A stretch of 64,000 nucleotides of DNA from Mesostigma viride. Taxonomy: Eukaryota > Streptophyta > Mesostigmatophyceae > Mesostigmatales > Mesostigmataceae. Every line of letters starts with the position of its first letter. The stretch's first letter is position 1. The position numbers were made by a program, and so were the translations under genes. The notes beneath the pieces are model-generated. The model was not told where the DNA came from. It did no database searches and was given only the letters and a program-made list of their open reading frames with translations. Below, piece after piece: positions 1-64,000 of this stretch. The stretch spans positions 2,594,565-2,658,564 of the forward strand of contig RPFO01000026.1 in assembly GCA_009746045.1 (NCBI GenBank), given 5' to 3'.

Positions 1-1487
1 ACAAAAACCACAAAAAGTGGGCTCCCCCATTTTCCATGCCAGACCATGTGTCACATAATTAAAGAAGGGGACATCCACACTGCCAAAAGGGGAAACCTAC
101 ACACCTGGGCTGCAACAAACCTCACTCAGGATCATGCTGTCCCTGTTCCTCCACAACCTCAATGCAGGCCAAGACTTTGTCTGCAAAGCCACTGATATAA
201 AAAGGGCCTTCCTCATGCAGGGGGGACCCAGAAAAGACTGAATCTGTGTGGAAAGGGAAGGTGTACGTGGTAGACACCCCAGCTGTGTGGAAACCTTACA
301 TTGATGAGCCCCACCTTATCATCAACATTGGGGTGGAAGGGCTTGTCAGTGCCCCGGCCCAAAATTTTCAGGGACTGACAGCAGAGGAGGTATTCAGAAA
401 GCTCAAGGCCACGTATGATGACCTGGAGTCACCCATGCTTTTTTGTTGTAGGCCCACCCCCTCTGGACTGCTGTTCTTTGTGTGGCATGGAGATGACCAA
501 CTCATTTGTGTGCCTACACAAATGAGTGGAGCAAAAAAAATGGTGTAGAGCTGAGGTGGAAAAATTTATTCAGCAGGTCCAGGAATCATATGAGATTGGC
601 AAGCAGGTGGAATTCACCACAACCCCTATCCAGTTTTGTGGCATCATGCATGTTGCAGCTGCACAAGCAGCAGGATCAGTGGGTCTGCTCTCTCTCCCCT
701 CCTGCAGACTATATTCAAGACTGTCTAGATCTGCTGCAACACAACCACCTCCCCATGCATGCACATGTGTGCCACTGTTCAAGGCAAACTGGGGTGCATG
801 GTGGTCAGCCATCTGTGGGGCTCCCTTATAGCTGTCATAAGCAGGGTCACCCATGATGTTCTAGTAAAAATCAAATGCAGTCAAATCAGGAAGTTGGTTC
901 AAGATTGCCCTCCCCTCATCCTCCATGGTCTGAATCTGATGGAAGACATTCACATCCACAGTGTCATGGACAGCTCCATGCATGGAGAGCAGAAGAATCA
1001 ATCAGATGGGGGCTAGGGAATCAGGGCTGTTTTTTCTCACCAACAGGTCAGATTATATGTCCCTTATACCTCCTGGTACAGCAGACTGCACCGCAGAAAA
1101 CCTGGCAGCAGCAACTCAGCTGAATCATTGTCGTGCTGTGCATGCATGGTGTCTGCTGCATTGCATGCTCGCTCCCTGCAACACATGCTCACCTGGTTAT
1201 ACAAACCCAGGCAGGCAGCACATGCAATGTCATCTCACATCTCTTTACTGACAGCTATTCTGTGATCCGTTTTCTAACCAAGAAATCTGTTTCTGCTGCT
1301 GTCCACACTGATCTGGATTGGGTGATCCTCAAACAGGATCGAGGCCACCTACTTTTCCAGCTGGACTCATGTGGAAGATGAGGAAAACCCGGCAGACGCT
1401 CTAACAAAGCTGCGGGACTCGGCTGGCCCACAATACCAGCTACTATTTGACAACATGAATCCATATGGTATCAGAGTCAGTGTATAA
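1..1487 (+). pseudogene. Ty1/copia reverse transcriptase–RNase H relic, family A
   Basis: Remnant of a copia pol gene, cut at its 5' side by the window edge. Coding sense survives only in pieces, with frame changes near 540, 1020 and 1250. Visible marks are the PTPSGLL run and the catalytic box as WHGDDQLI (about 455–507), QFCGIM (about 632–650), and an RNase H tail with ADALTKL (about 1391–1411) before a stop at 1485–1487. The same protein family, better preserved, lies at 59978–61650; aligning the two by eye fixes the reading. No LTR is recognised. Frameshifts and internal stops mean it is dead. The family call is firm; the exact ends are not. Confidence 0.8.
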
Positions 1488-2415
1488 ATAAATTAATGGT
1501 ATGGCTCTAGCTCAGTACATGACAGCCACACCCCCTCAACCACAGCGATAGCTGCTGGGCGCCTTGTAAAATTCAACACGTTTGCTGTGGGGTGTGGGTG
1601 CTGAACAGTGTCATTTTCATATCCATTTTCAGCTTGAGGGCACAAGCCTTATGCTCCATACACTTTATTTAATGTGTACTACCATAACTGGCCAAGCCAG
1701 CCAGCTGTGCACACCTTATTTAATGTGCAATCCAACACCTGCATGGCCAGAACATGCAGCCATGCAGCTGTAACCAACCTGGCCCAACCAGCCATGTTTA
1801 TTTTGTATACCCCTATTAATCAACTTAAAAATAATAACAACAATGTTGGGGGTGCAGACCTGCATAATCAATAAAGAATAAAACAATACTGGAGTTAGTC
1901 TCCATGCTTTGCTGCAGACTAAGTCTCAAAGGCATTGTGAATACAACCTATGATCGAATATAAGCCTTGTAAACCTACATTGGTATGTGAATATAAATAC
2001 CACGTGGGCTATGCAGATAGGACTGCTAGTCGAGTCACATACATTTCCCTAGATAGGTACTTTGGGTACTGGGGTACGTGACAGATGTCAGTATACCCAG
2101 TATACGTAGTGTCCTGCCATTGGAGGGTACTAGAGTATCCTAGATAGGGAACGTACTGCATGCATGCAGAGTGGATTGATCTGTGCACACGTACATCATG
2201 ATCACACGATGCTGTGACTAGACTGCTGCCGGCCTGTCATCGTGCGGCCTCGGGCCAACGGTCTGCACCCAACGGTCACTGGCGGCGCAGCCAGTGAGAG
2301 GAACGTTGATAAAGGGTAAACCTATTTTCTAATGAGCAAGCAATTCATTGCCAACAATATTCAGTGCTCTCAAGCATTATACTACGTCGCTCGTTTCTCT
2401 TTCCTAACTGGTAGC
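1488..2415. other. Non-coding stretch after copia relic
   Basis: No convincing coding sequence. AATAAA hexamers occur near 1870–1880 and the stretch 2040–2160 is rich in short TAC/GTA-containing words. It could hold a degraded LTR of the preceding copia relic, but I cannot find a matching pair. Confidence 0.4.
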
Positions 2416-2790
2416 TAGGTCGGCCATAGCTCGCGTCGCCGCTGTTGCTGGGCCAGGGTCAAGTCGTCGTCCAGCGTGAAGCGAGTCTCCGAGAGCTTCT
2501 TGCGGCATTTAAGGAACGCCAGCTTGTCCGCCATGTACAGGTGAGGAGCACGGGTGCCGTGCCAGCCTTACCCCGCGCGCGGGGGAGGCGGACAGCCGAC
2601 ATCCGCAGCTCACCAGTGAGTTGCATGGGGGCAAGAATGTCGCGCTTAAATGCCGTGAGATTAAGGCTCGTCGAGGTCTCACCGGCCGGTGTTACGAGCC
2701 GCACCAGCGGCTCCGAAAGACCTAGTCTAGCGTGGGCTACGCCTGATTGGACCCGGAATCTGCTATCCGCCAGGACTACGTGAATGTAGC
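2416..2790 (-). pseudogene. LINE ORF1 (RNA-binding protein) fragment
   Basis: On the minus strand this reads as part of an L1-type ORF1: an RRM-like stretch (LPRARGKAGTAPVLLT) followed by the C-terminal domain signature ADKLAFLKCRK, TLDDDLT and QQQRRRELWPT, ending at 2416. One frame change lies near 2535 between the two parts. Homologous pieces occur at 4245–5125, 29551–29863 and 60780–60827. L1 ORF1 proteins bind LINE RNA as trimers. Here the 3' side is lost and no ORF2 follows. Inactive fragment. Confidence 0.75.
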
Positions 2791-3720
2791 CCTGAATTCG
2801 AGCTAGTACGCGGAATTACTAGCTAGGCCCTGAATGCACAACTAGACAAATTATGCATGTACATGGAATGCACGAAGGGCGTTAGTGCAGCCCAGATTTG
2901 ACCCCTGGTTCGGCAGACGAGTTTTACTCAAGTCGATTTCATTCCAAACCAAAGATAGGAAGCCATTGTCACCTATACGACATTTGTCCAAGACGGCGTG
3001 CATGCCAGCGGGTCGGCCGGGGGCCGAACCTCTAGCGCTGCAATTAATATCAGCCGTAGATGTACATAGTATCCGCCATGCAGTCTAGCACCCGGTACCT
3101 GCATGGCAGTCCCGGGTACAGACCAGTAACACACCAAACCGAAAGCAAAGCCACGGGTACCTGAGCCGACTGATGGAATAACTCTGCCAAGTCCCCGAAT
3201 CTAACATAATAACTATCGAAAGTCTCAAACAATATCAAAATGACTTTCGACTGACCATGCAAACTAACTTATTTTAGGAATTGTTACGCCCAAACATGGG
3301 TTAGGGCCGTAACACTCCTCCCCCTCCCCGGGGGACGATGGCTATCGTCCAATCGCCCGGGGGCGCACCTCAAACAACGGCACCACAAACATGGAAAATT
3401 CAAAAGAAAACCAAACACAATCAGAACAACGGGTTGCTGTGTATAATTGCCGCATGTGCACTTGTGGACTGGGCCAGTCATGTTTTGATCGCAACCACCC
3501 CCGCGTAATTGCATATGGTTTCAGTGCATGCCCATTGTGGCAGCCATTTCCGCTTGTTCTCACCCACCGAGCTCACCTTACGTGTTCAACAGTTGCTTTC
3601 ACCTGTTTGAATTCGAAGTGCAGTGCAGTCCGTTAAACCCAAAATGCTGAGCACGCATAAATGCCTCGCTACAACGGTAGTTGCGACTGATGCGCGGCTG
3701 TTCAGAAAGGACGGCGAATC
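2791..3720. other. Intergenic, no gene recognised
   Basis: Short ORFs only, none with recognisable motifs. An imperfect inverted motif TGTTACGCCC…GGGCCGTAACA at 3279–3311 resembles the start of an LTR, but no second copy was found. Confidence 0.35.
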
Positions 3721-3721
3721 T

Positions 3722-3885
3722 AAAAATGCCTAGGCATTTTTATTGCGACCAATTCGTTGCTGTTCAGATCTAGTTCACGGAAAAAATGCCTAGGCTTTTT
3801 TAGATTTGAGATCTATAGTCCTGAAAAAAAAATGCCTAGTCGAATCCAAAAGTGCCTAGCTAGGCATTTTTCGATTTGCCGTAGT
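3722..3885. repeat. Cluster of TGCCTAG / TGCCTAGGCA palindromes
   Basis: The motif AAAAATGCCTAGGCATTTTT and partial versions of it recur about five times in 165 bp (3722–3742, 3784–3802, 3828–3840, 3850–3872), each flanked by A- or T-runs. It could be the end of a palindromic MITE or a binding-site cluster. No protein-coding link is seen. Confidence 0.6.
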
Positions 3886-4244
3886 TCCTGAACAAGCCGC
3901 GCGTTGCGCGCCGAAAGTTTGCTCACTTGAATCCTTGTCCAACTGAGTAAACTTCTGGCCATCAACTCCTGGGTCTGTGGTTTTTGTTAATGCTGCAGGC
4001 TTCGCTGACGCCGACGCCGAGGCAGCTAGACCATGGCGCGCATTCGAGTATACAGTCGCAGACTTTACGACAAGCAGCAATGAAGTTCGCCCTTCTCCAT
4101 TCACCCCTGCCGCTGGCCTACTCGCGTTGGAGGAAGGTAATTCTCCGTCCTTTGACATTGACAATACCTTGGCACGATACCTAGCACTCCAGGTGGTGTT
4201 GGTTGGCCATCTCACAGTGGAATGCAACATGGGTGATGTGTGGC
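3886..4244. other. Stretch with an unsupported minus-strand ORF
   Basis: A minus-strand open frame of 124 codons (3856–4230) and an overlapping plus-strand frame (3977–4252) exist. Neither shows a domain, signal peptide or homologue in the window. I do not call a gene here. Confidence 0.3.
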
Positions 4245-5125
4245 TCGATTAATTCATTAATCATACGTGCTCCCGTTGGGCCGGGAGTCACGGAGCACCG
4301 AAGTGCTTTTAATCCCTGTGTGTGCACAACAGGAGAAAGGGCAGAGACCCCCAGTCTCCTTCATGCCAAAGGCATGCCACAGCTGCATGCGGGCACGCTA
4401 GCTAAACGGACACGCTAACGATCCGGCAGTCTGTGGGTGCAATAAGAACCATGTGAGCATATCATAACAAGGAGCGTGGGCAAGTAATCTGAGCGTAGCC
4501 AGGACGTAGCATGGCTGTACAAGGACTAAGCTATTAGGTTATGGCTAGTAAACTGATCATTATTAGCCAGGACGTAGCATGACTGTACTAGGACTAGGCT
4601 ATGGCTGGTTGTGTACCGTGCGTTAGCAGTGCACGTGACTATGTTGGCACAGCGAGGCAAACATTCTAAGCATGGCTGCCAGAGCGGCGCATTGACTACC
4701 AATGGATACAAGCTAGGGCTATTGCTATTCTAGCCCGCTGGGGGCGTCCACATCTAATTGTGGTTGATCATCAGGTCCCCGCCCCTCCAGTACACCTTGG
4801 GCTTCTGGGGGTCCTGCTTATGGCGGAGGTATTCCGGCCACAGGTCACGTCGCTGCTGCTGCTGAGCGGGGGTCAGGTCGATCGTCGTCCAGCGTCGATC
4901 CAGGTGAGGTCGTGCAACCTCTTGCGACGAGAGAGGAACCGCTGCTTATCCTCATCAGGGGAGGGGAAGGTGAGCAGACTGCATGGTGGGGGGGCCGCAT
5001 TGTCCCGTGAGTGGGGAAGGCGGTGGCACCGGCCCTCGCAGTTCTACATCACCTACCACGCCCATGAGGGTAAGAAGCTGGTTCTTGAGCTCGTCAGCAA
5101 GGGAGGTTAACGCGTCTCACCGTGT
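4245..5125 (-). mobile_element. Half-LINE: ORF1 C-terminal part plus 3' UTR, no ORF2
   Basis: Read on the minus strand: L1 ORF1 RRM-like region (LADELKNQLLTLMG, then LLTFPSPDEDKQRFLSRRKRL), a frame change near 4890, the C-terminal domain (IDLTPAQQQQRRDLWPEYL, KVYWRGGDL), a stop near 4755, then about 500 bp of 3' UTR. The UTR ends in a CTCCC…GGGAG hairpin near 4265–4290 and a short TAAT-rich tail. The UTR is homologous to 15930–16236. ORF1 runs straight into the 3' UTR, as in HAL1-type half-LINEs of mammals. Non-autonomous; probably 5' truncated. Confidence 0.7.
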
Positions 5126-5259
5126 GGCTCGATGGGCGCGTGTTGGAGCAGGTCCAAGGGATCAGCTCTCACCCCAACCCCTGTTGATTGGTCCTCAGCC
5201 CATGCAGCGTGACGCTGAGTTGAATAGGGTGCAACATAGGGCGGTCACCTACTCGATCG

Positions 5260-5795
5260 TGGGATGCCGGGGTCCTCCACAAAATGCTCGGCAAGCGCAA
5301 AGTGGTGGTGCCGCCGCCTCACAAGCGGGTCGCCGTCGTCCAGCAAGTCCATGAGCGGTATGGCCACCTGGGTGGTAACCGCACTTTGGCGCTAGCTAGT
5401 GCGCGCCTCTTATTATTGGTGGAACGGCATGCGTGCATGCCACAGTCGCGCAGGTCGTCGCTAGCTGCGCGCAGTGTGCCCGGGTGAAGGCCAGGTTCAA
5501 TGTGGACCACGATGCGAAAGAATTGATGCGCCTTCCCATCAGAGGGCTCTTCTACCGCTGGCACGTAGACCTGTTGTGTGGGCCCTTTGATGAAAGTGCA
5601 GATGGCCACAAGTATGTCATGGTGTGTGTCGAAAGTTTTAGCAAGTGGGTCGAGCTCATCCCCATGGCTGACAAGCAGGCCGCCACAACCGCCAAGCACT
5701 TTGCCGACATCATCGCCAGGTTTGGCGCCCCCACGGAGGTGGTCACCGACCAGGGCGGGGAGTTTCGGGGGGAATTTCAGGAATTGTTGGATGCA
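5260..5795 (+). pseudogene. Ty3/gypsy integrase, 5' half (interrupted)
   Basis: Retroelement integrase. The N-terminal zinc-binding region is visible as VHERYGHLGGNRT then CAQCARVK, with a frame change near 5430. The catalytic core follows with the first Asp in WHVDLLCGP (about 5560–5586) and the second in VTDQGGEF (about 5743–5766). The frame stops making sense exactly at 5796, where a CACTA-type TIR begins; it resumes at 23512 in the frame expected after exact excision. Upstream RT and RNase H domains are not found; a half-LINE on the minus strand abuts at about 5125. Confidence 0.85.
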
Positions 5796-5851
5796 CACTA
5801 TACTTTTCGTCCGAGGGTGGTAAAAAGCATCCGAGGCGTAAATTACGAGGT
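5796..5851 (+). repeat. CACTA element left TIR
   Basis: 56 bp, perfect inverted match to 23454–23509, beginning CACTA. The next 350 bp carry degenerate ATTACTACGTAG/GGTAGTAATTT-like subterminal repeats. Confidence 0.9.
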
Positions 5852-6240
5852 CTTATCTTACTACCTAGATCCGAGGCGTGAGATCCAACGCCGTAATCAT
5901 TACTACGTAGGATGATAGGTAGTAATTTTACTAGCCGTAAGTAAAAGTAACGTTACGACTGCACATCTTTGGTAGTACATTACCGACAGAGTAAATTACC
6001 GCGACGGGTCTTGGTTGGTAATCTACCACCTGTAGATTAGGTGCCAGTGATCCGATGCTGTAAGATACGTTTCAGTAAGTTACTTCGGGGATCTTTGCCT
6101 GTACACGGCCAGATGGATAATTATATTGTAATGGAGAAGTGGGAGAACGTGCGTGTCTATTAGCAAATGCAGCGAAATATAAAAATGTAGTTATCAGCCT
6201 TTTTCGCCTATTCAGCAGTTGTCGTTGTCGGCCGTTGTCA
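5852..6240. promoter_or_regulatory. CACTA subterminal region with possible TATA box
   Basis: Repeated TAATTTAC/GGTAGTAAT words in both orientations, as in the subterminal transposase-binding zone of CACTA elements. An AAATATAAAAATG stretch near 6175–6187 looks like a TATA box. If the TTAA element is removed, it would sit about 130 bp before the ATG at 12628. The regulatory role is inferred from position only. Confidence 0.4.
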
Positions 6241-6244
6241 TTAA

Positions 6245-6348
6245 GGGGACTCGTCACCAAAACACCAAAAAATCAATAAAAATTCAAAACTCACATTAAA
6301 CCTATGCGAACAATGCCCAAATGGGTTTGGGGACCCAAAGTAGCATTT
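6245..6348 (+). repeat. Left TIR of TTAA element
   Basis: 104 bp; pairs with 12462–12565. Outer sequence GGGGACTCGTCACCAAAACA, preceded by TTAA. Confidence 0.85.
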
Positions 6349-7067
6349 ATGACGATTTGTCGTGCACTTACTTGGGGTATTACCCCCGGCATGTGGCTAA
6401 AAATAGCACAAGACGCTAAACCGTTTTTGCCACGCCACGGTCAATAGGAGCATCTGATTGACCTGCCCTTGAAGATATTGATGTTGCAATGCAGCTATGG
6501 CGGCGTGAGGGCTAGCAGGAGCCAGAGTTGACCATTGGCGACCAGAAGGATACCAGCTGATTCGTCGCAAAAAGGTGCGTCTAACGAACTCTTTTTTGCC
6601 TGGAACAAAGCCGTCACTGAAACGGTGCGGCCAACAGGCGCCCGGCTTGCAAGGTGCAAACCCGGCCCTGTAGCCACACTGTTTTCAGTGACGGCCTCCC
6701 TCCCATGGCTGTTTCATAGCGAGGCTAGGCCAGGATACGAACACCCATTGGCAATGTGGCGCTGGCACGGGCCAGCCCCTTTGGATGGGCCAGTAGTTAC
6801 CCCGGGGCCTAGTCTCCTACAAAAAGGAAAACCCTTTAACAGGCGCTGGGACTATGGAATAGTCCGTGCCACACACGGTGATTGGAAATCGCCCAGACAC
6901 CTTTTACAACACCAGCCGACATTACATGGACAAGGATGTAATGTGGCTTTAACATCTCAGCTCCCCCTAGATGCAAAGGTAGCCAGCCGCGATGACTTAC
7001 TAACACGTTTTCTCTCCTTGTTTCCGTCCCCTCCTCACCACCAACGCAGGGCCGGTGCTACAACTCC
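6349..7067. other. 5' region of TTAA/LINE element, no clear gene
   Basis: An open frame at 6535–7146 lacks an ATG and has no recognisable domain; I treat it as leader sequence. A pyrimidine-rich run ending CAACGCAG near 7050 could be a splice acceptor, but no donor is evident. Confidence 0.35.
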
Positions 7068-7896
7068 ATGGCTACATACACACCCGCTACCACAGCAGAC
7101 AAGGTCAGCGGAAAAATCATATGGAGCCCAGCCATGGTTGGAATAAGGTGGCGAGGGAGCAAGCTTTTGAGGTATCAGGCATCCACCCAGGCAAATTCAT
7201 CGAGGTCCCCCGGCGCACCCCTCCTCCAGCGGCCGCCGGTGCCTCCCCGGCAGAGGGCCGGGCCCACTTCAAATGTTCCGAAAAGTGTGACACTTTTGGT
7301 CGTTTTTTTGACTTTTTCGACGATCGTCACTCTGCAGAGTGATTCGTCGTGCGAAATCGTGCGAAATTGTGCGAAATTTGCTGAAATCGTGTGAAATTTG
7401 CTGAAATCGTGCGAATTTGTGCGAAATTTGCTGAAATTGTGCGAAATTTCATGTGAAAAATGTCGACGGTAAAAAATTTTGATGTGCACAACGTGTGTGA
7501 ATTCATGCGAAATTTTGTCAAACGTCACTCCCCAAAACGACCCTTGGTTGAAATCCATGCGAAATTGTGCGAAATCATGCAAAATTGTGCGAAATCGTGC
7601 GAAATCGTGCGAAAATGTGTGAAAATTTTGCGAAAATCACGCGAAAATCACGCGAACTCGTGCGAAATTTTATTTTTTTTTTGCAAAAAACGACCAAAAG
7701 TGTCACACACTTGGCTTGGACGGCGGAACATTTGAAGTGGGCCCGGCCAGAGGCCGACGCAGAACCGACACAGGACAACTCCGATGCGCTGGCCGTCACC
7801 ACCCCGCACCCCAACCTCCCGTCCGATCTGGGCCTCTCCGACATGGAAGCGTCGGCGACACCGGCTACCGGCAAGCGCCGCGACCGCGACCCCTGA
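7068..7896 (+). pseudogene. LINE ORF1 split by a MITE
   Basis: Starts at a well-placed ATG (7068, MATYTPATTADK), changes frame near 7140, and continues as a proline- and alanine-rich segment to 7256. A 491-bp MITE follows, and the frame resumes at 7754 as ADAEPTQDN, ending KRRDRDP before the stop at 7896. Cutting out the MITE with one CAGAGG copy restores an uninterrupted frame across the junction, so this was coding before the insertion. It precedes ORF2 by 38 bp, the usual LINE order. No RRM or zinc knuckle is visible; the ORF1 role rests on position and composition. Confidence 0.55.
7257..7747. mobile_element. 491-bp MITE inside LINE ORF1
   Basis: Inverted ends GCCGGGCCCACTTCAAATGT at 7257 and its complement at 7747, followed inward by a second inverted segment (AGTGTGACACTTTTGGTCG). 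Flanked by CAGAGG on both sides (7251–7256, 7748–7753). The interior (about 7340–7680) is a loose array of GTGCGAAAT/TTGCTGAAATC words. No coding capacity. Confidence 0.7.
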
Positions 7897-7934
7897 AACC
7901 AGATAAGACCTCTGCCTTCCCACGACATCATCCT

Positions 7935-10900
7935 ATGAGCCAACTAACGCTAGTCTCGTGGAATGTCAGGGGGCTTAACACATACGGAGTCCGCACAGTG
8001 GGACAGGGCCGCACCATGACTCGCATCCGGGAACTTACAGTAGAATTGGATAGCCTCCTACATCAATATGTTGGTCCCTCTCACGAGATTTGGCTTGGAC
8101 TGCAAGAACACAAAATTCAGATAGATGCAGAACGTACCGCCCTCCGGGCGGTCCGAGCACTTGCACCTAGAACACTATGCCAATGGGGATGGGCTCGGGG
8201 TACCCAAGGGGGAACGGCACTCATACAATACCGCAAACCACCTAACCCAACCATGACATACCTGCCATGGACATTACAAGCAGACACAGCCCCGGCTAGA
8301 TGGCAGGGCAGATGGACACGACAATCTATAACATGGGCGGGAAGCCAGGGCTACCTCATTACCATCTATGCGCCGACCCTAGATATGCCGGCTGAACAAA
8401 ACCTTTTCTACCAGCATATATTTGCAATGGTTTCTGATCTCATCTCCAACGGCCAAGAAATAGTACTTATGGGGGATTTTAACATTGATCTAAACGAACA
8501 CCCTGCCCACCGTACAGCCTCCTTTTACCAACACATTCTAGACCTGAATTTGCAGGATGTCATTCGGTCACGGGATCAGGAGCACACTTGGCTGGCCACT
8601 CGTCTGGGCGTTCGCACAACCCGTCGTTTGGATAAAATATATATCACGCCCAAATGGGCCGATTTAGTCTGCCACGCCAGCGTAGAACGCTCCACAGCCT
8701 TCTCAGACCATTACCCATGCATTGTCACGCTAGCCCACCACACCCAGGCCCCACGGGGCCCAGGCATCCCTCGCATCAATAAAATCCTTCTACAAGACGA
8801 TCAGTTTTATTTTGAGATCATGCAACGTTGGAGCAATTGGCGAACTCACAAGGATAGCTACACTGACTGCTGCACGTGGATGCAGGAAGGCCTAGCCAAA
8901 ATGCTAGAATATTCACATACCTACTCCCTAAACGTACGTCGCGAGAAAGGACGCGCATACCGAATTCACCAACGCATAGTCAACAAGCTACAGCTGAAAC
9001 CCCACCTAAACCACTACGAACAAGCTCGACTTCAAAGTTCACAAACTGAACTCGACAAACTCCGTTTTGAAAGACACGCCCTAGCTTTAGACTCTGAAAA
9101 TCTGTGGTGGCATCAGGTAGGCGAACGCATGACAAAAGATTTTTTCGCACTTATTCCACCACTAAAATCCAACTCAATCATTTCAGAAATCCAGGATGAA
9201 CAAGGCACACACACGGCCACAACCCCCATCCTAGAAAGTGGACATCGTTTCTACACCTCGCTGTTCCAAAATGAACCCAACCCCGAAGCCGACGCGGCCA
9301 TAGCAAAAATTTTACAAGCTATCCCACGCCGCCTCACACTTGCGCAACAACACCAACTAGACCAAACCCCCTCCATGGAGGAGGCTACTAATGCCATGCA
9401 AAACATCCGGACCGGTAGTGCCCCAGGGGTGGATGGGCTTCCCATCGAGTTTTGGAAAACTTTTTGGTCCCTTTTACACGTAGATTTCTATCAATGCATA
9501 CTAGAAATCTGGCAACATGGACAAATTACGGGTCAATGGGCCGAAACAGCCCTCATTTTATTGTTCAAAAAGGGTGACAAAACACAGTGGAAAAATTACC
9601 GGCCAATACGGCTCCTTACGGTTGCGTACAAAATCATTAGCAAGATAATTCAGCAAAGGCTCTACTCTGTTCTCGACTGCCTTATAGGCCCGGAGCAAGT
9701 AGGCTTCCGTGCTAACCTCCATATCAACGATAGCATCACCCTCATAATGGACATAGTAGAGAAGGCATGGCGCGACGACATTGCCGGCTTTATCCTCTTC
9801 TGGGACTTTGAAAAAGCGTTTGACCGCATGTGCTGGGCATACCTCCGACACATATTGATCGGCTTAGGGTTTGGCCCACGCATCCTAACGGTCATCATGG
9901 GAATGATCAAATCGCTAACCTGGTACATCCTTATCAACGGTCACAAATCTGCACTTGGCCACAGCTCAAGATCCCTCCCCCAAGGAGATTGTATGTCCCC
10001 CATCTTGTTCCTACTGGCACACGCAGGATTGTTTTGGCTCCACCAGCACGACCCTCGTCTGCAGGGCTTCCCGCTTGCAGGCAGTGCCAAAGGTATTGTA
10101 CAGATAGCCTATGTGGATGACACCACCAATGTTTGCATCTCTCTACAGGAAGTGAATGCTGTCTTGGAAAATATCAACACGTACTCTGTGGCCTCACAAC
10201 AACGTTGTAATGTGCAAAAGTCCACGGGACTGCACATCGGCAAACCCAACCCATCTCGGATAAACCCCTCTCACCTGGCCATGACATGGGTCAAACCAGG
10301 TGAACACCATCTTTTGCACAATTGCCCCATTGGCTGCACGCCAGAGGGACGTTTGGCTGAACATCGTGCGTTTTTATATGACGAAACCAACCACGTGGGC
10401 AAACTTGCAGGAGTGCTCCTCACGGCAGGGCGGTGGGGTGGCGTCCAGCGGATGAGCTTACGAGGAAAAGCACTAATCGTCAACCAACTCTTGTTCTCCA
10501 AGGTTTTATACTACTGTCTGGCACACCCTCCCAACGATCATACCATACAGCTTATCCAACGCATCGGCAGCAACTTTGTTTGGAAACAGAAAGGTTTGAT
10601 ATCTCACACGGTACATGGTTGGATCAGCCGGGATATGTCCTTTATGTCATGGTTGCACGGTGGTCTAGGGCTACACAACATACAATGGCGCTTGTGGTCG
10701 ATGTATGCTAAACAAGTGATCAGCGTGTACATGGAAGTGAACACGCACCCTGGCTGCCTGTTGGCAAAAGAGTCTCTCTCCGCTAGTTACACCCATGCTA
10801 ATGGCACATCATGGCACCTTGACGCTGGAGTACTTGGCTGCACACTGATATCATACAAGGGGCTCCCCTGGTACTGGTCGCGCCTATGGTTAGGTTATCA

Positions 10901-12353
10901 CAAGCTCAAACCTGGGCGCCTCGTTTTTCCCACCACTCGTGAGGAGGTTGCACGACAGATTCTTTATTTCAATGATTTGATCGTGGACAATGCGCGCAAG
11001 CCCTTGGGCACGTTACATGGGCACAACCCTTATGCTGGCTTCCTGTGCGCATCACCCCCTGTTCTGAGAGTGCTCGATCTCTACGCGTGGCAGGGGGACA
11101 GATATCGGTTACGGGCATACACTGAAGTTAATGCTTGGGTGCAAAACATGCCATCGCTACACGCTTGGAACACCCTCATCCAGGCCATCCCAGCTACATG
11201 GCATGCTGTGATGATGGCCCCACGCAAGGCCCTACAGCCGGGTGATTGGATCAGTTTTTACCCAGACGGGATCACATCCACATGCAAAGGTCTGGTCCGG
11301 GGAGTGTTGCCTCCGGCCGGAATTCAAGTCCAAGTGGCCGACACCCTTCCAGGCCACAATGGTTGCCTCAATCAGTTGGCGACATTATGTGTCTGTCTTC
11401 CAGCCCACCAATGTCACCGTATCCGGATGGTCCCGTGGTTAGTATCAAGGTCCTGCATGTTCCAGCCGGACCCCACGACCCCGGCGGAGGCCATCACTTG
11501 GTTACACGTAGGCAATACGAGATTGGATACTTTACCATTGGACCCCCTGGAATTTGGCTGGACCCTGACCAAGGGGATGTCTAGGATCAGCAAATGTCTT
11601 TACGAGTACACGGCAGAATGGGGTTATGACATTTTATTGCACGAGAACCATAAGCTCCACCCTGGCCGCCCACGATGGGGCTTTCAATGGCCTGGATATA
11701 GTTGGATTAAACTTATCACCCTGGCGGTCGATCACCCTTTGGTGGACCGCAGAGCGACCGACATTCAACATCTTTTACTGCACAGAGCCATCGGGGTAAA
11801 CGCGACCCTCAGCAGCCGGTTTCACCACGATGCGACATGCCTGTGCACCTTCCCTTCGGAAACAATTGAGCACCGCTTTCTCTACTGCCAAGTGAGCGGG
11901 GTGTGGCAATGGTTGTTTAACGTATGGTCCGCATGGACCGCGCTACCACATTCCACACTAACGCTATCCGTGCGTTGTATCATATTCGGTATGGCGGGGA
12001 CCCCCGGGGAGGAGCTATCCGACAGTCAACTAGCCTGGGTATGGCTCCGAACTAATATGCTATACGCGATCTGGACTATCCGGAACGAGACGGTTTTCAA
12101 AGTGCGGCACGAATACACCAAAGCCGCCGTTGTGAGGCGGTTTATCTTCCTCTGGAACTCAGCAATGCGTCGCGCTTGGCTCTTGGCGCAAGAACAATAC
12201 AAGGTGTGGGACCCCGGGCCCAACAATGACAGGCCCAGCCCCTTGGAGCTCTTCCATGCTCTCCTGGGACGCAACAGGGTGTTTACTTGCATTCCTCACG
12301 GTGACCTTACGCGCGTCACTTGGCTCCCCTGGTCACACAATGCTCCTTTCTAA
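7935..12353 (+). CDS. LINE ORF2: AP endonuclease + reverse transcriptase + zinc-finger tail
   Basis: Intact 1472-codon frame; I start it at the first ATG (MSQLTLVSWNVRGLN), not at the open frame that extends 73 codons upstream without an ATG. The N-terminal AP-like endonuclease shows SWNVRG, QEHK, GDFNID (residues 180–185), RRLDKIYI and SDHYP (257). The reverse transcriptase shows GVDGLPIEFWK, NYRPI, FWDFEKAFD (Asp624) and the active site AYVDD (725–729). The C-terminal zf-RVT-like motif is CLCTFPSETIEHRFLYC (from 1302). This is an L1-like target-primed RT. Endonuclease and RT catalytic residues look present, so the enzyme may still work. It lies alone between the TIRs of the TTAA element. 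Confidence 0.9.
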   Translation: MSQLTLVSWNVRGLNTYGVRTVGQGRTMTRIRELTVELDSLLHQYVGPSHEIWLGLQEHKIQIDAERTALRAVRALAPRTLCQWGWARGTQGGTALIQYRKPPNPTMTYLPWTLQADTAPARWQGRWTRQSITWAGSQGYLITIYAPTLDMPAEQNLFYQHIFAMVSDLISNGQEIVLMGDFNIDLNEHPAHRTASFYQHILDLNLQDVIRSRDQEHTWLATRLGVRTTRRLDKIYITPKWADLVCHASVERSTAFSDHYPCIVTLAHHTQAPRGPGIPRINKILLQDDQFYFEIMQRWSNWRTHKDSYTDCCTWMQEGLAKMLEYSHTYSLNVRREKGRAYRIHQRIVNKLQLKPHLNHYEQARLQSSQTELDKLRFERHALALDSENLWWHQVGERMTKDFFALIPPLKSNSIISEIQDEQGTHTATTPILESGHRFYTSLFQNEPNPEADAAIAKILQAIPRRLTLAQQHQLDQTPSMEEATNAMQNIRTGSAPGVDGLPIEFWKTFWSLLHVDFYQCILEIWQHGQITGQWAETALILLFKKGDKTQWKNYRPIRLLTVAYKIISKIIQQRLYSVLDCLIGPEQVGFRANLHINDSITLIMDIVEKAWRDDIAGFILFWDFEKAFDRMCWAYLRHILIGLGFGPRILTVIMGMIKSLTWYILINGHKSALGHSSRSLPQGDCMSPILFLLAHAGLFWLHQHDPRLQGFPLAGSAKGIVQIAYVDDTTNVCISLQEVNAVLENINTYSVASQQRCNVQKSTGLHIGKPNPSRINPSHLAMTWVKPGEHHLLHNCPIGCTPEGRLAEHRAFLYDETNHVGKLAGVLLTAGRWGGVQRMSLRGKALIVNQLLFSKVLYYCLAHPPNDHTIQLIQRIGSNFVWKQKGLISHTVHGWISRDMSFMSWLHGGLGLHNIQWRLWSMYAKQVISVYMEVNTHPGCLLAKESLSASYTHANGTSWHLDAGVLGCTLISYKGLPWYWSRLWLGYHKLKPGRLVFPTTREEVARQILYFNDLIVDNARKPLGTLHGHNPYAGFLCASPPVLRVLDLYAWQGDRYRLRAYTEVNAWVQNMPSLHAWNTLIQAIPATWHAVMMAPRKALQPGDWISFYPDGITSTCKGLVRGVLPPAGIQVQVADTLPGHNGCLNQLATLCVCLPAHQCHRIRMVPWLVSRSCMFQPDPTTPAEAITWLHVGNTRLDTLPLDPLEFGWTLTKGMSRISKCLYEYTAEWGYDILLHENHKLHPGRPRWGFQWPGYSWIKLITLAVDHPLVDRRATDIQHLLLHRAIGVNATLSSRFHHDATCLCTFPSETIEHRFLYCQVSGVWQWLFNVWSAWTALPHSTLTLSVRCIIFGMAGTPGEELSDSQLAWVWLRTNMLYAIWTIRNETVFKVRHEYTKAAVVRRFIFLWNSAMRRAWLLAQEQYKVWDPGPNNDRPSPLELFHALLGRNRVFTCIPHGDLTRVTWLPWSHNAPF

Positions 12354-12565
12354 ACCTTTCACCTATCACACTACCCTCAGAGGGTAACCAGCTGGTCGAT
12401 ACGTGGTACCTCTTCACCTAATGATATTCCTATTGGTTAATAAAAATACCCATTTACCCGGAAATGCTACTTTGTGTCCCCAATCACTTTTGGGCACTGT
12501 TTGCATAGGTTTAATGCGAGTTTTGAATTTTTATTGATTTTTTGGTGTTTTGGTGACGAGTCCCC
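12354..12565. repeat. ORF2 3' flank and right TIR of TTAA element
   Basis: After the stop there are 108 bp without a poly(A) or tandem-repeat tail, containing TTAATAAAAATACCC. Then comes the 104-bp TIR (12462–12565), ending in CCCC and followed by TTAA. Confidence 0.7.
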
Positions 12566-12627
12566 TTAAGCGGCTATAGATTATGTGTGCTGGGGCCGGT
12601 GAAAAGACGCTAGCAAAGTTCGTCTGA

Positions 12628-13803
12628 ATGGCGTCCAATGGAGGGGATTTTATTCTTAGTGGATTGTTGGACGAGGAGAAGGCGAGGTTGCTGGCGGAGA
12701 ATGCGAAAGAGCAGAGGGAAGCAGCGGAAGCCGTGCGTGGAAGATGAGGTAACGGGATGGAGTGTGGGCCCTGGCTTCTGGTTATGAAATGATGGCGGTT
12801 GCAGGCCAGCCGTGCTCGCTGGTAATGGGTGCGTGGTGTTGAAATCCAAGTTCTGCGCGTATTCTGTTCTTTGGTCAATGATTGAAGGGATGTCGCCTTG
12901 TTTTATTTTTGTGCATCTGCGTCCCGTCGTGACTGCCTCGTCATGGACGCCCAGGCGTAGAAGTTCGAACGAGGGAATGAATTTTCAAACGCCTGGATAT
13001 GTTATGATAGTACGAATAAATGGTAATGGGTAGAGGCGGCCAAAATTTTGTTGGAAGTGTGCCAACGCCGCACATACGACTTGAACAACCCTAGGTATCT
13101 TAGGAAAAGGAAGCACGGATACGTCGGAGTGGAGGAAGAGGAAGACGATGACGATGGTGAAGACGGAGAGGTTTACGATGGAGGCCTTGAGAATGGGGAG
13201 ACATTGAAGCAGGAGAGCAGGCTAGCGGTGAGTGGCCCGTCATGAATTACATTGTGGTTGCAGTTGTTAGCGAGGTGTGTTGATTGCTTCTTGCCGCGGG
13301 TAATCGCTAGCGTGCATAACCTTCTTTTTTCAACAGGTGCTCTGGTGCATTGACTGCCGCAAAGCAATTAATGAGACTGATTATGTGCCTGTCATGCTGT
13401 TTGGGAATCATACATTGCCAACATTTCGTGTTTAGAAGGCGCGCCTTCAGAAGCATATTCAGCACCGCACGAACCAGGTGCTGAAGGCGTGCTTGGAGAG
13501 GAAGGGGTATAAAGTGCGCATGACCGCATCGAAGAATAAGAAGCAGCAGGAATCGGGCAAGACCATGATAACGGAGCCAGCATTGGCTTTCGTGCATGCA
13601 GTACATGGTGCGGCGCAGGCAGTGAATGCTGCATCGATTGCAGCGGTGCAGCCTGTGGCCATGGCGGTGCAGGGCGCGGGTCCTGAAGTGTGGGCGTTGG
13701 CGAAGCAGATTCACGATGCTGTCATGGCCACGTTGTCAAGCCAAAGAATGGGTGTTGGTTCCAGTCAGGTGCCTCGCCCGGAGGAAGCTTTTCTGCTGTA
13801 AGC
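12628..13803 (+). pseudogene. Probable intron-containing gene of the CACTA element, function unknown
   Basis: A clean start (MASNGGDFILSGLLDEEKAR) opens a charged N-terminus that hits a stop at 12745 unless spliced at GTGCGT (12733) to an acceptor ending 12804. A later exon frame (about 13030–13227) is rich in acidic residues (VEEEEDDDDGEDGEV). It ends at a canonical GTGAGT donor (13228); the intron closes with TTTTTTCAACAG (13336), and phase is kept. The next exon begins VLWCIDCRKAINETDY, meets one in-frame TAG near 13433, then continues as a basic, Ala-rich region to about 13800. The exon between 12820 and 13030 could not be resolved. No known domain. Its place in the CACTA body suggests an element-encoded accessory protein. 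Confidence 0.5.
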
Positions 13804-13805
13804 AG

Positions 13806-13910
13806 AGGTGCGGCATCAAGCATTTGCAATCGCCATGAGAGCAGTGGAGATGTCTGCGGCATGAAGCATTTGCAATCGCCATGAGAGCAGTGGAGATGTC
13901 TGCGGGATTG
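13806..13910 (+). repeat. 46-bp tandem duplication
   Basis: Two copies of a 46-bp unit containing GCATTTGCAATCGCCATGAG at about 13811–13856 and 13857–13902. Each could encode an Ala/Met-rich run continuing the preceding gene. Confidence 0.6.
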
Positions 13911-14517
13911 GGAGATCGGCAGACAGTTGCAGGAGGACATTGTGCGGTACGCTTGTAGGGTGGGAGCTGTGTTGTTCCGCTCGCTAATGGACATGTGCCC
14001 CTGTAACCTCTTCCAGGCTACTATCTGCTATCCACCTCTTCAGGCTTGAAAAGTAAATTGCTGTACGGTTCACGATTGGCATGGCTTGACATGCACGCGT
14101 CCTTGACTGTGGTCTGCATGGGTTTGGGGTTTAGCGGTTTACATCAGACTCTGCTGTGTATCTGCTTAATCAGCCGACGTGTCACATGGGGACAGCAACG
14201 GCGCTGGGATGCAGCCCGGTGTGAATGCGAGTAAGGTACGCGCTGTCATGCATGGCGGATGGGGCGTGGAAGCCACGACCCACGTTTTTGTGTTTGCACG
14301 GGGGGCTAGGGGGCAAGTCGTGGTGTTGCTGCCATCCATATGGCCATGGATATGCGGGAAGCTTTCCCTGTACCCATACTTAATGATGCATGGACTGGTT
14401 GTGACAGCCAAGGGTTTAGCTGTCGTGGGTTTGCTGAGTGATCATGGCAGTCTGCTAGGCTGGTGCTAGAACAGCCATAGCGCGGTTACTGCTATGTCTT
14501 GCCCGTGCTAACTGATG

Positions 14518-14650
14518 CTGCAGCCATGCGTGGAGCGCGAATCGTACCGTGAGGAGAAGGAGGAGGCGGGGCCGGTGCACCCATGGGCAGGGCCGGAGAA
14601 GAAGGACGCGGAGCACCCAGTGTGGGAGAAGGAGAAGGCGGGGAAGCACT
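14518..14650 (+). other. Exon-like charged segment, likely 3' exon of the CACTA gene
   Basis: After the acceptor-like CTGATGCTGCAG, an open frame of about 44 codons runs PCVERESYREEKEEAG … EKEKAGKH to a stop at about 14650. It is very rich in Glu and Lys. The link to the gene starting at 12628 is inferred from strand and spacing only; 13911–14517 between them has no clear exon. Confidence 0.35.
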
Positions 14651-14689
14651 GAAGCTCCACCCCATGTCAGGCCTCTAGTATAGGTGCCA

Positions 14690-14815
14690 GTTAACTAAAC
14701 CCATGCACGTGCAGGTTGTAGCTCAGAATGTATTTAAAATCATATGCCCCTTTTCAGGTATATGTGTAACAGTGACTCCCAACGGATATATGTTCCTAAT
14801 TTATTAAATTCTTAC
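14690..14815 (+). mobile_element. LINE/half-LINE 3' end
   Basis: CATATGCCCC…GTGACTCCCAACGGAT then an ATTTATTAAATT tail. It matches the 3' ends seen in reverse at 58474, 60261 and 63836. Severely 5' truncated. Confidence 0.6.
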
Positions 14816-14841
14816 TGAATAATTGTTGTCTTTATGAACCC

Positions 14842-15175
14842 ATGAAGAGCAAAGCCCGGTGGGGAGTACATGTAACGCATTACCACGAGAAGGGGTCCCC
14901 ACACCGCATTTCTTCGCTCTCTGTTCCTATGCAGAACAAGAAGAGGTGGAAGACCAATGTCCCGGCTCACACGCCAGCCCATGTGGGTAAGCCCCCTCCC
15001 CCAAAGCGGAAGGGGCGCTTTGGGGAGAACTTGTGTAGTTAGTATTTTGTAGACTAGATAGCTTAGATTAGCTTATTTCGATGTCGCGGCTTGACCCACC
15101 TCTACCCAGATCAGCAAGGAATATGCATGTGCTGCATGATCTCCCAACGGAGGCATGTTATAATTTTATTTGATT
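14842..15175 (+). mobile_element. Half-LINE family 2: ORF1-like tail plus 3' UTR
   Basis: The coding tail begins at MQNKKRWKTN and ends GKPPPPKRKGRFGENLCS at 15042. A UTR follows with GTAGACTAGATAGCTTAG, the hairpin CTCCCAACGGAGG and a TTATAATTTTATTT tail. A sister copy is at 29177–29402. There is no ORF2, so this must be mobilised in trans, if at all. Confidence 0.65.
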
Positions 15176-15224
15176 CTTTGATGTAGTGTCTTGGGGCATG
15201 ATGCAGATGAGATATGTAACTTCC

Positions 15225-15306
15225 GTGTAATTATGTTTCTTAAGAGATTAGCATAGTACTCTAAACATGCCCATGCGCATGACACGCAAGTACTAACTTA
15301 CTTACA
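15225..15306 (+). mobile_element. Short interspersed insert (R84 family)
   Basis: GATTAGCATAGTACTC…GCGCATGACACGCAAGTACT then an (ACTT)n-like tail. A homologous insert with clear 11-bp target duplications lies at 28669–28752. Confidence 0.55.
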
Positions 15307-15525
15307 CCAGACCTGGCAATAAACAAGCATTGATGGGATGGACCCAGCGATATATAATGGGCGTGCATGCATAAAAAATATACACTATGCATGGCCCAAT
15401 GGGCATGCATTCAAATAATTACAAATGAAGGCCGACATGAGAGCACTGAAGCTAAACTAGACCGGGCCACAATTAACCCTCCAGCACCAAAGTTCCACTG
15501 CATGATGTAAGACAAGCCTGACATA

Positions 15526-15864
15526 CATCCATCCATCCATCCATCCATCCATCCATCCATCCATCCATCCATCCATCCATCCATCCATCCATCCATCCAT
15601 CCATCCATCCATCCATCCATCCATCCATCCATCCATCCATCCATCCATCCATCCATCCATCCATCCATCCATCCATCCATCCATCCATCCATCCATCCAT
15701 CCATCCATCCATCCATCCATCCATCCATCCATCCATCCATCCATCCATCCATCCATCCATCCATCCATCCATCCATCCATCCATCCATCCATCCATCCAT
15801 CCATCCATCCATCCATCCATCCATCCATCCATCCATCCATCCATCCATCCATCCATCCATCCAT
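15526..15864. repeat. (CCAT)n microsatellite, about 85 copies
   Basis: Almost perfect CCAT/ATGG tetranucleotide array of 339 bp. Open frames across it (Met-Asp-Gly-Trp repeats on the minus strand) are a by-product of the repeat. Confidence 0.98.
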
Positions 15865-15929
15865 TGATCGGGGTATCAAGGAGACAACCAGCGCAGGCCA
15901 GAAATCGGGAGAATCAGAAATCGGGGTAT

Positions 15930-16236
15930 AGTCCTAGTACAGCCATGCTACGTCCTGGCTATGATGAGATTACTTGCCCACGCTCCTAGTGTTATGCCAT
16001 GCTCACATGGGTCTTATTGCACCCACAGATTGCCGGATCGTTAGCGTGTCCGTTTAGCTAGCGTTCCCGAATGCAGCTGTGGCATGCCTTAGGCATGAAG
16101 GAGACTGGGGGTCTCTGCCCTTTCTCCTGTTGTGCACACACAGGGATTAAAAGCACTTCGGTGCTCCGTGACTCCCCAACGGGAGCACGTGTTTAATTAA
16201 TTAATTAATTAATTAATTAATTAATTAATTAATTAA
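15930..16236 (+). mobile_element. LINE 3' UTR with (TTAA)n tail
   Basis: Homologous, in the opposite orientation, to 4245–4530. It ends in CTCCCCAACGGGAG, then GTGTTTAATTAATTAA… to 16236. A second, shorter and more diverged tail copy follows at 16240–16310. Confidence 0.7.
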
Positions 16237-16459
16237 TCGGGGTTAACTAATGCTCCTTGACTCCCTAATGGGGGCATGAGTTTAATAAATGAATTAAGTA
16301 GTTAGTTAATAAATCAGGTTGATTCAGATGAGGTCCCTGCTGGTTCCTTGTGGACTGGCCAGCCAGGGAGATATCTTCTTACATGGTCAGGCCCTTGCCG
16401 ACCATGTAAGAACGAACCTGTTAGGCGACGCAGTGGCCAACATTGGACATACCGCCATA

Positions 16460-17552
16460 TTCTGATCAGACACTCCGCAAAGGTGAAAACCTTTGCGTTC
16501 AGTGCCAGGCCGCGGAAAACGCGGAAAACGCGATCTGCAAATGAATCCGACCGGAATCGAACTGGGGACCTCTCGCACCAATTTTGCTGACTATAGGACG
16601 GACGTCTCCGGTTACCATGGCATCGCCAACTTACACCTACAGTCATCCGCAAAAGTTCTCCTGTCCGGGGAGTGATGCAAGCAGTGTGATACCGCCATAT
16701 GTTTGTCTCCGCGATATGATTTTAGCTGACATGCAGAGCACAGACACTGTTGGCGTCATCCGCTCAACCCCTCTTATTCAGACATGGGACCTCGGATATG
16801 TAGGATTAGTAGCGTTGCCCAGGCGGACATTGTCAAAGACTACGACCCCCCAGTTGTGGGTCCTAGGAAATTTAACAAGCATGATTGTCTCCTTGTTGAT
16901 AGGCATTAATTAATCCTTGATGATAGGCATTGCTTGCGTGCAAGAGTAGCTCGAGGCCCATATTTTAGACTACTAGCTGAGCTGTGGACATACATGTAGT
17001 TATTGACGTCTTGACGGATATTGACGTCTTGGGGTGACTTCCACTATATCTTCTTTGGGGAATTCAGAGATCCCGGTCCCCCAACATGGACATGAGACTA
17101 ATTAAAATCAATTAATCAATGTCATGAATAGAGCGCGTTCATGACGTTCAGTCATGAACAGAGCCCTAACCTTAAACACATAAGAAAACGCCCCCTTCTA
17201 CTAAAAAGAAGGATTCAGCCGTGTTCAGCCCGTCTCACGGTGCGAGACTGAACAAGTCTCGCGTGCAGACACGTGTGTAGTACTCCTACACACAGATCTC
17301 GAGTGATTTATCTAGTACCAAATCCGAAAGGCTTGCATCACTCCCCGGACAGGAGAACTTTTGCGGATGACTGTAGGTGTAAGTTGGCGATGCCATGGTA
17401 ACCGGAGACGTCCGTCCTATAGTCAGCAAAATTGGTGCGAGAGGTCCCCAGTTCGATTCCGGTCGGATTCATTTGCAGATCGCGTTTTCCGCGTTTTCCG
17501 CGGCCTGGCACTGAACGCAAAGGTTTTCACCTTTGCGGAGTGTCTGATCAGA
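16460..17552. mobile_element. TIR element with ~220-bp inverted ends containing a tRNA-like B box
   Basis: Ends 16460–16682 and 17332–17552 are near-perfect inverted copies, beginning TTCTGATCAGACACTCCG. CATA sits just outside both ends and may be the target duplication. Each arm contains, read inward from the right end, GTCCCCAGTTCGATTCC, a good polymerase-III B box. The interior (16683–17331) has no gene. Non-autonomous. Confidence 0.7.
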
Positions 17553-17559
17553 ACATAAG

Positions 17560-18039
17560 AAAACAATTATGGCGGGCCATGTGACCAATGTAATTAAGAA
17601 GCTTAGCCCCCAAACATATTGTTGTCTCACGTGATGAATCACTTGCTGATCAACAAATCGATGGTTATCTCATAGGCACAATGTACCTCTGACCATCATT
17701 GCTGGCCCATGCATGCATGCACCAATGGCAGCCTACATGACACATACATCGCTTATTTGCCATGTAAAAAATGCGACAAAGTGTCCATATAGGTACTCAT
17801 AGATTAGCACAAATTCCTTAGCACGATGTGGACAACTTTACTTAACGGTGAAAGCCTGTCTCGCCCTTATTGCCTTGAGGGTTCCCGGCGATAGGTCCTG
17901 TCTGTTGGTCGACATTTTTCTTTTGCAGCTGGCCATCGTCGGTAGCTATGAATGATCTCGATGCTAGCAATTACGATGATGATACCCGAGGTAGTCTATA
18001 CCTCGGATCGAGAGCTTCTTCTTGTATGGCAATGCCGGC
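17560..18039. other. No gene seen
   Basis: AT-balanced sequence without a credible ORF or repeat family that I recognise. Confidence 0.4.
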
Positions 18040-18710
18040 AGGGCGATGACGGTGACGGCCGTCACCGTCATCGCTCTCGACGGGCGTGATGGAAAGGACC
18101 TGTTTGAAAGGCGGCAGCTATTTTTAATATAGGTCGTTTACTATTACTCCCAATAAAGAGTTATGAGGTTGGCCCTCGGCATGGCGATCACGGGGCGATG
18201 ACGGGGCGATGACGGGGCGATGACGGGGCGTTGACGCGCGTGATGAATAGGATCTGTTTGATAGGCGGCGGCTATTGGTAATATAGTTTGTTGATTAAGA
18301 GAAGAGTTTAGATGTTGGCCCGTCGAGGGCGATGACGGTGACGGCGTCACCGTCATCGCCCTCGACGGGCGTCATGAATACGACCTTTTTTATATGCGGC
18401 GGCTATTGGTAATATAGGTCGTTGACTATTACTCCGAATAAAGAGTTAAGAGGTTGGCCCTCGGCATGGCGATCACGGGGCGATGACGGGGCGATGACGG
18501 GGCGTTGACGCGCGTGATGAATAGGATCTGTTTGATAGGCGGCGGCTATTGGTAATATAGATTGTTGATTAAGAGAAGAGTTTAGATGTTGGCCCGTCGA
18601 GGGCGATGACGGTGACGGCGTCACCGTCATCGCCCTCGACGGGCGTCATGAATACGACCTGTTTGATATGCGGCGGCTATTGGTAATATAGGTCGTTGAT
18701 TATGCCCGTC
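18040..18710. repeat. Tandem ~280-bp repeat with long hairpin
   Basis: Units start at 18132, 18417 and 18691 (spacing 285 and 274 bp), with a partial unit before. Each unit carries the palindrome CGATGACGGTGACGGCGTCACCGTCATCG (about 18040, 18324 and 18597), while GGGGCGATGAC runs are found in two of the units. Perhaps an expanded MITE or a fragile-site type repeat. Confidence 0.8.
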
Positions 18711-18784
18711 GGTATTTACATGTAGGGATAAAGAGGTGGGCCCTCGGGAATTACATCGGGCTGTACTAGGCCGGTATACCGTAG

Positions 18785-19500
18785 TTGTGTATCACCACCC
18801 TCCTTCCCACGGCAGGACCCGCTGTTGTACTGGCGGCAGTTGTGTACCACCTGTACGGTATTTGTGTACCACCCCCCTCCTTCCCACGGCAGGTACGCAG
18901 CGCCCGGCTGTTGTCCTGGCTGCAGTTGTGTACCACCTGTACTGTACGGTATTTGTGTACCACCCCCCTCCTTCCCACGGCAGGTACGCAGCGCCCGGCT
19001 GTTGTCCTGGCTGCAGTTGTGTACCACCTGTACGGTATTTGTGTACCACCCCCCTCCTTCCCACGGCAGGTACGCAGCGCCCGGCTGTTGTCCTGGCTGC
19101 AGTTGTGTACCACCTGTACGGTATTTGTGTACCACCCCCCTCCTTCCCACGGCAGGTACGCAGCGCCCGGCTGTTGTCCTGGCTGCAGTTGTGTACCACC
19201 TGTACGGTATTTGTGTACCACCCCCCTCCTTCCCACGGCAGGTACGCAGCGCCCGGCTGTTGTCCTGGCTGCAGTTGTGTACCACCTGTACGGTATTTGT
19301 GTACCACCCCCTCCTTCCCACGGCAGGTACGCAGCGACTCGCTGTTGTGCTGGCTGCAGTTGTGTACCACCTGTACGGTATTTGTGTACCACCCCCTCCT
19401 TCCCACGGCAGGTACGCAGCGCCCGGCTGTTGTCCTGGCTGCAGTTGTGTACCACCTGTACGGTATTTGTGTACCACCACCCTCCATGGCCCATGCAGCC
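18785..19500. repeat. 86-bp minisatellite, about 8 units
   Basis: The unit contains GGTACGCAGCGCCCGGCTGT and GTGTACCACCTGTACGGTAT. Unit starts at 18892, 18983, 19069, 19155, 19241, 19325 and 19411 give a period of 84–91 bp. The unit lacks stops in several frames, so long open frames on both strands are artefacts. Confidence 0.92.
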
Positions 19501-19564
19501 CGGCCCGGCATCGTGCCGTCGCCGACCCGACAACGTTTTCTCGAACAACACGAATTTGAATTTT

Positions 19565-20470
19565 AGGCACTGGAGCGGCTGGCACGCTAGCGGCACGACC
19601 AACGGAACAAGAGAACCGAGAAACTGTGGCCGCCAGGAGGATAAAGGTTTCAAGGCGCATGCGTTTGAGGCTAGCCAGAACCGAATGCGAGGTTTTACTT
19701 TATCAAACCGATGTATATCAATGTGGCCAGAATTCTTTTCCAGTTGCGGGGTCGTGTGTCGCCAATTTGTTGTTGGGCCGGGCACTTTAATCGTGATTGC
19801 AAGAAGTCAGTTCACGACGCCGTTAGCGTGGCATTTATGTACAGCAATTCATCGTTCGGCTTCTTTATCCTATCGGCAACTCCTCACGACGTGTGAGCGT
19901 GAGTCGGTTGTCGTGTGAATGGACACTTTCTGGGAAAGTAAGTCACTAGAGTGCCAATTTCACCGATCGCAAAACATTTACCCAGTTTGGGCAGATAGAC
20001 CTGGCTAAATACGAGGGCGAGCGGAAGTAATTGTTGATGCATAGCCATCTGCTTCCTGCGCTTTGTAATTGTAATGAGTTGTTCGCAAATCGGCGTCTCT
20101 AGCGGTTACTCCTCTGTGCACAGCTGGCTACCAAGAAGACTTCATTGGCAGCCGGACTGCGGATGCGCGTCGTTGGAATATTAGCAACGTTAACATGTTT
20201 GCTGCGTTTTTTGTGAAGCTTGTCTAGCCGACTGCATTTGGGAGACTTGGCAAGGTTGCCTCCAATCGTTGAAGTCACAACCTGGGTGTCAATTCACGTT
20301 TACTAGCCACGGTCATAGTAACATTCTAATGGCATTTGTCCCAGTTTCAACATGGGTTTTCACTCTGATCTGATGGAGTTAAGGGCCTAGCTCCGTGGTT
20401 TTGTGTCATTGTAGCAGTTTAGTCGCCTGCTAACGTAGTGAATCTTCCATCCCACCTCTCCCACCCCCAC
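19565..20470. other. No gene recognised
   Basis: Short ORFs only. A CCWAGHFNRDC run near 19765–19800 recalls a zinc knuckle but lacks the first Cys. Confidence 0.35.
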
Positions 20471-20480
20471 CCGCACTTCT

Positions 20481-20868
<388 letters not shown>

Positions 20869-20929
20869 CACCCCCCGCTCTCTTGTCCCTCCCGCACCCC
20901 TCCTCTCTCTTTCCCTTTCCCTTGGCTGT

Positions 20930-21585
20930 TGAGAAGGACTGGGGTGAAAAATCCAGACCGTTGGTGGCTGCCTTCAAGCAGGAAGTTTCAAGGATCAACA
21001 AGTTTTTGTGAGCTGTCTGATATGGTCACTGCTGCGACAAAGGTGAGTTATCTTGTTTTTCATGCAATTTTTTTGCTGTAGCTAGGTAAGCCGGCCGTTT
21101 TGTACTCCTCTTTCTTTTGCTCTCACGATTATTCTTGTTGTGGTTTATATGGTCCCGTTAAGTGGCATGCATTATCATTATCCACATTAGTGTGAGAAAC
21201 CATCAGCAGTGTTGTAGCTTGCATCTACAACAACAGTTTTTGCTGCCGCCACCACTGCTATTACCAACATAAAGTCATTCTTGCTTTCTAAGCACTCTTT
21301 TTCCTCTTGGGCTGTTGGTTGGGATACCAGCCACCCTTGCACGCATAAATTCCAGCACCGGGTGCATGTGAAAACACAACCAAGGCAAGAATGTCCCCCT
21401 ATCGCAATATCCCACCCACGCAACGCACCCAATGCAGCAAGAATGGGACCACCTTGTTGCCATGAGCTCTAGCACCGTAGCCACCTCTAGCTTTCTACTG
21501 TTCCCGTCCATCCTTATTTACACTGGCTGCTTTGCTTGCATTTCTGGCTCAGTGCCAGTTTGCACTTGCTAGCTTGCTAAGACAA
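20930..21585. other. Possible exon remnants, no gene call
   Basis: A short open segment LAVEKDWGEKSRPLVAAFKQ (about 20920–21010) is followed by a GTGAGT donor-like site at 21041. Nothing joinable was found downstream. Confidence 0.3.
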
Positions 21586-21589
21586 TAAT

Positions 21590-21990
21590 GCAGCTTGCAA
21601 ACGGCAAGGGCAAGCACCCGGGTAAGAGCAAAGGCAACCGCACGAGCAAAGGAAAGGGAAACTGGAAGAGCAAGCACAAGGCCAAGGAAAGGATTAAGGC
21701 ACTTGTGCTTGCCAAAAGGGCAGGCTCAAGGGAAATGACAAGGGCAGGGGCAGGCACAAGGGAAGCGGATAAGGGCAAGGGCAGGCGCAAGGGAAAGAGA
21801 TTAGGACAAGTCAAGCACGAGGGAACGGACAAGGGCACGGGCAGGCACAAGGGAAAAGATGAAGACAAGGGCAGGCACTAGGGGAAGGATGAGGGCAACG
21901 GCAAACACTGGGGATCAAAGGATAGGGGCAAGGGCAGATGCTAGGGTAACAGTTAGGGCAAAGGCAGGCACAAGAGAAGAATAAGGGGCC
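21590..21990 (+). repeat. Lys/Gly-rich minisatellite
   Basis: Imperfect repeats of GGCAAGGGCAGGCACAAGGGA-like units. The longest frame (21588–21881) would give a Lys/Gly/Arg-rich peptide, but it drifts out of frame within the repeat, so I treat it as non-coding. Confidence 0.7.
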
Positions 21991-22204
21991 GTGAAGTATA
22001 AGTGGAAATGCGGGTGGCGACATGGGGTTCGATCGGGCCTGCTGATGCAAATGCAGATTTCAACTGCAGTGACAAACACAAGCGTAGACATAGGCAACGA
22101 CAAATTCCTTGCATGCGTGCCTTGCTCTTCACCGGCTGGCTCGTTTGCTAGTTGTCTAACAGTTTCTACCGATAAACATCACTTGCCATTGTAAGGTCTG
22201 CCTT

Positions 22205-22455
22205 GCTGCCGTGCTAGTGGGTAGCTGGGTGATCGTGCTTGTTCCTTGTCAAGGGAGGGATGCATGTGGAGTAGGTGGGTGGGTGTGCTTGTTCCTTGCC
22301 AAGGAAGGGATGCACAAAGGTTAGATAGGTGCACGTGCTTGTTTCTTGTCAAGGGAGGGACGCACAAAGGGTAGGTGGGGGCACATGGTTGTGCCTCGTC
22401 AAGGGCGGGATGCACGAAGGGTAGGTGGGGGCATGTGGTTGGTCCTTGTCTTTTC
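22205..22455. repeat. 50-bp minisatellite, 5 units
   Basis: The TGCTTGTTCCTTGTCAAGGG-containing unit recurs at 22236, 22286, 22336, 22386 and 22436. Confidence 0.85.
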
Positions 22456-22599
22456 ACCGCCCAAGCGATGGCGATGTAGCATGCATTATACATTTATTCG
22501 TGCATTAAAAATCACTTTCCTTACAAGCGGCCTTAGCCGACTCCATCTGCCGTTGCCATTTCTCCGTATTGCATTGTCCGGACACGGTTTTTGTGTCGC

Positions 22600-22840
22600 A
22601 GGTCTTCCCCCGTAAAGGCACAAGCTGCCTGCGCGCGGAATTATGTGCAGACACCTCGGTTTCCAACACGACGGCTTCCCGCACATATCGAGCTCTGGAT
22701 GTACAACATCTTCCCCCGGCGCACTTGCTCCCGGATGGAGCTTCTGTGCGGTGCCGACATCCCCGGAGCTGTCCTAAGCACCGCATGGAAACAGTATTTC
22801 AAGCCACGAAGAGAAGCCACGAATTTGATATTGACTTGAT
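22600..22840 (+). other. Possible terminal exon near CACTA right end
   Basis: After the acceptor-like TTTTGTGTCGCAG, an open frame runs to a stop at 22839 with a plausible protein look (RFPTRRLPAHIELWMYNIFP, WKQYFKPRREATN). An AATAATGAAA motif follows at about 22917. No domain recognised. It could be the last exon of a CACTA gene. Confidence 0.3.
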
Positions 22841-23164
22841 ATTGTCGTCAGAAGACTTGATATGCTATTTTATGTGAAGGCGTTGGATTTTTGTGCATGA
22901 CATGTAATCCTGCATTTAATAATGAAATTTTTTATGAAATAGGAACTTGTCTTGCATGAGCCTTGCTGCAAATGCCATTCATTTTTTTTCCCCCGGGTAA
23001 ATGGGTGTTAGGGGTTAGGTTGACCGAAATGATAAGTGAAATCAAAGTGAAATTCTGATAAGTGACATGCGTACTGCAATTCAGAACGACATAGCGACAT
23101 GATTGTAGTACCGGTAGTGTACGCGAGAAGCATACGACGTCGTAACCTACGGGGACCGAGTACC

Positions 23165-23360
23165 GGGATCGTAAATTACCAACTCGTAGATTACGACGTC
23201 GCAAATTACTACCTCGTACCTTACTACCTCGTAAATTACTACCTCGTACATTACTACCTCGTACATTACTACCTCGTACATTACTACCTCGTACATTACT
23301 ACCTCGTAAATTACTACCTCGTAAATTACTACCTCGTAAATTACTACCTGGTAAATTACG
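23165..23360. repeat. CACTA subterminal 14-bp repeats
   Basis: About a dozen head-to-tail copies of TTACTACCTCGTA(A/C), ending about 100 bp before the right TIR. Degenerate copies lie inside the left TIR. Such arrays bind transposase in CACTA elements. Confidence 0.8.
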
Positions 23361-23453
23361 CCTCGGATCTCATCTCGGATCTAATTCGTAACTTACGAGA
23401 CAGATTACGACGTAGTATCTAAACTGTAAGAGTAGTCTTGACGGTAAATTACC

Positions 23454-23509
23454 ACCTCGTAATTTACGCCTCGGATGCTTTTTACCACCCTCGGACGAAA
23501 AGTATAGTG
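23454..23509 (-). repeat. CACTA element right TIR
   Basis: 56-bp perfect inverse of 5796–5851, ending TATAGTG, then the CA duplication. Confidence 0.9.
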
Positions 23510-23511
23510 CA

Positions 23512-24158
23512 TGTCTCATTGATCACCGTCGCACTTCTCGGGAGCATCCTCAGGCCAATGGTTTGGCTAAGCGATTGGTGCAGACTGTCAAGCAGGCTTT
23601 GCGCAAGTGGAGCCTGCAGTCAGCATCATTCACTATGTGGGATCGTGAACTGGCGTGGATACTAGCCATGGGTTACCGGATGTCACCCCAGGAGTCGCTC
23701 GCCTGTTTCTCCCCGTATTTCCTGTTGTTTGGGCGCGCACCCTTACTCCCCACGGAGGCGCAGAGTGCACACCCCACCCCTATGGCGTTTGACAACGCCA
23801 GTCAGTTTCTGGCTGAGCCGCTGAGGTGACCGCACGGGCGGCTACTTTCCGCAAGGTTATGCCCATCGCCATGAACAACTTGTTCATCGCCCAGCACCGA
23901 GATACCCTGCGCTACGCTCAGCGCCGGGGGGGCGCTTACATGGCCCGTCAGCTGCATTTTCGTCCGGGGCAGTTCGTATTTCTCCGCACGCAGCTGACCG
24001 ACACTCTTGACGTGACTGCGGGGCCGACCATCTTGCGGATCGCCGCCATCAAGCCATCTGGGGTCGCCATTTTGGAGGGCGTCGACGGCAGTCGCACCAC
24101 AGATAACGTAATTAGGCAACCTCAGTCCGTGTTCGTTGCCCAATTACTTATTGCCTGA
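23512..24158 (+). pseudogene. Ty3/gypsy integrase, 3' half and C-terminal domain
   Basis: Continues the integrase broken at 5795: LIDHRRTSREHPQANGLAKR, then VQTVKQALRKW, YRMSPQES and LLFGRAP. The third catalytic residue, normally Glu in the LAER motif, is Lys here (codon 23569–23571). A frame change near 23820 leads into the C-terminal region (FRPGQFVFLRTQLTDTLDV, ILRIAAIKPSGVAILEG), ending at 24158. This looks like the chromo/GPY-type tail of algal gypsy elements. Inactive on two counts: the insertion and the missing Glu. Confidence 0.85.
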
Positions 24159-24189
24159 CCTCGCCCCGCACACGGCCAGGCGGGTCAAG

Positions 24190-24340
24190 GACGCACGTAC
24201 AGTGTCAGGCTTGCCATCGCGTAGACCAGGGGGATACCATGTTGCTGTGTGATCACTGTAATTGTGGGTGGCACATGCACTGCTTGCAGCCAGCGCTCAC
24301 CACCGTGCCAGCGGGCCAGTGGTTTTGCCAAGTTTTTGTC
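24190..24340 (+). pseudogene. PHD finger at the end of the gypsy polyprotein
   Basis: In a different frame from the preceding piece: CQACHRVDQGDTMLLCDHC, then CGWHMHC and VPAGQWFC (24203–24328). This gives the Cys4-His-Cys3 spacing of a PHD finger up to the last residues; the final Cys pair is incomplete (WFCQV). PHD fingers read histone tails, and a gypsy element could use one to target integration. One frameshift separates it from the integrase tail. Confidence 0.75.
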
Positions 24341-24434
24341 GCTGCCCGTTTCGCAACCAGTAGCGTTACCATTTCCTTAGCTGCTGTGGTGTTGGCACGG
24401 TCGCTGGCCATGTGAGGAGCCATGAGAGCCAGCG

Positions 24435-24605
24435 AGGGCGGGAATCATGGGACAGGTCCTCGCCGGCCCACCCCACAGGGCATGATGCACTGACGTCAGG
24501 CAGGCACGTCAGCTCAGCTCATTGATTTGGGTTTTACCAAAGCTGAGTGGCCAGCCGCCATGGTGGCGCCGGAGATTGTGGCACGCAGACGCGACAGCTG
24601 TCACG
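24435..24605 (+). repeat. Repeat shared with 29045–29172 (possible gypsy 3' end/LTR piece)
   Basis: ATCATGGGACAGGTCCTCGC… through TGGGTTTTACCAAAGCTGAG to GGCACGCAGACGCGACA occurs at both places in the same orientation, with small indels. The first copy directly follows the gypsy pol end, so an LTR or 3' UTR origin is plausible. Confidence 0.55.
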
Positions 24606-24654
24606 GATGCGAGCTAATAATGTCATCCGGGCGCCCACTATGCACAAGACCGGT

Positions 24655-25349
24655 AGTTATTATAAATAGTGACGGAACCTTTTTGCCACTTGGGCAATTA
24701 GGTCCGTCACTATTTATCCGGCGAAAACCACTCGCCGGTATCTATTCCGCGTTAAGTTCACTACAATACGCTTCCGCGGACACCTTTTTCAGCGGGGAAA
24801 GTGCCCCCGGGCTTCCGGGGCAAATTCAGCAAGCGCGGCGGAACTTAGATACTAAAATTTCGTTTTTGGTTCGTACCGTACAGCCAATCATTTTGCGCCC
24901 GGATCAAATTGTGATCTGGGCACTGAACACGAAAATTTCAGCGGAACGTACGAAACACCAACGCAACTACAGAAAATTTTCAATGACGAAACTGTAGTAC
25001 CGTGTACCAAGCAAAATGTAGTAGGACTTCGCTAAACTCACGTTCGGAATTTTTCCCCGCAAGATTCCCCCGCAAGATTCCCCCGCACGATTCCCCCCGC
25101 TAGGTTCAGGCTCCAGTCGATGCTCGCCAAATGGCGCAAAAAAAGAAACATATGTTAAAATCGACGGTGCGAATCCTCGTTACCGCTCGGGTAACATTCT
25201 CACTCATTTCGCGTCTCCTACGAACCGTATTGTAGTGTTCACGTGAACGTGGCGCGGAATTGATACCGGCGAGTGGTTTTCGCCGGATAAATAGTGACGG
25301 ACCTAATTGCCCAAGTGGCAAAAAGGTTCCGTCACTATTTATATAATAA
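24655..25349. mobile_element. Palindromic MITE (Pal) split by a small CACTA element
   Basis: The arms AAATAGTGACGGAACCTTTTTG… and its complement enclose CCGGCGAAAACCACTCGCCGG. The intact version is at 27172–27435. The centre GTTAAGTTCACGTGAAC is interrupted at 24758/24759 by a 479-bp CACTA insert. Confidence 0.8.
24759..25237. mobile_element. 479-bp non-autonomous CACTA element
   Basis: Begins CACTACAATACG and ends CGTATTGTAGTG. Flanked by TT on both sides (24757–24758, 25238–25239). The intact palindrome at 27172–27435 shows the empty site. Contains three tandem CCCCGCAAGATTC-like units near 25060–25100. No ORF of note. Confidence 0.85.
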
Positions 25350-27612
25350 CTAAAACGTCGTAGTGTGGGGGCCGATATCTATCGTACCGCTGATGCCTAC
25401 TGCAGTACCGAATCTCGCCTTAACGATATTCCAACCGGGCATATTTTCCCTTCTGGCACTTTCGTTTGCATGGCCTTCTGGTATCAATTCCTTCCGGTAT
25501 TCGGAAATACCCGTGTCACCACAGGGATTCGAACCCCCAGTGCTTTTGCTAACGGGACTATTTCGTCAACCGGTTGACGAATTTTGAAAATAGTAGTAAA
25601 ATAGTCAACCATTTTGGGCAATTCGTCAACCACATTCGTCAACCAACTCGGCAATTCGTCAACCAATTGACGAATATGTTCCGAAGTTCGTCAACCGGTT
25701 TGACGAAATGTTTAGGGTATTCGTCAACCACCTAAGTCCTGAAGGCCAGACCTAAGGTCCAGCGGCGCCGCGTCAGGCCGTCAGCCCGTACCATCTGAAT
25801 CCTAGGTACGCTGCAGTTGGAGTTGGTTTGGAAAGACAGTACGTCAGTACGGTTCAGGACAATGCTCGGGTACCAAAACTGAAGACGAGCAAGGCAGGAC
25901 TTGAGCCGACGAGGGCATGAAAAAATTATTAACCAGGCGGTGACATTGCGTATGCTACCTGCTGTTCGGCAGCAAACGTCCATATATTTGCGCGTGGGGA
26001 GACTTTTTACGTTATTCTTGACATGTTTTATTAGCGATGACGGCCAGGAATGGTTCGAGGCCATGTCCGTGAGGTGGGAGTGACGGCTCCCGCACAGCAG
26101 GTAATCTGCGGTTTCGACCTGGTACGTATTAACATGTTATCGTTTATGCATTACAGTACCAAGTCGTCCTATCGTTTATAAACTAGTTGTAGACATGTAA
26201 TCGATGGTTTTTGCTTGTCGTTTTGTTGCTTTAGTGCTTGTACGCGTTCGCTTGTGATGGTTGGGGAATACCACTATGTCACGCAGATTTTGGACCAGAT
26301 TTGATTGCTAGTAGCTGAGGCTTCAACGAAACCAGTGAAGTAGCGTTTGGTATTGTCTCTAAACATGGTGGGCTTGATAACGGGGTGCTTTTCCCTGCAC
26401 AGACATAGCGAGACAAGTGGTTTTCTGGCCACCTCTAGGCATTACTTCTTGGTTTGCTGGCCCAAGTTATCCTTCTGCTTGTGCGTCCATAGTGCATGCA
26501 AGAAACATGAATGGCCGGGGCATGCTTTCATGGAAGCATAACCAGGTTAGTTCTTTTGTTTTTTCTATCATTGCCAATCATTGGAATTGCTTTATAGTGT
26601 GTTGGATGCATTGATAATGTAGCTCCTTGTGAACCCCTTCTACGCTTGGTTTTGGGCCTTGGCACAAGCTTTATACTTGTTGTATAGCATGCTGTTGTTA
26701 TTTTAAAGCTGGAAATGTGTTTGGGAATCCATGTGTGGCCATCTATGATGTTTTGTGCCACGTTGGAATTGAATGCCTGTACGGTAAGCAAAACACCCCA
26801 AAATAACTGCACCCGTTATAACGGTCTGAGCTATTATGGGCTGTATGCTAGCTAGCTTGTGCAGTTCTATGGCATGTCATGTTGTGAATGCATCTATGGC
26901 ATGCCTGTGATTATGCAGTTGTCAACAACCACTATGTGATATTATGTTTTATCCACATGCATTACATGCGTGTGTGAGGCGTGAGCGGCCTTAAGTTAAT
27001 TATGAAGAAATAAAGCTTCCTCCTCCCCCCCCCCCAGGGTTGACGAAGCGCCAAGGCAAATAGTCAACCAGTTTGACGAATTGCCGAGGCAAATAGTCAA
27101 CCATTTGACGAAGTGCCGAGGCAAATAGTCAACAGTTTGACGAATGACAAAAACCCTTAGCAAAAGCACTGCGAACCCCCGACTTACGAGGTCTTAGTTA
27201 TTATAAATAGTGACGGAACCTTTTTGCCACTTGGGCAATTAGGTCCGTCACTATTTATCCGGCGAAAACCACTCGCCGGTATATCAATTCCGCGCCACGT
27301 TCACGTGAACTTAACGCGGAATAGATACCGGCGAGTGGTTTTCGCCGGATAAATAGTGACGGACCTAATTGCCCAAGTGGCAAAAAGGTTCCGTCACTAT
27401 TTATAATAACTAAGACCTCGTAAGTCGGGGGTTCGAATCCCTGTGGTGCCACGGGTATTTCCGAATACCGGAAGGAATTGATACCAGAAGGCCAAACGAA
27501 AGTGCCAGAAGGGAAAATATGCCCGGTTGGAATATCGTTAAGGCGAGATTCGGTACTGCAGTAGGCATCAGCGGTACGATAGATATCGGCCCCCACACTA
27601 CGACGTTTTAGT
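25349..27612. mobile_element. TIR element B with ~230-bp inverted arms
   Basis: The left arm (TAAAACGTCGTAGTGTGGGG…) and right arm (…CCCCACACTACGACGTTTTA) are inverted copies. Both contain GATATCTATCGTACCGCTGA-type sequence, a B-box-like GGGGGTTCGAATCCC, and then clusters of GTCAACC/GGTTGACGAA. The right arm is broken by the palindromic MITE at 27172–27435. The unique interior (25740–27000) has no recognised gene. Confidence 0.65.
27172..27435. mobile_element. Intact palindromic MITE (Pal), 264 bp
   Basis: Near-perfect palindrome from CGAACCCCCGACTTACGAGG to its complement, centred on GTTCACGTGAAC. Inserted in the right arm of element B after AGCACTG. A third, 74-bp copy lacking the centre lies at 27612–27685. 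Confidence 0.8.
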
Positions 27613-27685
27613 TATTATAAATAGTGACGGACCTAATTGCCCAAGTGGCAAAAAGGTTCCGTCACTATTTATAATAATAACTCCG
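27612..27685. repeat. Short Pal copy
   Basis: AGTTATTATAAATAGTGACGG… to …CCGTCACTATTTATAATAATAACT without the central segment. Confidence 0.75.
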
Positions 27686-27689
27686 GTGA

Positions 27690-28657
27690 CGTGCGCAAGG
27701 AATTTGTTTTCTGCGCATTTTCGACAAAGGCTAGTGACCGGGGGGGGGACACTAGCACTTGCAGCATAGGGGCAGGGGCAGGCGCGCCGGGCCAGGCACA
27801 GTCGGGCGCGCAGCATAAGAGCGGACGAAAGTGTACGTGCGCGCGCGCTGGGCCAGGCACAGCTGGGCCGGCGCGCAGCACTGACTTGAGCGGACGGCAG
27901 CACAAGTGCGCAGCGTCGAGAGGATCATACGCGAGTTAGTGGACAACTGGAGCTGGAGCTGGAGCTGGACTGCTGGACTTCAACAGCGCCGAGGCTATTC
28001 AATGACAGGCCAGGTGTCTTTGTGGTGTAGAATAGCGGGTCAACGTTATGAGGACTGGACAGAAAATGGAAAAGGACAATTTGCGGTGCGGAGCCAGATC
28101 GCTGGAATGAATGCAAAATCACTGGCAGCCCTACAAAGGGATTTCTTCTAGAAAGGAAATATTAGAAGCAATGTTTGCTGGGCCACTCACACGCAAGGTG
28201 TGAGCGTGCAGATTGTTTGAAGGATATTATGCTTCGACCTTGGTGGTCGTGACTCAATGCCGGACATTCCCAGGGACAGAAATGCCGGAGCGGCTCTAGG
28301 AGATGAGATCGGCAACAGGGTAGCAATTTAGATTTGTCGGGATGCCTTCCTGCTTTTGTTGGCATGTGTGGTAGAAAGCCAGGGCAGCAACTGGAATGCG
28401 GTTTCTGTTTGCATGGTTCAGGCAGCAAGATAGTTTTGGCACTTCTGGCTGGACTGACAAGTGTGGCGTGTGTCATGCGTGTGGCATGACGAATGGTTTG
28501 GTTCATAGTCGAAGAGGACTCTCACGTAGCGTGTAGTCTCTTCGAGTCTCTCGTTAGTGGCCTTCGTGTTTCTCCCTTTCCTTGGGAGCAAGGCCGGTAG
28601 CATGTCATGGAGCGCTGCCTAACTGTGGGCTCGTGAGCATGGAGTGCATCGATATTG
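27690..28657. other. No gene recognised
   Basis: A GC-rich block (27760–27900) with repeated GCGCGC and GGGCCAGGCACAG words. A short frame MTGQVSLWCRIAGQRYEDWT (about 28001–28151) has no domain. Confidence 0.35.
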
Positions 28658-28668
28658 AGACTATCAAC

Positions 28669-28752
28669 AAGTAATTATTTTTCTAATGAGATTAGCATAG
28701 TACTCCGTGGCATGCCTTTGCGCATGACACGCAAGTACTTACTTACTTACTT
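28669..28752 (+). mobile_element. 84-bp insert (R84) with 11-bp target duplication
   Basis: Flanked by AGACTATCAAC at 28658–28668 and 28753–28763. The body GATTAGCATAGTACTC…GACACGCAAGTACT ends in (TTAC)n. Homologous to 15225–15306. The size, tail and duplications fit a severely 5'-truncated retroposon. Confidence 0.8.
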
Positions 28753-29044
28753 AGACTATCAACGTGTTGTAATTGTATTAACTTTCTCAATAAATTCCGC
28801 ATGTGCGGCTTCATCATCAGACTGTGAAAAGTGCGTGTTGTGAAAGCATTGTTCTATAGCAGGGCAGGCAAAAGCATCATCTTGCACCATCATCATTGTC
28901 GCCATTAGATTAGTTGAAGCGTCTAGCTAACGCCCCAGCAACCTTGGATAGTCAAACGCGGCACGCGACGGTACACAAGGGGATCAATAAGGTGGTCATC
29001 AGGCACGAGGGACAGTTCCTTGTCCTCGGCTGAGAACCTTCCTT

Positions 29045-29172
29045 TCGTTAATCATGGGACAGGTCCTCGCCCACCCCACAGGCACGTCAGCTCAGCTCAT
29101 TTGGGTTTTACCAAAGCTGAGTGGCTAGCCGCCATGGTGGCGCCGGAGATTGTGGCACGCAGACGCGACACC
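29045..29172 (+). repeat. Second copy of the 24435–24605 repeat
   Basis: Same orientation and near-identical words, abutting a half-LINE at about 29173. Confidence 0.55.
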
Positions 29173-29402
29173 TCTCCCTTCTTTGGTCTGCCATGCAGAA
29201 CAAGAAGAGGTGGCATAAGATTGTCCAGGCTCACACGCCAGCCCCTGTGGGCAAGCCACCTCCACCCAAGGGGAAGGGGCGTTTTGCTGAGGAGTGTAGT
29301 TAGGATTCTATAGACTAGCTAGCTTAGAGTTAGATTAGTTCGCTTACGCGGCTTCTCGCACCCACCCATCCAGCAAGGAATATGTGCCACATGATCTCCC
29401 AA
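29173..29402 (+). mobile_element. Half-LINE family 2 copy
   Basis: Coding tail MQNKKRWHKIVQAH … GKPPPPKGKGRFAEECS with a stop near 29303, then a UTR with TATAGACTAGCTAGCTTAG and the hairpin CTCCCAACAGAGG, then an A/T-rich tail. Sister of 14842–15175. Confidence 0.7.
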
Positions 29403-29403
29403 C

Positions 29404-29506
29404 AGAGGCATTAAATTAAACTAAATTAAATTAAATTAAATTAAATTAAATTAAATTAAATTAAATTAAATTAAATTAAATTAAATTAAATTAAATTAAA
29501 TTAAAT
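29404..29506. repeat. (TTAAA)n microsatellite joining two LINE tails
   Basis: About 20 copies of TTAAA between a forward half-LINE tail (to 29402) and the start of a reverse-oriented LINE 3' end (29507). Confidence 0.95.
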
Positions 29507-29550
29507 TATAACATGCCTCCGTTGGGAGGTCATGTAGCACATATTCCTTG
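29507..29550 (-). mobile_element. LINE 3' end fragment, reverse orientation
   Basis: TTATAACATGCCTCCGTTGG…CATATTCCTTG is the reverse complement of the family 2 tail. Only about 45 bp survive before a forward ORF1 fragment begins. Confidence 0.65.
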
Positions 29551-30135
29551 ATGACAGATTCCTTCCCCGCTCGCGGGGTAAGGCCGGCCCCTCCCCCTTG
29601 CTCCTCACCTTTGACACCATGGCGGATAAGATGGAGTTCCTCAAGTGTCGCAAGCGGCTTGGGGGGACCGCCTACACGCTGGACGACGACTTGACCTTGA
29701 CGCAGCAACAACGGCGACGGGAGTTATGGCCGACCTACCTCCAGCTTCGGCAGACGGCGGGGCAGAAGCCGGTCTACTGGAAGGGGGCGGACATCTACGT
29801 CGCCCACAAGCCCTGGCAGGCGACCCCTGCAACCCCAGCCACCCCAGCCACCCCAGCCTAGGGAATATATAGCAGTAGTGTAGACTAGAAAGCTTAGTGA
29901 CGTGGCCATGTATGCCTACGTGATGGGCCCACACCCGCCCATGCAATAGCCGTAGCAATGTCGAGTCATGCTTTGCCCATGCAGGGAGTTACTCCCTGCT
30001 GAGAGGCCATGTGTACCCTAGCTATAGCCTATAGCCACATACCTTCCACCCCATATGTCATGCAGGCCTTCTAGGCCCTCTCCTCAAGCCCCCCCTGGGT
30101 GCAGGCCTGTGCTTGTTTAGGAGGCATGAACCATC
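29551..30135 (+). mobile_element. Half-LINE family 1: ORF1 C-terminal domain plus 3' UTR
   Basis: Frame LPRSRGKAGPSPLLLTFDT, then ADKMEFLKCRKRL, YTLDDDLTLTQQQRRRELWP, VYWKGADIYV and an (ATP)n tail, with a stop near 29861. The UTR begins GGGAATATATAGCAGTAGTG. This is the best-preserved ORF1 C-terminal domain in the window. It runs into the truncated RT LINE at about 30136, where the junction is unclear. Confidence 0.75.
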
Positions 30136-31625
30136 ATGGGAAGTCAAATGGGCTTCCGTCCTGGGCGCAACACCGTCATGGCCATCTTCGTCGCGCGTCG
30201 CCTCTTCGAGGAAATCGCTCTCCTGCAACCTGGTGAGTTTCCCGCAATCCTGATCTTCGTCGACTTCATCAAGGCTTTTGATTCTGTCCTCTGGGACGCT
30301 CTATGGGCTGTACTTGCTCGCGCTCGCGTCCCCACTCCCCTGATTACCGTCATCCGCACGCTGTATGAGGGGTTGACCACTTCGGTGCGCACTCAACACG
30401 GCATTACCCCGCCATGCCCACTGCAGACCGGCGTCTGGTGCCCAGGGTTGCGTCCTGTCGCCGTACCTGTTTATTATTGTAGTGGATTATGTTATGCGCC
30501 AGGCACGTGCTCGCTTTGCTAGCATTGCAGGCCGTGCCCCTGGCCTAGCGATCACGAACGAGCTTGGGGAAGGGGGGCCGACTAACAAGCAGAATTTACT
30601 AGCTGACCTCATTTATGCCGACGACATCACGTTCATCGAGAAGCCGGAGTCTGCCCAACTTTGGCTGGACTGCCTGGCGCTCGAGGCTCGGGCGGTTGGT
30701 CTAGAAATCAGCCCCAAAACGGAGGCCCTGGCCCTCGGCATGGCAGGGCCCCCACCCACACTCCGCCTCGATCTTAGACGATGCCGAGGTCAACTACCCT
30801 CCTTCAGGCCGCTTCAAGCTGCTCGGCAGTTGGCCTCCCGACTGCGAGGACGACATGACGACACGGATCGGCATGGCGTGGGCGCACCTCCATGACCACC
30901 GCCGCTGGTGGAGCAACCCCGCCCTACCCCGGATCGTCAAGCGTGACCTCTTCAAGGTCGTCATTCTGACGATCCTGACCTACGGCGCCGAGACGTGGAC
31001 ACTGATGCAGGAGCTGGAGCAACGACTCGACGGCGCCGTCACCAAGATGCTTCGCAAGGCCCTTAACATCCCCTTTGGTTTGCACATTAGTAATGAGGAT
31101 TTGTACGCTGATTTGCCCTATGTTTCCCACATTATTAGGCACAGGCGCCTGGGCCTAGCCGGGCACCTGGCCCGCACAGATCAGGTAGATACATCAGATA
31201 GACTAGCTGGCACCAAGCCCGCCCAGCCTGGGCGATATGTCCTCACCTGGCGTGCCCCCGGCCGCGCGCGGCAGGGCCACCACCCGTGGACTTTTCGTGA
31301 TAGACTCGGCATGGACATGTGCTACACTAGACGTGACGGGCTCACCCCCGGGCAGCCTCCTGGTTTGTCTGTAATATGGAGGCAGATGGTGCGCAAGGAT
31401 AGATGGCAAGTAGTGATGAAGGAGACCACCCCCAAGCCTGTGGGGGCTCCGCGTGTGACCAAGTATGGCATTCATAGCGATTCGGGCCGCGGTGCCCACA
31501 CCCCTGTAACTAGGACCTAGATAGCTCATACCATCCATTCCATCCCATGTTCCCCTCCCACTGAGGACTTATGCTCACGTGACGCAGTCACGTGTCTATT
31601 AATTAATTAATTAATTAATTAATTA
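30136..31625 (+). pseudogene. LINE reverse transcriptase, 5' truncated, with 3' UTR and tail
   Basis: The RT begins inside the fingers/palm (QMGFRPGRNTVMAIF). FVDFIKAFDSVLWD carries the first catalytic Asp, and LIYADDITF (about 30611–30637) is the active site. The C-terminal extension is RRWWSNPALPRIVKRDLF … RHRRLGLAGHLART, ending at a stop at 31520. Frame changes lie near 30430–30480 and 30780–30855. The endonuclease and ORF1 are missing. The 3' UTR contains the perfect hairpin CACGTGAC-GCA-GTCACGTG (about 31576–31594), followed by (TTAA)n. A second, shorter copy is at 58852–59430. It is a different family from the LINE at 7935. Confidence 0.88.
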
Positions 31626-31797
31626 ACCATCATGGAGGTGCAGGTGCACCTAGTGCACCCAGAGCAGGTGATAGTTGTACATCCTACACCTGCAGGTTGT
31701 CGCCCTGATTGTATTACAAACCCATAGATGCCCCTTTCTCAGGGCTATGTGTTACATATGCTCCCCACGGAGCTACGATTTTAATTAATTAATTAAT
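31626..31797 (+). mobile_element. LINE 3' end with (TTAA)n tail
   Basis: GGTGCACCTAGTGCACCC … ATAGATGCCCCTTTCTCAGG … CTCCCCACGGAGC, then TTAATTAATTAATTAA. Related to the reverse copies at 58474 and 60261. Confidence 0.65.
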
Positions 31798-32165
31798 TCC
31801 TTGATGGATGGTGGGTTGGAGAGAGCCGCGTAATCGAACTAACCAATAACTCTAGTCTATCTCTAAACAGAGGCATGTTATAATTAATTTTAATTTTTAA
31901 TGTCGGTCATGCAGGAATTGTCTTCTTGGCCACCAAGCAATAATGCTATGCGCCTGTCGCGATACAACAAAGCTTTCCCGGCGCAAAAAAAGTCCTGAGG
32001 GGTCAGGGCGCTCTTATTTTATGTACAAGCATGTCATTATACAACAAATGTATGTACAAAGCTTTCGTTCCATGACACATGGGTAAACACTGTATTTACG
32101 CACAATGGAGCCTGGCCAACCCATGCACATGCACAGCATGAATACTAGTCGAGCTACCATGCACT
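31798..32165. other. Intergenic, 3' flank of GT10 gene
   Basis: A further LINE tail remnant (AACAGAGGCATGTTATAATTAATTTT, about 31846–31890). No gene. Confidence 0.4.
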
Positions 32166-33833
32166 TCATGGCATGGGTGATCCACCAGTTGTGCCATTCC
32201 CCCTAGCTACCAGGTGACGCACCAACTGGCACATTTCCGAATGCATGAGCCAGGATTTCGTGTCCGAGAACGTCTTGAACGCCGGATGGAACGGCACGCC
32301 TGCCCGCGCGTCCTCCCGCCATGTCATGTACTCCCCATATGCCTCGTCATCCGCGGCAAGCCGCTTGATTTCTTGGAAAAATAGCTCCTCGCTCGCAAAA
32401 TTACCCCTATCTACGATCATGCGCGATGCGCTGTATGGTAGGAGCTCCTGGACATTCGGGGCGCCCCAGTACAAGGGCAGGCACCCTGCGTGCAGTCCTT
32501 GGTACACCTTCTCGGTCACATAGTCGTTCTCGATCGCGTTCTCAAACGCGACGCAGAAGCGGTACTTTGCTATCATACTTCTCTTCACTATGTTCCCGTA
32601 TCTGTTAGGCTCGATCGGCCCCATGTTGTTCAGGCACGTCCCGAACGAGTCCACCCGGAAAACCGCCATAAGCCGTTTGATCAGTTCCTCGCGTTTGTTC
32701 GGTGTGTAGCAATTCGAGCTCACAACCACAATGGCGTTGATCTTTTCGTGGACAGGCAGGGGTGGCAGGTTCAACCCCCACACAGACTTCCCGTCCTGAA
32801 TCTCCTCCAAAAAACCCTGGCCATATAAAAACGGGATCTGCACGGGGACGAGCTTGGATGACACGCGGTAGCTCAGCTCGATGTCGAATTGCCGCATGAA
32901 CGTTCGATTGTTCATCCAAGGGTAGTGGACCGCCGACTCGGGGGAAAACCCGACGACGGGCACGTCGGGCCGCAGGTGCAATGGCTCCGCCGATTCATCC
33001 ATTCTCGGCAGGAAATACCACAGTGCGCTGACGTCGGCGTCTCGCGGGGGTGGGTGGGCCGGATCCCCCTCCTTGGCGCAGAAGGAGGCATGATCCGCGA
33101 ATCCCCTGACATGTGCGTCTCCCCTTAATTGCCGAGCATCGACACGCCCAACAACGTCCCCAACCCAGCAGCGGCCGCAGTGCTCGGGTATGTAATCCAC
33201 ACGAACCATCATGAGGATGGTGAAGTCCACCCTGTCGTTCATCGTGACGGGAGGCAGGACCTGTGAGGTGACATTGGGGGTGGCCGGAGTGGTGTCATTG
33301 TTATTAAGGGTGGCCGGCTCCGTCTTGTTCACTTCCTGACCACCCACTAGAGCCTGAGACGCCCCCGACAACACCGAGCCACCAATAGCTTGCTGGCCGC
33401 CCGCTAGAGGAGGCCCAAGGGTTGGCGGCGCGACTTGGCCGATCCGCTTCCCTTCCCCGGTGACAGGCCGGTCAGGACGTGGCCAGCGTGTCGGTGAAGC
33501 CTGCCCCATACTGTTCGCAAATTCACCAGGAGGGGGCGTTGCCATCGAGTGGGAAGAAGAGGAGCTCCGAAAAATATGCCAACTGGCCTTTTGGAAGGGG
33601 CCACGCGCTCGTGGGAGCCCTTTGTAGTAAGCGGACCTGCGAACTGGGAATGGTTGCAAGTTTGGGAACCGGAACTTGGCGCCTCGGAGGCCCGGCCGTG
33701 GCTGTCCACCGGGCCGTCTCCCGCGCATGTTGCCGTTCGTGACGGGAAGTTGATCACCCTGGACTGGTAAAGTTTGCTCGAGCAGGCCGCTCGCCAAAAG
33801 CAGCAGACCAACGCACAGTAGTCGATAGTGCAT
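32166..33833 (-). CDS. GT10-family alpha-1,3-fucosyltransferase
   Basis: Intact, intronless, 555 codons from the ATG at 33833 (MHYRLLCVGLLLLASG). An open frame upstream has no ATG. Architecture is type II Golgi: a very short N-tail, one hydrophobic anchor (residues about 3–20), a Pro/Ser/Gly/Asn-rich stem to about 200, then the catalytic domain. The GT10 signature covers residues 424–460: YRFCVAFENAIENDYVTEKV followed by GCLPLYWGAPN. Upstream are VVGFSPESAVHYPW and MRQFDIELSYRVSSKLVPV, typical of plant and algal members. These enzymes move fucose from GDP-fucose to GlcNAc in N-glycans. Several NXS/T sequons occur. No neighbouring gene suggests a pathway. The exact acceptor is unknown. Confidence 0.93.
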   Translation of the reverse strand: MHYRLLCVGLLLLASGLLEQTLPVQGDQLPVTNGNMRGRRPGGQPRPGLRGAKFRFPNLQPFPVRRSAYYKGLPRARGPFQKASWHIFRSSSSSHSMATPPPGEFANSMGQASPTRWPRPDRPVTGEGKRIGQVAPPTLGPPLAGGQQAIGGSVLSGASQALVGGQEVNKTEPATLNNNDTTPATPNVTSQVLPPVTMNDRVDFTILMMVRVDYIPEHCGRCWVGDVVGRVDARQLRGDAHVRGFADHASFCAKEGDPAHPPPRDADVSALWYFLPRMDESAEPLHLRPDVPVVGFSPESAVHYPWMNNRTFMRQFDIELSYRVSSKLVPVQIPFLYGQGFLEEIQDGKSVWGLNLPPLPVHEKINAIVVVSSNCYTPNKREELIKRLMAVFRVDSFGTCLNNMGPIEPNRYGNIVKRSMIAKYRFCVAFENAIENDYVTEKVYQGLHAGCLPLYWGAPNVQELLPYSASRMIVDRGNFASEELFFQEIKRLAADDEAYGEYMTWREDARAGVPFHPAFKTFSDTKSWLMHSEMCQLVRHLVARGNGTTGGSPMP

Positions 33834-34283
33834 CCTCCAGCTAGTAGAAGGCAGGCCTCCAAGGATGCCGTAAGCCACCTGGACTCCTAGACAGGGAATA
33901 GGCAATCCCGGGCAATCCGTCGGTGGTTACATTTAGTCCACGAACCGAAATACGGATGCTGGGCTCGATCTCCATCCACCAAGCTGTCCGCGGAAGGTCT
34001 CAGCTGGTTGTCCATTTCAGTAAGCGATTCGCTGAGGATGGCCGGTTAGGCTCTCAAGTCCGAGGTCCTCAAGTCCCGACGCATCATCGCCCATGCTTTA
34101 TCCCGGCATGACGAAGAACTGAAAGGCTATCGTCACTGGTAACTTGCCACAGGGCATTTTCTTAAGATTAAGGCCTCAACCCCCCCGTCGCCTGACATTT
34201 TAGCGGCGCAAAATAGTCAAAGTGTCCGATCGCTGCTGGGCGCTGGCCATGACAACATTCCAGGAACGGTGATTGTTTGATCA
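33834..34283. other. 5' flank of GT10 gene
   Basis: No ORF or repeat recognised. The promoter should lie here, but no TATA element stands out. Confidence 0.35.
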
Positions 34284-34590
34284 ACATATATACTAAAGCT
34301 TGTAAAACGCAGCCTTGGCACAATTTTAGCTAACACTCTTTCGAACGGCTTTCGGCTCCAGCCACTCAGCGGCGCGACGTAAAGTCCGCGTGACGAATGA
34401 GCTGCGCGAAATTTCATTGCGACCAATCACGATTCACGAAAATGTCAAAGCACGGCGTCCATATTATCAGGGTTTTCAATTACCCTTACATCCATCTGGA
34501 AAAATACCTCCATCCAGACGAGCCATTTGGCAGAGGTCCGTATGCCCAGAGCGCGGCAGGAGCCAAACTCTGCGAAAAGGGTCACTATAG
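34284..34590 (+). repeat. Dispersed repeat R300, copy 1
   Basis: TATACTAAAGCTTGTAAAACGC … TTCGAACGGCTTTCGGCTCC … AGCCATTTGGCAGAGGTCCG recurs in direct orientation at 36849–37110. Function unknown. Confidence 0.7.
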
Positions 34591-35192
34591 CCTAACCAGC
34601 CTGTAATCGAAACACTGGAGCATACCAGATCTGCCCACGTGGGGGTGATGTAGATTTTAGGGGCGACGAGTACATAGTGCGATGTTTTATCGTGTGGCCA
34701 GCCAAGTGGGCCCGTCATCACGTGAGCGGATGACATCCTGTAAGTTCAGGTCCAGGATCTGCTGATCAGGGCGCTGTGCGCATAGGGGGGTTAATCAACA
34801 TATCCTTTAGTAGTAAACTAGGCACATCCCCCCCAAGCTGACGCGGACGCGTCAGCTTTTCCCCCACCGCCGATTCTCCGCACCCCGCACCCCCGCACCC
34901 CCGCACCCCCCCACCCACCCAGATTAACGGACCCCCCCACACCCCGGCAGCCCGCAGTTCCCCTGCCGCAGTTCGTCGCTACTCGCGCAGTCCAGTCTCC
35001 TCGCGGAGGTGACTACGTGGCGTGCCCCCACGCCCCCAATTTCTGCTGTCCGCCTGGCCCCAATGTAAACGAACCCCCACAGAAGCACTCTCGTCAGCTC
35101 CTCATCACTCGGCCGTTCAGTTCACCCACTTTTCCACAGGTCGGACAAATATAAATAAAATATGATTCAAATACTTTTGGCTGCTTACCGGT

Positions 35193-35400
35193 CGCCGTTG
35201 GATGAATTTAGATGTTTTGGTGAAAACTTTTTCGCCGTTGGATACATCTAAATTTTTTGGTGAAAACTTTTTCGCCGTTGGATACATCTAAATATTTTGG
35301 TGAAAACTGTTTCGTCGTTGGATACATCTAAATATTTTGGTGAAAACTTTTTCGCCGTTGGATACATCTAAATATTTTGGTGAAAACTTTTTCGCCGTTG
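35193..35400 (+). repeat. 40-bp minisatellite array 1, 5 units
   Basis: The CGCCGTTGGATACATCTAAA-containing unit starts at 35193, 35233, 35273, 35313, 35353 and 35393. The array is followed by TAGTGGACTAAATATGCAAC, which is duplicated after array 2. Confidence 0.92.
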
Positions 35401-35668
35401 GATACACTTAGTGGACTAAATATGCAACATTTATAAATCAAATGCGCAAATACGGCCAAATATCATTTATATTTGTCCGACCTGTGAAGTTTAAGTTTAA
35501 GGCACATGCATTTCCCGCTCAGTTTCCTAATGGCGCGCGAGGCAGGACGCAGACGCGGCCCGGCCAGTTCAGACTGAAACTGAAACTTCAGATGTTAAAG
35601 TTAAAGGCCCTGGCGGCACGAGTATTTAAATATTCATTTAGATTCATTTAAATATTCAAAGCCGGTTT

Positions 35669-35840
35669 CGCCGTTGGATACATCTAAATTTTTTGGTGAA
35701 AAATTTTTCACCGTTGGATACATCTAAATATTTTGGTGAAAACTTTTTCGTCGTTGGATACATCTAAATATTTTGGTGAAAACTTTTTCGCCGTTGGATA
35801 CATCTAAATATTTTGGTGAAAACTTTTTCGCCGTTGGATA
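35669..35840 (+). repeat. 40-bp minisatellite array 2
   Basis: Same unit at 35669, 35709, 35749, 35789 and 35829. Together with its flank it forms a ~430-bp segmental duplication of array 1. Confidence 0.92.
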
Positions 35841-36848
35841 CATTTAGTGGACTAAATATGCAACATTTATAAATCAAATGCGCAAATACGGCCAAATATC
35901 ATTTATATTTGTCCGACCTGTGCACTTTTCTCCCTACTTTTTTTTTATTTCCCTTTCCTTCTATTCGCTGCTACTCTCATCCTCCCCCAAGCCCGAGGAG
36001 TCTTCCCGTCTCTTCGAACAGCTCAGCTCCGGGCACCCCACGACCCATTTTCGTCTCCAGTTCACTCGATTCGTCGCTACTCCTGTCCCTCCCCTAACCC
36101 TTCTTCCCCTCATTCGCGGTAACTCAATACGATTCAGTCCAGCCGTCTCTCTTTGTGCCCCTACGTGGCATTTTCGCTTAGTATTCCTTACTTCTCAGAG
36201 GCCGCTCCCCCCCCCCCCGCGCCACTTCCCCTGCGTTTTGCCACCGGAACTACCCGCGCCCCACCGGAACTACCCGCGCCCAAGCAGAGAGTTGTTTTTT
36301 AATACACTTAAGGAAAACAACTCTCTGCTTGGGCGCGGGTAGTTCCGGTGGGGCGCGGGTAGTTCCGGTGGCAAAACGCAGGGGAAGTGGCGCGGGGGGG
36401 GGGGAGCGGCCTCTGAGAAGTAAGGAATACTGAGCGAAAATGCTTGGGCGCGGGTAGTTCCGGTGGCAAAACGCAGGGGAAGTGGCGCGGGGGGGGGGAG
36501 CGGCCTCTGAGAAGTAAGGAATACTGAGCGAAAATGCCACGTAGGGGCACAAAGAGAGACTGGACTGAATCGTATTGCCGCAAATGAAGGGAGCGAGTTG
36601 CTGCAAATGAAGGGAAGAAGGGTTTGGGGAGGGGAAAGGAGTAACGACGAATCGAATGAACTGGAGACGAAAATGGGTCGTGGGGTGCCCGGAACTGAGA
36701 GCTGTTCGAAGAATCGGCGGTGGGCTGCCGGGGTGTGGGGGGGTCCGTTAATCTGTGTGGGTGGGGGGGTGCGGGGGTGCGGGGTGCGGAGAATCGGCGG
36801 TGGGGGAAAAGCTGACGCGTCCGCGTCAGCTTGGGGGGGATGTGCCTA

Positions 36849-37110
36849 GTATACTAAAGCTTGTAAAACGCAGCCTTGGCACAATTTTAGCTAACACTCT
36901 TTCGAACGGCTTTCGGCTCCAGCCACTCAGCGGCGCGACTTACAGTCCGCTTGACGAATGAGCTGCGCGAAATTTCGTTGCGACCAATCACGAAAAGGTC
37001 AAACCACGGCGTCCATATTATCACGGTTTTTGGGCGTTACAGCCAGATGAGCCATTTGGCAGAGGTCCGTATGCCCAGATTGCAGCAGGAGCCAAACTCT
37101 GCGATGTCCT
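36849..37110 (+). repeat. Dispersed repeat R300, copy 2
   Basis: Direct copy of 34284–34590 with small deletions; starts exactly where the foldback element ends. Confidence 0.7.
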
Positions 37111-37879
37111 GTGTTCGCGAGCTCCAGATATAACCGTCGCAAACTTTTGGGCTGTTGGACCAAACTTTCCATTAACCAAATCCCGTTACAAACGCGCAGG
37201 AAGCTCACACGTGGATTTTCCTCTGCTCCACCGCCTGTAAGCGATTTTCCCCTGCTGTCTGCGGGGTTGGCGAGGTCACTAATCCCCGCGCGCATCCCGC
37301 TCCCGTGCAGGGGTAGCAGTCAATCTGGAGCTACTGTAGTTGAACTCCGCAAGACGTAGTTCGCGAGCTCCGTCCACTGCGCGGTTGTCCCTTTGTAAAA
37401 AGATACATATTCTGCAACTTCACGTGAACCTGGTTGTGTAGACTTCAGGCGCCAAGGCACACTTCATCTCATGAGCAGCCGTAAGACCCCGGGTTCGGAC
37501 CATCTTGGGTTTGGTATTTTCTTCGAGCTTTTTTTCATTACCCTTTTGCCACCCTCCATGAATCTTGTGGTCGAAACCCTAAGGCTAGCGCGCGCTCCTT
37601 GGCGAGGCTAGCGCCACCTCAGTGGCCCTCGGCGGCGGTACGTGGTGTCACGCAATCCCTAGCCGGGGCTCCCTGGCCGGGGACCGGCCACAAAAAGAAC
37701 GAGCTCCAATGTCGCGGGCGAAGCCCGCAAAACTTGTCATAATTACAGTAAACTAGAGTAACCCGCTGGCTCCGCCCAGCCCAAAACAGGGTCCCTTTTT
37801 TTGGTCGTACTTCGCCCCGCTGCCCGCTGCCCGCTGCAAATGGTAAGTAATGATTTTTTTTTAATTGTTTTAAACATTA
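37111..37879. other. No gene recognised
   Basis: Short ORFs without motifs. A GACCCCGGGTTCGGACC word at about 37484 resembles a tRNA T-arm, but no tRNA folds around it. Confidence 0.35.
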
Positions 37880-38338
37880 ACAAGCCCCCCCCCCAAGCTG
37901 ACGCGGACGCGTCAGCTTTTCCCCCACCGCCGATTCTCCGCACCCCGCACCCCCGCACCCCCCCACCCACCTAGATTAACGGACCCCCCCTTTCCTTCTA
38001 TTCCCTTTCCCTTTCCTTCTATTCGCCGCTACTCTCATCCTCCCCCAAGCCCGAGGAGTCTTCCCGTCTCTTCGAACAGCTCAGCTCCGGGCACCCCACG
38101 ACCCATTTTCGTCTCCAGTTCACTCGATTCGTCGCTACTCCTTTCCCCCCCTAGCCCTTCTTCCCCTCATTCGCGGTAACTCAGTACGATTCAGTTCAGT
38201 CTCTCTTTGTGCCCCTACGTGGCATTTTCGCCTAGTATTCCTTACTTCTCAGAGGCCGCTCCCCCCCCCCCGCGCCACTTCCCCTGCGTTTGCCACCGGA
38301 ACTACCCCGCGCCCAAGCAGAGAGTTGTTTTTTACATC
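37880..38338 (+). mobile_element. Half copy of the foldback element, target of the Harbinger insertion
   Basis: Same arm as 34817–36300 without the minisatellites: AAGCTGACGCGGACGCGTCAG … CTCAGAGGCCGCTCC … AAGCAGAGAGTTGTTTTTTA. A PIF/Harbinger element is inserted right after it. Confidence 0.7.
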
Positions 38339-38849
38339 TAAGGCACGACTCACATGAGGCTCGGTGAACTCCGTCGGTGAACTCTTTGTGAACTGGGTCG
38401 ACGGCCGGGTCGCCACCGGCGCTTCACCGGCCCTTCACTTCGAGTTCACGCACTCACATGGGTCGCAACGACGTCGTGAACTGCTCGCCAGTGAACTCGT
38501 TTGTGAACTGGCGGAGGCGCGGGAAGACAGCCCAGATTTCGCGGGAAAGGGCGCAAACGTCAAGCAAGTGCATGATGCATCCTTGCATGCTGGCTAATAA
38601 CATGCACGTCTTGTCCAGCTGTAAACCACTAACTTCTGCACCACTAATTTGATACAGTGCTGCAGAAATATGATAAAAACGCGCCGGTGACCTGTCGTGC
38701 ATGTCGCTTTTCCAGCTACCTGTCTGCGTTCGAACGCAGACAGGTAGCTTTCTTTGCAAGTTTTTCCAGGTGTTGGTGCCAGTGCTTCTCTGTCGATATT
38801 GTTTCAAAGCCGGTTTGTTTATTGGCTGGGGACGACCCCAGAGCCGCCC

Positions 38850-39150
38850 GCCGTCACATGCACAAAACATGCCATATCTCGCTGGAGGCGTTCGGTTATT
38901 TACTGGAGAAAATCGGCCCGATCAGCGAGCCGAATCTCCAGACAATGGCGGGCGCGGGCTCCGGTTGGACGTGGTAAGACCCGAGCAAATGCTCATTGGT
39001 GCATTAGAGTGGCTTTCTCATAGCTGCGACTATGGTTCCTTGGAGCGTGCATATGGCATCCCTTCAAACACGTGGTCCAAAAATGGGGAACGCCCTGGCA
39101 TTCTACGAGAACTTGAAGATGCTTTCAACAGCAAACAGCAAGCGTAGGTT
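38850..39150 (+). pseudogene. PIF/Harbinger transposase N-terminal fragment
   Basis: CHISLEAFGYLLEKIGPISE, then after a frame change near 38955 RPEQMLIGALEWLSHSCDYG and ERAYGIPSNTWSK. This matches the usual order before the DDE domain of HARBI1-like transposases: an all-helical segment, then a helix-turn-helix such as YRSIADLFGVS. It stops at 39147, and the catalytic part is absent downstream. Family recognition is by motif pattern only. Confidence 0.6.
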
Positions 39151-39251
39151 CCGGTTGGACGCCTATGGTAACCTGGACTGTGTATACGCCGTCGCTCCAA
39201 ACGCAATGCCCTGCCCACCCATACGTGCATGTGCACGTGTGGCATGTGGGC

Positions 39252-39431
39252 ATGCACACGCACACGCACACGCACACGCACACGCACACGCACACGCACA
39301 CGCACACGCACACGCACACGCACACGCACACGCACACGCACACGCACACGCACACGCACACGCACACGCACACGCACACGCACACGCACACGCACACGCA
39401 CACGCACACGCATACGTACATGCACATCTAG

Positions 39432-39516
<85 letters not shown>

Positions 39517-40193
39517 CCTCCCTCCCTCCCTCCCTCCCTCCTCCCTCCCTCCCTCCCTCCCTCCCTCCCTCCTCCCTCCCTCCCTCCCTCCCTCCCTCCT
39601 CCTCTCCCTCCCTCCTCCCTCCCTCCTCCCCTCCCTCCCTCCTCCTCCCTCCCTCCTCCCTCCTCCCTCCCTCCCTCCCTCCCTCCCTCCCTCCCTCCTC
39701 CCTCCCTCCCTCCCTCCTCCCTCCCTCCCTCCCTCCTCCCTCCCTCCCTCCCTCCCTCCCTCCCTCCCTCCCTCCCTCCTCCCTCCCTCCCTCCTCCCTC
39801 CCTCCCTCCCTCCCTCCCTCCCTCCCTCCCTCCCTCCCTCCCTCCCTCCCTCCTCCCTCCCTCCCTCCCTCCCTCCCTCCCTCCTCCCTCCCTCCCTCCC
39901 TCCCTCCCTCCTCCCTCCCTCCTCCCTCCCTCCTCCCTCCCTCCTCCCTCCCTCCCTCCCTCCCTCCTCCCTCCCTCCCTCCTCCCTCCCTCCCTCCCTC
40001 CTCCCCCTCCCTCCCTCCCTCCTCCCTCCCTCCCTCCCTCCCTCCCTCCCTCCCTCCCTCCCTCCCTCCCTCCCTCCCTCCCTCCCTCCCTCCCTCCTCC
40101 TCCCTCCCTCCCTCCTCTCCCTCCCTCCCTCCCTCCCTCCCTCCCTCCCTCTCCTCCCTCCCCCGTCCCTCCTCTCCTCCCTCCCTCCCTCCT

Positions 40194-40256
<63 letters not shown>

Positions 40257-40836
40257 ACAACACACGCACAAGTTCACTCACTCACTCACTCACTCACTCA
40301 CTCACTCACTCACTCACTCACTCACTCACTCACTCACTCACTCACTCACTCACTCACTCACTCACTCACTCACTCACTCACTCACTCACTCACTCACTCA
40401 CTCACTCACTCACTCACTCACTCACTCACTCACTCACTCACTCACTCACTCACTCACTCACTCACTCACTCACTCACTCACTCACTCACTCACTCACTCA
40501 CTCACTCACTCACTCACTCACTCACTCACTCACTCACTCACTCACTCACTCACTCACTCACTCACTCACTCACTCACTCACTCACTCACTCACTCACTCA
40601 CTCACTCACTCACTCACTCACTCACTCACTCACTCACTCACTCACTCACTCACTCACTCACTCACTCACTCACTCACTCACTCACTCACTCACTCACTCA
40701 CTCACTCACTCACTCACTCACTCACTCACTCACTCACTCACTCACTCACTCACTCACTCACTCACTCACTCACTCACTCACTCACTCACTCACTCACTCA
40801 CTCACTCACTCACTCACTCACTCACTCACTCACTCA
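39252..40836. repeat. 1.6-kb compound microsatellite
   Basis: In order: (CACACG)n 39252–39411, (CT)n 39434–39511, (CCCT)n/(CCT)n 39512–40200, (CT)n to 40231, (CA)n 40232–40258, and (CTCA)n 40273–40836, about 140 copies. Long open frames on both strands are artefacts. Confidence 0.97.
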
Positions 40837-40849
40837 CACACACACATTC

Positions 40850-42460
40850 TTTTCATGGATGGGCATCTGGTTTCCCATATCAGAGTGGGCATAAGCAAGA
40901 GTTTGTTTTAGAACTGAACTTTACTTCATTTAGCAAATGTGAGTCAACATTTCAGAATTATAATAATGGAAATTCCATTAGCTTACCGTATGATGCTACA
41001 CATGTTCATAGTGGTCAATTACGTGAGCTCCTTGAGCTAGTCACACGCACTGGGGGTACTGAGGTTGTTAAGACCTCACTTGGACATGTGCAATGTCTTG
41101 AATTGGTTGCTCATTGAGTGAGACATAATGTTGGACGTATTGTGGCTGCTTAACAATAACTTTGTGCACGCGTAATTCTTTAATCATGACTAATGTCGGG
41201 CGCGTTGCAATTATAAAGGGAGGCATGCAACTATGCAATGTGCGAACATATTAATTCCATTTAGGGTTATTGCAGTTCAAAAGGAGTGGTGCCGTCGCAA
41301 ACCGTGTAGATCCCGCTCTGAATGTTAGCCAGCCATAGTTGTAACTTACAAGGCTGCACATTTCCACCTCCATTTGTTTCCATCGTTGTGAATGACTCGA
41401 CTAACACGGATGAGTCAACAGCAGGCTCGAGATATCAACAGCATGGTCCGGGATCTCCATATTTCTGGCCTGCGCTAGTTGCTTTAGTGATAGTCTTTAC
41501 ATTGTCATCAAGTGAGTGAGACAACAAACATGACAATTGCCTGGGGCCAGCAGATAAATGTCCAAAATTATTTCAATGAGCAATAAAAGTGATTACTACA
41601 AGTAGTCAAGGAAGTGTTATCGCACAGCAAATTTGAAGCAATATCTTATGAATCACGTTCCATAGTGGCCATCATGATCGCACACACAAAAAGAGCATGC
41701 CCCTGAAAGAAAAGAGATCGGACTCAACGGACCTTACAAGTTGACCTTTCTTACCAACCAGTGTGCCTAGAACGTGAAGCGTGGGGCGGCCAGCAACGAA
41801 AGTTTGTTCATGCAGACGGACCGCCCATGCTATTGCCGGGCGCATCAGTGTGTATGTCAATGAGACAACAGCGCAGGCCAGAGATCTGGAGAATCCGGAC
41901 CAAGGTAGCTCGAGCCTGCCGTTATGTTATCCGCGTTTTCGAGTCGTGCACGATGATGGATATGAACCAGTGTGTATGTGGCCATCAACACCAATTGCCG
42001 CCATCCATATTGTCATCAGGGCGTTGTGAGTTTCACGTTTGCTTTGTCGCTCATATTTCGCTTTGCCTTCGGCTTAGGCGAGCTCGCCTTGTCATCTCCA
42101 AAGAGTATGCAATGCCGCACAAGAAGACCGACATTTATTACTGCGCCAACTATCGTCCTCAAGATTGCCAGCATCTCCAAAGATCACCAAAGCCGCAACC
42201 AGATCGAGTGCGGCGCTGTGCCCTTCGCGTGCAATGCTCTGCTCTTCTACAGCCGTGGGGCTCGGAGCATTTGGGTTAATGTCGTCGCTAATAGCAGGCT
42301 TCGGGTCACCTTTCGCGAGGGTAACCCGTTGTAGCCATTCCTGAAAAAGCTGGTCGGTGTCCCTCATGGCTGGCGACTCCCGAGCACCTGCCACCTTCCC
42401 GCGCATGTTGCACGTCTGGCATTTTCATGGGCTTGCTTCGCGCCAAACGCACGCTGTCCA
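40850..42460. other. Harbinger interior, no gene resolved
   Basis: A minus-strand frame 42092–42406 could be a second, DNA-binding ORF of the element, but no Myb motif is visible. The stretch GAGACAACAGCGCAGGCCAGA (about 41862) recurs at about 15880 after the (CCAT)n array. Confidence 0.35.
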
Positions 42461-42656
42461 CCACAAGTTCACAAAGAGTTCACGAGGAGTTCACGGGGAG
42501 TTCACGGGGAGTTCACAACTTCGGACTTCGGGGAGATTGTGAACTCGTCCTGTGAACTCGTGAACTCCTCGGGACCCAAAATTAGCTCGGCCCCGGTCGG
42601 CCCAGTTCACAAAAGAGTTCACAAAGAGTTCACCGCCTCATGTGAGTCGTGCCTAA

Positions 42657-43240
42657 AGGAGATACTGTAAGGGTGTTCATCCAGATCTTTATTGAAATCG
42701 CCCATCAACACACCTTCAAACTCGTGGGAAATAAGCTCAGCGACCATTTAGGGGAGGGTAAAATGAGGTTTGATCCGCTGGCTCTGCTGGGGCATAGACG
42801 ATGGATGATAATGTATCCCTTACTGCCTGCCCATGTATTAGGCTGTCGCGTCCAGCGGCCTTGCCACCGAGCCGCCGCTGTGTCCGTGGCTTCAGCCCAG
42901 TCCTGGCATGTCAGCGTGGGGTTGGATGGCAGTTTTCTCCGGTTTTAATGTCGGTCGTCAGCCAGTAGGGATGGGGGAAAGCGACCAGATCATGCGGCGC
43001 CGTGCAGTTGACTGGCTCTTACTTGATTTTTTTATAGTCCATTGTCAGTATACCGTCACAGATTATACTTATGCAGGCTCGAACCATGCACTCGCCTCGC
43101 CAGCAGCCGTTCAGTTTGGTTGCAGGCGGTCACATTCACAGGGTGCCGTATGTTACTGCTGCATCGGCAGCAAAGGTCTGTGTACGGCGGCAAATAAGTA
43201 AAATGCAGTAGATCATAGTATATATACCAAGTATTAGTAG
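42657..43240. other. 5' flank of NRPS gene
   Basis: No ORF of note and no clear promoter. The last in-frame stop before the NRPS frame is TAG at 43238. Confidence 0.4.
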
Positions 43241-46200
43241 AATCTAGTACTTCACAGTGAGTGGGGGGCACTCCTCCTCTGTAAAACGAGTTGGACAGCG
43301 GCCACGTTGGATGGGGCTCGGCTTATCCGGAGCAACAGCGGGAGCAACGTTCCCCGTTTAAACCGTGCATTTCTCCTGATCACCCGGCCTGGCGCCGGCG
43401 GCCCCTCTGTCTCCCGCCGTATCCATAACTATGCCAGCTGCCTGTTGGGGGAAGGCCTGCGGGTGACCACGGTGTTGTCAAACCCAAGCGTTGCAGAGCT
43501 GGCGGCGGCGATGACGTGTGGGAGGCAGGTGACGCGGGCGCATGCGGTGGAGCCACCATTGCAGCCCTTCCATGGAGACGTGCCCACGGGCGTGCTGCCT
43601 CCCGTGTCGTATGGGCAGGAGCAGATGCTGGCATTACACGAGCTGGACCCGGCCAGCCCTGCCTACAACATGGGACTCTGGTGGAGTGTGGTTGGGCATG
43701 TGGATGTCGACATATTGCGGCGGAGCATGCAGGTGGTGGTGGCACGACATGAAGCGCTTCGGACCCATTATGCGATGCCAGCAATGCAGGCAGCTTCCCA
43801 GGGTGCACCAGGGGCTGTCCAGGTGGTTGTGCCTCCTGATGACTTTGTCCTCCCGTTTGAGGTGGTGGATGCAGGAGATGGCGACCAAGGGCTGTGGGCC
43901 TCACTCCACAAGGAGGCCTCGACGCCCTTCAACCCCTACACAGGGCCCCTGGTGCGCTGCCTGCTGGTAAAGAGGGGTGACCGCTCCAGTGCCCTCATGG
44001 TGAACATGCACCATTCGGTGAGTGATGGCCTCTCAGGGGTGCTCCTCATCCGTGAGCTCTGCCACAGCTACTCGTCCATCATGAAAGGTGGCGAGTTGTG
44101 CTTGCCCCCATTACCAGTGCAGTACAGCGACTATGCGGTGTGGCAGCGGCGTTGGTTGGAGGAGACGGGCGAGATGGCTACCCAGCTGGCATATTGGAAG
44201 GGCCAGCTGGCAGGCGCGCCCCAACTCCTGGAACTGCCGACCGACAAGCCGAGGGCGAAGGTGCAGAGCTTTGCAGGTGGCTCTGTGCATGTGAGGTTGG
44301 ATGAGGGGTTGGTCCAGCGCCTGAGGGCTGTGGGGGCGCAGCACGGTGCAACTTTTTTGATGGTGCTGACAGCATTGTGGGCTGCTCTGCTGGGTCGTTG
44401 CAGCCGGCAGGATAAGGTGGTGGTGGGCATGCCCTGGAATGGGCGCAACAAGTCAGAGGTGCAGCACCTGATCGGGTATTTCATCAACCCGCTGGCCCTC
44501 TGTGTGGATGTGGACAGCGCACTGCCCTTCTCCCGCATGGTGCAGCATGTGCGCGATGTGGTCCTGACCGCCATGGAGCATGCGGACGCGCCCTTCCAGA
44601 AGGTGGTGGAGGCTGTTGGTTCAAACGGGGTGGTTGGCCACAACCCCATCTTCCAATCCATGGTGGTGCCCAGCGATTTTGCGGATGGAAACCCCTTGCC
44701 CTTGGGTCCCGACTGCCTGCTACACCCTCAATTTGTCCAGCAAGGCAGCTCCACCTCAAAGATGGATGTCTCCTTGGTGCTCACTGGAGACCCTGGCTCT
44801 GCTGACCAGCTGCTTCTGCTCGAGTACCGGACGGACCTGTGGTGTGAGGCCAGCATGCAGCGGCTGGGCCAGCAGCTGGTGTGCCTGGCCAGCAGCGCTG
44901 TGGCATCCCCCGAGACGCCGGTGGGCCGCCTGCCGATGATGACCGAGGCGGAGCGCAGGCGGGTGGTGGAGGAATGGAACGCTACGGACACGGCCTTTGC
45001 TTGTGCTGGCAAGTGCTTGCACGAGCTGTTTGACGAGCAGGCGTCTCGCACGCCGGACCACGTGGCGGTTGAGACGGAGACTGAGCAAGTGAGCTACTGT
45101 GAGCTGCAGCAAAGGGCGGACGCCTTGGCTTGCATTATTCAGGATACCGGCGTGGTGGTGGGTGGCAGGGTTGGCCTGTGCCTCAAGGGCTGTGTGGAGA
45201 TGGTGGTGGGTATGCTGGCCATCCTCAAGGCAGGGTGTGCGTACGTGCCGCTGGACCCCGACTACCCGGCGGAACGTGTGCAGGGTATGCTGGAGGATGC
45301 TAACGTTAGCATCCTCCTCACGAGCCCGCACCAGCGACCCCCATGGGGTGCTGATACGTCCGACCACCTGAAGCAGCTGGAGGTTCCACTGACGCCTGCC
45401 TATGCCCCTTACTTTCCTACACAAAAGCCCGTCATTCACCGCCAGGTGTTCCCCATGGACCTGGCCTATGTGCTCTTCACATCAGGCACCACAGGCCGCC
45501 CCAAGGGTGTCATGGTGGAGCACCGCAACGCGTGCAACCTGGTGGCCTGTCTGATTGACAGGTGGCAGCTGGACGGCAGCAGCCGCGTGCTGCAACTTGC
45601 CAATCCCAGCTTTGATGCGTCGGTGGCCGAGGTGTTCGGGACACTTGCTGCTGGAGGGACCCTAGTCGTGCACCCGCTTGGGTCTGACCCGCAAGACTCG
45701 CTTCGCCGCGTCACCTGTGCCTTTGTCGTTCCTTCGGTCCTCTCTATGTTCAACCCTGCGCACTTCCCGGGCCTCTCCACCCTCTGCATTGGTGGAGAGA
45801 TGGTGCCCCTGCACATGGCAACCAGCTGGGCGGCAGGCAGGCGCTGTCTCAACGGCTACGGCCCCACGGAATCCTGCGTTTTTGCCACGATGGGGCAGAT
45901 GACAGCCGAGGACCAACCAGTCTCAATAGGTGGCCCTCTTCCAAACGTGCGGGTCTATGTGCTGGATGCCTACCTTCAACCGACACCCATTGGGGTGCCA
46001 GGGGAGCTGTACATCGGCGGTGCAGGCGTGGCGAGGGGCTACGCCAACCGGCATGACCTGACCAAGGAGAGATTCCTGGACAACCCATTTGCGGCGGGCA
46101 GGCTGTATCGAACTGGAGACCTGGCCAGGTGGCTGCCTGATGGCCGGCTGCAATGCTTGGGTCGCTTGGACCGGCAGGTGAAACTGAGCGGCGTACGCAT

Positions 46201-49200
46201 CGAGTTGGGTGAGGTAGAAAGCGTGCTGGAGGCCTGCCCAGGGGTGGCCAAGGCGGTGGCCGTTCTGCAGGATGTGGGCTGTAGCACTGCTAACCCTGGC
46301 TTGTCCGGTAAACATCTGGTGGCCGATGTGTGCCCTGCTAGTGTCCAGGTGGATGCGTTGATGGAAGCAGCTCGGCGCACGCTCCCCAGCTACATGGTTC
46401 CCTCGGCGGTGGAGGCCCTGGAGAGGTTTCCGGAGACCGTCTCAGGCAAGGTGGACGCGAGGGCACTTCCCCCAGTGGATCTGAGTACCAGCGGTGGTCG
46501 CGATTATGTAGCGCCTCGGAGCATGTACGAGGCGCGTGTGCAGGCGGTGTGCCAAGACGTGCTGGGTGTGGCGTCGCTGAGCGTGCTGACAAGTTTCCAC
46601 GAGTATGGCGGCAACTCGCTGACGGCCATGGCACTCGTGCACCAGATGCGGGAGCGACTGGCTGAGTGCCCAGGCGCGGGGGAAGGCCTGCGGGTGACCA
46701 CGGTGTTGTCAAACCCAAGCGTTGCAGAGCTGGCGGCGGCGATGACGTGTGGGAGGCAGGTGACGCGGGCGCATGCGGTGGAGCCACCATTGCAGCCCTT
46801 CCATGGAGACGTGCCCACGGGCGTGCTGCCTCCCGTGTCGTATGGGCAGGAGCAGATGCTGGCATTACACGAGCTGGACCCGGCCAGCCCTGCCTACAAC
46901 ATGGGACTCTGGTGGAGTGTGGTTGGGCATGTGGATGTCGACATATTGCGGCGGAGCATGCAGGTGGTGGTGGCACGACATGAAGCGCTTCGGACCCATT
47001 ATGCGATGCCAGCAATGCAGGCAGCTTCCCAGGGTGCACCAGGGGCTGTCCAGGTGGTTGTGCCTCCTGATGACTTTGTCCTCCCGTTTGAGGTGGTGGA
47101 TGCAGGAGATGGCGACCAAGGGCTGTGGGCCTCACTCCACAAGGAGGCCTCGACGCCCTTCAACCCCTACACAGGGCCCCTGGTGCGCTGCCTGCTGGTA
47201 AAGAGGGGTGACCGCTCCAGTGCCCTCATGGTGAACATGCACCATTCGGTGAGTGATGGCCTCTCAGGGGTGCTCCTCATCCGTGAGCTCTGCCACAGCT
47301 ACTCGTCAATTATGAAAGGTGGCGAGTTGTGCTTGCCCCCATTACCTGTGCAGTACAGCGACTATGCGGTGTGGCAGCGGCGTTGGTTGGAGGAGACGGG
47401 CGAGATGGCTACCCAGCTGGCATATTGGAAGGGCCAGCTGGCAGGCGCGCCCCAACTCCTGGAACTGCCGACCGACAAGCCGAGGGCGAAGGTGCAGAGC
47501 TTTGCAGGTGGCTCTGTGCATGTGAGGTTGGATGAGGGGTTGGTCCAGCGCCTGAGGGCTGTGGGGGCGCAGCACGGTGCAACTTTTTTGATGGTGCTGA
47601 CAGCATTGTGGGCTGCTCTGCTGGGTCGTTGCAGCCGGCAGGATAAGGTGGTGGTGGGCATGCCCTGGAATGGGCGCAACAAGTCAGAGGTGCAGCACCT
47701 GATCGGGTATTTCATCAACCCGCTGGCCCTCTGTGTGGATGTGGACAGCGCACTGCCCTTCTCCCGCATGGTGCAGCATGTGCGCGATGTGGTCCTGACC
47801 GCCATGGAGCATGCGGACGCGCCCTTCCAGAAGGTGGTGGAGGCTGTTGGTTCAAACGGGGTGGTTGGCCACAACCCCATCTTCCAATCCATGGTGGTGC
47901 CCAGCGATTTTGCGGATGGAAACCCCTTGCCCTTGGGTCCCGACTGCCTGCTACACCCTCAATTTGTCCAGCAAGGCAGCTCCACCTCAAAGATGGATGT
48001 CTCCTTGGTGCTCACTGGAGACCCTGGCTCTGCTGACCAGCTGCTTCTGCTCGAGTACCGGACGGACCTGTGGTGTGAGGCCAGCATGCAGCGGCTGGGC
48101 CAGCAGCTGGTGTGCCTGGCCAGCAGCGCTGTGGCATCCCCCGAGACGCCGGTGGGCCGCCTGCCGATGATGACCGAGGCGGAGCGCAGGCGGGTGGTGG
48201 AGGAATGGAACGCTACGGACACGGCCTTTGCTTGTGCTGGCAAGTGCTTGCACGAGCTGTTTGACGAGCAGGCGTCTCGCACGCCGGACCACGTGGCGGT
48301 TGAGACGGAGACTGAGCAAGTGAGCTACTGTGAGCTGCAGCAAAGGGCGGACGCCTTGGCTTGCATTATTCAGGATACCGGCGTGGTGGTGGGTGGCAGG
48401 GTTGGCCTGTGCCTCAAGGGCTGTGTGGAGATGGTGGTGGGTATGCTGGCCATCCTCAAGGCAGGGTGTGCGTACGTGCCGCTGGACCCCGACTACCCGG
48501 CGGAACGTGTGCAGGGTATGCTGGAGGATGCTAACGTTAGCATCCTCCTCACGAGCCCGCACCAGCGACCCCCATGGGGTGCTGATACGTCCAACCACCT
48601 GAAGCAGCTGGAGGTTCCACTGACGCCTGCCTACGCCCCTTACTTTCCTACACAAAAGCCCGTCATTCACCGCCAGGTGTTCCCCATGGACCTGGCCTAT
48701 GTGCTCTTCACATCAGGCACCACAGGCCGCCCCAAGGGTGTCATGGTGGAGCACCGCAACGCGTGCAACCTGGTAGCCTGTCTGATTGACAGGTGGCAGC
48801 TGGACGGCAGCAGCCGCGTGCTGCAACTTGCCAATCCCAGCTTTGATGCGTCGGTGGCCGAGGTGTTCGGGACACTTGCTGCTGGAGGGACCCTAGTCGT
48901 GCACCCGCTTGGGTCTGACCCGCAAGACTCGCTTCGCCGCGTCACCTGTGCCTTTGTCGTTCCTTCCGTCCTCTCCATGTTCAACCCTGCGCACTTCCCG
49001 GGCCTCTCCACCCTCTGCATTGGTGGAGAGATGGTGCCCCTGCACATGGCAACCAGCTGGGCGGCGGGCAGGCGCTGTCTCAACGGCTACGGCCCCACGG
49101 AATCCTGCGTTTGCCACCATGGGGCAGATGACAGCCGAGGACCAATCAGTCTCAATAGGTGGCCCTCTTCCAAACGTGCGGGTCTACGTGCTGGATGCCT

Positions 49201-52200
49201 ACCTTCAACCGACACCCATTGGGGTGCCAGGGGAGCTGTACATCGGCGGTGCAGGCGTGGCGAGGGGCTACGCCAACCGGCATGACCTGACCAAGGAGAG
49301 ATTCCTGGACAACCCATTTGCGGCGGGCAGGCTGTATCGAACTGGAGACCTGGCCAGGTGGCTGCCTGATGGCCGGCTGCAATGCTTGGGTCGCTTGGAC
49401 CGGCAGGTGAAACTGAGCGGCGTACGCATCGAGTTGGGTGAGGTAGAGGCGTGCTGGAGGCCTGCCCAGGGGTGGCCAAGGCGGTGGCCGTTCTGCAGGA
49501 TGTGCGTGCCGCGCTGATGGACCTGTCTCCTCTGGCAAACGCCTGGTGGCCTACGTTGCCCTGCTAATGTCCAGGTGGATGCGTTGATGGAAGCAGCTCG
49601 GCGCAAGCTCCCCAGCTACATGGTTCCCTCGGCGGTGGTGGCCCTGGAGAGGTTTCCGGTGACCATCTCGGGCAAGGTGGACGCGAGGGCACTTCCCCCA
49701 GTGGATCTGAGTACCAGCGGCGGTCGCGATTATGTAGCGCCTCGGAGCGTGTACGAGGCGCGTGTGCAGGCGGTGTGCCAAGACGTGCTGGGTGTGGCGT
49801 CGCTGAGCGTGCTGGCAAGTTTCCACGAGTTGGCATCAACTCGCTGACGGCCATGGCACTCGTGCACCAGATGCGGGAGCGACTGGCTGAGTGCCCAGGC
49901 GCGGGGGAAGGCCTGCGGGTGACCACGGTGTTGTCAAACCCAAGCGTTGCAGAGCTGGCGGCGGCGATGACATGTGGGAGGCAGGTGACGCGGGCGCATG
50001 CGGTGGAGCCACCATTGCAGCCCTTCCATGGAGACGTGCCCACGGGCGTGCTGCCTGTCGTGTATGGGCAGGAGCAGATGCTGGCATTACACGAGCTGGA
50101 CCCGGCCAGCCCTGCCTACAACATGGGACTCTGGTGGAGTGTGGTTGGGCATGTGGATGTCGACATATTGCGGCGGAGCATGCAGGTGGTGGTGGCACGA
50201 CATGAAGCGCTTCGGACCCATTATGCGATGCCAGCAATGCAGGCAGCTTCCCAGGGTGCACCAGGGGCTGTCCAGGTGGTTGTGCCTCCTGATGACTTTG
50301 TCCTCCCGTTTGAGGTGGTGGATGCAGGAGATGGCGACCAAGGGCTGTGGGCCTCACTCCACAAGGAGGCCTCGACGCCCTTCAACCCCTACACAGGGCC
50401 CCTGGTGCGCTGCCTGCTGGTAAAGAGGGGTGACCGCTCCAGTGCCCTCATGGTGAACATGCACCATTCGGTGAGTGATGGCCTCTCAGGGGTGCTCCTC
50501 ATCCGTGAGCTCTGCCACAGCTACTCGTCAATTATGAAAGGTGGCGAGTTGTGCTTGCCCCCATTACCTGTGCAGTACAGCGACTATGCGGTGTGGCAGC
50601 GGCGTTGGTTGGAGGAGACGGGCGAGATGGCTACCCAGCTGGCATATTGGAAGGGCCAGCTGGCAGGCGCGCCCCAACTCCTGGAACTGCCGACCGACAA
50701 GCCGAGGGCGAAGGTGCAGAGCTTTGCAGGTGGCTCTGTGCATGTGAGGTTGGATGAGGGGTTGGTCCAGCGCCTGAGGGCTGTGGGGGCGCAGCACGGT
50801 GCAACTTTTTTGATGGTGCTGACAGCATTGTGGGCTGCTCTGCTGGGTCGTTGCAGCCGGCAGGATAAGGTGGTGGTGGGCATGCCCTGGAATGGGCGCA
50901 ACAAGTCAGAGGTGCAGCACCTGATCGGGTATTTCATCAACCCGCTGGCCCTCTGTGTGGATGTGGACAGCGCACTGCCCTTCTCCCGCATGGTGCAGCA
51001 TGTGCGCGATGTGGTCCTGACCGCCATGGAGCATGCGGACGCGCCCTTCCAGAAGGTGGTGGAGGCTGTTGGTTCAAACGGGGTGGTTGGCCACAACCCC
51101 ATCTTCCAATCCATGGTGGTGCCCAGCGATTTTGCGGATGGAAACCCCTTGCCCTTGGGTCCCGACTGCCTGCTACACCCTCAATTTGTCCAGCAAGGCA
51201 GCTCCACCTCAAAGATGGATGTCTCCTTGGTGCTCACTGGAGACCCTGGCTCTGCTGACCAGCTGCTTCTGCTCGAGTACCGGACGGACCTGTGGTGTGA
51301 GGCCAGCATGCAGCGGCTGGGCCAGCAGCTGGTGTGCCTGGCCAGCAGCGCTGTGGCATCCCCCGAGACGCCGGTGGGCCGCCTGCCGATGATGACCGAG
51401 GCGGAGCGCAGGCGGGTGGTGGAGGAATGGAACGCTACGGACACGGCCTTTGCTTGTGCTGGCAAGTGCTTGCACGAGCTGTTTGACGAGCAGGCGTCTC
51501 GCACGCCGGACCACGTGGCGGTTGAGACGGAGACTGAGCAAGTGAGCTACTGTGAGCTGCAGCAAAGGGCGGACGCCTTGGCTTGCATTATTCAGGATAC
51601 CGGCGTGGTGGTGGGTGGCAGGGTTGGCCTGTGCCTCAAGGGCTGTGTGGAGATGGTGGTGGGTATGCTGGCCATCCTCAAGGCAGGGTGTGCGTACGTG
51701 CCGCTGGACCCCGACTACCCGGCGGAACGTGTGCAGGGTATGCTGGAGGATGCTAACGTTAGCATCCTCCTCACGAGCCCGCACCAGCGACCCCCATGGG
51801 GTGCTGATACGTCCGACCACCTGAAGCAGCTGGAGGTTCCACTGACGCCTGCCTATGCCCCTTACTTTCCTACACAAAAGCCCGTCATTCACCGCCAGGT
51901 GTTCCCCATGGACCTGGCCTATGTGCTCTTCACATCAGGCACCACAGGCCGCCCCAAGGGTGTCATGGTGGAGCACCGCAACGCGTGCAACCTGGTGGCC
52001 TGTCTGATTGACAGGTGGCAGCTGGACGGCAGCAGCCGCGTGCTGCAACTTGCCAATCCCAGCTTTGATGCGTCGGTGGCCGAGGTGTTCGGGACACTTG
52101 CTGCTGGAGGGACCCTAGTCGTGCACCCGCTTGGGTCTGACCCGCAAGACTCGCTTCGCCGCGTCACCTGTGCCTTTGTCGTTCCTTCCGTCCTCTCTAT

Positions 52201-55200
52201 GTTCAACCCTGCGCACTTCCCGGGCCTCTCCACCCTCTGCATTGGTGGAGAGATGGTGCCCCTGCACATGGCAACCAGCTGGGCGGCGGCAGGCGCTGTC
52301 TCAACGGCTACGGCCCCACGGAATCCTGCGTTTTTGCCACGATGGGGCAGATGACAGCCGAGGACCAATCAGTCTCAATAGGTGGCCCTCTTCCAAACGT
52401 GCGGGTCTATGTGCTGGATGCCTACCTTCAACCGACACCCATTGGGGTGCCAGGGGAGCTGTACATCGGCGGTGCAGGCGTGGCGAGGGGCTACGCCAAC
52501 CGGCATGACCTGACCAAGGAGAGATTCCTGGACAACCCATTTGCGGCGGGCAGGCTGTATCGAACTGGAGACCTGGCCAGGTGGCTGCCTGATGGCCGGC
52601 TGCAATGCTTGGGTCGCTTGGACCGGCAGGTGAAACTGAGCGGCGTACGCATCGAGTTGGGTGAGGTAGAGAGCGTGCTGGAGGCCTGCCCAGGGGTGGC
52701 CAAGGCGGTGGCCTTCTGCAGGATGTGGGCTGTAACAGTGATGGACTCGTCTCCTCTAGCAAACGCCTGGTGGCCTACACTGTCCCTGCTAGTGTCCAGG
52801 TGGACGTGTTGATGGAAGCAGCTCGGCGCACGCTCCCCAGCTACATGGTTCCCTCAGCGGTGGTGGCCCTGGAGAGGCTCCGGACCATCTCGGGCAAGGT
52901 GGACGCGAGGGCGCTTCCCCCAGTGGATCTGAGTACCAGCGTGGTCGCGATTATGTAGCGCCTCGGAGCGTGTACGAGGCGCGTGTGCAGGCGGTGTGCC
53001 AAGACGTGCTGGGTGTGGCGTCGCTGAGCGTGCTGACAAGTTTCCACGAGTATGGCATCAACTCGCTGACGGCCATGGCGCTCGTGCACCAGATGCGGGA
53101 GCGACTGGCTGAGTGCCCAGGCGCGGGGGAAGGCCTGCGGGTGACCACGGTGTTGTCAAACCCAAGCGTTGCAGAGCTGGCGGCGGCGATGACGTTGGGA
53201 GGCAGGTGACGCGGGCGCATGCGGTGGAGCCACCATTGCAGCCCTTCCATGGAGACGTGCCCACGGGCGTGCTGCCTCCCGTGTCGTATGGGCAGGAGCA
53301 GATGCTGGTATTACATGAGCTGGACCCGGCCAGCCCTGCCTACAACATGGGACTCTGGTGGAGTGTGGTTGGGCATGTGGATGTCGACATATTACAGCGG
53401 AGCATGCAGGTGGTGGTGGCACGACATGAAGCGCTTCGGACCCATTATGCGATGCCAGCAATGCAGGCAGCTTCCCAGGGTGCACCAGGGGCTGTCCAGG
53501 TGGTTGTGCCTCCTGATGACTTTGTCCTCCCGTTTGAGGTGGTGGATGCAGGAGATGGCGACCAAGGGCTGTGGGCCTCACTCCACAAGGAGGCCTCGAC
53601 GCCCTTCAACCCCTACACAGGGCCCTGGTGCGCTGCCTGCTGGTAAAGAGGGGTGACCGCTCCAGTGCCCTCATGGTGAACATGCACCATTCGGTGAGTG
53701 ATGGCCTCTCAGGGGTGCTCCTCATCCGTGAGCTCTGCCACAGCTACTCGTCAATTATGAAAGGTGGCGAGTTGTGCTTGCCCCCATTACCTGTGCAGTA
53801 CAGCGACTATGCGGTGTGGCAGCGGCGTTGGTTGGAGGAGACGGGCGAGATGGCTACCCAGCTGGCATATTGGAAGGGCCAGCTGGCAGGCACGCCCCAA
53901 CTCCTGGAACTGCCAACCGACAAACCAAGGCCGAGGGTGCAGTCTTTTAAAGGCGACTGCCTGGAATTCACCCTGGAAAGGATGGTGGTTCAGGCTCTGA
54001 AGAAGTTCGCACAGGAATGTGGCGCGACCTTCTTCATGGTGATGCTGACCCTTTGGGCGGCTCTGCTGGGCCGTTGCAGCCGGCAGGATAAGGTGGTGGT
54101 GGGCACACCCTGGAATGGGCGCAACAAGTCAGAGGTGCAGCACCTGATCGGGTATTTCATCAACCCGCTGGCCCTCTGTGTGAATGTGGACAGCGCGCTG
54201 CCCTTCTTCCGCATGGTGCAGCATGTGCGCGATGTAGTCCTGGCCGCCATGGAGCATGCCGACGCGCCCTTTCACAAGGTGGTGGAGGCTGTGGGGGCGA
54301 CGGGCAGCGTGAGTGGCAACCCCATCTTCCAGTCCATGATCATGCCCGACCAAATGGTTGGAATGACTGAGTTGGCACTTGGGCCAGATGCCTGCGTCAT
54401 TCCGGGTCGTCGTATTAACCGCCACGGCTCCTCCAAGGTGGATGTGAGCCTTGTCCTCTGCGATGAAACACAGGCGGGCAACCTGACTCTGCTGCTCGAG
54501 TACCGGACGGACCTGTGGTGTGAGGCCAGCATGCAGCGGCTGGGCCAGCAGCTGGTGTGCCTGGCCAGCAGCGCCGTGGCATCCCCCGAGATGCCGGTGG
54601 GCCGCCTGCCGATGATGACCGAGGCGGAGCGCATGCAGTTGATGGAATCATCGCAGCTGAAGCAGTGGTTGCAAGTGCCTCCCTCTCCCCTCAGCCTGTG
54701 TGCCCTGTGGGACTGCCAGGTGGCCACCCGCCCAGCAGACATGGCGGCACGCTGCCAAGAAGCAGCCCTCTCATTTGCCCAGCTGGACAGTGCCGCGGGA
54801 TTGCTGTCTGCGGCGCTGGCTGCTAGTGGCGTGGGCGCAGAGGCACGCGTGGCAATCGTCATGGAGCGGTCGCTCCTGATGCTGGCCGCCATGCTGGGCG
54901 TGCTCAAGGCAGGCGCGTGCTACGTGTCCCTCGACCCCGCCAACCCGCCCGCCTACCTGGCCAGCCTGCTGGATGCCGCGTCCATCAAGGCGATCCTGTG
55001 GGACCGCGCTGTTTGCGGGCGGTTGCAGGGCATGGCCGGGCTGGAGCAAACCACGTGCTTTGTTGTGGACGACCTCGTGGCGGATGCCAGGACAGCATCA
55101 GGCACAGGGGGACGAAGGGGCCGAAACCAGGACTCCTTAGCAGGTCCGTTCATCCACCCTGACCAGACGGCAATCTGCCTGTTCAGCTCCGGCAGCTCCG

Positions 55201-58128
55201 GCGTGCCCAAGGGGGTCGAATTGACCCACCGCGCGCTTGTGGCTAAGCTGGAGGGCTACTGGGCGGCGTGCCCCTTTGCGCCCGGCGAGGCCTGCCTGGC
55301 GCGCACAACGGTGTCGTTTGTGGACCACACACTGGAGATCCTCGGGTCGCTCCTGCACGGTGTGCCCGTGGTGCTGGCGACCGCGCAGGAGGCGCGCGAC
55401 CCCGCGTCCCTGCTGCACGTGGCGGTGTCCGCCCACGTCACGCGACTCGTGGTTGTCCCGTCACTGCTGCAGGTGATGCTGGCAGACGCGGAGGAGGACG
55501 AGCGTGCACGCGCCACGTGGTGTGAGGGGCCCATCTCGCTCGTCATCAGCAGCGGCGAGCCACTCCCCTTGTCCCTGGCGCAGGCGTTCCTGGCGGCCGC
55601 GGGCGACCACTGTCAGCTGGTCAACCTGTACGGGTCCACGGAGACGTGCGGCGATGCCACGTGGGCGCCCGTGACGCGCGCCATGGTTGCCGCGGGGCAC
55701 GTCACGGTTGGCCGCCCACTCCTGCACGCCGTCACGCTGGTGCTCGATGACTACGGCCAGCTGGCACCGCCGGGCGTCCCGGGGGAGCTCTGCGTGGGCG
55801 GCGGCGTGGTTGCGCGCGGGTACCTCCACCAGCCGGAGCTGACCGCATCGCGCTTCACGCGCATACCCATCGCCGACCTGCTGGGGAGGGACGCTGCCGC
55901 GTCGCCGTCATGCGGTTTTCCTCAGCATCCCCCATCAGACATGTTCTCCCCAAGCCGCGATGAGGCTGCTGGCAGCAAGGATGACCGCCCCTCGCTCGTC
56001 CTGTACCGCACGGGGGACTGTGCGCGGCTGCTGCCGTGTGGCGACTTGGCGCTGATGGGTCGCCTGGACCACCAGGTCAAGGTGAGGGGCGTGCGCCTGG
56101 AGCTGGGCTTTGTGGAGCAGGCCATGGCGCGGCTGCCAGGCGTGGCCGCCGCTGGGGCGGTGCTGGTGCCCGCCACCCAGCAGGGCCTCGTGGACGCACC
56201 GGGCCATGACACACTGATGGCGGTGGTGAGCCCCCGGCGGCTGCTCCCAGAGGCACTGCTGGCGGCCCTTCGGCAGCAACTGCCGCTGTACGCCCTCCCC
56301 GCGCGCATCCTGTGCGTGGATGAGCTGCCACGCCTCATCAGCGGCAAGCTCGACCGCCGCAAGCTGCTGGCCATGGCGGCGGCAGAGATGGCGGAGATGC
56401 GGCGCGTGGGGACGGGCGGGGGCGGCCGTGAGGCGCCCGCGTCGCACGCGGCGGTTAGGACGGACCCGCTCGAGGCCAAGCTGGCCGCGCTGTGGGGGAA
56501 GGTGCTGCGCCTGCCCAGCGTGTCCGTGTTTGACGACTTCTTCAACATCGGGGGCAACTCGCTGGTGGCGGTGCAGCTGCAGAGGGAGCTGGCCAGGGAG
56601 CTGGCCAGGGACCCTGCGCTCGCGCCGCTGGCGTCCGGCAGCCAGAGCCTGTCGGTGTTCAGCCACCGCACCATCAGCAGCATGGCCGCCGAGGCCGCCG
56701 GGGCGCTGGGCAGGACGGCAGGCAGGGGTGCTAGTGGCGCCAGCGACGATGGCCGCGCCTTTACGGGTGCTGCTGCTGCCGCATCCCTCATATTCAGGCC
56801 GCGGTCCTTGTTTGCCCGCTTGCTGGGGCCAGCTTCATCATCCAGTGGTGCAGAGCCAGCCACGTGGGGTGAGGAGCACGCACAGTCGGGAGTGCTGGAG
56901 GTGGTCACGTCCAACCTGCGCTTCCTGTGGAGCTTCTCCGTCGTCATGCTCCACTTCGGCCACTGCGGGGGCCAGAATCTGCGCTGCTTCCAGAACACGC
57001 CGCTGGCCGGGCTTTGGGCGCCGCACGACAACACCTCGCTCGCCAACTTTGTGCCCAGGGCCTTCCAGGGGGGTGTCTTGGGCCTGTCCATCTTGTCAGG
57101 GATGGGAGCCGCATCGGGCGGCATGCGACCATCCCTGGGCACGCCCCTACTGGCGGTCATGCTGGCGCTGCTCATGGAGTTTGGGGTATCCCGCGCATTT
57201 GACGACCTCGTGCGGTCATCGAAGCAGGAGCGCTTCTCCACCACGGCCCACCTATGGGGCCTGTGGGCACTGGCCTTCAACCAGCTGCTGCTGTGGCTGT
57301 GTGTCGGCATATGGCGCGGCCACAACCACCGCGAGGGTCCAGGCACCAGAAAGGTGGTGTTGTGCTCCTGCTTCTGGCCGCTGGCACGGTGCAATTCCTG
57401 CTCCCCATTCTCTTTGCGTTGCTGTGGCCCCCGGCTTCAGCGGCGGGTGTTCATGGGATGTGGTTTGGTCCCTGGGGCATGCACCAGTTGGGCTGGGAGC
57501 CACTGGGGCCGCGTGTCCTCACCTCTGCGTTGCCCTTTGCGATCGGGTATGCATACAACAGCCAGATCACTCGCATGGTGCACACGGTTCGGTCGCACGT
57601 GTGGCTTCGGGTCGTACTGGCCGCCATCTTTGTGCAGCTCACGGTTCGATCCACGTTCTTCCTCGACATCCTCTCGGGGCTGGACCTGCGTTCCAGCGAG
57701 TCAGCGCGTTTTGCCACCATCGCCGACGTGATGGCCACGTGGGAGCTCGGATCATGGTGGCGGGAATGGCCGCTGAGGGTGCTGGGTTACATGGGCGCGC
57801 TAGCGGAGGATATGGGGATGGCCTTTTCGATGCTGGCCGTTATGCCAGCGCTGGATGGCATGGTCACCAGGTTTGGCAGGGCCTCCCTGCCCATATATCT
57901 TTTCCATCCCATGTTTTGAGGCTGATGGAGCCGTTCTCGTTCTGGCTGCTGCGCCAGGTGTCCTCCAACATGCCGCTCACAGTCACCTTGGAGGTCCTCC
58001 TGCCGCTCAGCTTCACGGTATGCCTCTGCCTCGCTTTCTCGGCGATGCAGCGGAGGGGACTGGGGGTCGGGAAAACTGTCCTCGGCCTGTCCATTGTGCT
58101 GCATGTCCTAAAGCGGGCCCTTGTGTAA
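43241..58128 (+). CDS. Multimodular non-ribosomal peptide synthetase with terminal membrane acyltransferase
   Basis: A giant intronless gene: carrier-domain tail, then four C–A–T modules, then an acyltransferase-3 (AT3) membrane domain. Modules 1–3 repeat with periods of 3231, 3225 and 3222 bp (starts at about 43451, 46682, 49907 and 53129) and are near-identical; module 4 differs. C domains keep HHxxxDG, A domains keep their core motifs, and T domains carry GGNSL or INSL. There is no thioesterase or reductase. About ten 1–2-bp indels break the frame, listed under Part 2. There is no in-frame ATG before about residue 69, so the true start is upstream or lost. High GC and the absence of introns fit a bacterial origin. 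If working, it would join three identical residues and one beta-alanine-like residue and release them by acyl transfer at a membrane. Confidence 0.85.
43448..46681 (+). other. NRPS module 1 (C–A–T), intact
   Basis: Begins with the end of a T domain (VLSNPSVAELAAAM). The C domain covers about 43520–44930 with MHHSVSDG at about 44009. The A domain covers about 44950–46480: LFTSGTTGRPKGV (about 45475), FDASVAEVF (about 45611), NGYGPTESC (about 45853), GELYIGGAG, YRTGDLARW, LDRQVKLSGVRIELGE and SGKVDAR. The T domain follows, with EYGGNSLTAMALV (about 46600). The specificity positions read D-A-A-F-C-G-G-V-F-K by eye. The whole module is one open frame, so this copy is the reference for judging the others. 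Confidence 0.88.
46682..49906 (+). other. NRPS module 2 (C–A–T), frameshifted
   Basis: Near-identical to module 1. Indels relative to module 1: 2 bp lost in a T-run near 49110 (just after the GYGPTES motif), 1 bp near 49446 (after IELGEVE), and 1 bp near 49832 (in the T domain before INSL). The segment 49490–49560 is truly divergent from module 1. C domain and the N-terminal part of A are intact. Confidence 0.85.
49907..53128 (+). other. NRPS module 3 (C–A–T), frameshifted
   Basis: Near-identical to modules 1 and 2. It has a 3-bp in-frame loss near 50060 (TGVLPVVYG) and frame-breaking indels near 52287 (before GYGPTES), 52714, 52730–52790 and 52940. The T domain 52970–53128 reads EYGINSLTAMALV. 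Confidence 0.85.
53129..56720 (+). other. NRPS module 4 (mosaic C, divergent A, T)
   Basis: The C domain starts as a near-copy of modules 1–3, breaks frame near 53192 and 53625, diverges from about 53890, then alternates between near-identical and divergent blocks to about 54630. The A domain (54650–56380) is a different lineage: LFSSGSSGVPKGVELTH, FVDHTLEILG, LYGSTETCGD, GELCVGGGVVARGY, YRTGDCARL, LDHQVKVRGVRLELG and SGKLDRRKL. By-eye specificity code V-D-L-V-I-S-L-G-D-K, close to the beta-alanine code. T domain FFNIGGNSLVAVQLQ near 56535. Confidence 0.85.
56880..58128 (+). other. C-terminal acyltransferase-3 membrane domain of the NRPS
   Basis: After a Ser/Ala-rich linker the chain becomes strongly hydrophobic, with several membrane spans. 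The first span has NLRFLWSFSVVMLHFGHC, matching the R-X10-H pattern of AT3 family proteins. Later parts include GMHQLGWEPLGPRVLTSALPF and RASLPIYLFHPMF, followed by a last span. Frame changes lie near 57350 and 57915, the latter next to a TTTT run. AT3 proteins O- or N-acylate sugars and other small molecules at membranes. Fusion behind a T domain suggests that the tethered peptide is its acyl donor. Stop at 58126–58128. Confidence 0.75.
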
Positions 58129-58473
58129 TTTTTCTCTGTTCATACAGGTACGTGCCAACTGCAACAATTGCTAGGCAACAGCAGCATACTGCTGTTGTGG
58201 CCCTGCCCTTTGAGCAGGCGCCCTGCTACCTTGGGACCTGCTGATGTGCATCGTCGCCGCCGACGCTGGTGCGTCCTCGTGATGTGCTCACTAGCGAATC
58301 AGTCGTGCTGTAAGGCAGGTTTTATGCTTGACGGGATATGTGGTTGGCTACATCGCCGGATCACGTTGCATGATAAATGTTCCCTCTTGCTGGAATCCCC
58401 TGTTGGCTATATCAAGAGTTGTCCTTGCGTGGCAAGTCTGCGGGGGACTGGCTTTCACTGGCCCGTTGGTGGA
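58129..58473. other. 3' flank of NRPS gene
   Basis: No ORF or repeat. No AATAAA; TGATAAATG at about 58370 is the nearest A-rich candidate. Confidence 0.35.
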
Positions 58474-59520
58474 CAATTAATTAATTAATTAGGAACATAA
58501 CTCCGTTTGGAGTACATGTAGCACATGTCCCTGATAAGGGGCATATGGCTTTTAATACATTCTAGGCTACTTCCTGCAAGGGTAGGGATGTTAACTACAC
58601 CAGCTCTAGGTGCACCAAGGGCACCTGCACCACCATGATCTCTTAGAGCACAAGGGGGGCCTGGCATGGGCTGGAAGATCATCATGGCTATACAAAAGCT
58701 AGGGCATGGCTTCTCATCAGAGAGTGGCTCTCTGCATAGGCAGAGTTTGGCTAAATTCTTAATGCATCATCCATGGGGAGTCCCATTATAGGCAGAGCGT
58801 GGCTAAATTCTTAAGGCATCATCCGTGGGGGCCATTATGGGCGCACATGCGCAAGGCCCTTAACATCCGCTTTGGTTTGCACATTAGTAATGAGGATTTG
58901 TACGCTGATTTGCCCTACAGTATGTTTCCCACTTTATTAGGCACAGGCGCCTGGGCCTAGCCGGGCACCTGGCCCGCACAAATCAGGTAGACACATCAGA
59001 TAGACTAGCTGGCGCACCAAGCCCGCCCAGCCTGGGCGATATGTCCTCACCTGGCGTGCCCCAGGCCGCGCGCGGCAGGGCCGCCACCCGTGGACTTTCC
59101 GTGATAGAATCGGCATGGACATGTGCTACACTAAACGTGACGGGCTCACACCCAGGCAGCCTCCTGGTTTGTCTGTAATATGGAGGCAGATGGTACGCAA
59201 GGATAGATGGCAAGTAGTGATGAAGGAGACCACCCCCAAGTCTGTGGGGGCTCCGCGTGTGACCGCGTATGGCGTTCATAGCGATTTGGGCCGTGGTGCC
59301 CGCAACGTACCTGTAACTAGGACCTAGATAGCTTACACCATCCATTCCATCCCATGTTCCCCTCCCACTGAGGACTTACTATGCTCACGTGACGCAGTCA
59401 TGAGTCACGTGTCTATTAATTAATTAATTAATGCGCGTGGGCCACGTGCTAGGCTAAGCCTTACTAATCTACACTACTGCTATATTCCCTAGACTGGGGT
59501 TGCTGGGGTGGCAGGAGTTA
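58474..59520 (-). mobile_element. Half-LINE family 1, minus strand, interrupted by an RT LINE
   Basis: Reading minus: 3' tail (TTAA)n at 58479–58490, the hairpin CTCCAAACGGAG, a UTR with ATATGCCCCTTATCAGGG and GATGATCTTCC, then, beyond the insert at 58852–59430, GTGGCCCACGCG… to the ORF1 end. The order matches the uninterrupted copy at 60261–60827. Confidence 0.75.
58852..59430 (+). mobile_element. 5'-truncated RT LINE copy nested in a half-LINE
   Basis: Homologous to 31055–31620. It covers the RT C-terminal extension (FGLHISNEDLYADLPY, GLAGHLART, YVLTWRAPG), a stop near 59327, the CACGTGAC hairpin and a (TTAA)n tail. Flanked by ATGCG (58847–58851 and 59431–59435). The 60640 copy of the half-LINE gives the empty site. 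Confidence 0.82.
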
Positions 59521-59977
59521 GCCTCTAGTCGTGGACATAGGCTAAGTACCAGATAGCAATGTGCTATCTGGGGTTTCGCACGTGTAGGCTCGGTCAGAAG
59601 TCCCGGCTATATGTGATTCGGCAGGCTAGACTATTAGATAGCCGAGTCCTGGTGACGGACGCCAGTACCCAAGTAGGATTGGCGGTACGGCATCGCCAGT
59701 ACCCACTCGGGACTGGCATTGAGGTGTCGGATGTTGGACGAGGGTCCTGAGAGTCTAGCAGTGGCGTCGTGCCACTCAGGCTGCACCACAGAGCCCAACG
59801 GCCACTGTCGGCTGCTCCAGACGTGGCAGCCGGGCAGGGCGTTGCTTGTCGAGAATGCTAAATGCCCTTGTGCACGTTGTGTGCGGGGCTTGTGATTTAT
59901 TGTAATAAACACATGCGTCAGGCCATTGAGCATTGAGAGGTCCCTTTGATTATTAACTTGAATTAAACGTATTACGC
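59521..59977. other. Non-coding, possible copia LTR/leader remnant
   Basis: Contains a GTGGCGTCGTGCCAC hairpin (about 59761) and AATAAACACATGCG (about 59903). Precedes the copia pol relic, but no LTR pair is found. Confidence 0.35.
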
Positions 59978-61650
59978 GAAGAGTGGGTGCTGCCCAACCC
60001 TAAGCATCCTGACTATAAGCCACCTGTCACTCCTGTCTGGGAAATTCCAGAAGGTGCCAAAAAGTTGAGACTCAAGTTTGTGCTAAAACACAAGGCATAG
60101 CCAGTAGGCTCACCTATATATCATGCTAGGCCATGTGTGACAGAATTAAAAGGCATGTCAAAACTGTCCAAGGGTGAACTCTACACTCCTGGGCTGCAGC
60201 AAACATCCCTCAGGATACTGCTCTCTGTCTTCCTCCACCATCTCGATGCTGGCCAAGATTGAATTGAATTGAATTGAATTGTAACATAACTCCGTTGGGA
60301 GTATATGTAGCACATAGCCCAGAGAAGGGGCATATGGCCTATCATACATTCTAAGCTACTTCCTGCAAGGGTGGGAATGTAAACAACACTTGCTCTAGGT
60401 GCACTAGGGCACCTGCACCACCCAGAGTTTCAGGCAACACCCAGCGAAGGGGAGCCTGTCATAGGTGGGGAAGATCATCATGGCTATACAAGAGCTAGGA
60501 CATGGCTTCTCTACAGAGAGCATCTCTCTGCATGGCATAGCATGGCAAAATTCTTAATGCAACATCCATGGGGGTCCCGTTATAGGCAGGGCTTGGCTAA
60601 ATTCTGTAGACAACATCCATGGGGGCCATTATGGGCGCACATGCGCGTGGGCCACATGCTAGGCTAAGCCTGACTAATCTACACTACTGGTATGAATTCC
60701 CTAGTCTGGGGTGGCAGGAGGGGGCTGCCCGGCAGGGCTTGTGGTCAACGTGGATGACCGCCCCCCTCCAGTATACCGGCTTCCCCCCTGCGCTGTGCCG
60801 GAGCTGAAGGTAGGTCGGCCATAGCTCGCCAAGATTATGCCTGCAAAGCTACTGATATCAAAAGGGCTTTCCTTAGAGGGGACCCTGATAAAGCGCAAGA
60901 TGTGTGGAAGGGTCAGGTTTATGTGGTTCCCACCCCTGCTGCATGGGCACATGATATTGATGAGCCATATCTACTCCTAAATCTGGGGGTGGAAGGTTTG
61001 CAAAGTGCTCCCACTATTTTCCGAAAATCAGCAGAAGAGGTGTTCAAGAAACTTAATGCCACCTATGATGATCTGGACCCTTGTCTCTTTGCTGTGCCCA
61101 CACCCTCTGGGTTGCTCCTGTTTGTGTGGCATGTTGATGACCAACTGATTTGTGGACCAAGAGCTGAAGTTGACAAGTTCATTCAGCAGGTTCAGCAGTC
61201 ATATAAGATTGGAAAGCAGACAGAGCTGGGGCCAGAACCCCTACAGTTCTGTGGCATAATGCTAGCACTGGAAGAGCAACAGGAACAGTGGGTGTGTACT
61301 CTATCCCCGCCTGCCCAGTACTTAGAAGAATGCCTACTAGAGTTTCTTGATATTCCGTGCATTCCTGCTCACATGTGTGCTACTGTCAAAGGAAAATTAG
61401 GGTGGCTGAGTGCTATCTGTGCACCTCATCTGGCAGTGGTCAGCAGGATTGATGACACAGTATTACAAACCATGAAACCTAAGGATCTCCAGAAGGTACT
61501 AAAGGCTGGACCTTCCCTTGTCATTCATCCACTCAACCTCATGGAAGATATTCACATTAACTGTCTGATGGACAGCTCCATGGAGATCGGTAGAGTAATA
61601 ACAAAAATGGATGCCACGGACTATAGAGGGTCTGCAGAGCGCGTCGATTG
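59978..61650 (+). pseudogene. Ty1/copia RT relic, family A, interrupted by a half-LINE
   Basis: The RT N-terminus (WVLPNPKHPDYKPPVTPVW, IPEGAKKLRLKFVLKHKA) is followed by stops. After the insertion at 60261–60827 the frame continues through DIKRAFLRGD, DEPYLLLNLGVEG, PTPSGLLLFVWHVDDQLICG (active site) and LQFCGIM, to DIHINCLMDSS. It fuses near 61650 to a different copia family. Same family as 1–1487. Confidence 0.85.
60261..60827 (-). mobile_element. 567-bp half-LINE insertion with 9-bp target duplication
   Basis: Flanked by GCCAAGATT (60252–60260, 60828–60836). Reading minus: a truncated ORF1 end (ELWPTYLQLRHSAG, KPVYWRG), a UTR, the hairpin CTCCCAACGGAG and an (AATTC)n tail. The paralogue at about 165–200 shows the uninterrupted copia sequence. 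Confidence 0.88.
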
Positions 61651-61654
61651 CTTG

Positions 61655-62719
61655 TAGGATAACCCTCATGCGTGCGTTGGGTGAGATCGCAGAGTTTGAG
61701 GTATCTCCCTACGACCCATCGTTGTTCGTGGCGCGGATGCCGTCTGGTCCTATGTTTGTACAACTGCATGGGGATGACTTGCGTGTCATTGCTTCGCGGT
61801 CAGCCTTGCATGCATTCTATGCTGACATTGGGCGGCAGTTCCCAGTGGGTGAGTTGCAGCTATTGGGGCCGCAGACGCCGCGTGTGTTTTGCGGGGTGGT
61901 GCAAACCCTGCGGGTGGTGTCGGGTAAGCACCGGATGCACTTGGGTATTCCTGACAAGTACAGGGAGGAGCTCATGCGCGATGTGGAGGAGTTGTGCGCC
62001 AAGGGTTTGTGGAGCCGATTGCGTGGCAAGCTCGGCTGCATGCATGGATGGCAGCGGTGTGTGGGTCTGACCTGCTGGTGTTGAGCAGGACTGTGGATGA
62101 GGTGTTGGCTCTCGTTTCCCCGCGTCTGTTATCAAGCAGTATGTTGCTGAGAGCCATGCAGGGTGTCGTACTTTCTGGTTTGTCTCTTTCTCAGCCGATT
62201 GTGTTGCATTGCTTTGCTGACACGTCTGGCGAGGGCAGGGAGCTCACCAAGACGAGAGCTCGCATGGGTGGTTTGTTTGTGCTCTCCAACCCCAAGGGCA
62301 ATGGTTCGCTCTGTGGGTGGTACTCAAGGTTGTGTCGCAGGGTGGCAGTTGGGTCGGATACCAATGAGTGTCGCGGTGTGTGTGAGTGCATCAAGGCGTC
62401 CATGTATCTAGAGCAACTTCTGCGCTGGATGGGCAAGTGGCTGGATGCTCGTTTGGTACTGACCACGACTGTGCATACCGACAGTCAGCCGCTTGTGAGT
62501 TTCATTCTCAACAGCCTGTCCAGGACGCGCGATCTGGATTTCCTGCTACTCAAGGAGCTGTCATACGCAGTGAGCGTGCTTCATCTACCTGGGAAGCTCA
62601 ACCGGGCTGATGCGCTGACCAAGCTGTTCGCTGGAGCGCGAGACCAGTATCGCCTCTTGCGGATGGTCAGGGGGGGCTCTCTCGGGGATCTGCAAGGACT
62701 GCTGGATGGTTTGATATAG
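61655..62719 (+). pseudogene. Ty1/copia RT C-terminus and RNase H, family B
   Basis: A second copia lineage joined to family A. The RT part has EFEVSPYDPSLFVARMPSG and VQLHGDDLRVIAS. A frame change near 62020 leads into the RNase H domain, with its acidic residues in CFADTSGEG, TNECRGVCECIKAS, VHTDSQPLVSFI and RADALTKLF, to a stop at 62717–62719. The RNase H half is nearly intact. The abrupt A/B junction may mark template switching or a later deletion. Confidence 0.83.
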
Positions 62720-63835
62720 ATCTGGGCAATGGACCATGTGGCATGAAAATTTTCAGGCTGGCAGGCGTTGGGGCGCATTATGTGTGGGCTGGGAATGACC
62801 CCTGGATCGAGCCCATCTCAGGATGACCCAGTACGGTTGGATAACTCTATCTTGGTGGGGACCCGATGGGATGGTCCTGGTTTGAGGACTTGATCGGATG
62901 CGGGGACTGTGGTTGGTGATGTGTAAAAGTCCGTGGGTTCAAGGTGTGGTTGGAGCCGAGGGTGGTCTTTTGATCAGTCTTGTATTCTCGCTTGCTTACT
63001 TGACTTACTGACAGATGCTGGTTGTACTGCCAGGGCGTGAATGGGCGCCAAGTACATAAGGGGTGCGGACTCCCCTAGTACATAGCGTCCTGTGTTAGTG
63101 CTTCCTGGTGAGGTGTCTGTTGGTTACTCTCGAGCTGAGTGAGGTAATGATTGGTGGGAGGTGTGACTGCTCGGGAAAAAGCGGCTGGTGTTATATTATA
63201 GGTTTCAGCTCGCAGTCACATGAGAATAATTAATGATTGTGTGCCGGTACTTAGCCATTTTGTGGTTCGAGGCAATCGGGTTAATTCGGCGCATTGGGAC
63301 TTAGCCGTTTTGAGGTTCGGCTGAATTTTGGCCTGTGTGACCTACGATGATTTAAGTTACGCTGTGTGCGTTATGCCTCGTGAGTTACGCCCTGAGACTT
63401 TGGCTGTGCAGCACTGGTCCGCGGTACTGAGGTGCGGACTAGGATTCTGGGTACTGCCGGCTGGCGTGACAACTGGCGAGATACTGGTGTGCGTCGATTG
63501 GTCGGTACTCGGCTGGTGTGTTGTAACGGAGATGTGTAACGGAGATGCGTTCCCAGGCTTGCGCCGGTGCCTAGCGCCGCAGGCTAGCCTAGCCGCCTGA
63601 CAGACGATGATGATCCAAAAGCCAGCATTGTGTTGCGGCGGTCCAACGGTTGTTGCTGCTATGCTGGCAATGGCTATGGTTGCGCTGGTAAATTAAGCTG
63701 GGGGCTTGGCTCTGAGTTTGTAACCTGATTACCGTAAATTGTCATTTTTATAAAATTCGAACTCAATTTTAACATTTAGCCCTGCGCTGCCCTATGCAGA
63801 GAGTCACTCTCTGATGAGAAGCCATTCATAAATGA
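62720..63835. other. No gene; possible copia B 3' end
   Basis: G-rich runs and TACTG/GTACT-rich sequence, perhaps a polypurine tract and LTR of family B, but no second LTR for comparison. A short frame 63328–63600 lacks motifs. Confidence 0.35.
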
Positions 63836-64000
63836 ATTAATTAATGAGAAACATGACTCCATTGGGAGTACATGTGGCACATATCCCTGAAAAGGGGCAT
63901 ATGGCCTTTCATACATTCTGGGCTACTTCCTTGCGAGGGTAGGATGTCATGCCAGTAAACTACACCTGCTCGAGGTGCATCAAGTGCACCTGCGCCACCA
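63836..64000 (-). mobile_element. Half-LINE family 1 3' end, cut by window edge
   Basis: (TTAA)n, then on the minus strand the hairpin CTCCCAATGGAG, ATATGCCCCTTTTCAGGG and GGTGCA-rich UTR, as at 58474 and 60290. Confidence 0.75.

Follow-up and report, generated by a model that had tools for sequence, protein, structure and literature searches.

The window, a stretch of 64,000 nucleotides from the genome of Mesostigma viride, contains a nonribosomal peptide synthetase (NRPS) locus that is best explained as one of a large nuclear NRPS family in this unicellular green alga, a cousin of the land plants. The plan that best explains the family is a series of modules with condensation (C), adenylation (A) and carrier (T) domains, (C-A-T)n, followed by a last C-A-T module with an A domain of the beta-alanine type and by a membrane domain with the predicted TmAT fold; in some members an acyl-ligase-like loader with a T domain stands in front. 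We are highly confident of the fusion of an NRPS T domain to the TmAT-fold domain as the anatomy of the family. The whole reading that explains the data best, in which this plan is combined with joint release and translocation of the peptide by a TmAT domain fed from the carrier, we hold with modest confidence.

Layout of the repeated modules

The C-A-T units of the window start at positions 43447, 46678, 49903 and 53124. The periods between them are 3231, 3225 and 3221 bp, against 3231, 3225 and 3222 bp in an earlier sequence-only reading, which had also described modules 1–3 as nearly identical. Substitutions between the units were counted bin by bin, with a bin size of 200 bp. Any two of units 1–3 differ by 0–3 substitutions in 15 of the 17 bins, by 4–5 in one bin and by 19–32 in one bin close to the end of the A domain. 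In module 1, this hypervariable patch of ~200 bp, defined by the pairwise differences among modules 1–3, lies at 46247..46446 (plus strand). The counts bear out the near-identity of the three modules, and together with the unit alignment they support the recent tandem duplication or gene conversion that had been proposed. The fourth unit had been called distinct. This holds for its later part, but its first ~800 bp are nearly identical to units 1–3, and the divergence begins after this point, i.e., after half a C domain.

All of these features lie on the plus strand. Module 1 (43447..46677) is a single open frame with C at 43565-44950, A at 45017-46480 and T at 46481-46738. Module 2 (46678..49902), the frame of which is broken in the later A and in T, has C at 46796-48181, A from 48248 and two T pieces at 49707-49829 and 49820-49963. 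In module 3 (49903..53123), with C at 50021-51403, A at 51470-52928 and T at 52943-53185, the frame is broken in the later A and before T. Module 4 (53124..56780) is broken near 53620 in C and consists of C at 53242-54626, A4 at 54693-56360 and T4, together with the first part of the linker, at 56361-56780. At its 5' edge, the repeat starts within the tail of a T domain (43447-43510), and the database model P0004 begins at a Met at 43511. Alignments to the sister loci define a common 5' flank at 42760..43446 (plus strand). They extend back to 42760 in C887c, to 42930 in C887d and C224, and to 43050 in C887b, which is where the fetched C887b stretch starts. Thus, the start belongs to the duplicated unit.

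The C, A and T domains of the window were called by Pfam. In the three long window frames C and A scored far over the cut-off, and T was over it in two frames and slightly under it in the third. The motif HHSVSDG, which has the HHxxxDG form of NRPS, is present in all four C domains, the attachment serine in all four T domains, and the A3 and A10 motifs in all four A domains. One open frame holds the modules in C1846, C1622 and C2, but not in the window. A Pfam scan of the window frames and of five family database proteins revealed no thioesterase, reductase or condensation-type release domain, in agreement with the sequence-only reading, which had noted that the first two are lacking. The best protein matches are Mesostigma viride gene models, and this accords with the algal origin claimed for it.

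Elsewhere, the window contains a 579-aa ORF (32166-33905, minus strand) of a family 10 glycosyltransferase (fucosyltransferase; PF00852, E 9.6e-29). A 1545-aa LINE-type ORF (7716-12353, plus strand) has a reverse transcriptase (PF00078) and a weak endonuclease match below the cut-off. A Copia-type reverse transcriptase fragment (PF07727, below the cut-off) was found at 60902-61657 (plus strand). Upstream of the NRPS, a tandem array with an 8-bp period occupies 40100-40900, enclosed by a region of strong negative GC skew at 38000-42000. Neither Rfam nor tRNA scans gave a match in the window.

The sister loci and the C-terminal membrane domain

The search for C domains in the genome (439.9-Mb assembly, 2243 contigs) gave 77 matches. 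The symbiont-like contigs C2011 and C870 (L001-L008) are AT-rich (GC 0.34-0.37) and hold 30 of the 77; on C2011, the copies lie at 0-25 kb and 1.43-1.47 Mb. Judging by their size, their GC and the available text of PMC9098888, these two contigs are probably the Ca. Megaira symbiont. For the window, bacterial contamination was rejected. It lies at bases 2594565-2658564 of the 5.27-Mb scaffold C887 and has a LINE-type reverse transcriptase as well as the below-cut-off Copia-type match. The GC of its modules is 0.62-0.67 versus 0.34-0.37 in the symbiont-like NRPS loci, whose C and A domains share no more than ~31% and ~33-38% identity, respectively, with those of the window. Scaffold C887 carries four copies of the NRPS unit at about 2.64, 2.81, 3.33 and 4.22 Mb, a span of 1.6 Mb; the second and third are 99.2 and 98.6% identical to the window, and the fourth about 90-97%.

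In all ten sister loci, one or more C-A-T modules are followed by C-A4-T4, and the number of repeats before the last module varies from 1 to 4 in different copies. The membrane domain comes last in nine of the ten; the fetched stretch of C224 stops at T4, and the genome search puts a membrane domain downstream. A single stop-free frame takes in the first C domain and all that follows it in C1846 (6106 codons), C1622 (4355) and C2 (3278). T4 and the membrane domain have a common frame in C887d, C1507 and C887b, and in the distant C1801, C1602 and C1802 (52, 45 and 49% identity, alignment A3) the domain and a C domain share the same open-frame length. Across the genome, 39 TmAT matches were condensed to 23 places, and a C domain lies upstream on the same strand within 12 kb in 17 of them, a count that drew on 44 of the 77 C matches. 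An 18th place, on C1106 near 1208230, matches by eye the protein P0125, which carries PF00668; for the other five, the search, scoring the best candidates only, gave no C match. When the TmAT region was compared with whole proteins (7991 scored candidates of about 895-2849 aa), eight proteins were returned, all from Mesostigma.

In the window, the predicted TmAT-fold (AT3-like) membrane acyltransferase domain occupies 56892..58125 (plus strand), and its stop codon is at 58126-58128. Frame breaks near 57339 and 57908 divide it into the pieces 56892-57353, 57326-57910 and 57883-58125, which lie in three frames. This hydrophobic domain after T4 has about 412 residues in intact sisters. The predicted structure has the core TmAT fold among the folds listed by VIA-align; the match gives residue ranges rather than a residue-level superposition of the active site. 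An AlphaFold2 run with three close copies reached pLDDT 30, and the model was discarded. The AT3-like end proposed earlier is upheld by the predicted fold and by the intact sister genes, but the Pfam AT3 score stayed under the cut-off: none of 11 copies exceeded the curated value for PF01757 (31 bits), and one copy (L033, 21.8 bits) matched at all. On the predicted fold, the domain appears better placed in the wider TmAT superfamily than in AT3. The R-x10-H motif of helix 1 is kept in 8 of the 11 copies; the exceptions are one with Q for R, one with neither residue and one truncated copy. RXXR (helix 3, cytoplasmic face) was seen by eye in alignment A3 in one of the 11 copies, L035. In the same alignment, from which L031 was excluded for one in-frame stop, H21, C25, N29, R31 and C32 are near-invariant.

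Outside the family, the search for free-standing relatives gave none at E <= 0.01 (alignment A1; 7996 scored candidates of about 228-725 aa). Three stretches of prokaryote genomes and eight of viral contigs matched a pattern, and none was confirmed. There was no match in a viral fold library at E <= 0.001, no relevant match in the PDB by sequence, and no match in a profile comparison with three E. coli AT3 proteins.

Using the Nei-Gojobori method, we showed that the membrane domain is under purifying selection: dN/dS between sisters is 0.17-0.30 (6 copies, 15 pairs; the broken TmAT of the window was left out). For A4 (7 copies), dN/dS is 0.23-0.38 in 20 of 21 pairs, and the 21st pair, the window and C887b, is identical. 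For C (5 copies, C887d and C1507 left out), it is 0.29-0.46 in nine of ten pairs and 0.67 in the tenth, which has three changes. C131, C887c, C623 and C224 are absent from all of these sets. C887d is a mosaic, with A4 nearest to C1507 (dS 0.039) and the membrane domain nearest to C887b (dS 0.058). Thus, recombination seems to shuffle parts between loci.

Frame breaks in the window copy

Short indels interrupt the frame of the window in modules 2 and 3, in C of module 4 and in the membrane domain. They may be residual assembly errors or signs of decay, and we lean to error. If the frameshifts are real, the window copy is a decayed pseudogene and the other loci are functional; we regard this as a serious possibility, somewhat short of even. 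C131 has both TmAT frame breaks of the window copy, and many family copies make decay affordable. C131 may, however, be a second copy of the window locus, cut by its contig end. Against decay stand the intact module 1, the identity of A4 in the window and in C887b across 556 codons, and the intact frames of three less similar sisters. Between the window and C887b there are 16 indels, of which two are three bases long, and some of the 16 may be on the side of C887b; six of the 16 shorten single-base runs in the window, which again argues against decay. A dense patch of single-base indels was found in C887c within otherwise near-identical sequence (97 gap positions in all; the first 40 indels were examined). 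The patch has the look of raw long-read error, which suggests that parts of the assembly were left unpolished. According to the available text of PMC6947507, the M. viride NIES-296 assembly was built from PacBio reads with gap filling and short-read polishing. Short-read polishing is weak in near-identical repeats. In L016-L017 (C887, 3326000-3342000), 3760 N lie downstream of the dense indel patch, which points to gap filling without polishing.

With a read N50 of 11.2 kb (available part of PMC6947507), near-identical units of ~3.2 kb that follow each other over ~10 kb are difficult to assemble, and the repeat could be an assembly artefact with one module only. We find this very improbable: the modules differ at fixed positions and by the patch, and C1846, C1507 and C887d have the same plan with more divergent modules. 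Introns were rejected as the cause of the frame breaks, as the sisters read through the same places and the models P0001-P0003 excise core A-domain motifs. These published gene models (Mv06526, Mv05063 and Mv18322) splice out motifs that are open in the genome, and they look wrong.

Predicted substrates and proposed release of the peptide

The A-domain code of module 1 is DAAFCGGVFK. Module 2 is equal to it in the first eight positions, until the frame break, and the code of module 3, read by eye over the break in its frame, is also in agreement; as far as the codes can be read, they support the repeated-residue logic proposed earlier. The code table left out A-domain pieces of less than 900 bp, A4 of C224 and module 3 of the window, and two broken module A domains give DAAFRS and then gaps in it. 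At 7 of 10 positions, the code of module 1 matches DAWFIGGTFK, which the available text of PMC12283262 lists beside Val codes; the Met code given there, DVFYLGGVFK, is matched at 6 of the 10. The residue of modules 1–3 is likely but not certain to be aliphatic. Other sister modules have the code DMSRVGSGSK, and the products therefore probably differ between loci.

A4 of the window has the code VDLVISLGDK. It lacks Asp235 and has V-D at 235/236, D331 and K517, as in beta-alanine A domains. The same code is found in P0124 and in six of the seven close copies readable at ten positions, C1846 having M for V, and it agrees over nine positions in three more copies. The last position is missing in C887c, C131 and C623 for reasons of frame, and the distant P0125 reads DDDGISLGDK, poorly aligned, in place of the A4 code. 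A fuller beta-alanine code is VDxVISxxDK, which we did not find in print. The predicted beta-Ala code in print is V D A T V S I A D K (PMC3777966), and Asp235 is kept in alpha-amino acid A domains (available text of PMC12283262). From the one printed predicted code and this fuller consensus, we infer that A4 is of the beta-alanine type.

An acyl-ligase-like AMP-binding domain with a carrier begins C2, C1622 and P0124. Its ligase presumably resembles plant oxalyl-CoA synthetase. In the window, this loading domain had no match in the 43 kb upstream, and the 5' edge is common to C887b, C887c, C887d and C224. Thus, a C domain seems to be the first domain of this subfamily, and its supply would then have to come in trans or from a free acyl donor. 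A lipopeptide, as suggested earlier, would be plausible for some sisters with a loader, but the window copy has none.

In the mechanism that we propose, each near-identical module would add the same aliphatic-type residue, the last module would add beta-alanine or a related beta-amino acid, and module gain or loss would set the peptide length. The pantetheine arm of T4, chemically the arm of CoA, would reach into the pore of the TmAT domain from the cytosol, and a beta-alanine beside the thioester, slim and unbranched, would be well suited to a pore whose usual substrate is acetyl. The TmAT domain would then hand over the peptidyl or acyl-peptidyl group to a hydroxyl or an amine of an acceptor, which probably lies across an internal membrane. 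The acceptor could be a lipid or a Golgi-made scale glycan, scale glycans being a guess. By taking the peptide from the carrier and across the membrane, the domain would stand in for the thioesterase and couple release with translocation. We put such a carrier-to-acceptor transfer at about even odds. That a megasynthase seen only in Mesostigma makes, releases and exports an acyl-peptide in one step is a tentative proposal.

It is possible that the TmAT domain uses acetyl- or acyl-CoA to decorate the peptide or a nearby glycan, and the peptide is freed by hydrolysis or by an enzyme acting in trans. Acyl-CoA is the accepted AT3 donor (available text of PMC9558356), and R-x10-H is kept in most copies. 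We consider this unlikely: in the loci read, the domain is last, directly after the beta-alanine-type module, i.e., in the position of a release domain, and RXXR, which the accessible part of PMC9833829 ties to the 3'-phosphate of CoA in AT3, is nearly absent from the copies. The domain might also be catalytically dead, serving as a membrane anchor only, with release by another protein. Its enzyme role is predicted from ranges of the fold, which leaves room for this, but the low dN/dS and the near-invariant residues exceed the needs of an anchor and make such a role quite improbable.

A multimodular NRPS without a thioesterase is already in print for M. viride NIES-296, and six of the eight antiSMASH NRPS hits come from this strain (available text of PMC10794256). 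These clusters very probably belong in part to the same gene family, and some of the published ones may come from the symbiont contigs C2011 and C870; the membrane acyltransferase end and the beta-alanine-type last module go unmentioned in the available text. Our literature searches gave no paper on a fusion of an NRPS with an AT3 or TmAT domain. The pathway had been called possibly undescribed, which, as far as these searches show, holds for the fused membrane domain but not for an NRPS without a thioesterase.

The best solved match of the locus is the linear gramicidin synthase LgrA. Bacterial multimodular NRPS of this type are alike in having C-A-T modules with standard motifs. In contrast to them, the Mesostigma family shows no thioesterase, reductase or terminal C domain in the scans and ends in a TmAT-fold domain; its genes are nuclear and streptophyte, and its near-identical modules vary in number between sisters. 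The A domain of epsilon-poly-L-lysine synthetase appeared in the same search. This enzyme is also an NRPS with membrane-spanning segments, but it has one A-T pair, C-like domains between the helices and no TmAT domain. In D-alanylation by DltA-DltC-DltB, a membrane acyltransferase takes an aminoacyl group, supplied by an adenylation and a carrier protein, from the pantetheine arm. This works like the proposed T4-TmAT transfer; however, the Dlt proteins are separate, DltB is an MBOAT of another fold, and a single D-alanine is transferred instead of a peptide. With the TmAT superfamily (AT3 proteins OafB and OatA; HGSNAT), the membrane domain shares the predicted fold, the multi-span form and, in most copies, R-x10-H (available text of PMC12423673, PMC9833829 and PMC11357348). 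It differs from AT3 in being below the Pfam cut-off and fused to a carrier domain, and from AT3 and HGSNAT in its predicted donor, a carrier-bound chain and not acyl-CoA. The fusions described in the same available texts are with SGNH, NRF and serine racemase; a carrier fusion is unmentioned there.

Release and export of assembly-line peptides are usually carried out by separate domains or transporters, and a fused TmAT domain would join both. In the nuclear genome of this early-branching streptophyte alga, the membrane-domain loci of the family number about two dozen, and the intact sisters lend themselves to expression and assay. With near-identical modules that vary in number between copies, the family is also a natural test bed for the duplication and homogenisation of NRPS modules.
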